DNA from: Pontibacter lucknowensis
GTDB lineage: Bacteria > Bacteroidota > Bacteroidia > Cytophagales > Hymenobacteraceae
Length of the DNA stretch: 64,000 bases
Direction of reading: 5' to 3'
Assembly: GCF_900156415.1 (NCBI RefSeq)
Contig: NZ_FTNM01000006.1
Location: 124,001 to 188,000, forward strand
Under the pieces are notes generated by a model. It saw only the letters and a program-made list of their open reading frames with translations, was not told the DNA's origin and did no database searches. The stretch's first letter is position 1. Each line of letters starts with the position of its first letter. Both the position numbers and the translations under genes were made by a program. Positions 1-64,000 of the stretch are shown here, piece after piece.

Positions 1-553
1 CCTGCCTTGGCGGGATGGAATTGTAGGCGGTTTCGAAGTGAAGAAACTCGAAGTAGGGCTTGAAATAAGTGCGGTACTCTTCGCGACTGCCGCCGAAGGG
101 CGGCCCATTGTGCTCAAAAGTGGTGTCAAAGAGCAGGCCAACTAACTTCCCTGCCGGCGCGAGCAACTCGGCACATTTGCGTGCATAGTCTGCACGAAGT
201 TGCGGGTCGATGGCACAGAAAAAGGTCTGCTCTACGATCAGGTCATATGTGCCCCCGAGTTCGAAAAAGTCCTGGAGCAGCAATTGATTTTCGGGGAAGT
301 CCGGCACCCGTTCGGAAAATCGCTGCAGTGGCGCCTCGGCAACATCAGCTATGTAGGTATGTGTGAAACCATTACGGAATAAATATTCCGCTTCGTATGC
401 GTTGCCACAACCCGGAACCAGTATGCGCTGACCTGTGTTAGGCATCTGATTGAAATAATCACGGAGTGGAGGCGTTATAGCCCCAACATCCCAACCCGTC
501 TGGCCCAGTTGGTAGCGGTTTTGCCAGTAGTCGGCATTAAATTCTTGTTTCAT
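1..553 (-). CDS. TPMT-like SAM-dependent methyltransferase (partial, C-terminus off the left edge)
   Basis: The reading frame opens with ATG at 553 and runs off the left edge, giving about 184 residues. The start MKQEFNADYWQNRY followed by GWDVGAITPPL is typical of the thiopurine S-methyltransferase-like family, in which a Trp-Asp motif precedes the SAM fold. The segment ILVPGCGNAYEAEYL is the SAM-binding motif I, and the later stretch around QDFFEL to YDLIVEQTFFCAI fits motifs II-III. Such enzymes methylate small thiol, halide or metalloid acceptors; the substrate here cannot be read from sequence. It is divergent from the coiled-coil gene at 630, with a 76-base spacer between them. The family call is fairly secure; the substrate is unknown. 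Confidence 0.8.
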   Translation of the reverse strand, partial: MKQEFNADYWQNRYQLGQTGWDVGAITPPLRDYFNQMPNTGQRILVPGCGNAYEAEYLFRNGFTHTYIADVAEAPLQRFSERVPDFPENQLLLQDFFELGGTYDLIVEQTFFCAIDPQLRADYARKCAELLAPAGKLVGLLFDTTFEHNGPPFGGSREEYRTYFKPYFEFLHFETAYNSIPPRQ

Positions 554-579
554 CTTGTATGATAATAGCTCAAAAGTCT

Positions 580-587
580 TAAATTTG
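580..587 (+). promoter_or_regulatory. Candidate Bacteroidota -7 box for the gene at 630
   Basis: TAAATTTG matches the Bacteroidota consensus TAnnTTTG exactly. A TTG lies at 555-557, 22 bases upstream, slightly longer than the usual spacing to the -33 element. The gene starts about 43 bases downstream. Inferred by consensus only. Confidence 0.5.
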
Positions 588-629
588 AAACTTGCATACG
601 CACCATTCCAGGCAGCAAAAGCTTAAAAT

Positions 630-1610
630 ATGAGTACGCTGGAAAAAAAAGACACCCAAAAAGAACATCAGCCCATGAACCCTTCTGAAAAAAGAAGCAA
701 CCGCAAACTCCTGATTAGTGGCCTCCTTGTCATCCTGATCAGCATCAACGGCATCCTGCTTTACATGAATTATCAGAAAAAAGAGAAAAACGAGGAGCAG
801 GCCGAGGTGATCCGTGTGAAAGATAAAGAACTGGAGAACCAGATAAAAGTTTACGAAGCCCTAAAGGCTGATTTTGAGCGCCAGAGCCAGGAATTGCAGG
901 CGATGGGTCTCGAAAACGACTCGCTGGAGGCACAAATCGCGTCTATTTCGTCTGACCTGAACGAGCTGCGAAGCTTCCGTAAGAGCAGCTACAGCCTGGC
1001 TGACCAGCGCCGCTTCCGCGACCGTGCGCAGGCGTTTGAGCAGCAACTGAAACAGAAAGACCAGGAAATCGCTACGCTTAAACAGGATAATGAAGTGCTC
1101 TTCACAGAGAATACCTCACTTAAAACCACTCAGAACCGCCTGAGCGACAGTCTCACCACCATGAAGACCACCAACGAAACGCTGGTAGAGAAGGTAAAAG
1201 TGGCCTCGAGACTCGAAGCACAGCGTATGAATGTTTTTGCGGTAAATAAGCGCGGCAAAGAGCTGGATGACAAGAACAATGAATTCAGAATGAGAAACGT
1301 GGAAAAGATCCGCGTAACGTTTAACCTGGGCAAGAACGATGTAGCACCACGTGAGCCGAAGACGATTTACATGCGTCTGATCGAGCCGGATGGCGCCGCC
1401 CTGTACAATCTTTCTACGGGTTCAGGTTCGTTTGAGATTGACGGCGAAGACATGTACTACACCGCTAAGCGCGACATTGTGTTTGATAACACGCAGCAGC
1501 AGGTAAGCTTTGTGTACAATAAAAACGCAGAGTACAAAAAAGGCCAGCATACCATTGAGCTTTATGCCGATGGTTTCCTGATCGGATCAACCAACTTTGT
1601 GCTGAAATAA
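630..1610 (+). CDS. Membrane-anchored coiled-coil protein of unknown function
   Basis: A 326-residue protein that I do not recognise as a named family. It has a charged, Lys-rich N-terminus, one hydrophobic segment at about residues 28-48 (LLISGLLVILISINGILLY), then a long Glu/Lys/Gln-rich heptad region at about 50-200 that should form a coiled coil. After about residue 225 comes a compact beta-rich domain with MRLIEPDGAALYNLS and ending in GFLIGSTNFVLK. This suggests an inner-membrane anchor with a periplasmic rod and a globular tip, but the topology is inferred. An internal Met at residue 16 (MNPSEKR) is an alternative start. It stands alone between a divergent methyltransferase and a terminator. 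Confidence 0.75.
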   Translation: MSTLEKKDTQKEHQPMNPSEKRSNRKLLISGLLVILISINGILLYMNYQKKEKNEEQAEVIRVKDKELENQIKVYEALKADFERQSQELQAMGLENDSLEAQIASISSDLNELRSFRKSSYSLADQRRFRDRAQAFEQQLKQKDQEIATLKQDNEVLFTENTSLKTTQNRLSDSLTTMKTTNETLVEKVKVASRLEAQRMNVFAVNKRGKELDDKNNEFRMRNVEKIRVTFNLGKNDVAPREPKTIYMRLIEPDGAALYNLSTGSGSFEIDGEDMYYTAKRDIVFDNTQQQVSFVYNKNAEYKKGQHTIELYADGFLIGSTNFVLK

Positions 1611-1630
1611 TACTTAAACCCTAGAGTCTG

Positions 1631-1662
1631 AAAGCCCCGTCCATTAGGTCGGGGCTTTTTTG
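1631..1662 (+). terminator. Rho-independent terminator of the coiled-coil gene
   Basis: A GC-rich stem AAAGCCCCG / CGGGGCTTT with an 11-12 base loop is followed by a T run, about 20 bases after the stop codon of the gene ending at 1610. Confidence 0.85.
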
Positions 1663-1686
1663 TATCCATACCTCAGGTATAGCCAT

Positions 1687-1717
1687 AAAAAAAACCCTAT
1701 CCTGAGGAAAGGGTTTT
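1687..1717 (-). terminator. Terminator of the cyanophycin synthetase gene
   Basis: The stem AAACCCT / AGGGTTT is preceded on the plus strand by a run of A, which reads as a T tail on the minus strand. It lies about 63 bases beyond the stop of the minus-strand gene at 1780. Confidence 0.7.
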
Positions 1718-1779
1718 AGTCCATCGTTCACATGAAATTCTCTAACGCAGGCGTTAGAATTTAATCAACAAGAAAATTC

Positions 1780-4410
1780 TTACTCCACCAGCATGCTGCT
1801 GCGGTGCTGTATTACTTTAAAGCTCTCCACCATCTTCACCGATTCGTGCACGTCTTCCGTGAAGATCGCTACAAAGGAGTCCGGCTCGGCATTTTCCAGC
1901 GCATAGGCGATGGCACGCATTTCTTCCGGTATCACCTTCACTTGCTTATGTGGCGCTACGTCTTCTATACCTTGCATCATCGGCAAAGTGATTTCCTCAG
2001 GCGTCTTCCCGCGCAGGTCGTTGTCGAGGCGTATGATGATCTCGTCAAAGACTTCGCCTGCTACGCGACCTATTTCGTAGAAATCTTCTGTCCTGCGGTC
2101 GCCAACGCCAGCAATGATGCCAACCTTGCGCGACACGTCCATGTCTTCCATAAAGCCGCCGATGGCCTTCAAACCACCCACGTTGTGTGCATAGTCCACC
2201 AGTACCTCGAAGTTCGGGAACTGGAACAGGTTCATGCGGCCGGGCGTTTTATCCGGTGAAGGTATAAAGGTGCGCAGAGCACGCTTAATGTCTTCTATGT
2301 CAAAGTGCGATACATAGCCAGCCAACGCGGCAGCCAGTATGTTCTCAATGTTAAATTTCGCTTTTCCTCCAAAAGTCAGCGGCACATCAGCCACTCTATC
2401 TATCCGGATCTTGTAGCTGTTTTTAAAGATCGAGATATACCCGTTTTCAAAAACCGCCGCCAGTCCCCCTTTGGCAATGTGCTTGAGTATGCGCGGGTTG
2501 TTCTCGTCCATACTAAAGAAAGCTACCTTACATTTCAGCTCCTCCGCCATCGCATACACCAGGTCATCATCAGCGTTCAGAATGGCATATCCGTCTTTGC
2601 TCACGCTCTTCGGTATCACCGACTTCACATTGGCCAGGTCCTCCAACGTATGGATGTCGCGCAGGCCCAGGTGGTCGGAGCTTACGTTAGTCACAATGCC
2701 AATGTCGCACTGATCGAAACCCAGACCTGAGCGTAGCAAGCCGCCGCGGGCGCACTCCAGCACTGCAAAGTTCACGGTCGGGTCCTTGAGCACAAACTGT
2801 GCACTGTAAGCCCCTGTCGTATCGCCTTTCTCGAGCAACTTGTCCTGTATGTAGATGCCCTCAGTAGTGGTATACCCAACCTGATAACCTTTGCTCTTGA
2901 CCATGTGTGCGATCAGTCGCGTGGTCGTGGTCTTACCATTGGTACCTGTCACGGCCACAATCGGGATGCGGGCGGGCTTGCCATGCGGAAACAGCATGTC
3001 GATTACCGGCTCGGCTACGTTACGCGGTAAACCGTAGGTTGGTGAGATGTGCATCCGGAAACCAGGCGCCGCATTTACCTCCAGCACAGCACCTCCGGCT
3101 TCGTTAAGCGGAATGGCAATGTCGGTTGTCATCACGTCGATACCGCAGATATCCAGCCCCACCAGACCGGCAATACGCTCGGCCATCAGGATGTTGTAAG
3201 GATCCACTAAGTCAGTAACGTCAGTTGCAGTGCCTCCAGTACTTATGTTAGCGGTACTTTTTAGGTATAGCACCTCCCCTTCGGGCAGAACCGACTGAGT
3301 AGTAAGGTCTTTGGCCTTTAAAATATTTTTGGTGTGCTGATCAATTTTGATGCGGGTCAGGGCCTTTTCGTGTCCCACGCCTCTTCTCGGGTCTTTGTTC
3401 TCCAGGTCGACCAGCTGTTTGATCGTGGAAACACCGTCACCGGTGACCATGGCAGGGGTACGCTTGGCAGCTGCCACAAACTTTTTGTTAATGACCAGCA
3501 GTCGGAAGTCAAAGCCCTGAATGTAGCGCTCCACCAGCACGGCCTCAGAATATTTCTGAGCGGCTGCCAGTCCTTTGAGCGCGTCTTTCCAGTTTGTGAT
3601 GTTGATGGTAGCGCCTTTGCCGTGGTTGCCGTCCAACGGCTTTAGCACTAATGGATAGCCCAGTCTGTCCACGGCCCGCTTCAGTTCCTCCTGATCATAC
3701 ACAGTGGTGCCATTGGGAACAGGTATACCCGCTTCGTCGAGCAGTTCTTTGGTGGCGTTTTTGTCTCCGGCTATCTCCACGGCAAAGCAGGCAGTGCCAC
3801 AGGTCATGGTGGCCTGTATGCGCTTCTGGTTCACGCCGTAACCCAGCTGAATGAGCGAGTGACGGTTGAGACGAATGTAAGGTATATTGCGGCTCTGCGC
3901 CTCTGATACAATAGAGTAAGTGCTTGGTCCGAAATATTCGTCTTCCCGGATCTGATGCAGGCGGTCGATGTCTTCGTCGAGTTTATACTTCTCTCCATTT
4001 ATCAGAGCTTCCGTGATGCGGAGGGCAGCATGAGCGGCATACTCACCGGCACGTTCCTCCTGGTACGAGAAAATAACGAAATGCGTACCCTGCTCGTGGG
4101 CCATGTAACAGCGTCCGTAGCCGCTCTCCATACCGGCCTGAGTTTGCAGTTCCAGCGCGATGTGCTGCACGACGTGAGCGAAGGTAGTGCCTTCCTCCAC
4201 CGATCTAAAGAAACCACCTTCCACGCCCGCTGCAGCCCTGTGGGCATACATTTCGGGGAGCAGTCGTTTGAGTCGGGTAGCGAAGCCGGGCACTTCGTGG
4301 GTAAGGATATCAGCCAGTTCTTCCAGGTCCAGCTTGAGTACGATAATTTTGGGATGCTCAACAGACCAGAAATTTGGTCCGCGCATGATGCGCAAGTCTG
4401 TAATCTTCAT
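1780..4410 (-). CDS. cphA: Cyanophycin synthetase
   Basis: CphA polymerises aspartate and arginine into cyanophycin (multi-L-arginyl-poly-L-aspartate), a nitrogen store, using ATP. The start at 4410 (MKITDLRIMRGPNFWS) is preferred to an upstream ATG at 4473 because family members begin with this motif; the product is then 876 residues, the usual length. In order: an N-terminal domain (1-160), an ATP-grasp ligase (about 215-470, with LVLKPLDGNHGKGATIN and AVLEVNAAPGFRMH), and a Mur-ligase-like domain with P-loop VTGTNGKTTTTR at about 487-498 and DYAHN further on. The usual partner cyanophycinase (cphB) is not in this window; the gene appears monocistronic, with its own terminator. The identification is secure; the exact polymer depends on substrate choice that I cannot read. 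Confidence 0.95.
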   Translation of the reverse strand: MKITDLRIMRGPNFWSVEHPKIIVLKLDLEELADILTHEVPGFATRLKRLLPEMYAHRAAAGVEGGFFRSVEEGTTFAHVVQHIALELQTQAGMESGYGRCYMAHEQGTHFVIFSYQEERAGEYAAHAALRITEALINGEKYKLDEDIDRLHQIREDEYFGPSTYSIVSEAQSRNIPYIRLNRHSLIQLGYGVNQKRIQATMTCGTACFAVEIAGDKNATKELLDEAGIPVPNGTTVYDQEELKRAVDRLGYPLVLKPLDGNHGKGATINITNWKDALKGLAAAQKYSEAVLVERYIQGFDFRLLVINKKFVAAAKRTPAMVTGDGVSTIKQLVDLENKDPRRGVGHEKALTRIKIDQHTKNILKAKDLTTQSVLPEGEVLYLKSTANISTGGTATDVTDLVDPYNILMAERIAGLVGLDICGIDVMTTDIAIPLNEAGGAVLEVNAAPGFRMHISPTYGLPRNVAEPVIDMLFPHGKPARIPIVAVTGTNGKTTTTRLIAHMVKSKGYQVGYTTTEGIYIQDKLLEKGDTTGAYSAQFVLKDPTVNFAVLECARGGLLRSGLGFDQCDIGIVTNVSSDHLGLRDIHTLEDLANVKSVIPKSVSKDGYAILNADDDLVYAMAEELKCKVAFFSMDENNPRILKHIAKGGLAAVFENGYISIFKNSYKIRIDRVADVPLTFGGKAKFNIENILAAALAGYVSHFDIEDIKRALRTFIPSPDKTPGRMNLFQFPNFEVLVDYAHNVGGLKAIGGFMEDMDVSRKVGIIAGVGDRRTEDFYEIGRVAGEVFDEIIIRLDNDLRGKTPEEITLPMMQGIEDVAPHKQVKVIPEEMRAIAYALENAEPDSFVAIFTEDVHESVKMVESFKVIQHRSSMLVE

Positions 4411-4621
4411 GGGAATGGGTAAGCAGCTTGTATTGCCTGTCAGATATGTTGTAGGTGTTGAAGGAAACAGCAACCATAAAATTGCTTGCTTGCAATACGT
4501 TATAAGCTGACAAAGGATATAGCGGCTTTTGAAAAATTAGTGCTCTTGAATGGAAGCAATTAGGAATTAGCTACTTAGGGATAGGAAGGTGTTTAAGAGA
4601 AATTGGACACTAAGAAAAAAA

Positions 4622-4650
4622 AACGCCCGGTCAGGTATACCGACCGGGCG
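4622..4650 (-). terminator. Terminator downstream of tRNA-Cys
   Basis: Perfect 9-bp stem CGCCCGGTC / GACCGGGCG closes a 9-base loop that contains GGTATACC, itself a palindrome and an instance of the GGTATA word that is frequent in this window. On the minus strand the stem is followed by a T run. It lies 10 bases downstream of the tRNA. Confidence 0.85.
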
Positions 4651-4659
4651 ATCAAGAAG

Positions 4660-4730
4660 AGGTAACGAGCGGATTCGAACCGCTGTAGCAGCTTTTGCAG
4701 AGCTGAGCCTAGCCACTCGGCCACGTTACC
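4660..4730 (-). tRNA. tRNA-Cys (anticodon GCA)
   Basis: Read on the minus strand, the sequence folds into a cloverleaf with acceptor stem GGTAACG / CGTTACC, a D-arm with AGTGGCTAGG, an anticodon arm CAGCT-CTGCAAA-AGCTG with anticodon GCA, and a T-arm with GGTTCGAATCC. The base after the acceptor stem is T, matching the U73 discriminator expected for cysteine tRNA. The CCA end is not encoded. Confidence 0.95.
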
Positions 4731-4855
4731 CTGATTGGAGTGCAAATATAAGCAGAGAAGTATGCTTGTCAAACAATCAGGTCATATTTTTTAAACGCCA
4801 ATAGATATAGCGTTCATAATAAGCCCCTTATTTTTCAATACTACTGTTGCGATTT

Positions 4856-5218
4856 CTATTTTGGAAGCGGTGCCCCTACAGGTATAGCGCAATCGTGACC
4901 TGGCTGACCGTGCGGCGGGTTGGTACCGGCAGCAACTGAACCAGACACTTGTGGCTGGAATGCAGGCTGAGGTGCTGTGAGCTTAGGCTGTGCCGGCAGA
5001 TCAAGTGGAGCGCCTACTTCGATGTCACAGCGGTGACCAGGCTGGCCATGCGCAGGATTCAGGGCTACAGTACCCGCTGGAGTAGCTGTTGCAGCGTTCG
5101 TGTTAGCTGGCGCAGTAGTTGGCTGGGTTGTAGCTGTATCAGCTTTTTTATTGTCTTCTGAGCAAGCGCTAAAGCCGATCAGGGCAGCAGCCAGCAGTAC
5201 GTTAACGGTAGTTTTCAT
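4856..5218 (-). CDS. Small lipoprotein with two HGQPGHxC repeats
   Basis: A 120-residue protein with a lipoprotein signal peptide (residues 1-18, cleavage before Cys19 in GFSAC). A low-complexity Thr/Ala/Pro linker follows. Then two near-identical modules occur: NPAHGQPGHRCDIEVGAPL at about 54-72 and NPPHGQPGHDCAIPVGAPL at about 100-118, separated by a Pro/Gln/Ala-rich spacer. Each carries two His and one Cys in a fixed pattern, which could bind a metal or heme, but that is a guess. I recall similar GQPGHxC motifs in uncharacterised Bacteroidota proteins; no function is known to me. It is expected in the outer or inner membrane, facing the periplasm. Confidence 0.8.
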   Translation of the reverse strand: MKTTVNVLLAAALIGFSACSEDNKKADTATTQPTTAPANTNAATATPAGTVALNPAHGQPGHRCDIEVGAPLDLPAQPKLTAPQPAFQPQVSGSVAAGTNPPHGQPGHDCAIPVGAPLPK

Positions 5219-5608
5219 GCAATGATTTTATAAGGTGTGCGGCCTTCTGCCCCTGCCATCCTTTTGGCAGACCAGGGCGCTTTTGTTACAACCGACAAGC
5301 TACCAAAAAGGTGCCGCAAAACCAAAATCCTTCCGACATACGGTCAATTCTGCCTGTCTAAAAACTCCCTCCGCGTACCATAACTTTATCACTCCTTTCC
5401 GGGTATATTCAGGAAAACCTCTATGCGCTTCCGCCTTTGTGCGGAACACACGCTGCCCGACTGCCGTACCCGGACTTGTTAAGGCAGCTCGCATAGCACT
5501 TATCCTTTACAATAACACATTATAAATCCAGGCCTTATCAGCCAGGCAGCGGTGCAGAAGGAACCAGATATTGTCCTTACGCCTTCAGAGCCGCATTTGA
5601 TTATCGTT
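5219..5608. other. Intergenic region with no recognised gene
   Basis: This 390-base spacer separates the lipoprotein and acyltransferase genes, which are transcribed divergently. No reading frame here has family character or coding-like composition, and no exact TAnnTTTG box was found. It presumably holds the promoters of both flanking genes. Confidence 0.5.
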
Positions 5609-6667
5609 ATGAACAGACTTCTATTCTTAGACGCTTTAAGGGGCATTGCCGCACTCTCAGTGGCCCTTTTCCACTATACTTCCGTGTACCGCAGCCTTTA
5701 CGGCCATAGCTTCTCCCCTGCTTTCGACTTCGACTACGGTTTGTTTGGGGTGGAGCTTTTCTTTATGATCTCAGGCTTTGTGATCTTCTTCAGTTTCGAC
5801 AGGATCAAGAGCGGAAGCGAGTTTCTCTTTAACCGCGGCATCCGACTTTACCCGACCTACTGGTTCAGCATGATCACAACTTTCGTGGTGGTACAGACAT
5901 TCAGCCTGCCCGGCTTAGAGACTACCTTCACCGACATGCTCGTCAACCTGACCATGTTCCAGAAGCTGGCCCGCGTACCAGACGTGGACGGAGTATACTG
6001 GTCGCTGTTTTCGGAGTGGATGTTTTACCTGATGATGCTTGGCCTGTTCATGACCAATAACCTGAAGCGTATTTTGTGGGTGGGTCCGATATGGGTGCTG
6101 CTGAGCTTGGTACACAAGTATGGCGTTAGCTTTGGTCCGGTCGGTGCCATCCTGAACCTATACCATGGCGTGTTCTTCTATGCGGGCATCCTCTTTTACC
6201 TGCTCATGAAGCAGCCCGAAAAACGGAACATTGTGCTCGCTCACTTGCTCTTCTGTATCGCTGTGATTGTAGCGCTATACTTGCCGGAAGGTCTGCCGCA
6301 TACGCTCGTCGTTATTTCCTTCTTCGGGGTATTTTACCTAGGGTTGATTGGTAAAATGGAGTTCCTGGTGAACAAGGTGCTGCTCTTCCTGGGCAGTATC
6401 TCCTATGCACTCTACCTGATCCACCAGTTTGTGGGTTATGTGATCATCAACGAAACGAAACACTTGTTCGGCGATAGCCTGCTGGTGATCGTGCCACCAC
6501 TAGCCATCACACTTACGGCGGCCTGGCTGATTACAGCCTATATTGAAAAGCCGGTCGTAAGCAGGCTCAAAACCTGGTACAAGCAACGGTCAGGCCATAC
6601 CTTGCCGCAGGAAAAGAAAATACCCGTCAGCGGATTTGCCAAACCCGAAACTGCCCCTACTAAATAG
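5609..6667 (+). CDS. Acyltransferase-3 family membrane protein
   Basis: Integral-membrane O-acyltransferase of the OafA/AT3 family, which transfers acetyl or other acyl groups to sugars of surface glycans or lipids. The start at 5609 gives MNRLLFLDALRGIAALSVALFHY, the classic AT3 opening with the conserved Arg and His; an upstream ATG at 5552 would add a non-conserved extension. About ten hydrophobic segments follow, including FGVELFFMISGFVIFF and, near the C-terminus, ISYALYLIHQFVGYVII, the usual late motif of the family. It is about 352 residues, a normal length without the extra SGNH domain. Its acceptor is unknown and it is not linked to the polysaccharide locus. Confidence 0.9.
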   Translation: MNRLLFLDALRGIAALSVALFHYTSVYRSLYGHSFSPAFDFDYGLFGVELFFMISGFVIFFSFDRIKSGSEFLFNRGIRLYPTYWFSMITTFVVVQTFSLPGLETTFTDMLVNLTMFQKLARVPDVDGVYWSLFSEWMFYLMMLGLFMTNNLKRILWVGPIWVLLSLVHKYGVSFGPVGAILNLYHGVFFYAGILFYLLMKQPEKRNIVLAHLLFCIAVIVALYLPEGLPHTLVVISFFGVFYLGLIGKMEFLVNKVLLFLGSISYALYLIHQFVGYVIINETKHLFGDSLLVIVPPLAITLTAAWLITAYIEKPVVSRLKTWYKQRSGHTLPQEKKIPVSGFAKPETAPTK

Positions 6668-6683
6668 GTATAGCAGGTCAGAG

Positions 6684-7601
6684 CTAAACCCCAGGCTGGC
6701 TATAAGCTACCGCTATTTCTGCTCCCAAACGGGCATTGTGCCTGATCAGCGCGATGTTAGCTTCGAGGCTCTCGCCCTGGCTATGCTCTGCGATATACTT
6801 TAAAAGAAAAGGCGTGACGGCCTTGCCCTTAATGTGCTGCTGTGCGGCGGCGTGCAGGGCCTGGGTGATATACCATTCCATTTCAGGTGCAGGCACTTCA
6901 AACTTTTCAGGTATGGGATTCGCTATCAGTACAGCTCCATCCAGTCCCAACTCCCATTTGGTGCGTAACAGGCCTGCAATTTCCCGGGCAGAGTCCAGTC
7001 GCAGTGGAGAGGCAAAACCGCTTTGGCGGGAGTAGAAACTCGGAAACTCATTCTGCCCGAAAGTAACAACCGGTATACCTTTGGTATCCAGGTACTCCAG
7101 GGTCAGCCCAATATCCAGGATCGACTTCACACCCGCTGATACCACCGCTACGGAGGTCTGCCCCATTTCAGTCAGGTCTGCCGAGATATCCATGGTGGTC
7201 TCTGCTCCCCTATGCACACCTCCTACCCCGCCTGTAACGAACACCCGTATACCTGCCATAGCGGCAATTCGCATGGTGGCAGCGACCGTTGTAGCGCCAT
7301 CGATTTGCTGGCTGATGACGTAAGGCATATCAACCAGGCTCACCTTCCAGACACCCTCGGCCTTGCCCAGGTGCGCAATCTGCTCCTTTGTTAGCCCTAC
7401 ACAGCATTTGCCGCCTAGTATAGCAATGGTAGCAGGTATAGCGCCTGCTTCCCGTACCACCTGCTCAACCTTCAGGGCAGTCTGCACATTGTGCGGGTAA
7501 GGCATGCCGTGGGCAATGATGGTGGATTCCAGCGCTACGACAGGCTTGCCGTCGGTGAGGGCCTGCTGTACCTCGGGGTGTACTTGGATGAAACCGTTCA
7601 T
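6684..7601 (-). CDS. psuG: Pseudouridine-5'-phosphate glycosidase
   Basis: PsuG reversibly cleaves pseudouridine 5'-phosphate to uracil and ribose 5-phosphate, in pseudouridine salvage. The start MNGFIQVHPEVQQAL at 7601 gives 305 residues, the family length; an upstream ATG at 7649 adds a non-conserved tail. Conserved blocks are VALESTIIAHGMPYP, ATIAILGGKCCVGL, FVTGGVGGVHRGAETTMDISADL and VSAGVKSILDIGLTLEYL. The kinase partner PsuK is not next to it, so it may have to rely on a kinase encoded elsewhere. Confidence 0.93.
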   Translation of the reverse strand: MNGFIQVHPEVQQALTDGKPVVALESTIIAHGMPYPHNVQTALKVEQVVREAGAIPATIAILGGKCCVGLTKEQIAHLGKAEGVWKVSLVDMPYVISQQIDGATTVAATMRIAAMAGIRVFVTGGVGGVHRGAETTMDISADLTEMGQTSVAVVSAGVKSILDIGLTLEYLDTKGIPVVTFGQNEFPSFYSRQSGFASPLRLDSAREIAGLLRTKWELGLDGAVLIANPIPEKFEVPAPEMEWYITQALHAAAQQHIKGKAVTPFLLKYIAEHSQGESLEANIALIRHNARLGAEIAVAYSQPGV

Positions 7602-7736
7602 GATATTATGCTGGTTCTGTAGCTTAGTATATTGGTAATGGCTATACAACTTGGTGAAGACATTAAATTTTAAATCTGATTAGGCGGTCAACACTTTTGC
7701 CACCACGGCACTTATACTATCATACCGAATCATCAT

Positions 7737-8282
7737 TCAGCTTTTGTATTCATAGATAAGCTGGACTACCCCTGACTTGAACCTGTTTACTTGTACTAAG
7801 TTAAGGTTTAGTCTTTCCTTCAGATCCTGAAACAGCGGTTTGCCTGCTCCTAATACCGTTGGGTGAACAGAAATCCGGTAAATGTCAATCAGCCCATGCT
7901 GGACAAAGGTTGTAATGAGTTTTGCTCCGCCATATAGCCAGATGTCTTTGCCCTCCTGCTGTTTGAACTCGGCTATCTTCTCAGGTATACCAGAATTGCT
8001 AAAAGTGGCTTTGCTATCCTGCCGCTCCTGACTGGAGAAAACGATCTTCCTTTTAGCGTGTACTGCCTCCCAGATAGCTTTCTCTATTTCGCTTGCGCTG
8101 GCATCGGGTTGAAAGTTCCCCCACATCTCGTAGCTTACCCGACCATAGAGTATGGTGTCTATACCTGAAAGAAAGCCCTGGAAGTCCATATCATCGTCCA
8201 GGATGCACCAATCCACTTCGCCATTTGGCCCTTCAATGAATCCATCGAGGGTTACGGCCAGATCTAAGATTACTTTTCTCAT
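7737..8282 (-). CDS. RibD C-terminal/dihydrofolate-reductase-like protein
   Basis: A 181-residue protein of the RibD C-terminal domain family, which shares the DHFR fold and binds NADPH. Diagnostic blocks are MRKVILDLAVTLDGFIEGPNGEVDW at the N-terminus, IDTILYGRVSYEMW, DIWLYGGAKLITTFVQHGLIDIYRISVHPTVLGAGKPLF, and a terminal VQLIYEYKS. Stand-alone members are reductases of uncertain substrate; many occur in Bacteroidota and are not true folate or riboflavin enzymes. The start codon lies two bases after the stop of the S41 peptidase gene, so the two form a transcription unit. Confidence 0.9.
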   Translation of the reverse strand: MRKVILDLAVTLDGFIEGPNGEVDWCILDDDMDFQGFLSGIDTILYGRVSYEMWGNFQPDASASEIEKAIWEAVHAKRKIVFSSQERQDSKATFSNSGIPEKIAEFKQQEGKDIWLYGGAKLITTFVQHGLIDIYRISVHPTVLGAGKPLFQDLKERLNLNLVQVNRFKSGVVQLIYEYKS

Positions 8283-8284
8283 GG

Positions 8285-9268
8285 TTATTCTTTAAGCCAC
8301 TCGATAGCACGTCGAACAGCCTCATCATCTGGTAAAGTCTCGTCTGGGTATACCTGCTTACCGTATGTGGTCTGATTTCGATCAGCGAATAATGCCCGGG
8401 CTAAATTTAATGTTGAACCGTCCGACAATCGATACCCTTTCAATTCAGTAGACGCACCACAACTCGGACTTCCAAAGCTGCGGGCATTAGGTCTTCCTAT
8501 AAAAGATATAAATACTATCTCACCCGAACTAGCTACAGCCCCATCAACCAGTACAGCCACTTTAGGATTAGGTTTTTTTAAACTATAAGACTTATCCATG
8601 TACACCATCCCTCCAGGACTGTTGCCAACCGAACAAACGGAGAGTCTGCCTATACTTTCATCATATCTCCAGCACTTACGCACATCGTATGTATCGATAA
8701 AATACCCCGCTATGCCTGATCCTAATACTGGTCCTACTCCTAACATCATTGGAGCCATGTTACCACCGTTATTACCTCTCAAGTCCACTATCCATCCTTT
8801 CAATTCTCTTTTGTCGGCGGCCTCAATAATTTCGTGAGCAGCTGTAGCATAGGCCATTACCATCGACTCATTAGTTCCTGCAAAGCTGTCAATTTTAAGG
8901 TACCCGATTTCCTCATCTTCTGGTACTGCCGTGGGATAAGTTCTCTTGCACCCCTTTCCCGGAGTATAAATTTGTTTCCCGGTAGTACTTACATAAACAC
9001 TATGAGATTCCTGAAGTAAAGTTAAAGCAAGCTCAATGGCAGGATACGTTTCTTCTATCGTCGTAGCGTCCTTCGCCTTCTCTTTGACCCGGCGTTCAAA
9101 ATCCACCCAATCTATTTGATGCCGGTAAACTGCTTCTCTTTTAACTAAATTAATGATTTCCTCTACATGTAGTTGAGGGATATCTTTTCTGACAAAAACA
9201 TCCTCTTCTTTCTTACAAGCGAATAAACTGAGAGACAGGAGAATGATCAGAATCCGGTGAAGTCGCAT
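8285..9268 (-). CDS. S41-family peptidase, predicted lipoprotein
   Basis: A 327-residue carboxyl-terminal-processing-type serine protease. Residues 1-17 form a lipoprotein signal with Cys18 after LSLFA, so the mature protein is lipid-anchored in the envelope. The S41 core is recognisable from GYLKIDSF, WIVDLRGNNGGNMAPM (about 159-174) and VLVDGAVASSGEIV, where the Ser in ASSGE (about 247-248) is the expected nucleophile. A PDZ domain, common in CtpA-type enzymes, is not evident, so this resembles the shorter S41 proteins found in Bacteroidota. It is the first gene of a two-gene unit with the downstream reductase. Confidence 0.88.
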   Translation of the reverse strand: MRLHRILIILLSLSLFACKKEEDVFVRKDIPQLHVEEIINLVKREAVYRHQIDWVDFERRVKEKAKDATTIEETYPAIELALTLLQESHSVYVSTTGKQIYTPGKGCKRTYPTAVPEDEEIGYLKIDSFAGTNESMVMAYATAAHEIIEAADKRELKGWIVDLRGNNGGNMAPMMLGVGPVLGSGIAGYFIDTYDVRKCWRYDESIGRLSVCSVGNSPGGMVYMDKSYSLKKPNPKVAVLVDGAVASSGEIVFISFIGRPNARSFGSPSCGASTELKGYRLSDGSTLNLARALFADRNQTTYGKQVYPDETLPDDEAVRRAIEWLKE

Positions 9269-9334
9269 GGCGGGAGTTAGTACGTTTTTGTGATATCCTT
9301 AATTAGTATTTCAATATATTAGAATTTCTTGATA

Positions 9335-9370
9335 AAACAAAAAGGCCCCGGATCTCTCCGGGGCCTTTCA
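9335..9370 (-). terminator. Terminator of rpsA
   Basis: Perfect 11-bp stem AAAGGCCCCGG / CCGGGGCCTTT with a 6-base loop, followed on the minus strand by TTTTTGTTTT. It ends 20 bases beyond the rpsA stop codon. Confidence 0.9.
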
Positions 9371-9389
9371 TTATAGGACAAGCTTAGTA

Positions 9390-11276
9390 CTAAGCGTTGT
9401 TCTCTTCTTCAGCAGACTCGTCGTCAGAACCTTTTGCCTTTTTAGCGGCAGCAGCTTCTAACTTTTTAACGCCAGCTTCTTTTTCATTCTCCAGCATCTG
9501 CTCTTTCAGGGCAGAAAGTGCGTCCAGGTCACCCAGGGTAGACTTGTTCTCAGCTTCTTTCTGAACTTTTGGAGCTTTCTCCTTCTTCTCACCGCCGGCA
9601 GCAGGTGCAGCTTTCTTAGTGGCCTTCGCGATACGTGCGTTGTCAGCCTCAGAGTAAGTAGCAGTGTGCGACAGGATGATCTTACGGTCGTCCTTAGAGA
9701 ATTCAGTTACACGGAAGTCAAGGCTTTCACCTGCTTCTACCTGAGAACCGTCTTCTTTCTGCAGACCTTTAGGGAATGAGAAACCTTCGATGCCGTATGG
9801 CAGCTCCAGTGTAGCGCCTCTGTCTGATTTCTCAAGTACAGTAGCTTTGTGTACTGAACCTACGTTGAATACAGACTCGAACGTATCCCAAGGGTTCTCC
9901 TCCAACTGCTTGTGACCAAGAGCAAGTCTTCTGTTAGCTACGTCCAGCTCCAGAACAACTACGTCAAGGTTCTCACCAACTTTCACGAACTCAGATGGGT
10001 GCTTGATCTTCTTAGTCCAGGACAGGTCAGATACGTGTACCAGACCGTCTACGCCTTCTTCCAGCTCCAGGAACAGACCGAAGTTAGTCAGGTTACGAAC
10101 TACGCCAGTGTGCTTGGTGCCAACTGCATATTTCGTGATAACATCCTCCTTAGTCCATGGATCTTCAGTAAGCTGCTTGATACCAAGAGACATTTTGCGC
10201 TCTTCGCGGTCAAGTGTCAATACAACTGCTTCAACCTCGTCGCCTTGCTTAATGAAGTCTTGTGGGTTGCGCAGGTGCTGTGACCATGACATTTCAGAAA
10301 CGTGGATCAGACCTTCAACGCCTGGCATCAGCTCAAGGAATGCGCCGTAGTCAGCCACGTTAACGATCTTGCCTTTAACTCTTGAACCAACTTCAATTTC
10401 AGCTGGCAGAGCATCCCATGGGTGCGGAGTAAGCTGCTTCATGCCAAGAGAGATACGCTTCTTGTCATCGTCGAAGTCAAGCACTACCACGTTCACCTTC
10501 TGGTCAAGGTTCAATACTTCTTCTGGGTGGTTAATACGTCCCCAAGAGATATCTGTGATGTGAAGCAGACCGTCTACGCCACCAAGGTCGATGAACACAC
10601 CGAAGTTTGTCATGTTCTTGATAACGCCTTCCAGAACCTGACCTTTCTCCAGGTTGTTCAGGATAGCGGCACGCTGTTGCTCCAGGTCTTTCTCGATAAG
10701 CACTTTGTGAGATACAACCACGTTGTCGAAAGCGGCGTTGATTTTCACAACTTTCACTTCCATCTTCTTACCAACGAACACGTCGAAGTCACGGATCGGC
10801 TTCACGTCGATCTGAGAACCTGGCAAGAAGGCTTCAACACCGTAGAGGTCCATGATCAGACCACCTTTGGTTCTTCTCTTCACTACACCCTCCAGAACGT
10901 TGTCGTTCTCAAGTGCGTCATAGATCTTAGCCCAGGCAGATACAATCTTCGCTTTCTTGCGGGAAAGGATCAGCTGACCGTTCGGGTCTTCCTGGTCTTC
11001 GATGAATACTTCAACCTCGTCACCAACTTTCAGTTCAGGAAGATCTCTGAATTCTGAAACTGGCACCAGGCCGTCAGATTTGAAACCGATGTTCAGGATC
11101 ACGTCACGATCAGTGATACCTACCACGATTCCTTTAACAACCTCCTGCTCCTGTACGGTAGTCAGGGTGTCGTCATACATTTTTTCCATTTCAGCGCGCT
11201 CTTCTTTGCTGTAGCCGCCACCGAAACCTTGAGACTCAAACTTGTCCCAATCGAAATTTTCTGGAGAATTACTCAT
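9390..11276 (-). CDS. rpsA: 30S ribosomal protein S1
   Basis: S1 binds mRNA on the 30S subunit and helps unfold leaders during initiation. The 628-residue product has six S1/OB-fold repeats at about 50-120, 135-205, 215-290, 300-375, 388-460 and 475-545, each with the typical GxVKxxxxxGxFxxL pattern (for example KNMTNFGVFIDLGGVDGLLHITDISW in the third). The last repeat is more diverged. A Lys/Ala/Glu-rich tail follows, including a run AAAAKKAKGSDDESAEEEN at the end. In Bacteroidota, where Shine-Dalgarno sequences are weak, S1 is especially important. The gene is monocistronic with an upstream candidate promoter and a strong terminator. Confidence 0.97.
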   Translation of the reverse strand: MSNSPENFDWDKFESQGFGGGYSKEERAEMEKMYDDTLTTVQEQEVVKGIVVGITDRDVILNIGFKSDGLVPVSEFRDLPELKVGDEVEVFIEDQEDPNGQLILSRKKAKIVSAWAKIYDALENDNVLEGVVKRRTKGGLIMDLYGVEAFLPGSQIDVKPIRDFDVFVGKKMEVKVVKINAAFDNVVVSHKVLIEKDLEQQRAAILNNLEKGQVLEGVIKNMTNFGVFIDLGGVDGLLHITDISWGRINHPEEVLNLDQKVNVVVLDFDDDKKRISLGMKQLTPHPWDALPAEIEVGSRVKGKIVNVADYGAFLELMPGVEGLIHVSEMSWSQHLRNPQDFIKQGDEVEAVVLTLDREERKMSLGIKQLTEDPWTKEDVITKYAVGTKHTGVVRNLTNFGLFLELEEGVDGLVHVSDLSWTKKIKHPSEFVKVGENLDVVVLELDVANRRLALGHKQLEENPWDTFESVFNVGSVHKATVLEKSDRGATLELPYGIEGFSFPKGLQKEDGSQVEAGESLDFRVTEFSKDDRKIILSHTATYSEADNARIAKATKKAAPAAGGEKKEKAPKVQKEAENKSTLGDLDALSALKEQMLENEKEAGVKKLEAAAAKKAKGSDDESAEEENNA

Positions 11277-11821
11277 AATGTTTTACTGCTCTGGAGAAGC
11301 CACCGACTTAGAGCAATAGGCCGGTTTGGTTTGGTTTTACATTTCTCCGAACGCGGTGCCGGAGCCATTCACTCGAATGAAGGGGCAAAAGTAAGGAATA
11401 CTTAGAAATAATGCTAGTATATAGAAGAGATTTCGCAAAAGAAATAACAGGTATAAGTACCTGATACAGAAGGCACATATCTAGTCATCAACCTCATTAC
11501 CTACCCGCCGCAACAGCAGGTATAGCCATTCCCCTTATCAGCTTTCCAGCCATTCCGCTCTTTTGTCAATTTAACTAAACCAAGACATACGATGACTTAG
11601 CTGCAGGTATAGGCTATCTTAGTACTTCCTTCTTGGCAGGTATACAGAACAGTAAAAACAGCCGGAAGCCCCATTATTCCAGAGGGAAAATCATCCTGAT
11701 CAAGCAGAAGCATGCAGCACAATTTATCAACTTCAACTTATCATACAGACATCATCACAGCACGACCTGATAAATAATAACTTACCAATTGTAAACTAAA
11801 TATATTAGCAACCATATATTA
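11277..11821. other. Intergenic region upstream of rpsA
   Basis: About 545 bases with no credible gene. The rpsA-proximal part holds the probable promoter and a leader of roughly 100 bases. The distal part is AT-rich and contains at least four copies of the GGTATA word within about 200 bases (near 11450, 11520, 11605, 11639), a local concentration of the window-wide motif. Confidence 0.6.
11386..11393 (-). promoter_or_regulatory. Candidate -7 box for rpsA
   Basis: Reads TACTTTTG on the minus strand, an exact match to TAnnTTTG. It lies 110 bases upstream of the rpsA start, implying an untranslated leader of about 100 bases. S1 genes are often autoregulated through such leaders; here that is only a possibility. 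Confidence 0.5.
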
Positions 11822-12334
11822 CTACTTCTTGGCTATTTTCAGGTAGATCTGCCAGTCCTCATTAAAGTCGTTCAGGTGCTGTTGCAGGAAGGTATAGAGA
11901 GAGGGTCGGGAGGGGTGACGGTATAGCTTGAGGCCGGCTTCTTCGGGGGTTCGGTCGCCTTTGCGGGAATTACACCTGGAACAGGCCGTGACGATATTCT
12001 GCCAGCTGGTCTCTCCTCCCCTGGAGCGTGGCAAGAGGTGGTCCAGGGTCAGGTTACGGGAAGTACCGCAGTACTGGCAAAGGAAGTTGTCGCGACGCAG
12101 CACATTGTGCCTGCTGAGGGCTATACCGTAGTATGGCACCTTAACGTAGCGCTGCAGCCGGATAACAGAAGGAACAGGATAAGAAGTGCTGACCGTGCGC
12201 AAAACAGCGCCATTGGCTTTGGAAATAAGCTCTGCTTTTTCGAGATAGACAAGCAAAAAAGCCTTGGTCACCGTGCAGACGGCGATTGCGCTGAAGTCCT
12301 GGTTCAATATCAGCACTTTGTCTCTCATGGCCAT
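11822..12334 (-). CDS. HNH endonuclease-family protein
   Basis: A 170-residue protein with a C-terminal HNH nuclease domain: the zinc ligands are CQYCG (Cys86, Cys89) and CSRCN (Cys118, Cys121), and the catalytic region is LDHLLPRSRGGETSWQNIV with the Asp-His pair at about 98-99. The N-terminus MRDKVLILNQDFSAIAVCTVTKAF is the standard opening of a widespread bacterial HNH family that is usually chromosomal and not tied to phage or restriction systems. Its biological role is unknown. Start could be Met1 or Met3. It has the gene to itself, with the NlpC/P60 gene upstream on the same strand 77 bases away. Confidence 0.9.
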   Translation of the reverse strand: MAMRDKVLILNQDFSAIAVCTVTKAFLLVYLEKAELISKANGAVLRTVSTSYPVPSVIRLQRYVKVPYYGIALSRHNVLRRDNFLCQYCGTSRNLTLDHLLPRSRGGETSWQNIVTACSRCNSRKGDRTPEEAGLKLYRHPSRPSLYTFLQQHLNDFNEDWQIYLKIAKK

Positions 12335-12411
12335 TCTTTGAACTTTTGCTATAGCTTCTACGAGAATTAACCAACTCGTTATAGCCTAAGTTCAAAGAAA
12401 AATGCTGAGAA

Positions 12412-13188
12412 TCAGGAAAAAATGCGCTTGATGATACGTAGTTTATGGGAGTAGCGCTTGCGCTCGGCATTGTAAATGCCATTGTGGTCGAGGGTGTCAA
12501 TTCGGATCTCGCCATGGGCATGCATGATCTGCTGCCCTTCCAGCATGATGCCCACATGCGTAATACGACCTTCTTCGTTGGCGAAATAAGCCAGATCGCC
12601 TGGTTGAGTCTGCGTAGCAAAGTGCACTTCATCTCCTACTGCCACCTGCTGACTTGCGTCACGGGGCAATTGATAACCACAAAGGCCGTATACCTGCTGC
12701 GTAAAGCCCGAACAGTCGATCCCGAACATAGACTTACCACCCCACAGATAGGGCGCTTTCAGGAAGCCCATGGCCAATTTGGCAAGCTGAACCGTTGTAA
12801 CCGGCACGGCAGGGTTCGTGGCTCGTCCGCTGTACTGATAGCTTTGGCCATCAATACGCAGGCTCATGCCGTCAAAAAAGGGCAGGTAAGCCCCTATACC
12901 TACCGGAATACGCATATCAGCACTGCTCACCACCTGCACGATATCGAGCGCACGCGGATGCTGCGCTGCCTGCCACTCCTGGTAATAACCCGCTGACACA
13001 GGCATATACTGCTTAAGATCGATCCATCCGGTATATCCATCCGAAGCCAGCTTCACCTGCACCCAGTTTCCTTGCTTGCTGAGCACCTCCAGACACTCCC
13101 CAAAGAGTACCTGGGTCACCATTTCCGCTTTATCAGATGGCTCAGCGCGCATCGGCACCAGACTGAGCATGCATATTCCGTAGTCCAT
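12412..13188 (-). CDS. NlpC/P60-family cysteine peptidase with SH3 domain
   Basis: A 258-residue cell-wall peptide hydrolase. The N-terminal half has bacterial SH3-like segments (ECLEVLSKQGNWVQVKLASDGYTGWI). The NlpC/P60 catalytic domain spans about 140-258 with Cys159 in GIDCSGF, His211 in ITHVGI and a third polar residue near HAHGEI. There is no signal peptide, so it probably works in the cytoplasm on recycled muropeptides, like gamma-D-glutamyl-diamino-acid endopeptidases (YkfC type); this location is inferred. It is separated from smpB by a repeat-bearing spacer. Confidence 0.92.
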   Translation of the reverse strand: MDYGICMLSLVPMRAEPSDKAEMVTQVLFGECLEVLSKQGNWVQVKLASDGYTGWIDLKQYMPVSAGYYQEWQAAQHPRALDIVQVVSSADMRIPVGIGAYLPFFDGMSLRIDGQSYQYSGRATNPAVPVTTVQLAKLAMGFLKAPYLWGGKSMFGIDCSGFTQQVYGLCGYQLPRDASQQVAVGDEVHFATQTQPGDLAYFANEEGRITHVGIMLEGQQIMHAHGEIRIDTLDHNGIYNAERKRYSHKLRIIKRIFS

Positions 13189-13192
13189 TTTT

Positions 13193-13405
13193 GAGTTAGT
13201 AATTGAGTGAGTGAGTTAGTGATTTTTGCAATAGTGATTAAGTGATTTACTGCGATTCGATGGTGAATATGTCAATGTATCTCCCGGTTTGAGGATGTGA
13301 GTAAACTCCCTTCACGTATAAAAACATGCAGTGCGCTTCCACTTACACCTTACCTCAAACGCAAATAATCGCTCATTCACTAACGCACTTAATCACTAAA
13401 TCCCT
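13193..13405. repeat. Inverted AGTGA-rich repeat pair filling the spacer
   Basis: The left end (about 13193-13250) carries tandem-like TGAGTTAGTGA/TAGTGATTAAGTG words, and the right end (about 13368-13405) carries the reverse complement (CATTCACTAACG, CACTTAATCACTA). TAGTGATTAAGTG is present exactly in both orientations, so the spacer could fold into a long imperfect hairpin or represent a small non-autonomous element. A related block lies at 14276-14314. Confidence 0.55.
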
Positions 13406-13878
13406 TAAAACCCGCTTCGGTCAAGTTCGCGTTTTATATCCTTTGCTTTGATGTCTTCCCGCTTGTCGTGCAGCTTCTTACCGCGTGCCAGTGCAACCTC
13501 TACTTTAGCAAAGCCGCGCTCGCTGATGAACATCCGGGTAGGGATAATCGTCACCCCCTGCTCCTGCACACCCTTCTCCAGTCGCTTTAGCTCGCTCTTG
13601 TTGACAAGCAGCTTGCGTACCCGCATGGGTTCGTGGTTGTAGTGCGTACCCTCGGTATAGGTGGAGATGTGCACGTTGTGCAGGTACAGCTCGCCATTAT
13701 GCAGCACACAGTAACCGTCCTGCAGGTTCACCTTGCCCTCCCGGATCGATTTGATCTCTGTTCCTTTGAGTATGATACCAGCTGTGTACTTGTCCAGGAA
13801 CTGGAACTCAAAAGAAGCTCTGCGATTCTGGATGTTGACGTGCTTCTTGATTCTGTCTTTATCTTTTGCTTTCGTCAT
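13405..13878 (-). CDS. smpB: SsrA-binding protein
   Basis: SmpB binds tmRNA and brings it to stalled ribosomes for trans-translation. The 157-residue product has the expected core: NRRASFEFQFLDKYTAGIILKGTEIKSIREGKVNL, then LYLHNVHISTY, RKLLVNKSELKRLEKGVQEQG and VEVALARGKKLHDKREDIKAKD, with the basic C-terminal tail that reads into the mRNA channel. The start codon follows the stop of the upstream thioesterase gene by one base, so the two are co-transcribed. The tmRNA gene (ssrA) is not in this window. Confidence 0.97.
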   Translation of the reverse strand: MTKAKDKDRIKKHVNIQNRRASFEFQFLDKYTAGIILKGTEIKSIREGKVNLQDGYCVLHNGELYLHNVHISTYTEGTHYNHEPMRVRKLLVNKSELKRLEKGVQEQGVTIIPTRMFISERGFAKVEVALARGKKLHDKREDIKAKDIKRELDRSGF

Positions 13879-13879
13879 G

Positions 13880-14272
13880 CTAATTTATTGGAGCCAGCAC
13901 CCTGGCCAGTTTCTCTTTCTTTAAAATCTTCTGCCCGGTCTCCCCATCTGCCACCAGCCTGTCCCCCACCCGGGCCTCAAAGCTACAAATCACATTGTTA
14001 CCTTCCTGCGATCTCAGGTGAGCGACTATCTCTATTACTTCGCCCTCGAAAGCCGGACTTTTATGATTGATAGTCAGAAATGTACCTATCCCTTCTTCAT
14101 CCTCTCCTTTCATCTCCAACACAAACAAGCGCCCTGCCCACTCAGCCGCCTGCGCCAGCGAAAAGGTGCTGCAAACTGCATGCACCAGCCCATCATCAAA
14201 ACGGGCAAAGTCCGCCTCTGTTACCGTTTTGCGGTATACCTTGCTATCGCCGGTTTGGAAGGGGTTTTTCAT
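13880..14272 (-). CDS. Hotdog-fold thioesterase-like protein
   Basis: A 130-residue single-domain protein resembling the hotdog thioesterase family related to fluoroacetyl-CoA thioesterase FlK. Supporting stretches are VTEADFARFDDGLVHAVCSTFSLAQAAEWAGRLF, EGIGTFLTINHKSPAFEGEVIEI and the terminal basic KKEKLARVLAP. The Ser-Thr, His and Glu-like positions typical of FlK-type enzymes cannot be assigned with certainty. It is the first gene of a unit with smpB; I see no functional link between the two. A CoA-thioester hydrolase or a binding protein are both possible. Confidence 0.75.
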   Translation of the reverse strand: MKNPFQTGDSKVYRKTVTEADFARFDDGLVHAVCSTFSLAQAAEWAGRLFVLEMKGEDEEGIGTFLTINHKSPAFEGEVIEIVAHLRSQEGNNVICSFEARVGDRLVADGETGQKILKKEKLARVLAPIN

Positions 14273-14275
14273 TTT

Positions 14276-14571
14276 TGATTGAGTGATTGAGTGAGTTAGT
14301 GAATGAGTGATTGTTAAATGGTTGATGGTTGAGTGTTGTCTGAATCAGGATTTTCAGGATGAAAGGATTAACAGGATTCCCTCAAACGGTTGTTCTTCTA
14401 TATCAATTCTGTAAATCTAAGAGCCCTGTAAATCCGTGGGAATATGGCCCCTCTTTAATCCTGAAAATCCTGATCCTGACAAGCTATACCAGTGCGAGAC
14501 TTGGATAAGTCGCGACCTGTCTCTACAAGTAACACCTCCTCAACTCTCAAACTCTCAAACTCTTAAACTCC
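14276..14571. other. Spacer between tsaD and the thioesterase gene, rich in repeats
   Basis: About 300 bases without a gene. It starts with AGTGA-type simple repeats (14276-14314, TGAGTGATTGAGTGAGTTAG), continues with an inverted repeat (14344-14474), and ends with TCTCAAACTC repeats near 14540-14570. Such spacers are common around repeat-rich Bacteroidota genes. Confidence 0.6.
14344..14474. repeat. Inverted repeat of an AATCCTGAAAATCCTG-type element
   Basis: The 17-mer at 14344-14360 (ATCAGGATTTTCAGGAT) is the exact reverse complement of 14458-14474, with about 97 bases between them. The left arm continues into GTCTGAATCAGG and GGATTAACAGGATT. I recognise this word family as a dispersed intergenic repeat in many Bacteroidota and other genomes; that is recall and was not checked here. 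Confidence 0.65.
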
Positions 14572-15579
14572 CTAAAACTTCATCCTCGGTTCCGGGCTCA
14601 CGTACTGGTCCGCAAAGTCGCCTTTAAGATATTGATAATGAGCTGTTATAGCAATCATACCTGCATTATCGGTACAATACTGAAAAGCCGGGATATATAC
14701 GTTCCAGTCGTACTTTTTGGCGTAGTCCTGCAGGGCCTGGCGAAGCCCTGAGTTGGCAGACACGCCACCGGCGATCGCTACTTCTTTTATGCCCAGGTCC
14801 TTTGCAGCCAGCACCACTTTCTTCAGCAGGGTCTTGATCAGAGTATACTGTACGCTGGCGCAAATATCAGCCAGGTTCTCCTGTACGAAGTTCGGGTTGT
14901 CTTTCGTTTTATCTTTAAGGAAGTAGAGCACCGAGGTCTTGATACCGCTGAACGAAAAGTCGTAGCCGGGCATGTTGCCTACCGGGAACTCGAAGGCCTT
15001 TGGGTTACCCTGTGCCGCTGTCTTGTCAAGCATGGGTCCGCCAGGGTATGGCAGGCCAAGCATTTTAGCGGTCTTGTCAAAGGCCTCCCCTACAGCGTCG
15101 TCCGTGGTCTGGCCTATGATCTCCATGTCCAGGTGGTCTTTTACGAGCACAACCTGGGTGTGGCCGCCGCTCACAGTCAGGCAAAGGAACGGAAAGTTGG
15201 GTTTTGGGTCATCGATAAAGTGCGCCAGGATGTGTGCCTGCATGTGGTTTACATCAATAAGCGGAATGTTGAGGCCCAGCGCAAACGACTTGGCAAAAGA
15301 GCTGCCTACCAGTAAAGCACCCAGCAAGCCCGGGCCGCGGGTAAAAGCCACTGCATTTAAGTCAGTTTTGTTTACATTTGCTGTACTCAAGGCCTGCTGT
15401 ACAACCGGAATAATGTTCTGTTGGTGTGCTCGCGACGCAAGCTCCGGCACAACACCGCCGTATTTTTCGTGAACAGCCTGAGTAGCAATAACATTTGACA
15501 AAACCTTGCCACCACGTATAACCGCAGCAGAGGTTTCGTCGCACGAAGATTCAATTGCTAATATTGTAGGTTCAGTCAT
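14572..15579 (-). CDS. tsaD: tRNA N6-adenosine threonylcarbamoyltransferase
   Basis: TsaD transfers the threonylcarbamoyl group to A37 of ANN-decoding tRNAs (t6A), an essential modification. The 335-residue product has the nucleotide-binding start ILAIESSCDETSAAV (residues 7-20), the metal-binding HMQAH with His112 and His116, and SGGHTQVVLV, GEAFDKTAKMLGLPYPGG and AIAGGVSANSGLR of the ASKHA fold. The start codon lies three bases from the start of the divergent tamB gene, so promoter elements of each gene must sit inside the other. Partner genes tsaB and tsaE are not in the window. Confidence 0.97.
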   Translation of the reverse strand: MTEPTILAIESSCDETSAAVIRGGKVLSNVIATQAVHEKYGGVVPELASRAHQQNIIPVVQQALSTANVNKTDLNAVAFTRGPGLLGALLVGSSFAKSFALGLNIPLIDVNHMQAHILAHFIDDPKPNFPFLCLTVSGGHTQVVLVKDHLDMEIIGQTTDDAVGEAFDKTAKMLGLPYPGGPMLDKTAAQGNPKAFEFPVGNMPGYDFSFSGIKTSVLYFLKDKTKDNPNFVQENLADICASVQYTLIKTLLKKVVLAAKDLGIKEVAIAGGVSANSGLRQALQDYAKKYDWNVYIPAFQYCTDNAGMIAITAHYQYLKGDFADQYVSPEPRMKF

Positions 15580-15582
15580 CTT

Positions 15583-18500
15583 TTGGAAAAAGAACAGTCC
15601 ATAAATTACTTCAAAGTTATAGGAAAAGCCATTCTAAAAATAGTTTTGGCCTTAATCCTGTTGCTTTTGGTTGTATTTGCGGTTGTTTTTGTGGCTATTC
15701 GCTACCCGGGTGTGCAAACCAAAGTTGCTCAGAAAGCAGCCGAGTACATCTCCCGCACCATCGACCACGAGGTGACGATCGGGCGTGTGGATATTGAGTT
15801 TTTCAGCAACGTGATCCTGGAGCAGGTGAAAGTGCTCGATTACCGGGGTGAGGAACTGTTTTACGTAGGTCGGGCCAAGGCGGACATCAGCCTGTTCTCT
15901 ATCTTCCAGCCAAATACTCTTGGTATAGCCACCCTGGAGTTGCAGGAGCCCCGGGCCAACCTGGTGCAGTACGAGGGCACCGACTCCCTCAATCTGTCCA
16001 CTTTCATCACGTCCCTCGGCAATCTGATCACCAAAGACACGACCAAGGCTTCCCAACCTTTCGAGTTCTCGATCGATGAACTGATCATCAAAAACGGCGC
16101 CTTTACCTACGACGACTTCAACCGCCCCCGCACTGACTACGGCATCGACTACTTTCACCTGGGCATAGACAGCATCTCGGCACGCTTTACGGAGTTTGAG
16201 CCCGGTGATACGCTCAAGGTTCGGGTAACGGATTTGACTGCCTTCGAACGTCCGTCCGGCATACAGCTACACAACCTCGATGTGTTGATGACTTATGCTT
16301 CCACTTTCTGGGAATGGGACGAGCTCGACCTGCGGGTAAACGAAAGCAACGTGCAGGAATACATCCGCTTCGACTATAACCGCTTTGGCAACTTCTCCGA
16401 TTTTATCGATAGCGTGACAATGACGGCCCGCGTGAAGGACTCACGGGTATATTCTCGTGATATTGCCCTCTTTGCCCCACAGATCAAAGACTACGATGAG
16501 AATGCCTACATCGCATCGGGGGAGTTTGAAGGTCGTGTAGCGGAGTTCGTGGCGACCAACCTGGATATAAAGTATGGACAGAACACCCACATTGTAGGCA
16601 CCATGAACGTGGATGGCCTGCCTAACTGGGGTGAGACCTTTGCCAACATCCGCCTGCAGCCTTCTACGCTCAATGCCGATGACATCAAGCAGTTTTTGCC
16701 TGCTGATGCCTATACCATCGCCTCACGATTAGGCACAGTGAAGATCGACGGGCGCTTCCTGGGTTTCTACAATGACTTCGTGGCCAATGGCAGTTTTGCT
16801 ACGGCGCTGGGCAATGTGCAGTCCGACATCAACATGAAGATAAACCGGAGCAACAATGCCTCCTCTTACCGTGGTCGACTCAAAACACAGAATTTCAACA
16901 TCGGTCGCCTGATAGGCAATGCGGACGTTATCAAAACGATCACCATGGATGGTCGTGTAGTCGGATCCGGCTTTACACTGGAAGACGCCCGCATGGAGAT
17001 CAACGCAGATATTGCCCAGCTTCACCTGCTTGATTATAACTACCGCAACATCCGCACGGACGGCACTCTGAGCCGCCAGCGTTATGAGGGGCGTTTTGCC
17101 ATTGCTGACCCGAACCTCGTCTTTACGGCCAATGGTGAAGTGAACCTGGCAAATAACAACCAGGCTTTCAACCTGAGGGCTGATCTGGACAAAGCCGACC
17201 TGAAAGCGCTGCGCATTTCAGATAAGTCGGTGATCGTACAGGCCAATGCCGACCTCAATTTCCGCGGCCTCCGGCTTGATGACTTTGAAGGCACCGCTTT
17301 TTTTGACAGTGCCGCCGTCACTTACGAAGGCCAGCGTGTCGCCCTCGACACGATCCGGGTGCAGTCACGTATCGGTGAGGGTATACGGAGTCTCACGCTT
17401 CGCTCTACTCCACTGGCCTTGCGGGTGAGCGGTGACTTCGACTACTCTGTGCTGATTGACGACCTGAAGCAGCTGGTGCAGGAGTATCAGCTTAATTTTG
17501 AGAGTAACGATGCCGCCACAGCCGCTTATTATAGCCGTAAGCGTTCCTCTAACCGTCCAGAGTACAGTCTTGATTATGACCTATACCTGCGGCGGGTCAA
17601 TCCGCTTATACACTTATTTGTGCCGGAGCTCACAGTTTCTGACTTTTCAAAGCTGGAGGGTACTTTCCGACATGGCAATACAGTCATCCTGACATCCTAT
17701 GCACAGATAGACACGATCCTGTATGATGATGTAACGCTATACCAGAATGACATAGAGCTTAGCACTTCCAAGCTGCAAAACAGTCCGGATGTGCTGGCCA
17801 GTGCCCAGTTTACCTCCGAAAAGCAGGTACTTCCTTCCGTGGGTGAAACAGAGCGCCTACTGCTGGAAGCGATCTGGAGTGAGCGTACGATCGGCTTTTA
17901 TACCAACCTGCTGCAACCCGCTTTTAACAACCAGGCAACCGTGGTCGGCGACGTCAATTTCCTTCAGGACCGCCTGCAAGTTGTATTTGGCAGATCCAAT
18001 ATTACCCTTCGCGAGACGCCATGGGCCTTTCAACCGGGCAGCATGGTATACATCAGTGAAAACGGGAAGCGATTTGATTTTGAAGAACTGATATTATCTA
18101 ACCAGGACCAGATTATTCGGGTAGACGGCGCCATTGGTCAGGACCCAGGTAGTACGCTGGTGGCCAGCATCAAAAATTTTGACCTCCGCAACCTTAACCC
18201 GCTCATGCCCGAGCAGATCAGGGGCACACTTAATGCTGAACTGACGGCACAAGACATTTACAACAATGCCCTGCTGAACGCAGGCATGCGCGTCGACTCG
18301 TTCTACCTCGACAATGTGCTGATCGGCGACATCCGGGGAAAAGGCGACTGGAACAATGCCCAGCAACAGATGGTGGTGGATGTAGATGTTGAAAGGAACA
18401 ACAAAAAGGTACTGACTCTTACAGGCAATTATTATCCCCGGGCTGAAGAAGAGCAGCTGGACATGCTGGCCGTACTGGACGAGACCCAGCTCAAGATTGT

Positions 18501-20160
18501 GGAGCCGATCCTGAAACCGATCATGTCGCAGCTGGAGGGGACCATGGAGGGGCGCATCCGGGTGCTTGGCAGGTTGTCGGCGCCGATCCTGACAGGCTCT
18601 GTGATGGTCACTGGCGGACAGTTCCGCTTCGATTACCTTGGCACCACCTACCGCTTCTCCGACCGGGTCTACTTCGGGGCCAATAGCATCAGCTTCCGCA
18701 ATGCGCAGCTGCGTGACCTTTATGGTAATGTGGGCACTGTGACGGGTGGTATCGCCCACGATGGCTTCCAGAACATGGTGCTCGACCTGAACGCCCGTTT
18801 CCGGAACTTGATGATTCTGAACACGACCTACGAGCAGAACGAACTCTATTATGGAACCGCCTTCGGCACCGGTACGGCCAGTGTGCTCGGTCCGGTGGAC
18901 AACCTCAAAATAGACGTGAACGCCCGAAGCGACGCCAACACCCGTATAGTGGTACCACTTGACAATCAGACCGACCTGGCCCGCAAAGACTTTATCCGCT
19001 TCGTCAATCGCAACATCAGCGACTCTACCGGTGTAGCAGTGGCCGTGGAAGAACAGAAAGTGGACCTGTCGGGCATCAACATGAATTTTGACCTGGACGT
19101 GACCGACGATGCTTATTTTGAGATCATCATCGACCGGCAAACAGGTGACGTGATCCGGGGCTCGGGCAGCGGCCAGATTCAGATGACGATAGACACCCGG
19201 GGCGAGTTTAACATGTATGGCAACTTTGAGATCGCGAACGGCGCCTATAATCTTAACCTACTAGAAGGTGTGGTATCACGTGAATTCCGGGTGACGCCTG
19301 GTGGTACGCTGTCCTGGAACGGCGACCCGCTGGAAGGCATCATGGACCTGCGTGCCACCTATACTCAAAGCGCATCCTTAGCCGATATTATGACCACCCG
19401 GGGCGAAAGCGACTTAACCTCCGCTCCGCAAGGTCGCTACCCGGTAACGGCAATTGTTGATCTGAAAGGCCCTATACTGACTCCCGAAATTCAGCTGGGG
19501 CTGGACTTTGAGAGTATGCCAGCCAATGCCCGCCTGCAGCTTGATCCGATTATAGCCGCTATCCGCAACGATGAAAATGAATTGAACAGACAGGTGTTCA
19601 GCTTACTTGTACTGCGCAGGCTGGCTCCTATTGGCATGTTTGCCTCTTTTGACAATGCTGGCGTTTCAGCGGTGGGCGGCAGTTTGGGAAGTTTACTCAC
19701 AGGGCAGCTTAGCGGCCTGCTCAACTCCATAGACAGCAACCTGGAGGTAGATATCGGCCTGGGTGATGTGAGTCAGGATGCGCTCTCCACTTTGCAGCTG
19801 CGCCTGAGCTATACCTTCTTTCAGGGGCGCCTGCGGGTAAGCAGCCAGACAGGTATAGGCGCAGCCGCACAGTCCGAGCAGGCTGGTGGTAACAACCGAA
19901 GCTCGTATCAGGGGAACTGGTCCATCGAGTACTATATTACACAGAGCGGTGAGTTGAGGGCCCGACTGGAGTATAACACCTTGCCCGAAAACTATCGTAC
20001 CCGGGTTTCGAATACGCAACGTTTGAGTTTACTGCACACGAAGCGCTTCGACAATTTGCGGGAGCTCTTTGGCCGGGATCGGGATGCACGCCGAGAGCGC
20101 CGACGCGAGCAGCGGGAAACCCCCATCATCCTCGACTCCGACCCACGCATGAATCTGTAA
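15583..20160 (+). CDS. tamB: TamB-family translocation/assembly module protein
   Basis: A 1525-residue envelope protein. It begins with one N-terminal membrane anchor (residues about 13-36, AILKIVLALILLLLVVFAV) and continues as a long beta-rich, repetitive body that in known TamB/AsmA-like proteins forms a hydrophobic groove carrying phospholipid between membranes. The C-terminal region (about 1050-1480) has the DUF490 character, with RVLGRLSAPILTGSVMVTGGQFRFDYLGTTYRF, GRYPVTAIVDLKGPILTPEIQLGLDFESMP and IDSNLEVDIGLGDVSQDALSTLQLRLSYTFFQGRLRV. The only in-frame start before the anchor is TTG at 15583. No tamA-like gene is next to it. The family is secure; the exact role here is inferred. Confidence 0.93.
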   Translation: MEKEQSINYFKVIGKAILKIVLALILLLLVVFAVVFVAIRYPGVQTKVAQKAAEYISRTIDHEVTIGRVDIEFFSNVILEQVKVLDYRGEELFYVGRAKADISLFSIFQPNTLGIATLELQEPRANLVQYEGTDSLNLSTFITSLGNLITKDTTKASQPFEFSIDELIIKNGAFTYDDFNRPRTDYGIDYFHLGIDSISARFTEFEPGDTLKVRVTDLTAFERPSGIQLHNLDVLMTYASTFWEWDELDLRVNESNVQEYIRFDYNRFGNFSDFIDSVTMTARVKDSRVYSRDIALFAPQIKDYDENAYIASGEFEGRVAEFVATNLDIKYGQNTHIVGTMNVDGLPNWGETFANIRLQPSTLNADDIKQFLPADAYTIASRLGTVKIDGRFLGFYNDFVANGSFATALGNVQSDINMKINRSNNASSYRGRLKTQNFNIGRLIGNADVIKTITMDGRVVGSGFTLEDARMEINADIAQLHLLDYNYRNIRTDGTLSRQRYEGRFAIADPNLVFTANGEVNLANNNQAFNLRADLDKADLKALRISDKSVIVQANADLNFRGLRLDDFEGTAFFDSAAVTYEGQRVALDTIRVQSRIGEGIRSLTLRSTPLALRVSGDFDYSVLIDDLKQLVQEYQLNFESNDAATAAYYSRKRSSNRPEYSLDYDLYLRRVNPLIHLFVPELTVSDFSKLEGTFRHGNTVILTSYAQIDTILYDDVTLYQNDIELSTSKLQNSPDVLASAQFTSEKQVLPSVGETERLLLEAIWSERTIGFYTNLLQPAFNNQATVVGDVNFLQDRLQVVFGRSNITLRETPWAFQPGSMVYISENGKRFDFEELILSNQDQIIRVDGAIGQDPGSTLVASIKNFDLRNLNPLMPEQIRGTLNAELTAQDIYNNALLNAGMRVDSFYLDNVLIGDIRGKGDWNNAQQQMVVDVDVERNNKKVLTLTGNYYPRAEEEQLDMLAVLDETQLKIVEPILKPIMSQLEGTMEGRIRVLGRLSAPILTGSVMVTGGQFRFDYLGTTYRFSDRVYFGANSISFRNAQLRDLYGNVGTVTGGIAHDGFQNMVLDLNARFRNLMILNTTYEQNELYYGTAFGTGTASVLGPVDNLKIDVNARSDANTRIVVPLDNQTDLARKDFIRFVNRNISDSTGVAVAVEEQKVDLSGINMNFDLDVTDDAYFEIIIDRQTGDVIRGSGSGQIQMTIDTRGEFNMYGNFEIANGAYNLNLLEGVVSREFRVTPGGTLSWNGDPLEGIMDLRATYTQSASLADIMTTRGESDLTSAPQGRYPVTAIVDLKGPILTPEIQLGLDFESMPANARLQLDPIIAAIRNDENELNRQVFSLLVLRRLAPIGMFASFDNAGVSAVGGSLGSLLTGQLSGLLNSIDSNLEVDIGLGDVSQDALSTLQLRLSYTFFQGRLRVSSQTGIGAAAQSEQAGGNNRSSYQGNWSIEYYITQSGELRARLEYNTLPENYRTRVSNTQRLSLLHTKRFDNLRELFGRDRDARRERRREQRETPIILDSDPRMNL

Positions 20161-20185
20161 AGCCCGGAACACCAGCCGGGCTTTT
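20161..20185 (+). terminator. Terminator of tamB
   Basis: Stem AGCCCGG / CCGGGCT followed by TTTTT, placed immediately after the tamB stop codon at 20160. Confidence 0.85.
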
Positions 20186-20228
20186 TGCATTAGCTGGCCG
20201 GAAGCACCTCATATTTAAATAATATTTC

Positions 20229-20236
20229 TATTTTTG
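20229..20236 (+). promoter_or_regulatory. Candidate -7 box for the ftsX operon
   Basis: TATTTTTG matches TAnnTTTG exactly and lies 16 bases before the ftsX start at 20253, downstream of the tamB terminator. The leader would be very short. No convincing TTG at -33 was found. Confidence 0.55.
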
Positions 20237-20252
20237 CACGGAAGCGTATCGT

Positions 20253-21152
20253 ATGGCAACAACTACCCCCAAGACAGTCAAGAAGAAGAAGCTCGGTAAT
20301 TACCCGCATGCCATGGTGGTGTTCTCCATCTCCCTGGCTCTGTTTGTAATTGGCCTGTTCGGCATGCTGCTGATCCATGCTGGCAAGCTCTCCGACATTG
20401 TGAAGGAAAGCATTGAGATGCAGGTGTACCTGGATCGTGATCTGACGCAGGTACAGCTGGACCGCTTGCAGAAGACATTATCCGCCAAAGAGTATGTGGC
20501 TTATAAGGGTGATACGGCCCAGGTACGATTCCTTTCAAAAGAAGAGGGCGCCAAGGCATTTCTGGAGGAGACCGGTGAAGACTTCATGGCCTTTCTGGGA
20601 GATAACCCGCTTCGTGACACCTATGTGCTCCGGATAAATGCCGAAAGCTCCAGTTCAGCCCAACTCAAAGGTATAAAAAACGACATCGAAGGTATAGAGG
20701 GAGTGTATGAAGTGCAATATGTGGAGAGCCTGATCGAGTCGATCAACAGCAACATCCAAAAAATCAGCATTCTGCTAATCGCTTTTGCAGGTATACTGGT
20801 GCTGGTGGTGATTATCCTGATCAACAACACCATCAAGCTTGCCCTGTACTCCCAGCGATTCCTGATCCGGAGTATGCAGTTGGTAGGTGCTACCTCTTTC
20901 TTTATTCAGCGACCTTTTCTTAACCGCGCCGCATTTCAGGGCATCATAAGTGGTATTATTGCCTCTGTTTTGCTTTTTGCGCTGATGCAGTACGCCTACC
21001 GCGAGATTACAGAGCTGAGCCTGCTCAAGGACGAAGAGCAAATGTACATGCTCATGATCGCCCTGATTGTTCTGGGTGCCGTGATTGGATTTATGAGCTC
21101 TTACCGCGCTGTACGCAAGTACCTGCGCCTTTCACTTGACGAACTATATTAA
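20253..21152 (+). CDS. ftsX: Cell division permease-like protein FtsX
   Basis: FtsX pairs with the ATPase FtsE to transmit a signal that activates peptidoglycan hydrolases at the septum. The 299-residue product has a Lys-rich cytoplasmic tail, TM1 at about 21-44 (MVVFSISLALFVIGLFGMLLI), a periplasmic domain of about 120 residues, then three TM segments at about 170-200, 220-245 and 265-285, the last followed by the FMSSYRAVRKYLRLSLDELY end. The ATPase ftsE is not in this window. It starts a tight run with the DUF3098 gene (the downstream ATG begins two bases after its stop), uppP, truB and ribF. Confidence 0.93.
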   Translation: MATTTPKTVKKKKLGNYPHAMVVFSISLALFVIGLFGMLLIHAGKLSDIVKESIEMQVYLDRDLTQVQLDRLQKTLSAKEYVAYKGDTAQVRFLSKEEGAKAFLEETGEDFMAFLGDNPLRDTYVLRINAESSSSAQLKGIKNDIEGIEGVYEVQYVESLIESINSNIQKISILLIAFAGILVLVVIILINNTIKLALYSQRFLIRSMQLVGATSFFIQRPFLNRAAFQGIISGIIASVLLFALMQYAYREITELSLLKDEEQMYMLMIALIVLGAVIGFMSSYRAVRKYLRLSLDELY

Positions 21153-21153
21153 T

Positions 21154-21381
21154 ATGGAAAATAAGAACAAGCTTGCCTTTGGCAGAAAGAACTACATCCT
21201 GATGCTGGTGGGCATTGCCGTGCTGGCAATAGGTTTTATCATCATGACACTCGATGATGAGCAGTATGGCCTCGGTTTTATGGGCATCACATTGGGCCCG
21301 ATCGTGGTCATGGCCGGCTTTGTGATCGAGCTGTTTGCGATCATGGTAAAAGATAGAACACACGAAAACACAGAAGAGTAG
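21154..21381 (+). CDS. DUF3098 small membrane protein
   Basis: A 75-residue protein (start MENKNKLAFGRKNY; an upstream ATG inside ftsX is less likely). Two hydrophobic helices (about 16-36 and 43-63) flank a short acidic loop with DDEQYGLGFMGITLGP. This is the DUF3098 family, small Bacteroidota proteins regularly found just after ftsX. Its conserved position suggests a link to the FtsEX division system, but no function is known to me. Confidence 0.88.
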   Translation: MENKNKLAFGRKNYILMLVGIAVLAIGFIIMTLDDEQYGLGFMGITLGPIVVMAGFVIELFAIMVKDRTHENTEE

Positions 21382-21385
21382 TTAG

Positions 21386-22219
21386 ATGAGTGAATGGCAG
21401 GCTATCATTTTAGCCATAGTTGAAGGACTTACCGAATTTTTGCCTGTATCCTCTACAGGTCACATGATCATCGCTTCGGCCCTGATGGGTATAAACGAGC
21501 TTCCGATCACCAAGATATTTGCCGTGAACATTCAGTTTGGTGCTATCCTGTCGGTAGTAGTGCTTTACTGGAAGCGCTTTCTCAACAGTTTTGAGTTTTA
21601 TCAGAAGCTGATATTTGCCTTTATACCTGCGGCAGTCATTGGCTTCCTGCTCAACGACGTAATCGACGCCATGCTGGGCAGTGTGTTTATCACGGCTGTG
21701 ATGCTGGTAGCTGGCGGTGTGGTGCTGCTGTTCGTGGACAAGTGGTTCGCCCATGCCCAGGAAAACAAGATCACCTATAAGAATGCACTTGTTATCGGTT
21801 TCTTTCAGTGCATTGCTATGATTCCGGGTGTTTCGCGCTCTGCAGCTTCTATTATCGGTGGCCTTACCCAAGGCATCAACCGCAAGGCAGCAGCTGAATT
21901 CTCCTTCTTTCTGGCGGTACCTACTATGCTGGCGGCGGCGGGTTATAAGCTGGTTAAGGACCTGCTCAAGCTTGAGATATCAGACATCGTGACCTTCGAC
22001 CTCGTAAAAATCAGAAACAGCTTCGACGTCATCACAGCCGATGACCTGCGCCTGTTGCTTATCGGCAATGTGGTTGCTTTTATAGTGGCTATGATCGCGA
22101 TCAGGTTCTTCATCAACTTCCTGACCAAGTATGGCTTCAAGATGTTCGGGTATTACCGTATAGCACTAGGTATAGCCTTGCTGGCGCTGCTGGCCATGGG
22201 TGTTGACTTAAGAGTATAA
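21386..22219 (+). CDS. uppP: Undecaprenyl-diphosphatase
   Basis: UppP/BacA dephosphorylates undecaprenyl pyrophosphate on the outer face of the inner membrane to recycle the carrier lipid used for peptidoglycan and surface glycans. The 277-residue product has about seven or eight hydrophobic segments and the two signature regions: [14 protein letters not shown] at residues 13-26 and [18 protein letters not shown] at about 146-163. It follows the DUF3098 gene by four bases, and truB starts two bases after its stop. Confidence 0.96.
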
Positions 22220-22220
22220 C

Positions 22221-22916
22221 ATGAACTACAACTTTGAAGCAGGCGAGATACTGCTCCTGGATAAACCGCTTACCTGGACGTCGTTTGACGTGGTGAAAAA
22301 AGTGCGCAATACCCTGCGTGTAAAGAAGATCGGCCATGCCGGCACCCTTGATCCGCTGGCATCAGGACTGCTGATCCTGTGCACCGGCAAATTCACCAAA
22401 CGTATTGACGAAATTCAAGCGCAGGAGAAAGAATACACCGGCACCATCACACTGGGCCAGACCACTCCCTCCTACGACCTGGAAACGCCTGTAAGCGAGA
22501 GCAAGGACATCAGTCACCTGACACCAGAGGACATACAAGCTGCTGCCAGTAGTTTTGTAGGCACCATCGAGCAGATTCCTCCTATTTACTCGGCAGTGAT
22601 GATAGACGGTAGGCGTGCCTATGACCTGGCCCGCAAAGGTAAGGAGGCCGAGATGAAGCCTCGCACTGTTACCATCAAGGCGTTTGACATCACGAACATA
22701 GAAGGAGCTGTAGTTTACTTTAAAGTGATTTGCAGCAAAGGCACCTACATTCGCAGCCTGGCCCACGACCTGGGACAGAAGTTAGGAGTAGGCGCGCACC
22801 TGTCTGCCCTGGTACGCACTCGTATCGGAGAGTACAAGTTAGAGGATGCCCTCACGATTGAAGATATTCAGGAGATCAGAAGAGCCCAACTCGAAGCGAA
22901 TGGAAGTAATTCGTAA
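22221..22916 (+). CDS. truB: tRNA pseudouridine-55 synthase
   Basis: TruB makes pseudouridine 55 in the T-loop of tRNAs. The 231-residue protein has the catalytic motif IGHAGTLDPLASGLL with the active Asp at residue 44, the KEYTGTITLGQTTPSYDLE region, and the IPPIYSAVMIDGRRAYDLARKG and CSKGTYIRSLAHDLGQKLG blocks. It lacks the C-terminal PUA domain of longer homologues, which is normal for this size class. Its end overlaps the start of ribF by 17 bases. Confidence 0.96.
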   Translation: MNYNFEAGEILLLDKPLTWTSFDVVKKVRNTLRVKKIGHAGTLDPLASGLLILCTGKFTKRIDEIQAQEKEYTGTITLGQTTPSYDLETPVSESKDISHLTPEDIQAAASSFVGTIEQIPPIYSAVMIDGRRAYDLARKGKEAEMKPRTVTIKAFDITNIEGAVVYFKVICSKGTYIRSLAHDLGQKLGVGAHLSALVRTRIGEYKLEDALTIEDIQEIRRAQLEANGSNS

Positions 22917-23832
22917 TATAGCTGATTTTCCTAAACTGAGTTTCCCGGTGGTCACCAGCGGTACCTTCGATGGCGTGCATGTGGGCCATCAGAAGATTCT
23001 GCAACGTGTGAAGGAGCGTGCCCGCCAGTCAGAGGGTCAGAGTGTAGTGATCACCTACTGGCCGCACCCACGCCTGGTGCTCTTTCCAGAGGACAACGAC
23101 CTCAGGCTGCTCGCCACTATTGAGGAGCGTATAGAGCAATTGCGCAGTTTCGGAATCGACTATCTGCTGATCATACCTTTTACCAAAGAATTTTCACGCC
23201 TGAGCTCCCGCTCTTTTATAGAGGATGTGCTCGTGAAAGCAATTCATACTAAAGTACTCGTCATCGGTTACGATCACCGTTTCGGGAAAAACCGTGAAGG
23301 CAGCTTTGAGCACCTGAAGGCCCGTTCAGCCCAATATGGTTTCGAGGTAGAAGAAATTCCGCGTCAGGATGTGGACGACATAGGCGTAAGCTCCACCAAA
23401 ATACGCAAAGCGATCGAATCAGGCGATATACCTACGGCCAACCGCTACCTGGGCCATACCTACAGCCTCACCTCTACTGTGGTGGAAGGCAACAAACTGG
23501 GGCGCACCATTGGCTTCCCGACTGCCAACCTGGCCCTGCCCGCTTCGCACAAGCTTATACCTGCCCATGGCGTGTATGCAGTTTGGGTAAAGCACGACGG
23601 ACAGCGCCTGCCCGGTATGATGAACATCGGCGTACGTCCGACCGTAGACGGATCTCACCTCACGCTGGAAGTACACCTGATCAACTATGAAGGCAACCTC
23701 TATGGCCATACCCTGACGGTTGAGTTTGTGGAAATGCTGCGCCAGGAAAAGAAATTTGAAGGACTTGAAGCCCTTAAGGCACAGTTAGCCAAAGACAAAG
23801 AAGATACTATGCGTGTGCTGGGAGCGCAGTAA
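22900..23832 (+). CDS. ribF: Bifunctional riboflavin kinase / FAD synthetase
   Basis: RibF phosphorylates riboflavin to FMN and adenylates FMN to FAD. Residues 21-30 (GTFDGVHVGH) are the nucleotidyltransferase HxGH-type motif of the FAD synthetase domain, followed by VIGYDHRFGKNREG and VSSTKIRKAIESGDI. The riboflavin kinase domain starts at about 180 with VVEGNKLGRTIGFPTANL and continues with HGVYAVWVKHDGQRLPGMMNIGVRPTV. The ATG at 22900 (MEVIRNIADF) is preferred because it yields the standard 310 residues; an upstream start at 22846 would lie inside truB. truB and ribF are a classic pair. Confidence 0.95.
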   Translation: MEVIRNIADFPKLSFPVVTSGTFDGVHVGHQKILQRVKERARQSEGQSVVITYWPHPRLVLFPEDNDLRLLATIEERIEQLRSFGIDYLLIIPFTKEFSRLSSRSFIEDVLVKAIHTKVLVIGYDHRFGKNREGSFEHLKARSAQYGFEVEEIPRQDVDDIGVSSTKIRKAIESGDIPTANRYLGHTYSLTSTVVEGNKLGRTIGFPTANLALPASHKLIPAHGVYAVWVKHDGQRLPGMMNIGVRPTVDGSHLTLEVHLINYEGNLYGHTLTVEFVEMLRQEKKFEGLEALKAQLAKDKEDTMRVLGAQ

Positions 23833-23890
23833 GGTATAGTCAATTCATAATCAGCTAAACAATCCATCCCTTAAAAGAGTAATCTAAACG

Positions 23891-23942
23891 ATTTCGGACT
23901 CTACAGATTCAGGTATAGGTCCGAAATTCAGATAGCTTTTTT
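23891..23942 (+). terminator. Possible terminator after ribF
   Basis: A 9-bp stem ATTTCGGAC / GTCCGAAAT with a 19-base loop (the loop includes AGGTATAG), then a T run about 10 bases further on. The large loop and the offset T run make this uncertain. Confidence 0.4.
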
Positions 23943-23955
23943 AGGCAGAATTTGG

Positions 23956-25839
23956 ATGGAGCACATTACCCTTCTTTACGACCCGGCACAGGAACATGTA
24001 GTACAGGATCAAATCATACCTGTATTCGGGGACCAGATTTCTCAGGTACAGCCTTTTCAGCACAACGAAGTCTCCCGGCTGCCCATATCACATGCCTGCT
24101 GTGTGGTCACTTACCTCAACGACGAACAGCTTTCCGAAGTAGTGCCAGCTGCTCTGCGGGAGAAGTGGACGCTCGGCTTTCTGCCCCACCCCGACATGAA
24201 AGAGGCGCGTCAAGGGTATGGCATATCGGGTGACCTGCTAGAGGCGATCGTGGATATTCGCCAAAGAGACAAAGGTATAAACGCCGACCTACTGATCTGT
24301 AATGACAAGCCCGTGTTCAACACCGTGGTGATCGGCAACAGCCTAAGCCTAATGTCGGCCAATGTGTCGCGCAACCCTATTTTGTCGCGCATGGACAAGG
24401 TAAAGACTATCTTCCGCCACCCGGAACTGCTCAAACCACGGCCATTTACCATCACGACTGGCAACAAGCCGCCCATCAAAACAGCTGCCTTGGGTATTAT
24501 ATCTGTGCTGCACGGCAAAAGCTCACTGGTGTCACGTATTCTGCTGAAAGACTCTTTTATCAACGATGGGCGCTTGCATGTGCTTATACTGGCACCGCGC
24601 AGCATCATGGAACTGGTCAGATTCTCGGTTTCGTCTGCTTTCGGTCAGAACGGCAGCCAGCGGATGCCCTCGTTTATCGGACACATCAAAACACGGTCTG
24701 TGGTGATCAGCAGCGAAATTCCGATGGACTTCTCCCAGGATAACAAGCTAATGAGCTCCAGGGAGATAGAGTTGCATGTGAGCGCCGATAAACTCACCAT
24801 CATACCCGGGCGCTACCTGGTGGTTGATAATAAAAAAAGTGACGCTGAGGAGAAGTTTAAAGTAGGCACACTGCCGCAAGGGGAGTCCTTCCTGAAGGAA
24901 TTTGCGGCAGAATCATTGCCGTGGGTATTCCATGCCTCCACGCATGAGTTCAAGGGGTTGTTCACCGTACTCAGGGAAAATGCGAGGCCATCCAGCGCCT
25001 ACCTTACCCTGATGGTACTCTCCACGATGCTGGCCACTTTCGGTTTATTTGCCAACTCCACCCCTGTTATCATTGGTGCCATGATCCTGGCTCCCCTGAT
25101 GTCCCCGATCATATCGCTCTCCATGGGTGTGCTGCGGCAAGACCGCAAACTAACACTCCAAAGCATGAAGACAATCGGCTATGGCTTGCTGCTGGGCTAT
25201 GTTGCTGCCATACTGCTGACCTGGCTCAGTCCCCTGCAGGCTATGAACGACGAGATCACCGCCCGCATACGTCCTAACCTCCTGGACCTGGGTGTGGCGA
25301 TCGTGTCAGGTATAGCGGGTGCTTATGCACACGCCCGAGAAGAGGTGGCCAAGACACTGGCAGGCGTGGCGATTGCAGTTGCGCTTGTTCCTCCCCTGGC
25401 TGTGTCAGGCATTGGCATCGGCTGGGCTGACTGGGACGCCTTCATCGGGGCGCTGCTCCTGCTCATGACCAACCTGGCAGGCATTGTGCTGGCCGGTTCT
25501 TTCACATTTATGCTATTAGGCTTCAGTCCCCTGCATTTGGCCAAGAAGGGACTTCTGGTATCGCTGTTGGTGGTGGTGATCGTGAGTATGCCGCTCGGCT
25601 ATGGCTCATTTACCATGATCCGCGATCATAAGGTGATCCGTTCACTCAGCAACTTTACCGTAGACGACATTACTGTCAAGCAGGTATCTGTGGTTCGCAG
25701 TAATCCTATGACATTAAGTGTGACGCTAGTATCCGAGAAACCAATTGACAACGAGGATCTGGATCGTGTGAAATCAGCCATCTCCAGTGAGATAGGAACA
25801 GAAGTACAGCTGGAGGCATTGATCGTGGTGAAAAAATAA
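23956..25839 (+). CDS. DUF389/TIGR00341-family membrane protein with N-terminal kinase-like domain
   Basis: A 627-residue protein. The C-terminal part (about 345-560) is the DUF389 membrane domain, with SSAYLTLMVLSTMLATFGLFANSTPVIIGAMILAPLMSPI and several further hydrophobic helices including GIAGAYAHAREEVAKTLAGVAIAVALVPPLAV. A soluble tail of about 65 residues follows. The N-terminal 340 residues are predicted soluble and resemble the diacylglycerol-kinase/NAD-kinase fold (an opening ITLLYDPAQEHV and a GFLPHPDMKEARQGYGI segment), which is my inference from pattern. No function is known for DUF389 proteins of this kind. The start could also be a few codons later. Confidence 0.75.
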   Translation: MEHITLLYDPAQEHVVQDQIIPVFGDQISQVQPFQHNEVSRLPISHACCVVTYLNDEQLSEVVPAALREKWTLGFLPHPDMKEARQGYGISGDLLEAIVDIRQRDKGINADLLICNDKPVFNTVVIGNSLSLMSANVSRNPILSRMDKVKTIFRHPELLKPRPFTITTGNKPPIKTAALGIISVLHGKSSLVSRILLKDSFINDGRLHVLILAPRSIMELVRFSVSSAFGQNGSQRMPSFIGHIKTRSVVISSEIPMDFSQDNKLMSSREIELHVSADKLTIIPGRYLVVDNKKSDAEEKFKVGTLPQGESFLKEFAAESLPWVFHASTHEFKGLFTVLRENARPSSAYLTLMVLSTMLATFGLFANSTPVIIGAMILAPLMSPIISLSMGVLRQDRKLTLQSMKTIGYGLLLGYVAAILLTWLSPLQAMNDEITARIRPNLLDLGVAIVSGIAGAYAHAREEVAKTLAGVAIAVALVPPLAVSGIGIGWADWDAFIGALLLLMTNLAGIVLAGSFTFMLLGFSPLHLAKKGLLVSLLVVVIVSMPLGYGSFTMIRDHKVIRSLSNFTVDDITVKQVSVVRSNPMTLSVTLVSEKPIDNEDLDRVKSAISSEIGTEVQLEALIVVKK

Positions 25840-25999
25840 CTCCTCACCTGAGCTGGGACGGATTTCACCTAAAAACGCAAGGGCTCCAATTGTATATGGC
25901 CTTTTTTCTATCTAACTTTCTATCGGATAAAATCTAAGTTCAATGGCTGTCGGCGCTGGCTATACCTGCCGGACTGGCACATAAGCATACCTTCTAACG

Positions 26000-26698
26000 A
26001 TGATAAATAAAACTGTAAAGAATGCACAGGAAGCCCTGCAGGGTGTGCAGGACGGCATGACCCTGATGCTGGGCGGCTTTGGCCTGTGCGGCATCCCCGA
26101 GAATGCCATTCAGGAGTTGCTGCGCCTGGGCGTGAAAGACCTGACCTGTATTTCAAACAATGCCGGTGTAGACGACTTTGGCATTGGCCTGCTCCTGCAG
26201 CAGCGCCAGGTGAAAAAGATGATCTCGAGTTATGTGGGCGAAAACGCGGAGTTTGAGCGCCAGTTGCTTAGCGGTGAACTGGAAGTAGAGTTGATTCCGC
26301 AAGGTACGCTGGCAGAGCGTATCCGTGCCGGTGGTGCTGGTATACCTGCCTTTTTTACCCCTGCCGGCTACGGCACTGAAGTGGGCGAAGGCAAGGAAAG
26401 TCGTGAGTTCAACGGCAAAATGTACCTGATGGAAGAATGGCTGAAAGCAGATTTTTCGTTTGTGAAAGCCTGGAAAGGCGACACAGCCGGCAACCTGATC
26501 TACAAAGGCACTGCCCGTAACTTCAATCCTATGATGGCCGCAGCCGGCAAGATCACGGTGGCGGAGGTAGAAGAGCTGGTGCCGGCCGGTGAGTTGGACC
26601 CGAACATGATCCATACGCCAGGTATTTATGTACAGCGCATTTTCCAGGGCGAGAAGTACGAGAAGCGTATTGAACAGCGCACAGTTAGAACCGCTTAA
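26000..26698 (+). CDS. scoA: 3-oxoacid CoA-transferase subunit A
   Basis: Subunit A of a succinyl-CoA:3-ketoacid CoA transferase (SCOT), which moves CoA between succinyl-CoA and acetoacetate for ketone-body or acetoacetate use. The 232-residue protein has the subunit A signatures: [18 protein letters not shown] (about 20-37) and the CoA-binding glycine-rich [22 protein letters not shown]. It is followed after 11 bases by subunit B. The substrate pair is inferred from the family. Confidence 0.93.
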
Positions 26699-26709
26699 CC
26701 GACAAACAA

Positions 26710-27366
26710 ATGGCTTTAGACAAAAATCAGATAGCGAAACGAATCGCAAAAGAAGTAAAGAACGGGATGTACGTGAACCTGGGCATTGGTATACCTACCC
26801 TGGTGGCTAACTACATACCGGAGGGTGTGGAGGTGGTGCTGCAGTCGGAGAACGGGCTGCTGGGCATGGGCCCCTTCCCTACCGAAGACAAAGTAGACGC
26901 CGACCTAATCAATGCGGGTAAGCAGACCATCACCACGCTGCCGGGCTCCTCTATCTTCAGCTCTGCTGAGAGCTTCGGTATGATACGTGGTGAGCATGTG
27001 GACCTGACCATCCTCGGTGCTATGGAAGTGTCGGAGACAGGTGACATTGCCAACTGGAAAATACCGGGCAAGATGGTGAAGGGCATGGGTGGCGCAATGG
27101 ATCTGGTGGCCTCTGCCAAAAACATCATCGTGGCCATGCAGCACACCGCCCGCGACGGCTCCTCTAAACTTCTGAAGGAATGCACCCTGCCGATCACAGG
27201 CGTGAAGTGCATCAAGAAGATCGTAACGGATCTGGCCGTGCTGGAGGTAACAGGAGAAGGATTCAAACTGCTGGAGCGTGCTCCGGGTGTGAGTGTGGAG
27301 GAGATCCAGCAAGCAACAGAGGGTCGTCTTATTGTTGAAGGCGATATACCTGAGGTTCAACTCTAA
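26710..27366 (+). CDS. scoB: 3-oxoacid CoA-transferase subunit B
   Basis: Subunit B of the same enzyme, 218 residues. The catalytic Glu is at residue 47 in [12 protein letters not shown], the residue that forms the enzyme-CoA thioester. Other family blocks are [18 protein letters not shown] at the start, and [31 protein letters not shown]. It shares a transcription unit with scoA and ends in a terminator. Confidence 0.95.
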
Positions 27367-27385
27367 CAGAAACAGCTATACCTGG

Positions 27386-27420
27386 AAAAGCGCAGTTTAA
27401 AGCTGCGCTTTTTCTTTTTA
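27386..27420 (+). terminator. Terminator of the scoAB unit
   Basis: Stem AAGCGCAG / CTGCGCTT with a short TTTAAAG loop, followed by TTTTCTTTTT, starting 20 bases after the scoB stop. Confidence 0.85.
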
Positions 27421-27426
27421 ACTTTG
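27419..27426 (+). promoter_or_regulatory. Candidate -7 box for the GNAT-nitrilase gene
   Basis: TAACTTTG matches TAnnTTTG, immediately after the T run of the scoAB terminator and about 93 bases upstream of the next start codon. Overlap with the terminator tail makes it less certain. Confidence 0.4.
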
Positions 27427-27519
27427 CAGCATCCAGGCTTTTTGCAAGGTGCTGGCAAAATATCATATCAAAACTATACTCGCTTCACGTATACCTGAGG
27501 CAAGCAACCACAAATATAT

Positions 27520-29070
27520 ATGAGTGAAAAGATAGAAGCGAATTCTGAGCACAGGCTATTACTGCGCCAGCTGGAGCTCAAAGATTACAAAGAAGTAAAA
27601 GAGATCATGGACATGGTCTACTCCAACATAGACGGAGCCTGGACCAGAAAGGAATTCTCCAACCTCCTCAAAAAATTTCCGGAAGGACAGATTTGTATCG
27701 AGGACAAAGGCAGAGTAGTGGCCGTAGCCCTTAGCTTGATTGTGGACTATGCCGTGTATGGCGACAAACATACCTATGAGCAGATCGTCGACAGGGGCAC
27801 TTTCAAATCGCACGACCCAGAAGGAGATACCCTCTACGGCATCGATGTGTTCGTAGATCCGGAGTACCGCAACCTGCGACTGGGCCGTCGTTTGTACGAT
27901 GCCCGCAAGGAGATCTGCGAAAACCTGAACCTGCGCGGCATCATTGCCGGTGGCCGTATACCTGGCTACAAGCATTATGCTGATAAGCTCACTCCCGCCA
28001 AGTACATTGAGATGGTACGCAATAAGGAACTATCGGACCCGGTGCTGTCTTTCCAGCTCAGCAACGACTTCCACGTCCGTAAGATCCTGAAAGGCTACCT
28101 GCCCGATGATACCGACTCCCGCGCCTATGCCACACTGCTGGAGTGGATCAACGTGTACTACGAAGAAAAAGAGAAGTTGCTGGGTGGCAAGAAAACCGTC
28201 GTACGCATTGGCATTGTGCAGTGGCAGATGCGTGCCGTAAAGGACCTGGACGACTTTATGCAGCAAGTGGAGTTCTTTGTGGATACAGTGAGCTCCTACA
28301 AGTCCGACATGGTTGTATTCCCGGAGTTCTTCAATGCCCCGCTGATGGCGCTTACAAATGAAGAGTCTCCATCGGAGGCAATCCGTAGTATGGCAGAGTA
28401 TACGGACGAGATCAGGGAGCGCATGATCCACCTAGCCCTCTCCTACAACATCAACATCATTGCGGGCAGCATGCCGGAGTACTACGACAACAAGCTTTAC
28501 AACGTAAGCTACCTCTGCCGACGCGACGGTACCTACGACAAACAGTACAAGCTACACGTAACGCCTGACGAATCGCATTACTGGGGTATGCGCGGTGGCC
28601 ACAAACTCAAGATCTTCGACACAGACATCGGCAAGATCGGTATCCTGATCTGCTACGACGTGGAGTTCCCGGAGCTGGCCCGCATGCTGTCCGACATGGA
28701 CATGAAGATCCTCTTTGTGCCTTTCTGGACGGACACGAAGAACGCTTACCTGCGTGTGCGCCTCTGCGCCCAGGCTAGAGCCATCGAGAACGAGTGTTAT
28801 GTAGCCATTACAGGCAGTGTGGGCAACCTGCCGAAGGTAGAAAACATGGACATCCAGTACTCGCAGTCAGCGGTGTTCTCCCCTTCCGACTTCGCCTTCC
28901 CGCACGATGCCGTGATAGCCGAAGCCACACCAAACACAGAGATGACGCTGATTGCTGACCTGGACTTGGACCTGCTCAAGGACCTGAATACAGCCGGCAG
29001 CGTGCGTAACCTCAAGGATCGCCGCAAGGACCTGTACAACCTGAGCTGGGTAATGCGGCAGGAGGAATAA
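27520..29070 (+). CDS. Bifunctional GNAT acetyltransferase / carbon-nitrogen hydrolase
   Basis: A 516-residue fusion. Residues 1-220 carry a GNAT acyltransferase fold (IDVFVDPEYRNLRLGRRLYDARKE is the acetyl-CoA binding motif A). Residues 225-510 are a nitrilase-superfamily carbon-nitrogen hydrolase with the E-K-C catalytic triad: Glu in VFPEFFN (about 268), Lys in YKLHVTPDES (about 346) and Cys in GILICYDVEFPE (about 378). Proteins of this architecture are common in Bacteroidota; the substrates are not known to me. A metabolite repair or amide/acyl exchange function is a guess. It ends near the bidirectional terminator at 29084. Confidence 0.9.
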   Translation: MSEKIEANSEHRLLLRQLELKDYKEVKEIMDMVYSNIDGAWTRKEFSNLLKKFPEGQICIEDKGRVVAVALSLIVDYAVYGDKHTYEQIVDRGTFKSHDPEGDTLYGIDVFVDPEYRNLRLGRRLYDARKEICENLNLRGIIAGGRIPGYKHYADKLTPAKYIEMVRNKELSDPVLSFQLSNDFHVRKILKGYLPDDTDSRAYATLLEWINVYYEEKEKLLGGKKTVVRIGIVQWQMRAVKDLDDFMQQVEFFVDTVSSYKSDMVVFPEFFNAPLMALTNEESPSEAIRSMAEYTDEIRERMIHLALSYNINIIAGSMPEYYDNKLYNVSYLCRRDGTYDKQYKLHVTPDESHYWGMRGGHKLKIFDTDIGKIGILICYDVEFPELARMLSDMDMKILFVPFWTDTKNAYLRVRLCAQARAIENECYVAITGSVGNLPKVENMDIQYSQSAVFSPSDFAFPHDAVIAEATPNTEMTLIADLDLDLLKDLNTAGSVRNLKDRRKDLYNLSWVMRQEE

Positions 29071-29083
29071 GTTATTTAATGCA

Positions 29084-29130
29084 TAAAAAGGAGCGGGCTA
29101 CCAACATACTGGTAGCCCGCTCCTTTTTTA
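29084..29130. terminator. Bidirectional terminator between the GNAT-nitrilase and chain-length genes
   Basis: A perfect stem of about 19 bp (arms with GGAGCGGGCTACCA and TGGTAGCCCGCTCC) has A/T runs on both sides, so it can stop transcription from the plus-strand gene (ends 29070) and the minus-strand gene (ends 29146). Confidence 0.92.
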
Positions 29131-29145
29131 GGTAATAAGGTAAAG

Positions 29146-30063
29146 CTAAGCTATACCTGCTCTTCTTCGTTTTTTATTTTCCAGGTTTATGGCAACAATC
29201 AATCCTAGTATTAAGCCTACCAGACCACTAATAGCTAGGTATTTTCTCAGACTCGGTCCTGTAGGCCTTAACCTAGGTATGAAGCCTGTCACAATCTCAA
29301 CGTTGGCCAGCTTCTCCAAATCTGATTCAAGATTTACCTGCTCTTTAAACATTGAGATACTCTCACGGTAAAGATTGGTAGGATCTATTGGTTGCCCATA
29401 TACAAATCCGTTCACTGGTCCTCTGGGTTCACTTACATTTGTCTTCAGGCTATCGATGGAGGATATTTCTCCTTTTAGTTTGGTGATCATGTTTTCAACC
29501 TGCCTTTGCTTGATTCTTTTTTGGCGGGCGAAATACCTGTTATTTTCCAGATAATTGGTAATAGCTGGCTCCAGCGTCTCAAACAAGTTAGGACTGTAGA
29601 TTGTAAGTTCAATACGAAACGGAGAACCTGTCAATACACTATCTTCATCAATTCTATCCTGATCCAGGTTAAAGAATTTCATCTCTCTGATTTCCTTTGC
29701 ATCAGCCGGTGTGATATCAAGTCGCTCAGCCACTGCTTCAAAGTTGTCATCATCGATCATCTCCGAGAGTTTGTTCAACTGGTCCTCAATAAACTCGTTT
29801 CGGATATTAGCCAGGACCAAAGTCATGGAGGAGGTATAGTATGGCTTGGTGGTCACATAGCCAAGATAGGCCACTCCTAAAAATCCGGCAACAATAAGAG
29901 CAACCACCACAATATTCATAAGTGCTGCCTGTATCAGGAAGCTTATTCCATTTTTAATTCCCCTGAAAAATGATCCTATAGCATTGAAAACAACTACTAA
30001 ATCAATTTCATCAGAGGTGTTCCTTCGTACTGGTCTGTTTTCTTGCTCTTTGTAATCTGGCAT
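29146..30063 (-). CDS. Wzz/chain-length determinant-like protein
   Basis: An inner-membrane polysaccharide co-polymerase-like protein of 305 residues that should help set glycan chain length. The start MPDYKEQENRPVRR at 30063 is preferred to ATGs further upstream, because these would overlap the divergent promoter. The N-terminal TM is at about 45-70 (AALMNIVVVALIVAGFLGVAYLGY), a coiled, mostly helical periplasmic region follows, and a C-terminal TM is at about 275-295 (YLAISGLVGLILGLIVAI) preceded by a Pro-rich PRLRPTGPSLRK. This two-TM layout with a terminal basic tail matches Wzz-type proteins; it lacks the kinase domain of Wzc. It opens the polysaccharide locus on the opposite strand. Confidence 0.82.
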   Translation of the reverse strand: MPDYKEQENRPVRRNTSDEIDLVVVFNAIGSFFRGIKNGISFLIQAALMNIVVVALIVAGFLGVAYLGYVTTKPYYTSSMTLVLANIRNEFIEDQLNKLSEMIDDDNFEAVAERLDITPADAKEIREMKFFNLDQDRIDEDSVLTGSPFRIELTIYSPNLFETLEPAITNYLENNRYFARQKRIKQRQVENMITKLKGEISSIDSLKTNVSEPRGPVNGFVYGQPIDPTNLYRESISMFKEQVNLESDLEKLANVEIVTGFIPRLRPTGPSLRKYLAISGLVGLILGLIVAINLENKKRRRAGIA

Positions 30064-30079
30064 GGGATTAAATTTGGGG

Positions 30080-30087
30080 CAAATATA
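30080..30087 (-). promoter_or_regulatory. Candidate -7 box for the chain-length gene
   Basis: TATATTTG on the minus strand matches TAnnTTTG, 17 bases upstream of the start at 30063. Confidence 0.55.
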
Positions 30088-30140
30088 CAAGCGTAAGTTT
30101 AAATGACACTTATTTGTATATCGAGTTTTATTAATTTCAC

Positions 30141-30148
30141 TATTTTTG
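30141..30148 (+). promoter_or_regulatory. Candidate -7 box for the main polysaccharide operon
   Basis: TATTTTTG matches TAnnTTTG. A TTTG at 30113-30116 lies 24 bases upstream, longer than ideal for a -33 element. The first gene of the plus-strand run starts at 30214, so the leader would be about 60 bases. Confidence 0.55.
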
Positions 30149-30213
30149 TGCCGCTGCATGGAGTCAAAGCCACTCTATGCTTTTTAAAAACAGACTTAAA
30201 ACTACTGCTGCTT

Positions 30214-31353
30214 ATGAACATTCAGATGGTTGATCTGAAGGGGCAATACCATGCCATTAAATCAGAAATAGACACCGCAATCAATGATGTAATTGAGTCA
30301 TCAGCATTTATTAATGGGCCTGCCGTCTCACAGTTTGCTAAGGAATTAGCAGCATATAATAAGGTTGCGTACGTTGTTCCCTGTGCTAACGGCACAGATG
30401 CGCTTCAACTGGCTATGATGGCTTTGGATTTGGTGCCTGGTGATGAAGTTATTGTACCATCTTTCACTTATGTAGCTACAGCAGAGGTAATTGCCCTATT
30501 AGGACTGACCCCTGTCTTTGTTGACGTTAACCCATCTGACTTTTTAGTTTCCCCCACCAAAATCAAAGAGAGCATTACCCCTAAGACCAAGGCTATTGTC
30601 CCGGTACATTTGTTTGGCCAGTGTGCTGACATGGAGTCTATCATGGCAATCGCCAGAGAGCACGGACTTTATGTAATAGAAGATACAGCCCAGGCAATTG
30701 GCGCAGTCTATACCTTTAAAGACGGTACAACAAAGAAAGCCGGCACTATGGGCGATATCGGCACAACTTCGTTCTTCCCTTCTAAGAATCTGGGATGTTA
30801 TGGAGATGGTGGCGCCATGTTCACGAACGATGAACAGTTAGCTACCAGGCTTAAAATGATTGCCAACCATGGGCAGCGCGTAAAATATTACCACGATATT
30901 ATTGGCGTAAACTCCAGGTTAGATACGGTCCAGGCAGCCATCTTACGTGTAAAGCTTCCACATCTAGATCAGTATTCTGCTAATCGAAACCGTTCAGCAG
31001 AATATTATGACAAAGCTCTGGGGCACTACAAGTCTATTGTTACGCCTGTAAGAGTGGAGTCATCAACACATGTTTTCCACCAATACACATTAAAGTGCAT
31101 TGGTTTTGATAGGGAAGAGCTAAAAGCATTTCTACAGCAGAAGAGTATACCCAGCATGGTTTACTACCCTGTTCCGCTTCACCTCCAGAAAGGCTATGCT
31201 CAATACGGTTTTGCAACGGGGAGTTTTCCTGTGTCAGAGCAACTAGCTGACCAGGTGCTGTCTTTGCCTATCCATACGGAGCAAACAGAAGAGGAATTAA
31301 GCTACATAGTAGAAAATGTAAAAGACTTTTTGCACACGAAAGGGTTAAATTAA
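30214..31353 (+). CDS. DegT/DnrJ/EryC1-family sugar aminotransferase (WbpE-like)
   Basis: PLP-dependent sugar aminotransferase, 379 residues from [13 protein letters not shown]. Family blocks are [58 protein letters not shown] and [19 protein letters not shown], in which the Lys (about residue 190) binds PLP. The next two genes are WbpD-like and WbpB-like, so this is most probably the WbpE step: amination of UDP-GlcNAc(3-keto)A to UDP-GlcNAc(3-amino)A in 2,3-diacetamido-uronic acid synthesis. The stop overlaps the next start in TAATG. A longer start at 30103 was rejected because it would cover the promoter. Confidence 0.9.
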
Positions 31354-31925
31354 TGCACTATTTCAGTCACGAAACAGCAGTAATCGATGAAGGCTGCACT
31401 ATTGGAGAGGGCACAAAGATCTGGCACTTTTCACACATTATGCCGAACTGCCAGATTGGCAAGAAATGTAACATCGGCCAGAATGTGGTGATCTCACCTG
31501 AAGTAGTGCTGGGTGATAATGTAAAGGTACAAAACAACGTCTCCATTTATACAGGTGTCACCTGTGATGATGATGTTTTTTTGGGTCCTTCCATGGTTTT
31601 TACCAATGTCATTAACCCACGCAGTGCCGTTAACCGTCGCGATCAGTACGCCAAGACCCATGTAGGCAAAGGAGCCACTATTGGGGCAAATGCGACGATC
31701 GTGTGCGGCCATAACATAGGAGAATACGCCTTTATAGGGGCGGGCGCTGTCGTTACGAAGCATGTTCCTGCCTTTGCACTGGTTGTAGGTAACCCATCCC
31801 GTCAGATCGGTTGGATGAGCACCTATGGTCACCGACTAGAGTTTGATGCGAGCGGTATCGCTATTTGCCCTGAAAGCGGTCAAAAATATAAATTAGAGAA
31901 TAACCAAGTTACACTTCTTAGCTAA
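31353..31925 (+). CDS. Left-handed beta-helix N-acetyltransferase (WbpD-like)
   Basis: A 190-residue hexapeptide-repeat acetyltransferase. Repeating turns with [78 protein letters not shown] give the left-handed parallel beta-helix, and [16 protein letters not shown] is the characteristic loop. The position between a WbpE-like aminotransferase and a WbpB-like oxidoreductase suggests it acetylates the 3-amino group of the uronic acid intermediate. Start and stop are coupled to both neighbours through TAATG overlaps, implying translational coupling. Confidence 0.9.
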
Positions 31926-32950
31926 TGCCTTTTAGAGACAGAAAAATCAAGTTTGCAGTAGTTGGCTGCGGTCATATCGGCAAGCGTCATGCAGAGATGA
32001 TCGACAGAAATGAAGAATGCGAGCTGGTAGCACTCATTGATGTCAAAGAGAAAGAAAATCTAAATATTTCGAACTATGACATTCCGTTTTTCTCTTCTTT
32101 AGAGGCTTTTCTAGAGAGTGGTGTTGAAGTGGATGTTGTAAATATTGCCTCGCCTAATGGCTACCATGCGCAGCAGGCTATGCAGTGTCTGGAAGCCAGA
32201 AAGCATATTGTGGTGGAGAAGCCAATGGCCCTGACGAAGCTAGATGCTGAAAAGGTTATTTTCAAAGCCCTGCATGTGCATAAGCATGTATTTGCAGTCA
32301 TGCAAAATCGTTACTCTCCTCCTTCTGTCTGGATCAAGGATCTGATTGAAAGTGGTGTGCTGGGCAAAATTTACATGGTGCAGCTGAACTGCTACTGGAA
32401 CAGGGATGAGCGCTACTACAAGCCTGATAGCTGGCATGGTAAGAAAGACTTGGATGGAGGCACGCTTTTCACACAGTTCTCTCACTTTATTGATATTATG
32501 TACTGGTTATTTGGTGATATTACAAACATCCATGCCCGGCTTAACGACTTTAACCACCACCACTTGACAGACTTTGAAGACTCAGGGCTTGTTAGCTTTG
32601 AATTTGTAAATGGTGGTATCGGCACTCTCAATTATTCTACATCTGTCTGGAACCAGAACCTGGAGAGCAGCATGACTATAATAGCTGAGAATGGTTCTGT
32701 AAAAATTGGTGGCCAATACATGAACGAAGTGGAGTACTGCCATATTAAGGATTACAAGATGCCAGAATTAGCCCCTACAAACCCGGGCAATGATTATGGT
32801 GCTTACAAGGGTTCCGCTCAGAACCACCATTACGTTATTGAGAATGTTGTAGATACTTTAAAAGGCAGAAACACTATATCTACTAATGCACTGGAAGGCC
32901 TGAAAGTTGTCGAAATTATTGAACGCATTTACGCATCTAATAAGAACTGA
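31925..32950 (+). CDS. Gfo/Idh/MocA-family oxidoreductase (WbpB/WlbA-like)
   Basis: NAD(P)-dependent sugar oxidoreductase, 341 residues. The Rossmann motif is VVGCGHIGKRHAEMI (about 13-27), with the family signature VEKPMALT and the conserved DGGTLFTQFSHFIDIMYWLFGDI block in the C-terminal domain. With the aminotransferase and acetyltransferase just upstream it would do the 3-oxidation of a UDP-GlcNAcA intermediate in UDP-2,3-diacetamido-2,3-dideoxy-glucuronate synthesis. A UDP-GlcNAc 6-dehydrogenase (WbpA), needed earlier in that route, is not in the window. Confidence 0.88.
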   Translation: MPFRDRKIKFAVVGCGHIGKRHAEMIDRNEECELVALIDVKEKENLNISNYDIPFFSSLEAFLESGVEVDVVNIASPNGYHAQQAMQCLEARKHIVVEKPMALTKLDAEKVIFKALHVHKHVFAVMQNRYSPPSVWIKDLIESGVLGKIYMVQLNCYWNRDERYYKPDSWHGKKDLDGGTLFTQFSHFIDIMYWLFGDITNIHARLNDFNHHHLTDFEDSGLVSFEFVNGGIGTLNYSTSVWNQNLESSMTIIAENGSVKIGGQYMNEVEYCHIKDYKMPELAPTNPGNDYGAYKGSAQNHHYVIENVVDTLKGRNTISTNALEGLKVVEIIERIYASNKN

Positions 32951-33027
32951 ATAGTAACACGCTCTTAAATTATCTACATTTCCAGTGGGAGGTTAGATCG
33001 AATAGCAGGTTTTAATGTTTGCAAAGA

Positions 33028-34026
33028 ATGAATTTAAAAGATAAAAAAGTACTCATAACCGGGGCCGACGGATTTATTGGCAGCCATTTAACGGAAAGAC
33101 TATTAAATGAAGGCTGCCAGGTAAAAGCTTTTGTATATTATAATTCATTTAATTCGTGGGGATGGCTTGACTCTTTACCTAAAGCTACAAAAGATAAACT
33201 AGAGATTTTCTCGGGTGACATCCGTGACCCCAACGGGGTACGAACTGCTATGCAGGGAGTGGATGTAGTTTTTCATTTGGCTGCCCTAATTGCTATACCT
33301 TACAGTTACCATTCCCCAGACAGTTATGTAGACACTAATATCAAAGGTACCCTTAATGTTGTACAAGCGGCCCGGGACCTCAATATTGAACGGGTTCTTG
33401 TTACATCTACTTCTGAGGTATACGGTACGGCTCAATTCGTGCCAATTACAGAACTGCACCCTAAACAAGGACAGTCACCATACTCTGCTACTAAAATTGG
33501 TGCAGACCATATAGCCGATTCCTTTTACAGAAGCTTCGATCTGCCTGTTACGATTGTGCGACCTTTCAATACCTATGGTCCACGGCAATCTGCAAGGGCG
33601 GTGATTCCTACCATTATCACCCAATTACTTAACGGCATGGAAGAGATCAAACTCGGCGACCTCACCCCTACCCGCGACCTTGTTTATGTAAAAGACACGG
33701 CAAACGGTTTTGTTGAAATCGCGAAGTGTGACGATCTGATTGGTCATGAAGTTAATATTGCCACTCAGTCAGAGATATCTATAGGAGACCTGGCACAGGA
33801 GATGATTAATCAGATCAACCCCAGCGCTCGCATACTGTCAGATGAAGAGAGACTTCGGCCCTCCAAGAGTGAAGTTTTCAGATTGTTTGGCTCAAATGAA
33901 AAGATCAAATCTTATACACCGTGGGAGCAGCAATACAGCCTGAAACAAGGACTTGCGGAAACAATCGGGTGGTTCAGTGATAAAGAGAACCTGAAACAGT
34001 ACAAAGCAGACATATACAATATATAA
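33028..34026 (+). CDS. legB: NAD-dependent 4,6-dehydratase (LegB-like)
   Basis: A short-chain extended SDR sugar-nucleotide 4,6-dehydratase, 332 residues. The NAD motif is LITGADGFIGSHL and the catalytic region is TSTSEVYG plus YSATKIGADHIADSFY (YxxxK). The segment AFVYYNSFNSWGWLDSLP is typical of LegB/PseB-type dehydratases used for nonulosonic acids. Its neighbour is a LegC-like aminotransferase, which supports the first step of legionaminic-type synthesis. The ATG at 33028 is chosen over an in-frame TTG at 33019. Whether it acts on the UDP- or GDP-linked sugar cannot be told; the PtmE-like gene below suggests GDP. Confidence 0.88.
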   Translation: MNLKDKKVLITGADGFIGSHLTERLLNEGCQVKAFVYYNSFNSWGWLDSLPKATKDKLEIFSGDIRDPNGVRTAMQGVDVVFHLAALIAIPYSYHSPDSYVDTNIKGTLNVVQAARDLNIERVLVTSTSEVYGTAQFVPITELHPKQGQSPYSATKIGADHIADSFYRSFDLPVTIVRPFNTYGPRQSARAVIPTIITQLLNGMEEIKLGDLTPTRDLVYVKDTANGFVEIAKCDDLIGHEVNIATQSEISIGDLAQEMINQINPSARILSDEERLRPSKSEVFRLFGSNEKIKSYTPWEQQYSLKQGLAETIGWFSDKENLKQYKADIYNI

Positions 34027-34091
34027 AAGACTGAGGCTGGTCCATAGTTCTATTTCCTCCTGTTTCCCAACTAAATTGCATTCTGGTTTAT

Positions 34092-35252
34092 ATGCCCGTT
34101 CATCACAAATTTCAAAAAGTAGTCGATTTCATTCGTACTCAATTTCCTGACAAGGATTTTATTCCTCTTCATGAGCCCTTGTTTATAGGCAATGAACGGA
34201 AGTATGTATTAGATGCTATTGACTCGACATTTGTTTCATCGGTGGGAGCATATGTAAACAAGTTTGAGGAGATGATGGCTTCGATCACGGGTAGCAAATT
34301 TGCTGTGGCAACTGTAAATGGTACATCGGCACTCCATATGGCTTTGCTTGTGGCTGGAGTTAAACAAGGGGAAGAAGTGCTCTCGCAGGCCTTTACCTTT
34401 ATAGCCACTGCCAATGCGATCAGCTACACAGGTGCCTCCCCAGTTTTTATTGACATAGACTCTGCTACGATGGGCATGTCCGCAGAAAAGCTTCAGAATT
34501 TTCTTGAGAAACATGTGACGCTTAAAGAAGGACAACCCTACAATAAAAGCAGCAAAAAAAGAATAGCAGCCTGTGTACCTATGCATAGTTTCGGACTGCC
34601 CTGTGAGATTGAACGCATAGCTACTCTTTGTAAGCAATGGAACATTCCTCTTATTGAAGATGCCGCTGAATCTCTGGGCAGCTATTATAAAGGCCGTCAT
34701 ACTGGTAGCTTCGGACAACTTGGAGTTTTCAGCTTTAATGGTAACAAGACCCTGACTAGTGGCGGTGGCGGTGCTATTGTCACAAATGATGAGAACCTGG
34801 CTAAGCTGGCAAAGCACCTGACTACTCAGGCTAAAATGCCACATGCCTGGGAGTTTTCGCATGACTATGTAGGCTACAACTATCGCATGCCTAATCTAAA
34901 TGCGGCATTGGCTTGCGCCCAGTTAGAGCAACTTAATAGTTTTGTAACTAACAAAAGAGAATTGGCTGGTAGATACAGTAATTTTTTCAAGGGAGAGGAA
35001 ATTCCATTTATAATGGAACTTCCTGAAGCAAAAGCTAACTATTGGCTCAATGCTATATTACTGTCTGACAGAGCCGAGAGAGATGAGTTTCTTGCTTATA
35101 CAAACGAACACAAGGTAATGACAAGGCCCACCTGGACATTAATGAACAAGCTGGTCATGTTTACCGACTGCCAGCACGATGGGCTTGAAGTGAGTCAATA
35201 TATTGAAGACCGCCTTGTAAATATTCCAAGTAGTGTGCGGAACAATGCCTGA
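34092..35252 (+). CDS. legC: LegC-type sugar 4-aminotransferase
   Basis: PLP-dependent aminotransferase, 386 residues, of the LegC branch. Motifs are FIPLHEPLFIGNERKYVLDAIDSTFVSSVG near the start, AVATVNGTSALHMALLVAGV, VLSQAFTFIATANAISYTGASPVFIDID, and FSFNGNKTLTSGGGGAI, with the PLP Lys at about residue 216. It would transaminate the 4-keto sugar nucleotide made by LegB. The 3' end overlaps the following NeuD-like gene by eight bases, and the pair is the standard legionaminic order. Confidence 0.9.
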   Translation: MPVHHKFQKVVDFIRTQFPDKDFIPLHEPLFIGNERKYVLDAIDSTFVSSVGAYVNKFEEMMASITGSKFAVATVNGTSALHMALLVAGVKQGEEVLSQAFTFIATANAISYTGASPVFIDIDSATMGMSAEKLQNFLEKHVTLKEGQPYNKSSKKRIAACVPMHSFGLPCEIERIATLCKQWNIPLIEDAAESLGSYYKGRHTGSFGQLGVFSFNGNKTLTSGGGGAIVTNDENLAKLAKHLTTQAKMPHAWEFSHDYVGYNYRMPNLNAALACAQLEQLNSFVTNKRELAGRYSNFFKGEEIPFIMELPEAKANYWLNAILLSDRAERDEFLAYTNEHKVMTRPTWTLMNKLVMFTDCQHDGLEVSQYIEDRLVNIPSSVRNNA

Positions 35253-35871
35253 GGTAGGACTAATCGGATATTCAGGACACGCCTATGTAGTGGCTGACAG
35301 TGCAAGAGCCATAGGGCTTCAACTTCTGGGTTATTTTGAGTCCTCCCCGAAAAACCTGAACCCTTTTGAATTAGCTTACTTAGGCGATGAGAATAATACT
35401 GATGATATTGCACTCTTGCGTGCAGAGGAAAGGCATTTTTTCATTGCAATTGGAGCTAACAGGCTACGGGCGGCTCTAATGGATAAATTGCTGGCTAAGG
35501 GACTGCGCACATTGGCTATCATACACCCCTCAGCTATTGTATCACCGCTTGCTACTGTGGGTGTAGGTACTCTAGTAGCTCCCGGGTGCAAAGTAAATGC
35601 ACTAGCCAGAATAGGAAGAGGCGTTATTATTAATACGGGCGCAGTAATTGAGCACGAATGCCAGATTGACGACTTCGCACATATTGCCCCTGGCGCTGTG
35701 CTGGCAGGTAATGTATCTGTAGGCAGTGGCTCTTTTGTGGGGGCTAATGCAGTAATCAAAGAAGGTGTTCGCATTGGCCGCCATGTAACGGTCGGCGCTG
35801 GAGCAGTTATACTGCATGATATTGGAGATAACGAAAAGTGGGTTGGGAATCCTGGAAAATTAGTAAAGTAA
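35245..35871 (+). CDS. NeuD/LegH-type acetyltransferase
   Basis: A 208-residue acetyltransferase with an N-terminal Rossmann-like domain (VGLIGYSGHAYVVADSARAIGLQLLGYF) and a C-terminal left-handed beta-helix (LVAPGCKVNALARIGRGVIINTGAVIEHECQIDDFAHIAPGAVLAG). This PglD/NeuD architecture acetylates a 4-amino sugar or O-acetylates a sialic-like acid; in this position it is the LegH step. The internal ATG at 35245 (MPEVGLIG) is preferred over the GTG at 35233 because it matches the family opening and overlaps legC by 8 bases. Confidence 0.85.
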   Translation: MPEVGLIGYSGHAYVVADSARAIGLQLLGYFESSPKNLNPFELAYLGDENNTDDIALLRAEERHFFIAIGANRLRAALMDKLLAKGLRTLAIIHPSAIVSPLATVGVGTLVAPGCKVNALARIGRGVIINTGAVIEHECQIDDFAHIAPGAVLAGNVSVGSGSFVGANAVIKEGVRIGRHVTVGAGAVILHDIGDNEKWVGNPGKLVK

Positions 35872-35872
35872 A

Positions 35873-36898
35873 ATGCTAAATAAGACCATCATTATAGCAG
35901 AAGCCGGTGTAAACCATAACGGTGACATGGGCTTGGCAAAAAAACTCATAGATGTGGCCGCTGAGGCTGGTGTGGACTATGTGAAGTTTCAGACCTTCAA
36001 AGCAGATAAGCTTGTTAGTAAAGAAGCAAAAAAGGCGGCTTACCAGGCGAATAACATGCAGGACAGTGACTCTTCGCAATACAATATGCTCAAGCAGCTA
36101 GAATTGAGCGAAGTTCAACATCACGAACTGTTGCACTATGCCAACTCAGCAGGCGTAAAGTTTCTTTCAACAGGTTTCGACGAAGAGAGTGTTGACTTCC
36201 TGTACCAACTTGGAATAGACTTTTTTAAAATTCCCTCAGGCGAAATAACCAATCTCCCTTACCTTCAGCACGTTGCTAGTAAGAAAAAGCCAGTTATACT
36301 TTCAACAGGTATGGCTACGATCAGCGAAATAGAAGCTGCGCTTGATGTGCTGCTACAGCAGCAGCCTAACCTTGACATCACTGTTCTGCAATGCAATACA
36401 GAGTACCCTACACCCATGGAGGATGTTAATTTAAAAGCTATGAACACCATTGGAATCACCTTTGGTGTTAAGACCGGCTACTCTGACCATACACTAGGTA
36501 TAGAGGTTCCAATCGCAGCTGTAGCACTTGGAGCAACAGTAATTGAAAAGCATTTTACTATTGACAGAAACCTGCCTGGCCCTGATCATAAAGCATCATT
36601 GGAACCGGCAGAACTAAAAGCGATGGTTGATTCAATTCGTAATATTGAAAAAGCTTTAAGTGGTAGCGGGAAAAAAAAGCCTAGTGTTTCAGAGGCCAAA
36701 AACAAGGAAATAGCACGAAAAAGCATTCATACAAAAACAGAGATTCAACCCGGTGAAGTATTTACACTTACCAATTTGATCATGAAAAGGCCTGGGGATG
36801 GCATATCTCCGATGGATCTACCCTTGGTGCTTGGAAGAAAATCCAATCAGCATTTAATTGAAGGAGAAAAGCTTAAATGGTCTGTAATCAATGATTAG
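35873..36898 (+). CDS. neuB: Nonulosonic acid synthase (NeuB/LegI)
   Basis: Condenses a 2-acetamido sugar (ManNAc or its 6-deoxy diacetamido analogue) with phosphoenolpyruvate to form a nine-carbon acid. The 341-residue product has the TIM-barrel synthase opening IIAEAGVNHNGDMGLAKKLIDVAAEAGVDYVKFQTFKADKLV, LSTGFDEESVDFLYQLGIDFFKIPSGEITN, VILSTGMATISEIEAAL, VLQCNTEYPTP and KTGYSDHTLGIEVPIAAVALGATVIEKHFT, then an SAF antifreeze-like domain at about 285-341. Operon position with LegB/C supports the legionaminic-type substrate (LegI) over neuraminic acid, but that is inference. Confidence 0.95.
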   Translation: MLNKTIIIAEAGVNHNGDMGLAKKLIDVAAEAGVDYVKFQTFKADKLVSKEAKKAAYQANNMQDSDSSQYNMLKQLELSEVQHHELLHYANSAGVKFLSTGFDEESVDFLYQLGIDFFKIPSGEITNLPYLQHVASKKKPVILSTGMATISEIEAALDVLLQQQPNLDITVLQCNTEYPTPMEDVNLKAMNTIGITFGVKTGYSDHTLGIEVPIAAVALGATVIEKHFTIDRNLPGPDHKASLEPAELKAMVDSIRNIEKALSGSGKKKPSVSEAKNKEIARKSIHTKTEIQPGEVFTLTNLIMKRPGDGISPMDLPLVLGRKSNQHLIEGEKLKWSVIND

Positions 36899-38021
36899 GG
36901 TCGGTGTATTAACAAGCTCACGGGCAGATTATGGTATTTACAAGCCCCTTTTACAGGCACTTGTAAATGACAGCACATTTGAGGTGTCTATCATTGCATT
37001 TGGCACTCACTTATCTCAATTTCATGGCTATACCTTGCAATGTATTGTTGATGATGGCTTTGATGTCAGGTATAAGGTAAACTCCATGCTTCTGCATGAC
37101 GACGCTAATTCCATCTCAACCGCGAGCGCCTTAACGTCATTAAAGTTTGCTGACTTCTGGAACGAGCATCATACAGAGTTTGATGTGGTTTTCTGCCTTG
37201 GCGACCGTTATGAAATGTTTGGTGCTGTCGCAGCAGGTATCCCCTTTCAAATAAATTTTGCTCACCTACATGGAGGTGAAACTACACTAGGAGCTATTGA
37301 TAATATCTACCGACATGCCATTACACTGGCTTCAACTTTGCACTTTGTTTCACAGGATGCATTCGCTAACAGAGTTGCAGATATAGTAGGTAATTCAGAC
37401 AATATATTTGTTACAGGCGCTCTTAGCCTTGATAATCTAAACTCTCTTCAATTATTAACCAAAGAGGAATTTAAAGCTAAGTGGAGCATTGATTTAAATA
37501 TTCCAACTGCTCTTGTCACAATTCATCCCGAAACTGTTGATTCAGAAAAAAATATTAACTACCTGAGAGAAGTGATAGAGGCTATTAACTTTATGGCTCT
37601 AGATCATCAGATAGTAATAACATTACCTAATGCAGATACTAACGGTAGTGTTTTTCGTCAAGGGTTCAATGCTCTTAAGTATACGCTTGGTAATAAACTA
37701 ATGCTTGTTGAAAACTTTGGGACTCAAAGCTATTTTTCCTGCATGAAACATTGTAAGTTTTTATTTGGAAATACATCGAGTGGGATAATAGAAGCAGCCT
37801 CTTTCAATAAATATGTCATTAATGTCGGAAACAGGCAAAAAGGAAGGCTTGCAGGAGAAAATGTTATACATGTACCTTTTGAAGCAAACAGTTTAAAAAC
37901 AGCTATTAGCAGGCTAATAGAGGCGGGAGATTTTAGTGGTGAAAACCCCTACTATAAAGGGGGAGCCGCTATGAATATTGTTAATATTTTAAAAACTCAT
38001 AACCGTAGTGATAAGCTCTAA
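36891..38021 (+). CDS. neuC: Hydrolysing UDP-sugar 2-epimerase (NeuC/LegG)
   Basis: Hydrolyses and epimerises a UDP- or GDP-linked HexNAc at C2 to release the free ManNAc-type sugar used by NeuB. The 376-residue enzyme begins VGVLTSSRADYGIYKPLL and has CLGDRYEMFGAVAAGIPFQINFAHLHGGETTLGAIDNIYRHAITLAS, the NeuC signature with HGGE. Its start lies within the last eight bases of neuB. LegG in the GDP pathway acts on GDP-linked substrate, which would match the PtmE-like gene next door. Confidence 0.93.
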   Translation: MIRVGVLTSSRADYGIYKPLLQALVNDSTFEVSIIAFGTHLSQFHGYTLQCIVDDGFDVRYKVNSMLLHDDANSISTASALTSLKFADFWNEHHTEFDVVFCLGDRYEMFGAVAAGIPFQINFAHLHGGETTLGAIDNIYRHAITLASTLHFVSQDAFANRVADIVGNSDNIFVTGALSLDNLNSLQLLTKEEFKAKWSIDLNIPTALVTIHPETVDSEKNINYLREVIEAINFMALDHQIVITLPNADTNGSVFRQGFNALKYTLGNKLMLVENFGTQSYFSCMKHCKFLFGNTSSGIIEAASFNKYVINVGNRQKGRLAGENVIHVPFEANSLKTAISRLIEAGDFSGENPYYKGGAAMNIVNILKTHNRSDKL

Positions 38022-39054
38022 AAAACATCTCATACGTACAAATTCTCCAATCAAAGCTGCTTTGTCTCAATTAGATGAACTAGCGGCTGATGCCATTCTT
38101 TTTGTCGTAGATGAAAATGATAAGCTAATTGGTTCTCTAACGGATGGTGATGTCAGACGAGGCTTTCTAAAAGGTAGAACACTGGAAGACAATGTAGATT
38201 GTTTCATCCATCCTCACCCTAAGTTTCTGATCAAAGGTGCTTATAATATTGATGATGTAATTGATTATAGAAACAAAAGTTTCAAAATAATACCTGTCCT
38301 CAATTCAAGTGGTGAGATAGTTAATATCATCAACTTTAGATTCCTTAAATCCTATTTACCAGTTGATGCCGTATTGATGGCCGGTGGTCGTGGCGAACGA
38401 TTGAAACCATTGACTGATTCAACCCCTAAACCCCTCTTACAAATCGGCGACAAACCCATTATTGAGCATAATGTTGACAGACTCGCCAGTTATGGTATAG
38501 ACGATATCTGGATCTCTGTCAGATACTTAGGTGAACAACTTGAAGCTTATTTTAATAATGGTCACCACAAGCAAATTAATGTAAAGTATGTGTGGGAAAA
38601 TGAACCATTAGGAACGCTTGGCGCAGTAAGCAAAATAACGGATTTTCAGCACGACTACATTTTAGTCTCTAATTCCGACATATTAACCAATCTGGATTAC
38701 GAAGATTTCTTCCTGGATTTTATAAAAAGCGGTGCAGCACTCTCAGTTGTTACTATACCTTATTCTGTCAATATACCTTACGCGGTCCTGGAAACCAGTA
38801 ATGGCCATGTCGTTAGTTTTAAAGAAAAGCCTACTTATACTTATTACTCCAATGGAGGGATCTATTTAATTAAAAAAGAGGCTTTAGATATGCTCCCTAA
38901 AAATCAGTTTTATAATGCGACTGATTTTATGGAATTACTCATATCAAATAATATGAAAATCAACTCTTACCCCCTACGGGGATATTGGCTTGATATCGGG
39001 AAACCGGAAGATTATAAAAAAGCGCAGGAAGACATTCACCATATAAAATTCTAA
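38008..39054 (+). CDS. CBS-domain nucleotidyltransferase (PtmE-like)
   Basis: A 348-residue fusion: two CBS motifs at about 1-115 (ILFVVDENDKLIGSLTDGDVRRGFL and IIPVLNSSGEIVNIINFRFL), then a nucleotidyltransferase at about 118-345 with VDAVLMAGGRGERLKPLTDSTPKPLLQIGDKPIIEHNVDRL. This matches PtmE, the guanylyltransferase that makes GDP-glucosamine in the Campylobacter legionaminic acid route (established for that genus; by analogy here). The start is GTG at 38008, overlapping neuC by 14 bases. CBS domains suggest regulation by a nucleotide, unproven. Confidence 0.88.
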   Translation: MISSKKHLIRTNSPIKAALSQLDELAADAILFVVDENDKLIGSLTDGDVRRGFLKGRTLEDNVDCFIHPHPKFLIKGAYNIDDVIDYRNKSFKIIPVLNSSGEIVNIINFRFLKSYLPVDAVLMAGGRGERLKPLTDSTPKPLLQIGDKPIIEHNVDRLASYGIDDIWISVRYLGEQLEAYFNNGHHKQINVKYVWENEPLGTLGAVSKITDFQHDYILVSNSDILTNLDYEDFFLDFIKSGAALSVVTIPYSVNIPYAVLETSNGHVVSFKEKPTYTYYSNGGIYLIKKEALDMLPKNQFYNATDFMELLISNNMKINSYPLRGYWLDIGKPEDYKKAQEDIHHIKF

Positions 39055-39059
39055 TATTA

Positions 39060-40103
39060 ATGAAATCTGTAGAAAGCCTAAAAGTTCTTGTTGTCGGGTT
39101 GGGATCGATGGGTAAACGCCGAATAAGAAATTTAAGAGCTCTGGGTGTTAAGAATATTGTAGGTTATGATAGCCGACCAGATAGACGCAAAGAAGCTCAG
39201 GACAAGTACGACATAACTAGTTTGGAGACTGTTGATACTAATACAATCCAACAATATGGTTTTGATGCCTTTGTCATTTCTGTGCCTCCAGCGATTCATC
39301 ATCACTATATGGAATTGTCAGTTTCATTAGGAATTCCATTCTTCGTAGAGGCAAGTGTGGTAGATCATGGGTTAGATAACATCATTGCAGCAGTTAATGA
39401 GAATAATCTTGTAGCAGCCCCCTCTGGAACATTGTACTTCCATAATGGGATTCGAAAAATATATGAAATCGTTAAATCAGGGGAGTTAGGGAAGGTAACC
39501 AATGTAACATACCATTCAGGACAGTATCTGCCTGACTGGCATACTTATGAAAAGGTATCCGAATACTATGTTTCTCAAAAAGAGACGGGCGGTGCACGAG
39601 AAATTGTTCCTTTTGAGCTCACTTGGATAACGAAACTATTCGGTTTCCCACAGAATGTGGTTGGGTCTTATCTTAAAACCATTGAAATAGAGGGTGCTGA
39701 AGAAATCGAAGACACATACAATGCTATTCTTCACTATGAAAATGGTTTATTGATAAACCTTGCGATTGATGTAGTTTCACGATACGGCACGAGAAAACTA
39801 TTAATAAACGGTAGCAAAAAACAGCTACGCTGGTCGTGGGAGGATCAGTCGATTGAGGTCTTCAATCCTGACACAAATCAATGGGACTCCTACAAATATG
39901 ATTCCATCGAGGCACATGAAGGCTATAATAAAAATATAACTGAACAAATGTACATTGATGAATTAGGCAACTTCTTGAATGCCGCACTTGGCAAAGAAAA
40001 ATTCTTCAATGATTTAGAATACGATAGAAATGTATTGCGACTGCTTTATACAATAGAGCAATCATGGAATGAGAAAAGATACATAGATTATACTACCGTA
40101 TGA
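39060..40103 (+). CDS. Gfo/Idh/MocA-family oxidoreductase of the nonulosonate cassette
   Basis: A 347-residue oxidoreductase with the Rossmann motif VLVVGLGSMGKRRIRNLRALG, a DAFVISVPPAIHHHYMELSVSLGIPFFVEASV block and a C-terminal alpha/beta domain (YHSGQYLPDWHTYE, REIVPFELTWITKLFG). Such genes are frequent beside PtmE and an SpsF-like gene. The specific reaction is not known to me; it is not the WbpB gene, which lies at 31925. The stop overlaps the next start by four bases (ATGA). Confidence 0.85.
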   Translation: MKSVESLKVLVVGLGSMGKRRIRNLRALGVKNIVGYDSRPDRRKEAQDKYDITSLETVDTNTIQQYGFDAFVISVPPAIHHHYMELSVSLGIPFFVEASVVDHGLDNIIAAVNENNLVAAPSGTLYFHNGIRKIYEIVKSGELGKVTNVTYHSGQYLPDWHTYEKVSEYYVSQKETGGAREIVPFELTWITKLFGFPQNVVGSYLKTIEIEGAEEIEDTYNAILHYENGLLINLAIDVVSRYGTRKLLINGSKKQLRWSWEDQSIEVFNPDTNQWDSYKYDSIEAHEGYNKNITEQMYIDELGNFLNAALGKEKFFNDLEYDRNVLRLLYTIEQSWNEKRYIDYTTV

Positions 40104-40855
40104 TAGGTATTTCAATTATTGCAAGACTGGAGTCTAGCAGGCTCACTCAAAAGCATTTGATCAAAGCAGCTGGTAAGCCTTTTCTGGAGTGGCTGATTCT
40201 TCGCTTAAAGGATACTTTTGCGCACGAGATTGATCATCTAGAGCTTGAAGTATGCATTACGACTTCTGATACAGCTCTAAATCGTACATTCAGCCAATTT
40301 GAATCAATAAACGGAGTAAGTGTATTTTACGGAAACGATGTAAATATACCTCTACGCTTGAAGGAGTGTGCAACTGCCAGAAATTGGGATGCAGTCATCT
40401 CTGTTGACGGTGACGACATACTGTGTTCTCCTGAGGCATGTAAAAAGGTATACGAAGCATTACGTGATGGTAAGAGCTATGTAAAAACTGAAGGGCTGCC
40501 ATTAGGTATGAACGCTAGCGGTTTCTCAACAAGTTATTTGAAAGAGGTTGTTGCTGATAACCATGATGTCTTGGAAACAGGTTGGGGCAGAATATTTTCT
40601 GCGGCTCCTTATATAATACCTTTTCAACCCTTGACTGCAGAACCGTTAAGATTTACACTGGACTACCCTGAGGATGCTAATTTTTTTGAGTCTGTACTAA
40701 ATAGCTACACTCCTGATAAAATAATAACTGCAACGGATCAGGATATTGTTGAGACTGTAATTGAACAGCAATTCTACAGTTTAAACGAGCAACTAAATGA
40801 CATTTATTGGACAAACTTCCATAATCAGATAGAAAAAGAGCAAGATGAGCAATAG
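40100..40855 (+). CDS. SpsF-like cytidylyltransferase
   Basis: A 251-residue protein of the SpsF/CMP-KDO-synthetase-like nucleotidyltransferase family: MIGISIIARLESSRLTQKHLIKAAGKPFLEWLI at the start gives the nucleotide-binding Arg/Lys motif, followed by VFYGNDVNIPLRLKECATARNWDAVISVDGDDILCSPE, the usual SpsF DGDDxL block. No NeuA/LegF gene (which normally begins with IPARGGSKRIPRKN) is in this window, so this is the best candidate for CMP activation of the nonulosonic acid. That role is inference. The start overlaps the previous gene by four bases. Confidence 0.8.
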   Translation: MIGISIIARLESSRLTQKHLIKAAGKPFLEWLILRLKDTFAHEIDHLELEVCITTSDTALNRTFSQFESINGVSVFYGNDVNIPLRLKECATARNWDAVISVDGDDILCSPEACKKVYEALRDGKSYVKTEGLPLGMNASGFSTSYLKEVVADNHDVLETGWGRIFSAAPYIIPFQPLTAEPLRFTLDYPEDANFFESVLNSYTPDKIITATDQDIVETVIEQQFYSLNEQLNDIYWTNFHNQIEKEQDEQ

Positions 40856-42200
40856 TTTATACAGCAAAAGACTTCACCAAGCAATTCCGGGTGGTGCACA
40901 TACCTACTCAAGAGGTGACGACCAGTTCCCATCCAATGCGCCTGCTATACTCGAGAAGGGTGTAGGAAGCTATGTATGGGATCCAATGGGAAATAAGTTC
41001 TTAGATTATGGTATGGGATTACGTTCAGTAAATATAGGATATGGGAATCCAGAAGTTGCTGAAGCTGTATACCAGGAAGTTTTAAAAGGGAATAATCTCA
41101 CCAGAGCCACTACCACGGAGTTAGCTGCAGCCGAGCTTCTTATCGATACGATCCCAGCTGTGGAGATGGTTAAATTCGCCAAACATGGCTCTACTGTTAC
41201 AACAGCAGCCTTGAAACTAGCCAGAGCCTATACCGGAAAAAAATATGTATGTATTCCCAGGCAACACCCTTTCTTTTCTTACGATGACTGGTTCATTGGA
41301 TCTACCCCACTAAAAAGAGGTATACCTGAAGAATACCGGCAATTAACGCTTCATTTTGATTATAATGATATAAGCAGTCTCGAGCGCCTTTTTGATCAAT
41401 ACAAGGGCGAAATCGCAGCTGTTATGTTAGAGCCCGCTTCTTTGGAGGGTCCTTGCCCAGCTGATCATAAACAGGGAGTGAGTGGTTGCGAAGACTGTGC
41501 TAGCGGAGGCGAAAATTTTCTTCACAAAGTTCAGAAGGCGTGCCAGAAAAACGGTGCAGTATTTATTCTGGATGAAATGATTACCGGTTTCAGGTGGCAT
41601 TTGAAGGGAGCTCAAACCTATTATAATGTTAAGCCCGACTTAACCACCTTTGGTAAGGCAATGGCAAACGGATTTGCGGTAGCAGCTCTAGGCGGTAAAA
41701 GAGAGATTATGGAGATAGGGGGTATATTGGATGAAGGTAAGGAACGTGTTTTCTTGACATCCACTACCCATGGCGCAGAAATGAGCGCACTAGGAGCCTT
41801 TATCAAAACAGTAGAAATTCTACAACGTGAGCAAGTTATCCGCCATTTTTGGACTTATGGAAATCAGCTGGTGCATGGAATAAATTCCATTGCAGAAAAA
41901 CACGGTATCCAAGATCAATTTCAGATAATTGGCTATGGGGTCTCTCCAAATTATATAACAAGGGACCAGAACAAAGATGTATCCCTTGCTTTCAGAACTC
42001 TGTTCTCACAGGAAATGATAAAACAAGGAGTTCTTATGCCGTACATCTCATTATCTTACGCCCATCAGCAAGAAGAATTAGATATAACGTTACATGCAGT
42101 TGATAAGGCCTTAGAAGTCTACGCCCAGGCATTGTCTAATGGTATAGATAACTACCTCTCCTCCCCTGTTATCAAGCCCGTTTTCAGACAGTTTAATTAG
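40845..42200 (+). CDS. Class III aminotransferase-like protein (glutamate-1-semialdehyde aminomutase-like)
   Basis: A 451-residue PLP enzyme with HQAIPGGAHTYSRG and GSYVWDPMGNKFLDYGMGLRSVNIGYGNPEVAEAV at the start, resembling HemL-type aminomutases; the PLP Lys should be in TFGKAMANGFAV. A short insert GPCPADHKQGVSGCEDCASGG carries three Cys and could hold a metal. Genes of this type recur beside nonulosonate cassettes and are thought to make modified nucleotide sugars, but the reaction is unknown to me. Its start lies within the last 11 bases of the SpsF-like gene. The cassette continues with the SDR downstream. Confidence 0.82.
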   Translation: MSNSLYSKRLHQAIPGGAHTYSRGDDQFPSNAPAILEKGVGSYVWDPMGNKFLDYGMGLRSVNIGYGNPEVAEAVYQEVLKGNNLTRATTTELAAAELLIDTIPAVEMVKFAKHGSTVTTAALKLARAYTGKKYVCIPRQHPFFSYDDWFIGSTPLKRGIPEEYRQLTLHFDYNDISSLERLFDQYKGEIAAVMLEPASLEGPCPADHKQGVSGCEDCASGGENFLHKVQKACQKNGAVFILDEMITGFRWHLKGAQTYYNVKPDLTTFGKAMANGFAVAALGGKREIMEIGGILDEGKERVFLTSTTHGAEMSALGAFIKTVEILQREQVIRHFWTYGNQLVHGINSIAEKHGIQDQFQIIGYGVSPNYITRDQNKDVSLAFRTLFSQEMIKQGVLMPYISLSYAHQQEELDITLHAVDKALEVYAQALSNGIDNYLSSPVIKPVFRQFN

Positions 42201-42208
42201 CGCTTATT

Positions 42209-42955
42209 ATGTTTCGATTAGAGAACAAAATAGTTGTTGTCACAGGAAGTAATGGTCTCTTGGGCAAAAAAATTAGCAAGGCATGCAAGGCGCAGGGAGC
42301 TACTGTAATTGGTGCAGACCTTAAATTTGACCAATCTGAAGATCAGGAAGTGTTTCAGATAAAAATGGACATTACTTCCCAGGAGTCTGTAAAGGAAGCC
42401 ATTACAGCCATAATATCAAAGTTCGGCAGGATTGATGGATGGATCAATAATGCATATCCAAGAACAAAAGACTGGGGATTAAAAATAGAGGACATTCCCT
42501 TCGACTCCTGGCGGATGAATGTAGATATGCACTTAAACGGCTACTTCCTGTGCTGCAGAGAGGTTCTGGAGACCATGAAAAAACAGAAAGGCGGCTCTGT
42601 AATTAATATGTCATCCATTTACGGATTAGTTGGCCCTGACTTTACTGTTTATGATGGTACAGATATGACCATGCCTGCAGCTTACGCTGCTATCAAAGGG
42701 GGCATAAACAATTTATCGAGGTATCTAGCAGCAGCCTACGGCCCCTACGGCATAAGAGTTAACTGCGTCTCTCCCGGAGGTATATTTGATAACCAACCGG
42801 CTAGCTTTGTTGAAAGCTATGGAAGTAAGGTTCCTTTGAGAAGAATGGGCAATGCCGAAGATATCATGGGCCCTATCGTTTTTCTCCTAACTGATGAATC
42901 TTCTTACATTACAGGGCATAACTTACTGGTAGATGGCGGCTGGACAGCGATATAG
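42209..42955 (+). CDS. SDR-family oxidoreductase (PtmA-like)
   Basis: A 248-residue short-chain dehydrogenase with the Rossmann motif VVVTGSNGLLGKKI, the catalytic Ser and YxxxK in MSSIYGLVGPDFTVYDGTDMTMPAAYAAIKGGINNLSRYLA, and the C-terminal VSPGGIFDNQ and SSYITGHNLLVDGGWTAI ending. The close resemblance to PtmA, an SDR of legionaminic acid clusters, fits the cassette. The exact substrate is not known; in Campylobacter PtmA is tied to synthesis of the amino-sugar precursor. Confidence 0.85.
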   Translation: MFRLENKIVVVTGSNGLLGKKISKACKAQGATVIGADLKFDQSEDQEVFQIKMDITSQESVKEAITAIISKFGRIDGWINNAYPRTKDWGLKIEDIPFDSWRMNVDMHLNGYFLCCREVLETMKKQKGGSVINMSSIYGLVGPDFTVYDGTDMTMPAAYAAIKGGINNLSRYLAAAYGPYGIRVNCVSPGGIFDNQPASFVESYGSKVPLRRMGNAEDIMGPIVFLLTDESSYITGHNLLVDGGWTAI

Positions 42956-42964
42956 TAAAAAATA

Positions 42965-44377
42965 ATGTCAATAACATTAGATCAACTTCTTTCTTTCGAA
43001 AGTAGGCTTCACCCTACAAACTTTAAAACTAAAGAAGGTCTATTGCTATGGCCTGTTTTACGATATCCTTTATTTAGATACATTAATGATTTCTCCAGTA
43101 ACTTTGAATCTCTAAAGACTCAAAGAAGTCTTGGTATAAAATCATTAAGACTTTTACTTAAGGCTGTTGTTTTACAAAATGGTTTTAAATTCCTATTCGT
43201 CCCAAATTTAAAGTTTCTGTATTTCGGTTCTGGAGTCACTAACGTTAGAAATGAAGAAGGAAAGTATTATAACCGGGTTAGTGACGATCTTTTGCTACTA
43301 GCTGAGAAGGAAAGTTATATCATTGAGCAGTATAATACTTATGATTTCAAGTATCCGCGAATTCATAAACAACATGCAGCCTCTGTTAGCTTTGAGATTA
43401 TTTACATTTTTTTAATAAAATCAGGTTTAATCCGTGTAAATGCACAAGAAGCAACTCAGATAAGTAGTATCATTCATAGTGCTAGAAAAACATTCAATCA
43501 ACTTAGTGACAAAGACGCTAATGAATTAGATAAACTACTGACAAAGCAGCTTTTAAAGGCGAAAGCTCAGTATTTTCTTTTCAGTAGGCTTTTTAATCTA
43601 AAGAAGCCTCAAATTATCTTTGTCGAGGATGCTGCTTACGGTACTAACTCTTATGTAGTTAAGGCAGCAAAGGATCGTGGAATTAAAGTCGGAGAAATAC
43701 AGCATGGCTTTGTTGGGAAAGGCCATATGGCTTATAATTATGCCGACAATGTAGCGCAGTCTACTGATTATCAACAGTATTTACCGGACTATTTTTTAAC
43801 TTATGGTAATTTCTGGTCAGAAGAAATTAATTTGCCTTCCAAAAAAGTAGCAATAGGCAAGCCGTCCATCCAAATTAATGCATCTAAGGAGTCCTCTAAA
43901 GTTAATCAAAGTCAAATATTATTTGTAAGCTCTGGCAATACTTACCAGGAAACGAAGCGGGTGCTCCATATTATCATGAATGGACTAAGAGATTCTGATA
44001 CTAAATTAATTTTTAGACCGCACCCACTCGAGATGAATGTGGAGGAGAAATATAGCGAGTTATTAAGTCTGGGTATGTATATTGATCAGAATACCAATGT
44101 GTATGATTCCATTCGTGAATCTCAGTGCATAATTGGTGATATTTCGACTGTTCTATATGAGGCTCTGGCTTTCGCTAATAAAACAGTTATCAGCTATCGC
44201 TCTGCACAAAATCCACAGGTTACTTTTCCTGATAAAGCAGTTACTATTGTTGATATAGAAGACCTTAACCAAATTCAGGTTTTACTTAAAGTTAAAAGGA
44301 ATGATGCTAGTAGCACAGAGGATGTTTGGTCAAAAGATTGGCAGAACAATTTTAAAAAATTCATTGAATCCCTTTAG
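42965..44377 (+). CDS. Probable GT-B glycosyltransferase or capsule-transfer protein
   Basis: A 470-residue protein without a recognised name. It is soluble-looking, with a GT-B-like C-terminal half: EDAAYGTNSYVVKAAKDRGIKVGEIQHGFVGKGH (an acceptor-type loop with a conserved Gln-His-Gly), KLIFRPHPLEMN and CIIGDISTVLYEALAFANKTVISY. This pattern is shared by KpsS/LpsN-type, CDP-glycerol-transferase-type and sialyltransferase-like proteins. Located between the nonulosonate cassette and the flippase, it may attach the nine-carbon acid to the repeat unit; that is inference. Confidence 0.65.
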   Translation: MSITLDQLLSFESRLHPTNFKTKEGLLLWPVLRYPLFRYINDFSSNFESLKTQRSLGIKSLRLLLKAVVLQNGFKFLFVPNLKFLYFGSGVTNVRNEEGKYYNRVSDDLLLLAEKESYIIEQYNTYDFKYPRIHKQHAASVSFEIIYIFLIKSGLIRVNAQEATQISSIIHSARKTFNQLSDKDANELDKLLTKQLLKAKAQYFLFSRLFNLKKPQIIFVEDAAYGTNSYVVKAAKDRGIKVGEIQHGFVGKGHMAYNYADNVAQSTDYQQYLPDYFLTYGNFWSEEINLPSKKVAIGKPSIQINASKESSKVNQSQILFVSSGNTYQETKRVLHIIMNGLRDSDTKLIFRPHPLEMNVEEKYSELLSLGMYIDQNTNVYDSIRESQCIIGDISTVLYEALAFANKTVISYRSAQNPQVTFPDKAVTIVDIEDLNQIQVLLKVKRNDASSTEDVWSKDWQNNFKKFIESL

Positions 44378-44394
44378 CCTTTCCTAAACCATTA

Positions 44395-45849
44395 ATGGCT
44401 AGCTCATTTAGTAAAAATTCGTTCATTTATACATTTACTACTGTCTTTCAAAAAGGAGTAGCCTTCTTCCTGATTCCCGTCTATTCTATATTTATAGACC
44501 CTGAGGAATATGGTATCATTTCGCTTATCTTAGCTACTATTGCAATTCTTACAGTCCTTTTTACGCTTTCTTTTGATGCAGCTATAGTACGATTCTACTA
44601 TGACCATAAGCATGATAAAGAAGAGCTAAAAAAGAAGTTAAGCACGTTATTTATATCGCTTGGAGCTAATTCGCTTTTTGCATTTACATTTTTCATGATT
44701 GCGGGTCCTCCCCTATTCAATTGGGTACTACCCAATGTAGATTTTTACCCATATATATTCCTTGGCCTATTAATTTTATTATTTCAGCCTTTTTACTTAC
44801 TAGTTCTAGGCTTTTACCAAACTACTGAGAATGCTAAAGCATTTTCAATTTTAAGCATTGGTTATTTTTTAACCCATTTGGCATTAACAATTACATTCGT
44901 AGTTATTTTTGAATTTGGGGGAATAGGAATTCTGACTGCAACACTTATCTCCGCATTTATCTTCTCCTGCATAGGATTGTATTACTTAAGGGAATTCTTC
45001 GTTATTACTTTTGAGCGTCGCTTTGTAAAAACCGTACTAAAGTATACATTACCTTTGATCCCGCACTCGCTGGCAGGTCACTTAGCACTTACACTGGATC
45101 GCTTTTTGCTAAATGGACTCTTAAATCCACATGCCACGGGTTTATATTACTTAGGATACCAACTGAGTTACCCCGTGGATGTAATATCCTTGAGTTTTAA
45201 CAGGGCATTTGTACCCACATACTTCAACAATGTTGAACTTCCAGACGGAAAGATGCAAATCAGAAATAATGCATCTCTGTTTTTTGCCGTCTCAGCTTTC
45301 GGTGCTTTCTGCCTTTCTATTTGGGGACCAGAAGTATTCAAGTATTTAATAGATAAAGCTTACCTGGAGAGCCTAACTTTATTACCAATTATTAGTTTCT
45401 CATTTGTAGCAACAACAATTTATTATATTCATTCCTGCATATTTTTTTACAAAAAAGAAAAAGTATACCTGGTAGCTGTGTGTACAATCTCAGCCAACGT
45501 ACTGAATTTGGGTTTAAATCTAATACTTATACCCTATTATGGAATACATGGTGCAGCTTATGCCACTTTAGCTGCACAGCTGCTACTAGCTATCACAGCA
45601 ATCGTGATGGGGAAAAAATTTGAAAAGGTGAATTGGCCCACGTTCAAGTATTTCCTTCTGTTCACCTTATTGTTCTTTTTGAGCCTGATAACAAATCATG
45701 TAGTTGTCCTTGATCTCGTTTATTCAGTTCTCTCAAAGCTGTTGATCACTTTTCTGGCAATGATGTCAATAAGTGCAATTCTACTAAAAGGCCCTTTTCA
45801 TTTTCTCACTTATATCCAGAGCATTAGGCCAACTATTTTGAAAAAATAA
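44395..45849 (+). CDS. wzx: Wzx-type O-antigen/polysaccharide flippase
   Basis: A 484-residue integral membrane protein of the MATE/PST family with about twelve to fourteen hydrophobic helices. The N-terminus (SSFSKNSFIYTFTTVFQKGVAFFLIPVYS, then YGIISLILATIAILTVLF) and later stretches are typical of polysaccharide flippases, which move undecaprenyl-linked repeat units to the periplasmic face. It lies between a putative transferase and the T9SS cargo gene. Family assignment is secure; the exact substrate is inferred from the locus. Confidence 0.9.
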   Translation: MASSFSKNSFIYTFTTVFQKGVAFFLIPVYSIFIDPEEYGIISLILATIAILTVLFTLSFDAAIVRFYYDHKHDKEELKKKLSTLFISLGANSLFAFTFFMIAGPPLFNWVLPNVDFYPYIFLGLLILLFQPFYLLVLGFYQTTENAKAFSILSIGYFLTHLALTITFVVIFEFGGIGILTATLISAFIFSCIGLYYLREFFVITFERRFVKTVLKYTLPLIPHSLAGHLALTLDRFLLNGLLNPHATGLYYLGYQLSYPVDVISLSFNRAFVPTYFNNVELPDGKMQIRNNASLFFAVSAFGAFCLSIWGPEVFKYLIDKAYLESLTLLPIISFSFVATTIYYIHSCIFFYKKEKVYLVAVCTISANVLNLGLNLILIPYYGIHGAAYATLAAQLLLAITAIVMGKKFEKVNWPTFKYFLLFTLLFFLSLITNHVVVLDLVYSVLSKLLITFLAMMSISAILLKGPFHFLTYIQSIRPTILKK

Positions 45850-45925
45850 TACTTAGTTAGCACTCCCCTATGCGTAGCGGCAAGCATTTATATAGTAAAA
45901 CCTCCATAATATAATTTGTTTCTTT

Positions 45926-45933
45926 TATCTTTG
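45926..45933 (+). promoter_or_regulatory. Candidate -7 box for the T9SS cargo gene
   Basis: TATCTTTG matches TAnnTTTG about 70 bases upstream of the start at 46002, in the spacer after wzx. Suggests the cargo gene can be transcribed independently of the upstream operon. Confidence 0.5.
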
Positions 45934-46001
45934 ATATTTTGTTATCAAGTGCATTGATCTGGCCAATTCACAGAAATTGACTAGATATATTTAATATCCA
46001 A

Positions 46002-48494
46002 ATGAAATACAGGCTTATTCTTACACTTCTACTTTTATTTTTTTCTTCCACTATCGTTTCGAACACTTTCGCTAATGACCCAAAAAAGCTATGGAGTAGT
46101 TGGGAAAAAGTAGCTGAACTACCCTTTTCTAAGCGCGATGGTGTTGGAGTAGTGCATTTCAAAGACGAGATATGGATGCTTGGCGGATGGACCTATGGCC
46201 CCCTTACTAATGACATCTATAAGTCATCAGACGGTATCAATTGGGTTAAAGTTAGCAACGGCACTTGGCAAGGACGTCATGGTGCTGGCATGGTTGCCTT
46301 TAATGATAAGCTATGGGTATTTAGCGGAGATGGGTATGATGACATCTGGTCCTCTGAAGATGGTATAGATTGGATTATGGAAGTAGATCATGCTCCTTGG
46401 GGAAGACGTTATACGCCCTACATTACCGTCTTTGATGATAAAATTTGGCTCATGGGAGGCATAAGCTTTTGGGATAGCTTTGGCACTTATAATCCTTATA
46501 CACCCGTAGCCTTCAACGATGTTTGGTCATCTCAAGATGGCATTAATTGGCAATTGGAAACCCCACAGGCACCTTGGGGACCAAGAGGTATAATACATGG
46601 CTCTTTGGTACATAACGATGAAATGTGGATACTAGGCGGTGGCAACAAGCAATGGAACACACCTGTGGACATGTACAACGATGTATGGAAAACCAAAAAT
46701 GGAGTTGATTGGGAGCTAGTTACTGAAAATGCTTTGTGGAGCCCAAGAATTCATTTTACAACTATCTCATTCGATAATAAGATCTGGGTCATTGACGGGA
46801 CAACCAGTACCGAATCGTTAACGAATAACGTTTGGTATTCTGAAGATGGCATTAAGTGGAATATACTTGAAAGTTACACTAAGTTCCCCAGAACTCATGC
46901 CAGCACAGCTTTTACACATGACAATGCTCTCTTTATATCTGCCGGCTTTGACATAGATGCTATCTATCGTTACAAACCACCTCAGCAACAACTTGTAAAA
47001 AGCGAAAATGCCTTTACTTTTTTACTTAACAGTGACCCCAATGAAGTTAATGTTAACCTAACGTCTGGCCTTAAGCCTCACATTCAGGTACAAGACACAT
47101 CTATTGCTATCATACTAGAGAACAACCTGATTAAAACTAAAGCTACTGGGAATACAAAGCTTCTGATTTCTCATCCAGGCGATTATGGCTTTTACCCGCT
47201 TGATACTACCTATCTTGATCTAATCGTAAAGCAAGAACAATACATCATAGCAGAAGCACTACCAGAAGCAGTTTTACAGGATACTGTTAAAATCAACATC
47301 TTGGGTATATCGGGTTTGCCAGTCAGTATTTTACCAAATGAGCATATAGAAATTATTGATGAGAATACTATTATTCCCTTAGTCCCTGGTGATATTACTT
47401 TGGAACTGTTGCAAGATGGTGATGACAATTATGCCCCTTGGAGTGGTACAATTAGTTTAGTAATTGTTGAACAAGATGCTGTTCAAACACTTCGTCAGAA
47501 ACAGTCACTTGTAAAAGAAATTTCATCAATCTCAGCCATTTATGGAACCGAGTATGTTGATTTAGAGCTCGAGTCAACTTCTGGCTTGCCCCTTTCTTTT
47601 CAAATTGCCGATACGGCAGTGGCTACCTTAACAGCGGATAACCGGGTTCAACTCAAAGGTGTCGGAAATACCAGAATCTTTGTATCAAATGCAGGAGATT
47701 CTGAATATTACCCGCTCTTTACATCTGCAATCGAACTAACTGTGCATAAGAGAGAGCAACATGTCATTGAGCATAAATCACCAATCAAAAGTGTATATGG
47801 CAATGAGCCTATTAAACTAGCTTTCACCACAGATAGTGGTATTCCAGTAAAATATATAGTTTCAGACACTAGTGTTGCTAATGTTTACGAAGATAACCTG
47901 CTGCTTGTGAAGAATGCGGGCACAACGGAGCTATTTGTTGTAAACGACGGAGATAAAAACCATTTGCCACTAGAAAATGTCAAAATCGATATCCTGGTTG
48001 ACAGAAAAGACCAACAGATCGGAGTTAATTTTCCCCTGGAGCTAGTTGAGAGAGATACCATCGCTATCAGTACATATTCAGAAGCAGGATTGCCGGTAAG
48101 AATACTTCCAGCAGATGGGCTCAACCTTATAGATGAATCTAGCTTCATACCAGTAAAAAGCGGATTGATCAGACTCGTTTTAGAACAGGAAGGCAATAAG
48201 AATTATAAAGCGTGGAGAAAAGAATACAACTTATTTGTAATTAGCTTAACAGGGTATACGGTCTACCCGAACCCTACTAAGGATCTCATCAAAATAACTA
48301 CAAGCAGCTATTTAGGCTCCATTGAGAAAATATTAATTCACGGTTTGGACGGTAGGTCCTATAAAAGTCTGACATTGGACGAAACACTAAATGGGTATGT
48401 AGTGGACTTAAGTAACTTTAAGTCTGGCATCTACTTCTTATCACTAAAATTTAACAACGGCGAATCTAAAACAACGAAAATCATCAAACAATAG
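46002..48494 (+). CDS. T9SS cargo protein with kelch-like repeats and tandem Ig-like modules
   Basis: An 830-residue secreted protein. Residues 1-23 are a signal peptide (MKYRLILTLLLLFFSSTIVS). About 40-320 is a run of five or six kelch/galactose-oxidase-like repeats, each with a D-I/V-W-S/K-S-x-DGINW pattern preceded by an IWMLGG-type strand (for example DEIWMLGGWTYG, FDDKIWLMGGISF, NDEMWILGGGNK). About 330-755 are five tandem modules of 80-90 residues with NxSGLPVxxxxxD-type motifs and DGDxxYxPL ends, of the BIG2/MBG kind. The C-terminal domain (about 757-830, VYPNPTKDLIKITTS to STLKFNNGES-like end) is a type A T9SS sorting signal. It sits inside a polysaccharide locus, an unusual place for cargo. 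Function unknown. Confidence 0.85.
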   Translation: MKYRLILTLLLLFFSSTIVSNTFANDPKKLWSSWEKVAELPFSKRDGVGVVHFKDEIWMLGGWTYGPLTNDIYKSSDGINWVKVSNGTWQGRHGAGMVAFNDKLWVFSGDGYDDIWSSEDGIDWIMEVDHAPWGRRYTPYITVFDDKIWLMGGISFWDSFGTYNPYTPVAFNDVWSSQDGINWQLETPQAPWGPRGIIHGSLVHNDEMWILGGGNKQWNTPVDMYNDVWKTKNGVDWELVTENALWSPRIHFTTISFDNKIWVIDGTTSTESLTNNVWYSEDGIKWNILESYTKFPRTHASTAFTHDNALFISAGFDIDAIYRYKPPQQQLVKSENAFTFLLNSDPNEVNVNLTSGLKPHIQVQDTSIAIILENNLIKTKATGNTKLLISHPGDYGFYPLDTTYLDLIVKQEQYIIAEALPEAVLQDTVKINILGISGLPVSILPNEHIEIIDENTIIPLVPGDITLELLQDGDDNYAPWSGTISLVIVEQDAVQTLRQKQSLVKEISSISAIYGTEYVDLELESTSGLPLSFQIADTAVATLTADNRVQLKGVGNTRIFVSNAGDSEYYPLFTSAIELTVHKREQHVIEHKSPIKSVYGNEPIKLAFTTDSGIPVKYIVSDTSVANVYEDNLLLVKNAGTTELFVVNDGDKNHLPLENVKIDILVDRKDQQIGVNFPLELVERDTIAISTYSEAGLPVRILPADGLNLIDESSFIPVKSGLIRLVLEQEGNKNYKAWRKEYNLFVISLTGYTVYPNPTKDLIKITTSSYLGSIEKILIHGLDGRSYKSLTLDETLNGYVVDLSNFKSGIYFLSLKFNNGESKTTKIIKQ

Positions 48495-48607
48495 CTTCAT
48501 TTTAACAGTCCCGACATTGAATAATATTTCTGTTATAGCAAAGTGCTTTCCATACAGCACAATTTTATATTTATTCAATCTTTAAGGCATAAAACCTCAA
48601 ACCATTA

Positions 48608-48615
48608 TATATTTG
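48608..48615 (+). promoter_or_regulatory. Candidate -7 box for the hisH operon
   Basis: TATATTTG matches TAnnTTTG about 44 bases upstream of the hisH-like gene at 48659. The spacer also has a purine-rich AAAGGAGG at about 48624, too far from the start to be its ribosome binding site. Confidence 0.5.
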
Positions 48616-48658
48616 CCAGTTAAAAGGAGGGGCTAAGTTTTTACATTAACCGTTTTTA

Positions 48659-49297
48659 ATGAACATTTGCATTATTGACTACGGCTTGGGCAATTCCGGC
48701 TCAATCCAAAACATGCTCAAACGAATAGGATTCAGAAGCGTCATCTCTAATGAACCTGAGGTTATCGAGACAGCCGACCTACTCTTTTTACCTGGTGTAG
48801 GCTCATTTGATGATGGGATGACAAACCTGGAGCAGCTGAATCTTATACCTATACTTGAGAAAAAAGTACTGGAGCAAAAGACTCCAATTATTGGCATATG
48901 CCTGGGCATGCAGTTGTTACTTGCTGGAAGTGAAGAAGGAACAAAAGCTGGCCTTGGCTGGATAAAAGGCACATGCAAGAAATTCAATTTCAAGAAAACT
49001 CCAGAGCGTTTGCGAGTACCGCATATGGGCTGGAACCTGACTACCCCTGCACAAACCGCCCAAAACTTTTTCAGTACTGATTTACCTGAACTGAGGTATT
49101 ACTTTGTGCATAGCTATTATGCCGTTTTGGAAGATGAAGCCGATGAGCTTTGCAGCACATCTTACGGATTTAAGTTCAGTTCAGGTATACAGCGGGACAA
49201 TATTATTGGCCTGCAGTTTCACCCAGAGAAAAGCCATAAATTTGGGATGTCCCTTTTAAAGAATCTTGTAAATAATCTGATCAGTGTTAAAAGCTAG
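48659..49297 (+). CDS. hisH: HisH-like glutamine amidotransferase (acetamidino-sugar type)
   Basis: A 212-residue class I glutamine amidotransferase that resembles the HisH subunit of imidazole glycerol phosphate synthase: MNICIIDYGLGNSGSIQNML at the start, nucleophile in GICLGMQLLL, and HPEKS at the C-terminus for the catalytic His-Glu. It is followed by hisF-like and WbpG-family genes, an arrangement known from the Pseudomonas aeruginosa O5 O-antigen, where HisH2 and HisF2 supply ammonia to WbpG for acetamidino formation. It is therefore more likely part of that set than of histidine biosynthesis, since no other his genes are near. Confidence 0.88.
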   Translation: MNICIIDYGLGNSGSIQNMLKRIGFRSVISNEPEVIETADLLFLPGVGSFDDGMTNLEQLNLIPILEKKVLEQKTPIIGICLGMQLLLAGSEEGTKAGLGWIKGTCKKFNFKKTPERLRVPHMGWNLTTPAQTAQNFFSTDLPELRYYFVHSYYAVLEDEADELCSTSYGFKFSSGIQRDNIIGLQFHPEKSHKFGMSLLKNLVNNLISVKS

Positions 49298-50048
49298 AGT
49301 AATTCCCTGCCTGCTGCTTAAAGGTGGAGGAGGCTTAGTTAAAACAAAAAAATTCAGCTCGCCAAACTACATCGGTGACCCGATAAATGCGGTCAAGATC
49401 TACAATGAGAAAGAGGTCGACGAGCTTATGTTTCTTGACATCACGGCTAGCAAGGAGCGTCGTGGTCCTAATTTTGAGTATCTTAAAGATATTGCTTCAG
49501 AGTGTTTTATCCCACTCTGCTACGGCGGTGGGATTACTTCCGTAGATGAGATCAGAAAACTATTACGGATAGGTATAGAGAAAGTCTCTATCAATTCCGC
49601 TAATTTTACAACCCCGAATCTGATTGCAGATGCGGCTAAATTATTCGGTAGCTCAACTGTGGTGGGCTCTATTGACGTGAAACAGAACTTCTTTCGCAAA
49701 TTGAGAGTTTTCAACTCGTCTAAAAGGGATACCACCAAACTCGATCCGGTGGATTTTGCTAAGTCTCTTGAAAACCAGGGAGCTGGAGAAATACTGATCA
49801 ATTCAGTCGACAGGGATGGCATGCTTTCAGGCTATGACTTCGAACTCATCAAGAAAATAACGGATGCCGTCAATGTTCCTGTTATTGCCTGCGGAGGTGC
49901 CTCCGGTTTAGATGATATCCAGCGTGTAGTAAAATATGCTGGGGCCTCAGCCGCTGCGGCTGGCAGTATTTTTGTTTACCAGGGTGGTAACAAAGGTGTT
50001 CTGATCAATTATCCGAATTACCAGCAGTTGGAGAAAATATTAAACTGA
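49284..50048 (+). CDS. hisF: HisF-like (beta/alpha)8 subunit (acetamidino-sugar type)
   Basis: A 254-residue TIM-barrel protein of the HisF family, with MLKARVIPCLLLKGGGGLVKT and VDELMFLDITASKERRGPNF, YGGGITSVDEIRKLLRIGIEKVSINSANF and NSVDRDGMLSGYDFELI. In HisF it forms the ammonia channel and cyclase; in acetamidino clusters (HisF2) it works with HisH2 to provide ammonia. The start is GTG at 49284, overlapping hisH by 14 bases. Key catalytic Asp residues expected of a true cyclase cannot be confirmed by eye. Confidence 0.88.
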   Translation: MLKARVIPCLLLKGGGGLVKTKKFSSPNYIGDPINAVKIYNEKEVDELMFLDITASKERRGPNFEYLKDIASECFIPLCYGGGITSVDEIRKLLRIGIEKVSINSANFTTPNLIADAAKLFGSSTVVGSIDVKQNFFRKLRVFNSSKRDTTKLDPVDFAKSLENQGAGEILINSVDRDGMLSGYDFELIKKITDAVNVPVIACGGASGLDDIQRVVKYAGASAAAAGSIFVYQGGNKGVLINYPNYQQLEKILN

Positions 50049-50050
50049 TA

Positions 50051-51160
50051 ATGAATACAAACTTAAAGACCTGTGTAAGCTGTTTGATGGATACTTCAGA
50101 CCCGAAGATCACGTTTAACGATGCAGGTGAGTGTAATTACTGTGTAGAAGCATCAGCTGAACTTCCCAAATACAGGTACACTGAAGAGCAGGTTCAGGCC
50201 AACATCAAAAAGCTGGTCAGCCATGTCAAATCCAAAAAGAGAGGTAAATACGATTGCCTTATAGGTATAAGTGGAGGAGTTGATAGCTCTTACGTAACAC
50301 ATTTGGCAGCTAAATGGGGACTTAATCCACTGGTAGTTCATTTCGACAATGGCTGGAACTCTGAACTCGCTGTTTCAAATATCAATAACATACTGAACAA
50401 GACTGGCTTTGACTTCCAGACCTACGTCATCGACTGGGAGGAATTCAAGGATCTGCAGCGGGCATTTCTCAAGGCATCTGTAGTCGATATTGAGATGCTG
50501 ACTGACCATGCCATCAAAGCTTCGATGTTTAAGCTTGCCCGTGCAAACAACATTAAGTGTGTGTTGTCAGGAACAAATTATGCCACAGAGCATGGTTTGC
50601 CTACCTCGTGGGTTTGGCACAAGGGAGATTTACAGAATATAAAGGCTATCCAAAAGTTGTATGGCAATAGAACCCTGAAGTCTTTCCCTACCATAGGGCC
50701 TTTCAAATCAATCTTTTACAAGATGGTTTATAAATTGGATTATCTGGAGCCTCTTAATCTAATCAACTTCAGGAAACTCGATGCTATGAAAGTGCTGGAG
50801 AAGGAATATGATTGGCGCTATTATGGAGGCAAGCATTATGAATCGCTTTTCACTAAATTCTATCAGGCGCACATTTTACCAGAAAAATTTAAGATTGATA
50901 AGCGCAAGTCCCATATCTCTGCGCTAGTGCGAAACAATGAAATAAGTCTCTCTGAAGCCAGGGAACAACTTGCACAACCACTTTATCAGTCCGTGAGCGA
51001 ATTTCAGGAAGAGAAAGAGTTTGTCCTGAAAAAATTAGGATTCACCTTTACTGAGTTTGACGAGATACTTCAGGACAGTCCGAAACCCCATGATAGCTAC
51101 CCTACTGATATTCATCTTTATCAACGCCTGAATAAAGTTCGCACCAAATTAAATCTATAG
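50051..51160 (+). CDS. N-acetyl sugar amidotransferase (WbpG-like)
   Basis: A 369-residue PP-loop ATP-pyrophosphatase of the WbpG/PseA family. The N-terminus has a zinc-type pair CVSCLM (Cys9, Cys12) and CNYCV (about 27-30), then the PP-loop GISGGVDSSYV at about 74-84, and GTNYATEHGLP with a WVWHKGDLQN segment. Such enzymes convert an acetamido group on a sugar to acetamidino, using ammonia from HisH/HisF. Here it closes the hisH-hisF-amidotransferase set. The target may be the 2,3-diacetamido-uronate or the nonulosonate; the sequence does not decide. Confidence 0.9.
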   Translation: MNTNLKTCVSCLMDTSDPKITFNDAGECNYCVEASAELPKYRYTEEQVQANIKKLVSHVKSKKRGKYDCLIGISGGVDSSYVTHLAAKWGLNPLVVHFDNGWNSELAVSNINNILNKTGFDFQTYVIDWEEFKDLQRAFLKASVVDIEMLTDHAIKASMFKLARANNIKCVLSGTNYATEHGLPTSWVWHKGDLQNIKAIQKLYGNRTLKSFPTIGPFKSIFYKMVYKLDYLEPLNLINFRKLDAMKVLEKEYDWRYYGGKHYESLFTKFYQAHILPEKFKIDKRKSHISALVRNNEISLSEAREQLAQPLYQSVSEFQEEKEFVLKKLGFTFTEFDEILQDSPKPHDSYPTDIHLYQRLNKVRTKLNL

Positions 51161-51224
51161 TAGCTTTCTGGTTTTCGACGGAAAACTTGTTGCCACTAGG
51201 CACTCTATTATATATTAGGCTGGG

Positions 51225-52397
51225 ATGAAGTTAGCATACTTACTGTATCTGGATGTTGAAAAATATGATGGGGTTACAAACAAAGTTGTAACTCAAATTG
51301 AAACGTGGGTAAACCAAGGGAACGAGGTGGCGCTTTTTTGTATTGTGCCTAAACTACCTTCAACTCAGACTTCTTTAGCACGAATATCTTCCATTACTAC
51401 TATCATCGAAGAGGAGAAAGTCCTCGGTGCTTCTGCCGGATTGCTTGCAGGATGGTTTAAATCTGATAAAGTACAAAAATTACTTATAAACAAGTTAGCA
51501 GCCTATAACCCTGACTTGGTTTACTACAGAAATACTGCCTACAGTTCAACAATACGCCATATTAATAAACGATTTATTACGGTTTGTGAAATAAACACAC
51601 TTGAACAGGCTGAATATAAACTACAGCGATTCAACAGTGTCAAATACCTTTTCAGATATTTACATTATACACTGTTGCACCGCTTTGCTTTCAATGAAGT
51701 GAACGGTGTTGTAGGAGTGACGCATGAGATTACTGATCAGATAAAAAAATCTGGTTATAAATCACATACCGCTGTAGTTCCTAACTCAATCAATGTATCA
51801 GATTATCTAAAACCTAAAACAATAGAGGGTAGTCCTTCGCAAATCCCAAAACTTGTTTTCATTGGCACGCCGGGAATGTCATGGCATGGCGTTGACAGAA
51901 TAATAAAAATAGCTGAGTCAACACTCAGCCAATTAGAGTTTCATATAATTGGATATAGCAAAGGAGATTTTGACAACCCTCCTCCAAACGTAAAATTTTA
52001 CGGTGTTCTTCCTTCTGGCGAGACATACAAAGTGATTTCTACATGCCATATTGGAATTGGAACGATGGCACTATTCAGGAAGGAAATGGAAGAAGCATGC
52101 CCCTTGAAAGTGAGAGAGTGCCTTTCCTACGGACTACCTATGATATTGGGCTACGAAGACACTGCTTTTATCACAGATAGTGCGACCAGAAAGGCTAATT
52201 ACCCTGACTATGTTTTGAAATTATCAAATCAGGAAGAAATAACGCAGGAGGACGTAAATAAAGTAGTTGATTTCTGCTATAAATACAGAGATACGCAGCT
52301 TACGTTTGAAGATGTAGCCCCATTTATTGATGTCCATCTTTTAGAAACAAAAAGATTGGAATTTCTCAAAAGAGTTTATGGAAGTACTCGAGGCTAA
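51225..52397 (+). CDS. Group 4-like glycosyltransferase
   Basis: A 390-residue GT-B glycosyltransferase. Blocks are MKLAYLLYLDVEKYDGVTNKVVTQIETWVNQG (N-terminal Rossmann), HRFAFNEVNGVVGVTHEITDQIKK, VPNSINVSDY and, in the C-terminal half, VFIGTPGMSWHGVDRIIKIA and CHIGIGTMALFRKEMEEACPLKVRECLSYGLPMILGYEDTAF, where Glu-x7-Glu-like positions bind the sugar-nucleotide. It should add one residue of the repeat unit; donor and acceptor are unknown. It overlaps the Wzy-like gene by 20 bases. Confidence 0.85.
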   Translation: MKLAYLLYLDVEKYDGVTNKVVTQIETWVNQGNEVALFCIVPKLPSTQTSLARISSITTIIEEEKVLGASAGLLAGWFKSDKVQKLLINKLAAYNPDLVYYRNTAYSSTIRHINKRFITVCEINTLEQAEYKLQRFNSVKYLFRYLHYTLLHRFAFNEVNGVVGVTHEITDQIKKSGYKSHTAVVPNSINVSDYLKPKTIEGSPSQIPKLVFIGTPGMSWHGVDRIIKIAESTLSQLEFHIIGYSKGDFDNPPPNVKFYGVLPSGETYKVISTCHIGIGTMALFRKEMEEACPLKVRECLSYGLPMILGYEDTAFITDSATRKANYPDYVLKLSNQEEITQEDVNKVVDFCYKYRDTQLTFEDVAPFIDVHLLETKRLEFLKRVYGSTRG

Positions 52398-53811
52398 AGA
52401 TTCACCGTTAAGTTCTGGTTGGCGAATTTCTCAGCTACTTTTAAGTGTAGTTTTGAGCTTCGTCACTGCTCAGTGTATTTATCTGATATGTAGCTTAAGT
52501 ATAATAACCGGCTATACTATTCTAACACTAGTCTTAGCATTTCTTGCCTTCTCAAGGTACAAGATGTTTCTGGTTAATTTTTATTGCTGGAGTGTACTTT
52601 ACCAAAATGCCTTGATAGCCTATTCATCTGGCCTCATCGCAGACAGTAATATATTCAGTATACTGCATGGCACTAACTTTTATATCACTACACTGCTATT
52701 TATCCTACTTAGCCTCCGCAGCTTAAATTTTGTGCTAAAATCAACCCTATTTACAACTTCATTCTTTGTAATGGTTCTGCTTAGTATTTTCTGCGGTGCT
52801 GGAGTTTATCTATATGGATTTAAAAATAGCTTTGTTTACTTCCGTCTGTTTTCGATGGTATTTATGATGTTTTGGATTGGTGCTTTTTTTTCATCATTCA
52901 CTACAGAAAGGAATTTCAGACTGATTCTTAAAACACTACTCTCGCTGACTCTTATAAGCATAGTTGGTCAGTTTATCTTTCCGGAGCTTTTTCTCACCTT
53001 AATGAATGATGTTGATTACTACTCTCTTAAAGGGGATGCATCCTCAATGGAGGAAGTAATTCAACTACTACACAGTAATACATACTTCAATATTTCATCA
53101 TTCGGAGAGGCAGTAAGAGCTCCTGGTTTTATCAAAAGCTTTATCTCGAGCGCTTATTTTGTTATTTGCCTGTCTATCCTATTATACTGGAATAAAAACA
53201 TATACATGGTCTTGCTTTCCTTCCTGATCATGTCTGTGTGTGTTGCGTCAAAAGGGGCATTTATAGGTTTCTTCTTTTTTGTTGTTTTATACTATTTAAA
53301 CAAAAAATTTAAATTTAACATACAAGCTGCTTTATTCATTTTATTGTTCTTATGGTTGCCTCTCGTGGCTATAGGTTATAGCACCAACAATGAACATTTA
53401 ATTGGGTTTGTTTCAGGTCTATCGTATTTAGATACTGTTGGCAACGGGCTCGGATTTTCGGGGAACCTGTCTGATATAAGACTTGCCTCCTATTCCGGTG
53501 TTCCCCTACCTGACCAGGGTTATTGGACCAGATTCTATAATGGCAGCGAAAGTGCGCTAGGAGTACTGTTTAGCAGCTTAGGTATTTTTTCTTTGATTTA
53601 CTTATACTTGCTTTTCAGGCACTTATTTAAAATTTATCCAGTACTAAAAGATAATAATTTAGACTACATAGCATTGCTTTCAATTGTTATGGTTTTTCAA
53701 GGCATATTTCAGGAAGAGGCATTCTCTCCATATGCATTTGGCATGGTGCTGTTTGTAGCTGGTTACTACTTTTTCAACTCCCTTGATGAAGCTCCTGAAT
53801 CTGCGAACTAA
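52378..53811 (+). CDS. Wzy-like polysaccharide polymerase
   Basis: A 477-residue multi-spanning membrane protein with eleven or so hydrophobic helices and no soluble catalytic domain, as expected for Wzy polymerases that join repeat units in the periplasm. Several periplasmic loops carry charged and aromatic residues (for example NGSESALGVLFS near 390). No strict motif defines Wzy, so the call rests on topology, locus context and length. It lies between a glycosyltransferase and a WaaL-type gene; the overlap with the next gene is 26 bases. Confidence 0.7.
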   Translation: MEVLEAKDSPLSSGWRISQLLLSVVLSFVTAQCIYLICSLSIITGYTILTLVLAFLAFSRYKMFLVNFYCWSVLYQNALIAYSSGLIADSNIFSILHGTNFYITTLLFILLSLRSLNFVLKSTLFTTSFFVMVLLSIFCGAGVYLYGFKNSFVYFRLFSMVFMMFWIGAFFSSFTTERNFRLILKTLLSLTLISIVGQFIFPELFLTLMNDVDYYSLKGDASSMEEVIQLLHSNTYFNISSFGEAVRAPGFIKSFISSAYFVICLSILLYWNKNIYMVLLSFLIMSVCVASKGAFIGFFFFVVLYYLNKKFKFNIQAALFILLFLWLPLVAIGYSTNNEHLIGFVSGLSYLDTVGNGLGFSGNLSDIRLASYSGVPLPDQGYWTRFYNGSESALGVLFSSLGIFSLIYLYLLFRHLFKIYPVLKDNNLDYIALLSIVMVFQGIFQEEAFSPYAFGMVLFVAGYYFFNSLDEAPESAN

Positions 53812-54994
53812 AGCGAGGTTAGTGCTACCGTATGCATGTGGGGCATTTGCTTTCTTTATCTTTCTTATCCCCACTTTTAGCAATATACTGCTGGCTGTAT
53901 TGGTAATGCTATGGTTGCTAGATAGCGATTTCAGGCAAAAAGCAAGTTTAATCGCCTCACAGAAAATACTGATCGCATTTAGCGCTTTTTTTATCCTCTA
54001 CTTGATCGGAAGCACCTATACAGATGATCTTGAAGATGCGAAAGGGGCTGTGATTATGAGGTTGCCATTGGTACTGCTGCCAATAGTGATCGGAACTTTT
54101 ATATCCCCGCTTACTAAGCCTGAGCTCCGTGCAATATTAACTACTTATATAGCTTCAGCTATAATTTGTTCTCTTTTTTTAGTATACATTTCAATATACC
54201 AAGCTCAGGCTACTGATACAGATTTTTTCAGGTATGTTCTTACTGCGCCTGATTATGAAATTGTGGATTTGTCACGCTTAAAAAATCACAGGCCCTACCT
54301 TGGTCTATTCGTTGCATTCGCGATATTTTTGCTCACTTTCGAAGACACAACCTATTTTAAAAAATCTACCACCAGGTTACTAATTGCTTTGTTTCTGCTG
54401 CTTTCCCTATTTTTCTTATTCAAAGCGAAAATGTCAGTGGTATCAGTCATTATCTTGATGGTTTTACGATTTTACCCTAAACCGATCTACGCTAAAGCAA
54501 TTACCAGTATTTTGTTAGTCATTGTAGCTGTAATATTACATGACCCCATAATTGATTTTGTATACAATAAGATAATTCTCTCAGATGGCGGAAGCCGTTT
54601 TAGAAACTGGGCTACCTCAATCGATGCTATTAAAAATTCACCAATAGTCGGTTATGGATCTGGAGATGAACTAGTCGCTTTGCAAATGTTTCGTGATCCG
54701 GAAGCCTGGGAGTATATTCACACTTATAATTCACACAATCAATATCTTTCTATTCTCTTGCAATTAGGAATAATAGGGATGAGTGTGTTTGCAGTTGTCT
54801 TATTCTTTCTGCTTTACCAGAGTCGAAAATACTATAGGCCTGGAATTTATTTTGTCCTCTTGTTCATACTAGCTGGTTTTTCAGAAGTTCTTCTGTCACG
54901 AAATGCCGGCGTTCTCTTCTTTGGTTTTTTCAGCGGATTAATAATATCACATATAAGGTATTTATCTCTAAGCCATACTATTAAGGATACATAA
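53786..54994 (+). CDS. O-antigen ligase-family membrane protein
   Basis: A 402-residue polytopic protein of the WaaL/O-antigen-ligase family. It has about ten hydrophobic helices, a large periplasmic loop with SDGGSRFRNWATSIDAIKNSPIVGYGSGDE, and the conserved HNQYLSILLQLGIIGMSVF segment with the active-site-type His. The end, AGFSEVLLSRNAGVLFFGFF, is the usual family C-terminus. ATG at 53786 is chosen over a TTG three bases earlier. It may ligate the chain to lipid A-core or be a second polymerase; both share this family. Confidence 0.8.
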   Translation: MKLLNLRTKARLVLPYACGAFAFFIFLIPTFSNILLAVLVMLWLLDSDFRQKASLIASQKILIAFSAFFILYLIGSTYTDDLEDAKGAVIMRLPLVLLPIVIGTFISPLTKPELRAILTTYIASAIICSLFLVYISIYQAQATDTDFFRYVLTAPDYEIVDLSRLKNHRPYLGLFVAFAIFLLTFEDTTYFKKSTTRLLIALFLLLSLFFLFKAKMSVVSVIILMVLRFYPKPIYAKAITSILLVIVAVILHDPIIDFVYNKIILSDGGSRFRNWATSIDAIKNSPIVGYGSGDELVALQMFRDPEAWEYIHTYNSHNQYLSILLQLGIIGMSVFAVVLFFLLYQSRKYYRPGIYFVLLFILAGFSEVLLSRNAGVLFFGFFSGLIISHIRYLSLSHTIKDT

Positions 54995-55017
54995 TTTATT
55001 CTGCTAAATTTCAATAA

Positions 55018-55416
55018 AGAAACATTAGAGGGTGTCATTTAATTTATCTTTCAAAGATCCTTTACCACAACATACTCCATAATCGGATCAATAGAGAAAA
55101 AGGTAGACCCGTTTGGAGCAGGGTGTTGAGTGAAGGCCTCACAACTTTCCATAACCCAATGCCTTGCTTGAAACTTAGAAAGAAAAACAAACCAATGGCG
55201 ATATGATTATCCGCTGGTAGATGAATCGTTGCTTTTCAAAGCGTTGCGAACAGATCTAAAGACCAGCTTTATTTCTTTTTTATGGTAAGTCTTATAATTG
55301 GCCTGACTTTTGAAAACTTTATGGACAGGCAGAAAGGTATTGTTTTAATCACGTTTTTGAGTTCACTATACCTATACCAGTACAAATTACGTGAGAGAGT
55401 AAGGCAAAAGCTTTGA
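55018..55416 (+). pseudogene. Decayed gene remnant with an O-antigen-ligase-like C-terminus
   Basis: No intact frame is present, but a plausible protein remains if two frameshifts are allowed. One frame is open from about 55018 to a TGA at 55204, a second frame continues from about 55190 to about 55290, and the first frame resumes at 55282 and stops at 55416. The terminal part reads SLIIGLTFENFMDRQKGIVL, which lines up with the end of the intact neighbour (AGFSEVLLSRNAGVLFFGFF), so a second ligase/polymerase gene probably decayed here. The shift near 55276-55281 falls in a T run. The upstream part has no recognisable family. Confidence 0.45.
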
Positions 55417-55530
55417 TTTTACTTCACAAAAATTATCATGAAATTTGTAATCTAATTAGTGTACTTTTTACAATGCATAACGCAATAAATTTCCGTAGCA
55501 GGCATATATTTATTGGTAACAGAATGAACG
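55417..55530. other. AT-rich spacer before the WecG/TagA-type gene
   Basis: About 115 bases, with no gene and no exact TAnnTTTG box; together with the pseudogene it makes a 536-base stretch free of intact genes. Confidence 0.5.
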
Positions 55531-56277
55531 ATGCTTGACATTATTAAAAATAAAAGACCAGTACCTCCACGCCCTGAAGCTAATGGACATCAATCTCTGA
55601 CGACATTTATCAACCCAGTGTCTTATCTTATCGCCAGAGATCAGAGGCATCTGTATCAGCAGTTTGACTACCTGCTTGCTGACGGGTGGCTGTTTGTGGC
55701 TGCCTTGCGGTTTGCGGGGATACCTGCTAAAAGATTTAGCTTCGATATGACTTCAATGGCCTTCAGTGTGTTCAACGATGCTATATCTAATAATAAATCC
55801 ATATACTTTATCGGTGCCAAGCAAGCGGAGATAGAGCGTTTCATCAAAATGATTCAGCAACATTTTCCCAAATTAAATATACTGGGCTACCGGGATGGCT
55901 ACTTCAGTGACAACGCAGAACGAGATGAAACGCTCGAATGCATCAAAATTTTAGCGCCAGATATCGTAGTTGCAGGACTTGGTGTGCCGCTTCAGGAAAA
56001 ATTTTTGGTTGATCTTTACCATAAAGGCTGGAGTGGCCAAGGCTATACCTGTGGGGGATTTATTCATCAGACTATTGACAGGTTAAACTATTATCCGGAT
56101 TGGATCAATAAATTCAATTTGCGCATGCCTTACCGTTTTATCAAAGAACCCCATTTTAGAAAGCGGTTGCCTGACTACTTCAAGTTTCTGTATGCCTTTA
56201 CAAAAGATTGCTTCAGTTATAAGGTACAGCCTCATCAGATAAAAAGAAAAATAAAGCAACCTACCATTGTCAAATGA
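55531..56277 (+). CDS. WecG/TagA/CpsF-family glycosyltransferase
   Basis: A 248-residue GT26-type enzyme. Blocks are DYLLADGWLFVAALRFAG (with the conserved catalytic-type Asp), YFIGAKQAEIERFIKMIQQHFPKLNILGYRDGYF, APDIVVAGLGVPLQEKFLVDL and YTCGGFIHQTIDRLNYYPDWI, followed by RMPYRFIKEPHFRKRLPDY, the membrane-associated C-terminal motif. These enzymes add ManNAc(A)-type residues to a polyprenyl-linked sugar, normally the second residue of the unit. It precedes the initiating transferase gene by 34 bases. Confidence 0.9.
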   Translation: MLDIIKNKRPVPPRPEANGHQSLTTFINPVSYLIARDQRHLYQQFDYLLADGWLFVAALRFAGIPAKRFSFDMTSMAFSVFNDAISNNKSIYFIGAKQAEIERFIKMIQQHFPKLNILGYRDGYFSDNAERDETLECIKILAPDIVVAGLGVPLQEKFLVDLYHKGWSGQGYTCGGFIHQTIDRLNYYPDWINKFNLRMPYRFIKEPHFRKRLPDYFKFLYAFTKDCFSYKVQPHQIKRKIKQPTIVK

Positions 56278-56282
56278 TTTAG

Positions 56283-56290
56283 TATTTTTG
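56283..56290 (+). promoter_or_regulatory. Candidate -7 box for the initiating transferase gene
   Basis: TATTTTTG matches TAnnTTTG and is 22 bases before the start at 56312, so the leader would be only about 15 bases. Confidence 0.5.
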
Positions 56291-56311
56291 CTATATACTA
56301 AAATACTCTAA

Positions 56312-57694
56312 ATGCCCGGCCTGTATTCCCGATATATCAAACCTATTCATGCTTTAGGCGATGCGGTAGCAATTGCTATTTCAGCTGCAAGTGCTTATTG
56401 GTTGACTGAGGGAACATTGGCTGGCTTTTTTACCAGGCCTTATGTAAATTTTCTGGTCTATGGTCTGTCTGCCTGGTTTATTTGTACCAGTTTGCTGGGC
56501 ACCTATAGGTTTTACAGGGTTACCCGGATCCTGGAAATACTAGCAAATGTCCTGAAAGTGACGCTACTCTACTTAATTTTGATAGAGGCGTTTCTCAACA
56601 TGCTGGACGCAGAGGTTTACTCCCGCAGCTTTTTACTCTACCATTATCTATTACTGGCTGGTCTCGTTATCCTGTGGCGCATCATTGTTATCACATCGCT
56701 TCGGGTGTATAGAAGAAAAGGCTATAATTACCGCAGAGTCATTATCATCGGCTATTCAGCTCCTGGTAAAGAACTGCGTCGCTTCTTTAAAAACCGGCCT
56801 GAGCATGGTTATCGTTTCCTCGGCTTCTTTGATGACAAACATACACAGGAGCCTGGCGTAATCGGTAAAATAGATGAAATCGAGGAGTTCGTCCTTCAAA
56901 ACGATGTCGATGAGATCTACTGTAGTCCCTTTGAGCTGCAGAAGCATCAAATCGTACGATTGCTCAATTTTGTAGATAATAACCTGATCCGCCTGAAGTT
57001 CCTGCCTGAGCCGGGCGGGCTACCCTATCAGAAGCTACAGGTAGATTTCTATGACATGCTGCCCGTGCTTATTTTCCGCTCGATTCCGCTTGACGATTCG
57101 ATCAATAAGTTTCTGAAGCGTACTTTCGACATCGTGTTCTCATCACTTGTCATTTTGTTCATCCTTTCCTGGCTGCTTCCTATTCTGGCTATCCTTATCA
57201 GGCTCGACTCCAAAGGTCCTATCTTCTTTAAGCAGGAACGCTCCGGCTTGGACAACCAGAAATTTAAGTGCTGGAAGCTCCGTACCATGTATGTGAACAA
57301 TGAGGCCAACTCCAAACAGGCCCAGCGCGGCGATTCCCGTATCACGCCAATCGGGGCCATCCTTCGCAAAACCAGTCTGGATGAATTGCCGCAGTTCTTT
57401 AACGTGCTGATGGGACAGATGTCGATTGTAGGTCCAAGACCACACATGCTGAGCCATACCATGTACTACTCCACACTGGTAGATAAATTTATGGTGCGGC
57501 ATTTTATCAAGCCAGGTATAACGGGCTTGTCGCAGGTGCGGGGTTTCCGCGGTGATACAAGTGAGATACACCAGATGCGCGGCCGCGTGAAACTCGATAT
57601 CTTCTACCTGGAAAACTGGTCTTTCTTCCTCGATCTCAAAATCGTCTTCTATACCGTGTACAACATGCTGCGGGGTGAGGATAACGCATTTTAA
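56312..57694 (+). CDS. Polyprenyl-phosphate sugar-1-phosphate transferase (WcaJ/WbaP type)
   Basis: The initiating enzyme of the locus: it transfers hexose-1-phosphate from a nucleotide sugar to undecaprenyl phosphate. The 460-residue product has four or five N-terminal TM helices (about 12-30, 45-62, 78-96, 105-130), a CoA-binding-like domain (RRVIIIGYSAPGKELRRFF), then a TM at about 280-300 and the catalytic domain KRTFDIVFSSLVILF to GPIFFKQERSGLDNQKFKCWKLRTMY, RKTSLDELPQFFNVLMGQMSIVGPRPHM, and KPGITGLSQVRG. Composition rises toward that of the core genes here, so this marks the right edge of the locus. Confidence 0.92.
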   Translation: MPGLYSRYIKPIHALGDAVAIAISAASAYWLTEGTLAGFFTRPYVNFLVYGLSAWFICTSLLGTYRFYRVTRILEILANVLKVTLLYLILIEAFLNMLDAEVYSRSFLLYHYLLLAGLVILWRIIVITSLRVYRRKGYNYRRVIIIGYSAPGKELRRFFKNRPEHGYRFLGFFDDKHTQEPGVIGKIDEIEEFVLQNDVDEIYCSPFELQKHQIVRLLNFVDNNLIRLKFLPEPGGLPYQKLQVDFYDMLPVLIFRSIPLDDSINKFLKRTFDIVFSSLVILFILSWLLPILAILIRLDSKGPIFFKQERSGLDNQKFKCWKLRTMYVNNEANSKQAQRGDSRITPIGAILRKTSLDELPQFFNVLMGQMSIVGPRPHMLSHTMYYSTLVDKFMVRHFIKPGITGLSQVRGFRGDTSEIHQMRGRVKLDIFYLENWSFFLDLKIVFYTVYNMLRGEDNAF

Positions 57695-57725
57695 AAATCA
57701 GCCCGTGCATTTGCTCCTGTTTTAG

Positions 57726-57733
57726 TAACTTCG
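57726..57733 (+). promoter_or_regulatory. Weak candidate -7 box for hisS
   Basis: TAACTTCG differs from TAnnTTTG at one position and lies 18 bases before the hisS start. No convincing -33 element at the right distance. Confidence 0.3.
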
Positions 57734-57750
57734 CCTGCAAAGTTGAAAAC

Positions 57751-59157
57751 ATGAGCAAGGAAAAACCATCTATACCGAAAGGAACACGTGACTTTGGCCC
57801 CGCTGTGGTGGTCAAGCGCAATTATATATTTGGCGTGATCAAGCGCACCTTCGAGAAATTCGGCTATCTGCCGCTCGAAACCCCCGCCATGGAGCAGCTG
57901 TCGGTGCTGACTGGCAAGTACGGCGATGAAGGCGACCAACTGATTTTCAAAATTCTCAATTCGGGTGACTTCCTATCCAAAACAACAGCCAATGATATTG
58001 AGCAGGGCTCTAAGCACCTGACCCGCAAGATTTCCGAGAAAGCACTTCGCTACGACCTGACGGTGCCGTTTGCCCGCTTCGTAGTGATGAACCGCAACGA
58101 GATCAGCTTCCCATTCAAGCGTTACCAGATTCAGCCGGTATGGCGTGCCGACCGTCCCCAGCGTGGCCGCTACCGCGAGTTTTACCAGTGCGATGCCGAC
58201 GTGGTAGGCACTAACTCTCTGCTATGCGAGGCGGAGATCGTGCAGATGATCGACGAGGTGCTGAGCACGCTAGGGATGACGGACTTCACAATTAAGATCA
58301 ACCACCGGGGTATACTGGCAGGTATAGCGGAGGCCATTGGAGAGAAAGGCCGCGAAGGTGACATTTGCGTGGCCATCGACAAGCTCGATAAGATCAGAGC
58401 AGAAGGCGTGCGCAAAGAACTGCTGGAGCGAGGTATAGCCGAGGGTGCCGTGGATAGACTGGAGCCTCTTTACGAACTGAAAGGATCTAACCAGGAAATA
58501 TTAGACCAACTTCAAACACTACTTGGCAGCACTGAAGAAGGCCAGCGAGGCCTGAAAGACCTTCAGGAGGTATGGGAGTACCTGGAGGACCTGGGAAGTG
58601 ATGCTCTTGTAACGCAAAACCCATCCGGTCAGCCACGCCTACAGCTGGATGTGACACTGGCCCGTGGTCTCTCCTACTACACCGGCTGCATTTTCGAGGT
58701 AAAGGTGAACAACGCCAACATGGGCAGCATCAGCGGCGGCGGCCGTTACGATAACCTCACCGGCATGTTCGGTATGCCGGGCGTGTCGGGTGTTGGTTTC
58801 TCCTTTGGCGTAGACCGCATCTACGATGTGTTGGAGGAGCTGCAGCTATTCCCTGCCAGCAGCGAGGTAGGCACCAAGGTGCTGATCGTTCAATTTGATA
58901 AGGCCTCGGAGCGCTACGCCCTGCCCCTGCTGCAGAAGCTGCGCAACGCAGGTATAGCCTCAGAATTATACCCGGAGGCGGCCAAGCTGAAAAAGCAGAT
59001 GAGCTACGCCGATCAGAAAAAGATACCATTTGTGCTGTTGGTGGGTTCTGAGGAAATGGCCTCTGGCAAGCTGAAGCTGCGAGACATGCAGACCGGCGAG
59101 CAGGACGAACTATACATCGATGACATCATTGCCCAGCTGAAATCCGAAGCGAAATAA
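57751..59157 (+). CDS. hisS: Histidine-tRNA ligase
   Basis: Charges tRNA-His with histidine. The 468-residue class II synthetase shows the family motifs: GTRDFGP near residue 10, RYDLTVPFARF, QIQPVWRADRPQRGRYREFYQCDADVVG and LARGLSYYTGCIFEVKV, plus the second histidine-binding GGRYDNLTGMFG, and an anticodon-binding domain at about 370-460 (KVLIVQFDKASERYALPLLQKLRNAGI). It is slightly longer than E. coli HisRS. Nine bases separate it from hutH, suggesting co-transcription. Confidence 0.97.
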   Translation: MSKEKPSIPKGTRDFGPAVVVKRNYIFGVIKRTFEKFGYLPLETPAMEQLSVLTGKYGDEGDQLIFKILNSGDFLSKTTANDIEQGSKHLTRKISEKALRYDLTVPFARFVVMNRNEISFPFKRYQIQPVWRADRPQRGRYREFYQCDADVVGTNSLLCEAEIVQMIDEVLSTLGMTDFTIKINHRGILAGIAEAIGEKGREGDICVAIDKLDKIRAEGVRKELLERGIAEGAVDRLEPLYELKGSNQEILDQLQTLLGSTEEGQRGLKDLQEVWEYLEDLGSDALVTQNPSGQPRLQLDVTLARGLSYYTGCIFEVKVNNANMGSISGGGRYDNLTGMFGMPGVSGVGFSFGVDRIYDVLEELQLFPASSEVGTKVLIVQFDKASERYALPLLQKLRNAGIASELYPEAAKLKKQMSYADQKKIPFVLLVGSEEMASGKLKLRDMQTGEQDELYIDDIIAQLKSEAK

Positions 59158-59165
59158 ACAATCAT

Positions 59166-60671
59166 ATGAGCGACGTTCACCATATCTCCAGTCAGCACCT
59201 GAGCCTGGAGCGCATCGAAGAAATCATCAGCCGCAGGTATAGCCTGGCGTTGTCGCAGGAGGCTGAGGAGCGCATTTTGCACTGCTACGACTACCTGCAC
59301 CGCAAGATCGCCAGCACCGACAAGAGCATTTACGGCATCAATACCGGCTTCGGATCGCTTTACAAAAAGCAGATCTCGTATGATAACCTGGAGCAGCTGC
59401 AGCGCAACCTGATGATGTCGCACGCCTGTGGGATGGGCGATGAGGTGCCAGCTGAAGTGGTGAAACTGATGCTTTTGCTCAAGATACAGTCGCTGGCCTA
59501 TGGCAACAGCGGGGTGCAATTGCAGACCGTAAAGCGCCTGATCGATTTTTATAACCGTGACATCTACCCGATCGTGTACCAGCAGGGTTCGCTCGGGGCG
59601 AGTGGTGACCTGGCTCCTCTGGCGCACCTTTGCCTGCCGCTGATCGGCTTGGGAGAGGTATACTACCAGGGTTACCGCCTGGAAAGCCGTCATGTGCTGG
59701 AGATGTTTAGCTGGGAGCCGGTGACACTGCAGGCAAAAGAAGGTCTTGCTTTGCTCAACGGAACGCAGTTTATGAGCGCCTACGGCGTGCATGCGCTTCT
59801 GCAGGCCCGCCGTCTGTCCCGCACAGCCGATGTGGTGGGTGCCTTGTCGCTGGATGCTTTCGACGGACGCATCGAGCCGTTTAACCACCTGATTCACCAG
59901 GCGCGTCCACATAGGGGCCAGATTGAGACGGCTGCAAATTTCCGTCAGCTGCTGCAGGGAAGTGAGTTGATCAGTCAGTTCAAACAACATGTGCAGGACC
60001 CCTACTCTTTCCGCTGCATTCCGCAGGTACACGGCGCTTCCAAAGACGCCATCCGCTACGCTGAGGGGGTGATCCTGACTGAGATCAATTCCGTGACCGA
60101 CAACCCGAACATTTTCCCGGACGAAGACGAGATCATTTCGGGCGGTAACTTCCATGGGCAGCCGCTTGCCCTAGCGCTGGACTTTCTGGCGATTGCACTG
60201 GCGGAGTTGGGCAGTATATCCGAGCGGCGCACGTACCAGCTAATCTCAGGCAGCCGCGGTTTGCCTGATTTCCTGGTAGCGGAGCCTGGGCTGAACTCTG
60301 GCTTTATGATCACGCAGTATACGGCGGCATCCATTGTAAGCCAGACCAAACAACTTTGCACTCCTGCTTCCATTGACACGATCCCATCCTCCAACGGGCA
60401 GGAAGACCATGTGAGCATGGGTTCTAATGCGGCCACGAAGCTCTATAAAGTGGTGCAGAATGTGGAGCGTGTGTTGGCCATAGAGCTGATGAACGCTGCG
60501 CAGGCGCTGGAATTCAGACGTCCGCTTCGAAGCTCACCACTGCTGGAGCAGCTGTTTGCTGATTTCCGCGAGCAGATCCCTTTTGTGAGCACTGACCGTG
60601 TGATGCATCCTGATATGGAAAGAAGCGTGGATTTTATTAGAACCGGCCACTTGCTTGTTGTCCAGAATTAA
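59166..60671 (+). CDS. hutH: Histidine ammonia-lyase
   Basis: Deaminates L-histidine to urocanate, the first step of histidine breakdown. The 501-residue product carries the MIO-forming triad Ala-Ser-Gly at residues 145-147 in QGSLGASGDLAPLAHL, plus YGINTGFGSLYKKQI, the NPNIFPDEDEIISGGNFHGQPLALALDF segment and the LLEQLFADFREQIPF end. The other hut genes (hutU, hutI, hutG) are not in the window. The pairing with hisS is conserved in some Bacteroidota from memory; I have not checked it. Confidence 0.96.
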   Translation: MSDVHHISSQHLSLERIEEIISRRYSLALSQEAEERILHCYDYLHRKIASTDKSIYGINTGFGSLYKKQISYDNLEQLQRNLMMSHACGMGDEVPAEVVKLMLLLKIQSLAYGNSGVQLQTVKRLIDFYNRDIYPIVYQQGSLGASGDLAPLAHLCLPLIGLGEVYYQGYRLESRHVLEMFSWEPVTLQAKEGLALLNGTQFMSAYGVHALLQARRLSRTADVVGALSLDAFDGRIEPFNHLIHQARPHRGQIETAANFRQLLQGSELISQFKQHVQDPYSFRCIPQVHGASKDAIRYAEGVILTEINSVTDNPNIFPDEDEIISGGNFHGQPLALALDFLAIALAELGSISERRTYQLISGSRGLPDFLVAEPGLNSGFMITQYTAASIVSQTKQLCTPASIDTIPSSNGQEDHVSMGSNAATKLYKVVQNVERVLAIELMNAAQALEFRRPLRSSPLLEQLFADFREQIPFVSTDRVMHPDMERSVDFIRTGHLLVVQN

Positions 60672-60685
60672 GGGATAGTTCATAA

Positions 60686-60733
60686 AAGAGAAATCCGCAG
60701 CAGTTCCCGGTACTGTTGCGGATTTCTCTTTTT
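60686..60733 (+). terminator. Terminator of the hisS-hutH unit
   Basis: A long stem AAGAGAAATCCGCA / TGCGGATTTCTCTT with a short loop, followed by a T run, begins 15 bases after the hutH stop. Confidence 0.9.
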
Positions 60734-60817
60734 AATTGCCTGCCTTGCCTTACACTTCCCATTTAACAAAGACTCTTCCTATACCTGAATTTTAGGTTCA
60801 GGCTTTTCTCCTATCCC

Positions 60818-62806
60818 TTGCTTGACTATATTCGTAGCACACCCTATACCTATCGCTTGAGACTGCTACTGTTCATATTGTTTCTTTTCGCTGCTATTCC
60901 TGTTGTGGGGCAGCAAGGCTGTTTCCGGGCTATACAGAATGAGCAGGAAGTAAAGGTGATTTGCGCAGGTATACCTGTGTTCTTTGTGGATTGCAGCACT
61001 GACCAGAATGTACAGTATACGACTTTCTACGATCCGGGCCCTGATGCTTTTGACCCTCAGAATTTTGACCAGAGTGAATTAGTGAATCGTGGTGCTGATG
61101 GCCGTTTCCAGTATACCTATACGGAGCCCGGCAAATACATCATCACACAGATCATCAATCGCGGAGGTGGCAACAGCACCACTATTGAGCCCCAGGAATT
61201 TGAAGTAGTCGCCACTCCGGCTCCCAGTTTCACGGTGCAGCCCTGCGCCAGCAGATCGGTTCAGGTCACTATTGCGGACATCGGATACAATTTGTACGAC
61301 ATTGATTATGGGGACAACACCATAGCACGAGGCGTGCCAGCCGGCGAACAACCGCTCTATACCTACCAGGGCACAGCTGCTACTTATACCATCACGGTGC
61401 GTGGAAAGTACACGGTCAGCTCCTGCGAGACAAGCAGTACAAACACCGTCACGCTTTTGCCGGCTCCTCCCACACCCCTGATTGCAAAGCTGGAAGTGCA
61501 GCGTGAGGCTGCAGACGGTGAGATCCTGTTCACGTTGGAGAATCTGCAACCGGGCTACCGCTATGTGCTGGAGCGACGCACCACAGCAGCCGGCAATTTT
61601 GAACCAATCTTTACAAGTGCGCCAGCTACTCAAAACAGGTGGGTTGACTTCAGAATAGGCAATATAGACACCCGACAACCTCTACAGTTCCGGATCCGCC
61701 CGGCCGATAACTGCGGCAATCAGCTTCCACTCTTTTCAGCTCCTGTTAGCAGCCTGGTGCTGGGTGCGCAGACTGGCAATGAGCTGGCAAACCTCAGCTG
61801 GTCAGGTATAGGCGGCGATGTGCAGAGCTACCAGGTATACCGCGAGGGCAACCAGCTAGCGGATCTAAACAGCAACACGACCACTTATACCGACCGCAAT
61901 CTGAGCTGCGGGCAAAACTACTGCTACCAGGTAATCAGCACCCTGAATAATGGGCAAAGCCGCTCGTTTTCAGCTTCCCGCTGCGTGCAGGCCACCTCAA
62001 CAGCCACTCCGCCGCCCAGCTACCTCTACAGCACCTACGATCTGAACAACCAGGTACAGCTGGCACTTACCATTCCAGGCGGCCAGACAGCCCAGCAGAT
62101 TCGCTTCCAACACAGTATTGAGGGAGAGCCCTTTGCAGACCTGGCCACCAGCCAGCAGACAGAGCATACGGACCCGCTGCAACCGCTGAATCCGGCTTGC
62201 TACCGCGCCAGCTACACCAACCCCTGTGAGCGCAACTCGGCTCCCAGCAACACCACCTGCCCGGTTTACCTGATCGCACTACCCCAGGAGAACGCCCCGG
62301 TTGTCTCGTTGGGCTGGACTGGCTATGTTGGTTTTCCGGATGGCGTGAGCCAGTATACGCTGGAGCTACTGGACGCTGACGGCCGTGTGGTCAGCAGTAT
62401 ACCGGTTACGGGCAATACCTACACAGACCGCAACCTGAGTGAGGAGCTTCAGGAGCTGCGCTATCGTGTACGGGTGACTTCCGGTAACGGCAATGCCACC
62501 TCTTATTCCAACACGGTGGTCATCCAGCAGCCTTTGCAGGTGCATATTCCCAATGCATTTACGCCTAACGGTGACGGACTGAATGATGTGCTCGAAGTAA
62601 AAGGGCGCTTCATCAGGTCCTTCAGCATCAAGGTATACAACGGCATGGGACAAGTCGTGTTTGCTTCTGACGACCGCAACAATGGCTGGGACGGCACCTA
62701 CCAGGGCAAACCACAGCCAGCAGGAGCCTATGCCTACGAAATCAACATAGTGAGCAACAATGGGGAAGCAAAGCGCCGTACCGGTACTGTCACGCTGCTG
62801 CGCTAA
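60818..62806 (+). CDS. Gliding-motility-associated C-terminal (CHU_C) surface protein, type B T9SS cargo
   Basis: A 662-residue secreted protein. The N-terminus is a signal peptide (LLLFILFLFAAIPVVGQQ). The start is unusual: no in-frame ATG precedes it, so TTG at 60818 is used, or the TTG at 60857, which gives a tighter signal peptide. The body has PKD/FN3-like modules with SYQVYREGNQLADLNSNTTTYTDRNLSCGQNYCYQVIS. The C-terminus IPNAFTPNGDGLNDVLEVKG to RRTGTVTLLR is the CHU_C domain, the type B sorting signal of T9SS. Probably exported to the cell surface; function unknown. Confidence 0.88.
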   Translation: MLDYIRSTPYTYRLRLLLFILFLFAAIPVVGQQGCFRAIQNEQEVKVICAGIPVFFVDCSTDQNVQYTTFYDPGPDAFDPQNFDQSELVNRGADGRFQYTYTEPGKYIITQIINRGGGNSTTIEPQEFEVVATPAPSFTVQPCASRSVQVTIADIGYNLYDIDYGDNTIARGVPAGEQPLYTYQGTAATYTITVRGKYTVSSCETSSTNTVTLLPAPPTPLIAKLEVQREAADGEILFTLENLQPGYRYVLERRTTAAGNFEPIFTSAPATQNRWVDFRIGNIDTRQPLQFRIRPADNCGNQLPLFSAPVSSLVLGAQTGNELANLSWSGIGGDVQSYQVYREGNQLADLNSNTTTYTDRNLSCGQNYCYQVISTLNNGQSRSFSASRCVQATSTATPPPSYLYSTYDLNNQVQLALTIPGGQTAQQIRFQHSIEGEPFADLATSQQTEHTDPLQPLNPACYRASYTNPCERNSAPSNTTCPVYLIALPQENAPVVSLGWTGYVGFPDGVSQYTLELLDADGRVVSSIPVTGNTYTDRNLSEELQELRYRVRVTSGNGNATSYSNTVVIQQPLQVHIPNAFTPNGDGLNDVLEVKGRFIRSFSIKVYNGMGQVVFASDDRNNGWDGTYQGKPQPAGAYAYEINIVSNNGEAKRRTGTVTLLR

Positions 62807-62831
62807 TCCAGAACCAGTACGGCGCCACTTA

Positions 62832-64000
62832 CTATCTCTCAACCACTATTTTCACGGTCTGCACCCCGCCAGCACTGGTAATCCGAGCCAGGTACATGCC
62901 TTTTTTCAAAGAGGAGACATCCAACTGGACTTCGGTGACTTCACCCGCTTTTGCTTGGCCCTGTCTTACCTGCTGCATCAGCGCCCCTTTCATATCAAAA
63001 AGCTGCAGTTCATAAGCGCTTTCCACAGCCGAGGTAAAACGAATTGTTGTGAGCGCATCGGCAGGATTCGGATAGGCTAGCAGTTCGGTTGATGCCAGTC
63101 TCTGCATACCTTCCCCATTAGCAGCATGCAGGTCGCGGTTGTCTTTTCTGCCATTGATCACGATGTTGCCCCAACCGATGCGGGGTCCGGTTTCGGATGA
63201 CAGGTCGTAAATATCACCTCCAGACTCAAAGTTGTCGAACACAACTGCATTGCCACGGCTAAGGTCCCAGATGCGGATGCGAAGCTGATCATTAGGATCG
63301 TTTTTGCCTTTGCCACCCGCGTCGCGCACCGACACGATATAGCCGAATCTGCCTACGCCCTGTAGTTGTGCTGTCCCTTTCCAGATGGCCTGGTCTCCGG
63401 TGATCACCAGCCAGTCGAGCGCTCCGCTTTGGGAGAATTCCTGCTTGTTCACGGTCAGCTGCAGTGTGCCTTGCGGTCTGGTGGCATGCTTGTTCTGATA
63501 CCGGACATAGAAAGAGAATTCAGCTTCGAGCTTTTGGCTATTGCCACCCAACCCGAAATTGGCCAATACGATGCTGCCAGAGCCCTGGACATGGCCGGCT
63601 TCCGGGTCATAAATGACGTGCCACTGGTTGTAGTCGCTGTTGGTCGCCTCCAGGCAGCTTTCAGAAAAGTCAAGTCCTACCTGGTAGATTCCCGCCTGCG
63701 TATAGATATGCTTGCCCGTGATGCGTGAGGTGCCAAAAGCGGTATAGGACATAGTCGGCTCCGAGCCGTCGCCCCAGGTCCAGCGCAGACCGGTGTCCTC
63801 TGTGAGGATGTAGGGCGAAAAGTCAGCGGTAGTGCGTGCCTCCCAGCCTGCCCGTATGGCATAAGGCGCCAGGTATAGCTGCACATTTACAGGTATAGCG
63901 CAGGATGGCTCTTCTGTGGTTTGACTGTATTTTACGGTTAGGAGGTCAAAGTTTGTATCAGGCGAGTAGGTTGTATTCACCACAAATACATTTCTGTCTT
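62832..64000 (-). CDS. T9SS type A cargo protein (partial, N-terminus off the right edge)
   Basis: The frame is open from the right edge (the internal GTG/ATG positions are not the start; it continues upstream with DRNVFVVNTT). At least 389 residues are visible. A PKD-like segment (GLRWTWGDGSEPTMSYTAFGTSRITGKHIYTQAGIYQVGL) is followed by a lamin-tail-like beta-rich part and, at the C-terminus, LLAYPNPADALTTIRFTS to GVQTVKIVVER, the type A sorting signal. It is convergent with the CHU_C gene, whose stop is 25 bases away. Function unknown. Confidence 0.85.
   Translation of the reverse strand, partial: DRNVFVVNTTYSPDTNFDLLTVKYSQTTEEPSCAIPVNVQLYLAPYAIRAGWEARTTADFSPYILTEDTGLRWTWGDGSEPTMSYTAFGTSRITGKHIYTQAGIYQVGLDFSESCLEATNSDYNQWHVIYDPEAGHVQGSGSIVLANFGLGGNSQKLEAEFSFYVRYQNKHATRPQGTLQLTVNKQEFSQSGALDWLVITGDQAIWKGTAQLQGVGRFGYIVSVRDAGGKGKNDPNDQLRIRIWDLSRGNAVVFDNFESGGDIYDLSSETGPRIGWGNIVINGRKDNRDLHAANGEGMQRLASTELLAYPNPADALTTIRFTSAVESAYELQLFDMKGALMQQVRQGQAKAGEVTEVQLDVSSLKKGMYLARITSAGGVQTVKIVVER

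Follow-up and report, generated by a model that had tools for sequence, protein, structure and literature searches.

The window, that is, the whole 64,000-nucleotide stretch of Pontibacter lucknowensis DNA that was analysed, contains a glycan locus spanning approximately 30-58 kb. The genes of the locus named below are all encoded on the + strand. The first three are a DegT-type aminotransferase, proposed to be WbpE-like (30103-31353; 63-72% identical in genomes G412, G968, G1014 and Pontibacter sp. E15-1, described below), a hexapeptide acyltransferase, proposed to be WbpD-like (31353-31925; 77-82% identical in the same four genomes and in G925), and a Gfo/Idh/MocA oxidoreductase, proposed to be WbpB-like (31925-32950; 67% identical in E15-1 and only 27-29% in the other kelch loci). 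These are followed by the LegB 4,6-dehydratase (33019-34026; TIGR04180, 508 bits, cut-off 475), a LegC-family aminotransferase (34092-35252; TIGR04181, 541 bits, cut-off 420), a NeuB-type nonulosonate synthase (35873-36898; TIGR03569, 482 bits, cut-off 399.65) and a NeuC-type 2-epimerase (36891-38021; TIGR03568, 355 bits, cut-off 235.9), and a gene of NeuD type is also present. A LIC12162/surface-carbohydrate-type transferase (42965-44377), assigned by a weak family match of 31 bits against a cut-off of 225, precedes a Polysacc_synt flippase (44395-45849). The gene of interest, 46002-48494, lies between this flippase and the acetamidino trio, which consists of a HisH-like glutaminase (48659-49297), the AglZ/HisF2 acetamidino modification protein (49284-50048; NF038364, 358.6 bits, cut-off 310) and the WbuX N-acetyl sugar amidotransferase (50051-51160; TIGR03573, 249.8 bits, cut-off 203.2). 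The flanks are thus those reported by the first-pass annotation. Further downstream are an O-antigen ligase/polymerase-like gene (Wzy_C, 53783-54994), a WecG/TagA glycosyltransferase (55531-56277) and an initiating sugar transferase (Bac_transf, 56312-57694).

The locus (30000-58000) is an AT-rich island with a GC content of 35-45%, compared with 45-56% in its flanks. The GC content of the gene at 46002-48494, about 40%, matches the locus and not the flanks. The gaps on its two sides, of 152 and 164 bp, are too short to hold a separate mobile element. A recent insertion of this gene by itself, the event that the first-pass annotation had named as an objection to its own interpretation, was therefore rejected for the window, the gaps being shorter than 170 bp and the GC content locus-like.

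The gap before the gene contains a match to TAnnTTTG (45926-45933, + strand), and one TANNTTTG site is found in each of the two flanking gaps. This octamer, which we take to be of the Bacteroidota promoter -7 type, is commoner than expected in the window (68 matches versus 47), so that a single match is weak evidence. Between 44300 and 51300, promoter-like sites number 16, below the shuffled mean of 20.3, and terminator-like sites number 10, above the shuffled mean of 4.5 (sd 2.1). A weak terminator-like stem of 5 pairs is located at 48543-48560, between the gene and HisH. Two other proteins with T9SS tails are encoded a few kilobases past the end of the glycan locus, one with a CHU_C tail (60818-62806, + strand) and one with a type A tail (62832-63998, - strand). 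The host genome (G000; 4.47 Mb in 19 contigs) holds another type A tail on contig C12.

The product of 46002-48494 is a protein of 830 residues. Its N-terminus is hydrophobic and resembles, by eye, a signal peptide of about 25 residues (46002-46076). The kelch head occupies residues 27-328 (46080-46985), has six repeats when read by eye, and is assigned from Pfam, the kelch tree, the structure model and profile matches; Kelch_1 (PF01344) scores 33.5 bits against a Pfam cut-off of 20.1. The C-terminus is a type A T9SS sorting domain at residues 754-828 (48261-48485), over the cut-off both for Por_Secre_tail (PF18962; 37.5 bits versus 27, Pfam) and, at residues 754-830, for TIGR04183 (38 bits versus 23, NCBIfam). 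The profiles bear out the kelch repeats and type A T9SS tail described in the first-pass annotation. The recurring DGINW-type motif described there is also real: [DN]GxxW occurs five times, each time in the kelch head, whereas shuffling the protein 1000 times gave 0.24 on average and at most 3.

The stalk between head and tail, residues 333-748, consists of five modules of about 80 residues, the number previously described, which belong to two types in the order A-B-A-A-B (46998-47234, 47235-47471, 47493-47756, 47757-48008 and 48009-48245). A curated domain cut-off is reached by only one of the five, the fourth, with a PF21461 match at residues 617-657. Because a single module passes a cut-off and the full-length structure model (pLDDT 48.7) is too poor for use, 'Ig-like' is a fair guess for these modules rather than an established fold, and an immunoglobulin fold is plausible.

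A model of the kelch head by itself is of moderate quality (pLDDT 65, pTM 0.69). With this model, Foldseek ranks kelch domains first, at low TM-scores of 0.23-0.31, and the head has profile matches to solved kelch chains. Its structural neighbours according to VIA-align include sialidases, which would suit an enzymatic head that, once at the surface, alters or trims the glycan or its nonulosonic sugar in the way of kelch sugar epimerases or oxidases; their Z is about 8, however, in a list without a clear leader. The YjhT/NanM-type profile TIGR03547 matches the window protein weakly, with 18.5 bits, far below the NanM/YjhT family cut-off of 256.35. PF24996 (NANM) matches the homologue in genome G925 at 26.2 bits, below its cut-off of 45, and is absent from the Pfam matches of the window protein at E values up to 0.01. 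The homologue in G1014 has a match over the cut-off to Kelch_4, the galactose oxidase central domain. Short of a residue-by-residue comparison, no catalytic set was identified in the head, and an enzymatic role is quite unlikely.

Kelch genes were sought in other genomes blind to genomic context, and the context was then read for 48 kelch ORFs, including that of the window; weak order-level matches in G183, G271, G309, G344, G423 and G427 are outside this set, and seven of the 48 contexts are 12.4 kb or shorter. A kelch ORF was counted as lying in a glycan locus when at least five glycan-type genes, detected with home-made profiles from 22 seeds, were present within 10 kb. Five of the 48 pass this threshold: the window, G968, G412, G925 and G1014. 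All five have WbuX and belong to Wbp-like/acetamidino loci, and in all five the kelch gene is co-oriented with the locus. The ORF gaps beside it range from -11 to 230 bp, the exception being one side of the G968 gene, which has transposase-like ORFs. G968, G412, G1014 and G925 are all of one family, which is different from that of the window.

The G968 locus has the same order as the window, flippase - kelch - HisH - HisF - WbuX, apart from the transposase-like ORFs (IS3-type by eye; L200, 6149-8580) between flippase and kelch gene. The identities to the window are 65% for the flippase, 69% for HisH, 81% for HisF, 72% for WbuX, 79% for the WbpD-like protein and 87% for LegB. The stretch from the Wbp-like genes to NeuC comes next in the order of the window, and synteny extends over most of the surrounding locus. 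There are also differences between the two loci: identity is 28% for the LIC12162-type transferases and 27% for the WbpB-like proteins, and at the position of three other genes in the window G968 carries a second acetamidino trio. The two trios of G968 (L200, 958-3469 and 11821-14582) are different from each other, one being located beside the kelch gene and the other beside the nonulosonate genes. The shared order and identities point to a transfer of the locus between families that took the kelch gene with it, and the differences to a change that would have come later.

In the remaining three loci the kelch gene is found among Wbp-like, acetamidino or nonulosonate genes: between HisF and WbuX in G412, between the WbpD-like and WbpB-like genes in G1014, and just after these two genes in G925. 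Two further contexts contain HisH. In G755, a kelch-T9SS ORF at the end of a 3.3-kb contig ends 54 bp from a HisH gene that faces the opposite way. This HisH is 48-55% identical to four HisH proteins of acetamidino trios, compared with 35-39% to two of the histidine-operon type; to the second type of acetamidino HisH it is 36-37% identical, which is no closer than to histidine-operon HisH. The kelch ORF of L219 has HisH and HisF within 10 kb and is not counted, since its HisH groups with the histidine-operon type.

The number of kelch ORFs expected near WbuX is between 0.06, from the prevalence of WbuX, and a generous upper bound of 0.64, both with assumed per-gene rates; at these assumed rates the Poisson probability of finding at least 4 of the 47 other kelch ORFs near WbuX is 3e-7 to 0.004. 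A WbpD-like protein of at least 70% identity is present in all four other full kelch loci (77-79%), compared with 12 of 60 control acetamidino stretches (Fisher p 0.003), and one more control stretch has a short WbpD-like piece at 75%. Within the family f19 the figures are 4/4 kelch loci and 3/12 controls (p 0.02). The cases are not all independent, because the four other full cases share one family and the loci of G968 and the window are homologous.

The linkage is not general. Outside glycan loci by the same threshold are 43 of the 48 kelch ORFs, near some of which glycan genes were possibly missed, as the glycosyltransferase profiles found few members. The same is true of 15 of the 19 kelch ORFs with a T9SS tail, although two of these 15 (G755 and E15-1) are near some glycan genes. 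The kelch homologue of Pontibacter sp. E15-1 is not in a Wbp-like/acetamidino locus and is unlinked from the genome's own one: the WbuX genes and the Wbp-like and Leg genes are on another contig. On one side it is a single DnaK gene away from a different polysaccharide locus, of ABC type, and on the other it adjoins a glycan-degradation cluster. WbuX occurs somewhere in 14 of the 22 kelch-bearing genomes (13 over the cut-off), so that possession of both genes does not imply linkage.

The converse was examined with 60 of the 109 listed WbuX places, taken with flanks of 9.4 kb to either side. The window and G412 were omitted, as were six second copies within stretches already fetched, 14 places that scored below the cut-off and 27 that scored above it (20 of genus g4, three of g6, and G359, G447, G506 and G426). 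Certain genomes contributed two stretches, one pair of stretches overlaps, and five of the 60 are shorter than 12 kb at contig ends. None of these 60 other acetamidino stretches has a kelch gene. One of them, L077, has an ORF of 942 residues (17019-19844) that lies about 6.5 kb from WbuX and matches a T9SS tail but not kelch. With no kelch gene and this one T9SS-tail match among 60, the idea that acetamidino loci carry T9SS cargo as a general rule was discarded. The locus association thus holds in several genomes and is supported but not general. Of the claim that homologues co-occur with the same locus, the part concerning G968, G412, G1014 and G925 stands, and the part that would extend it to E15-1 or to acetamidino loci at large does not.

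The homologue is rare among near relatives. Strong matches to the head are found in 2 of 50 genomes of the genus (own included), with one further weak match in G047, and in the family the head is matched in 3 of 204 genomes (own included), one of the three weakly. At wider ranks, with the host's own genome included, kelch matches occur in 19/390 genomes of the order (E ≤1e-3) and 19/395 of the class (E ≤1e-15). They occur in 19/215 genomes of the family of G412 (E ≤1e-15), 5/87 of the family of G807 (E ≤1e-40) and 1/8 of the order of G755; among the relatives of G968 there are 6/146, none of them new. A phage or plasmid origin was considered and rejected: scans of phages and viral contigs gave no match to the kelch protein, and the plasmid matches to the head are 14 records (H1-H14), all of Leptospira and only 33-36% identical. 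These Leptospira records have two to four kelch places each.

Sporadic presence, together with the total absence of kelch genes from the control stretches, would also be expected of an adhesin or phage-exposed protein that hitchhikes in a hypervariable surface locus and shares its diversifying selection without being physically tied to the glycan. The AT-rich island, the variable make-up of the stalk (A-B, A-A-B or A-B-A-A-B) and the relationship of the head to many kelch proteins outside glycan loci agree with such a passenger. What it does not readily explain is the repeated presence of one domain family in the Wbp-like/acetamidino subtype of locus; the passenger reading is judged unlikely.

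A tree built from 31 of the kelch domains places the window in a clade (G925,(G968,(window,E15-1))) with support 98/95. G755, G412 and G1014 are outside this clade; G412 forms a long branch, the placement of which is unsure. The glycan label, which for this count includes E15-1 and G755, needs three changes on the tree, and none of 500 shuffles was as low, a result that kinship among the rows can produce by itself. Fifteen residues, D265 among them, are invariant within the clade and rare elsewhere. By eye, W157, Y163, K216, P67 and S155 are in loops after GG motifs, and P139, Y140 and H251 are early in repeats. Kelch ligands often bind in such loops or in the early parts of repeats. The repeated arginines of the head, on the other hand, are common to most kelch relatives and not specific to the clade. 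The charge of the head was rejected as a sign of acidic-sugar binding, its pI of 4.9 being within the range of most relatives.

The members of the clade differ in how the head is carried. The stalk is A-B-A-A-B in the window, A-B in E15-1 and A-A-B in G968, and thus varies in length. The G925 protein (L201, 1947-3539) has no T9SS tail. Its propeller is at the C-terminal end, and it has a lipoprotein-like start (by eye), cadherin-like domains and a DUF6242 match. If the lipoprotein reading is right, heads of one kind reach the surface by two different routes from loci of one kind, and it is the head, not the anchor, that is kept by the locus. The shared feature thus seems to be a displayed head, surface display being predicted.

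In Porphyromonas gingivalis, T9SS cargo is attached to LPS by way of a sugar from the Wbp/Vim pathway (PMC7468200, PMC13086638). WbpD-like genes are present in the window locus and in the four other full kelch loci, and the gene might accordingly be kept because the T9SS tail of its product is attached to a Wbp-type linking sugar that the locus supplies, the match being to the anchor and not to the head. Against this, such a locus in G925 holds a head that lacks a T9SS tail, and at least two type A tails of the host are encoded outside the locus (on C12 and at 62832-63998 of the window). The Wbp-like genes would also fit an O-antigen sugar. A match to the anchor is therefore improbable, and the G925 homologue speaks against adaptation to a T9SS glycan anchor in particular. 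Taken as a whole, the interpretation in the first-pass annotation is partly supported, the link to the glycan being a prediction.

Some distant relatives have comparable proteins in sugar loci of this type, which suggests that protein and sugar may work together. The reading preferred here, with a probability of about 0.45, is that the gene encodes a cognate glycan-binding or glycan-organising surface protein within a mobile glycan locus. The gene would belong to a surface-glycan locus that is laterally mobile. Its product, which carries features of T9SS export, would display a kelch propeller of six repeats on a stalk whose length varies. The head would recognise the acidic, acetamidino-modified glycan that the locus makes, and may serve as a cognate lectin or organiser at the surface, packing, cross-linking or retaining this glycan. 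The architecture, the place of the gene in the locus, its recurrence in several loci elsewhere and the relationships within the clade are observed; display on the surface, the chemistry of the glycan, its binding and the organising role are predicted. A broader and rather doubtful extension is that some Bacteroidota glycan loci are complete coat cassettes, in which an acidic acetamidino-modified glycan and its own dedicated propeller, T9SS- or lipid-anchored and binding specifically the glycan of its locus, move together between families.

To our knowledge, T9SS cargo is thought to be anchored to the glycan of the cell but to be encoded apart from it. Judged by titles and the opening lines of abstracts, searches of open-licence papers listed nothing on point for kelch proteins with T9SS, O-antigen or Bacteroidetes surface polysaccharide, or for sorting-domain T9SS cargo in O-antigen gene clusters. 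A T9SS cargo gene that recurs inside glycan loci, and that appears to have moved with one such locus between families, provides a few natural pairs of protein and glycan, in which one can ask directly whether a secreted surface protein matches the surface glycan of its own cell.

Among the closest known proteins are the LamG-kelch-T9SS proteins of other Bacteroidia (G807 by Pfam; G865, G616 and others by eye). These have the same kelch family and a T9SS tail, but differ in an added LamG-like domain and in that no glycan locus was detected nearby. RemA of Flavobacterium johnsoniae is a T9SS cargo, and its lectin domain differs from the kelch head. It is described as a surface motility adhesin whose overexpression aggregates cells via a galactose-containing exopolysaccharide (PMC8481357). 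The likeness, as for RsaA and PepA below, is in the proposed role, that of a surface protein acting with a polysaccharide. RsaA, the S-layer protein of Caulobacter crescentus, is unrelated to the window kelch protein. It is a surface protein bound to O-antigen (PMC6978808). No lattice is claimed for the window protein. PepA, a PEP-CTERM protein of Aquincola tertiaricarbonis, keeps exopolysaccharide cell-bound when overexpressed, and pepA is described as a locus apart from the exopolysaccharide cluster (PMC9850573). Like the window protein, judged by its tail, PepA is a sorted protein; the sorting system is different and the proteins are unrelated. Finally, type A T9SS cargo, for example that of P. 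gingivalis, is like the window protein in the type A sorting domain and, as read by eye, in the signal-like N-terminus, and the difference is that the window gene resides inside a glycan locus.
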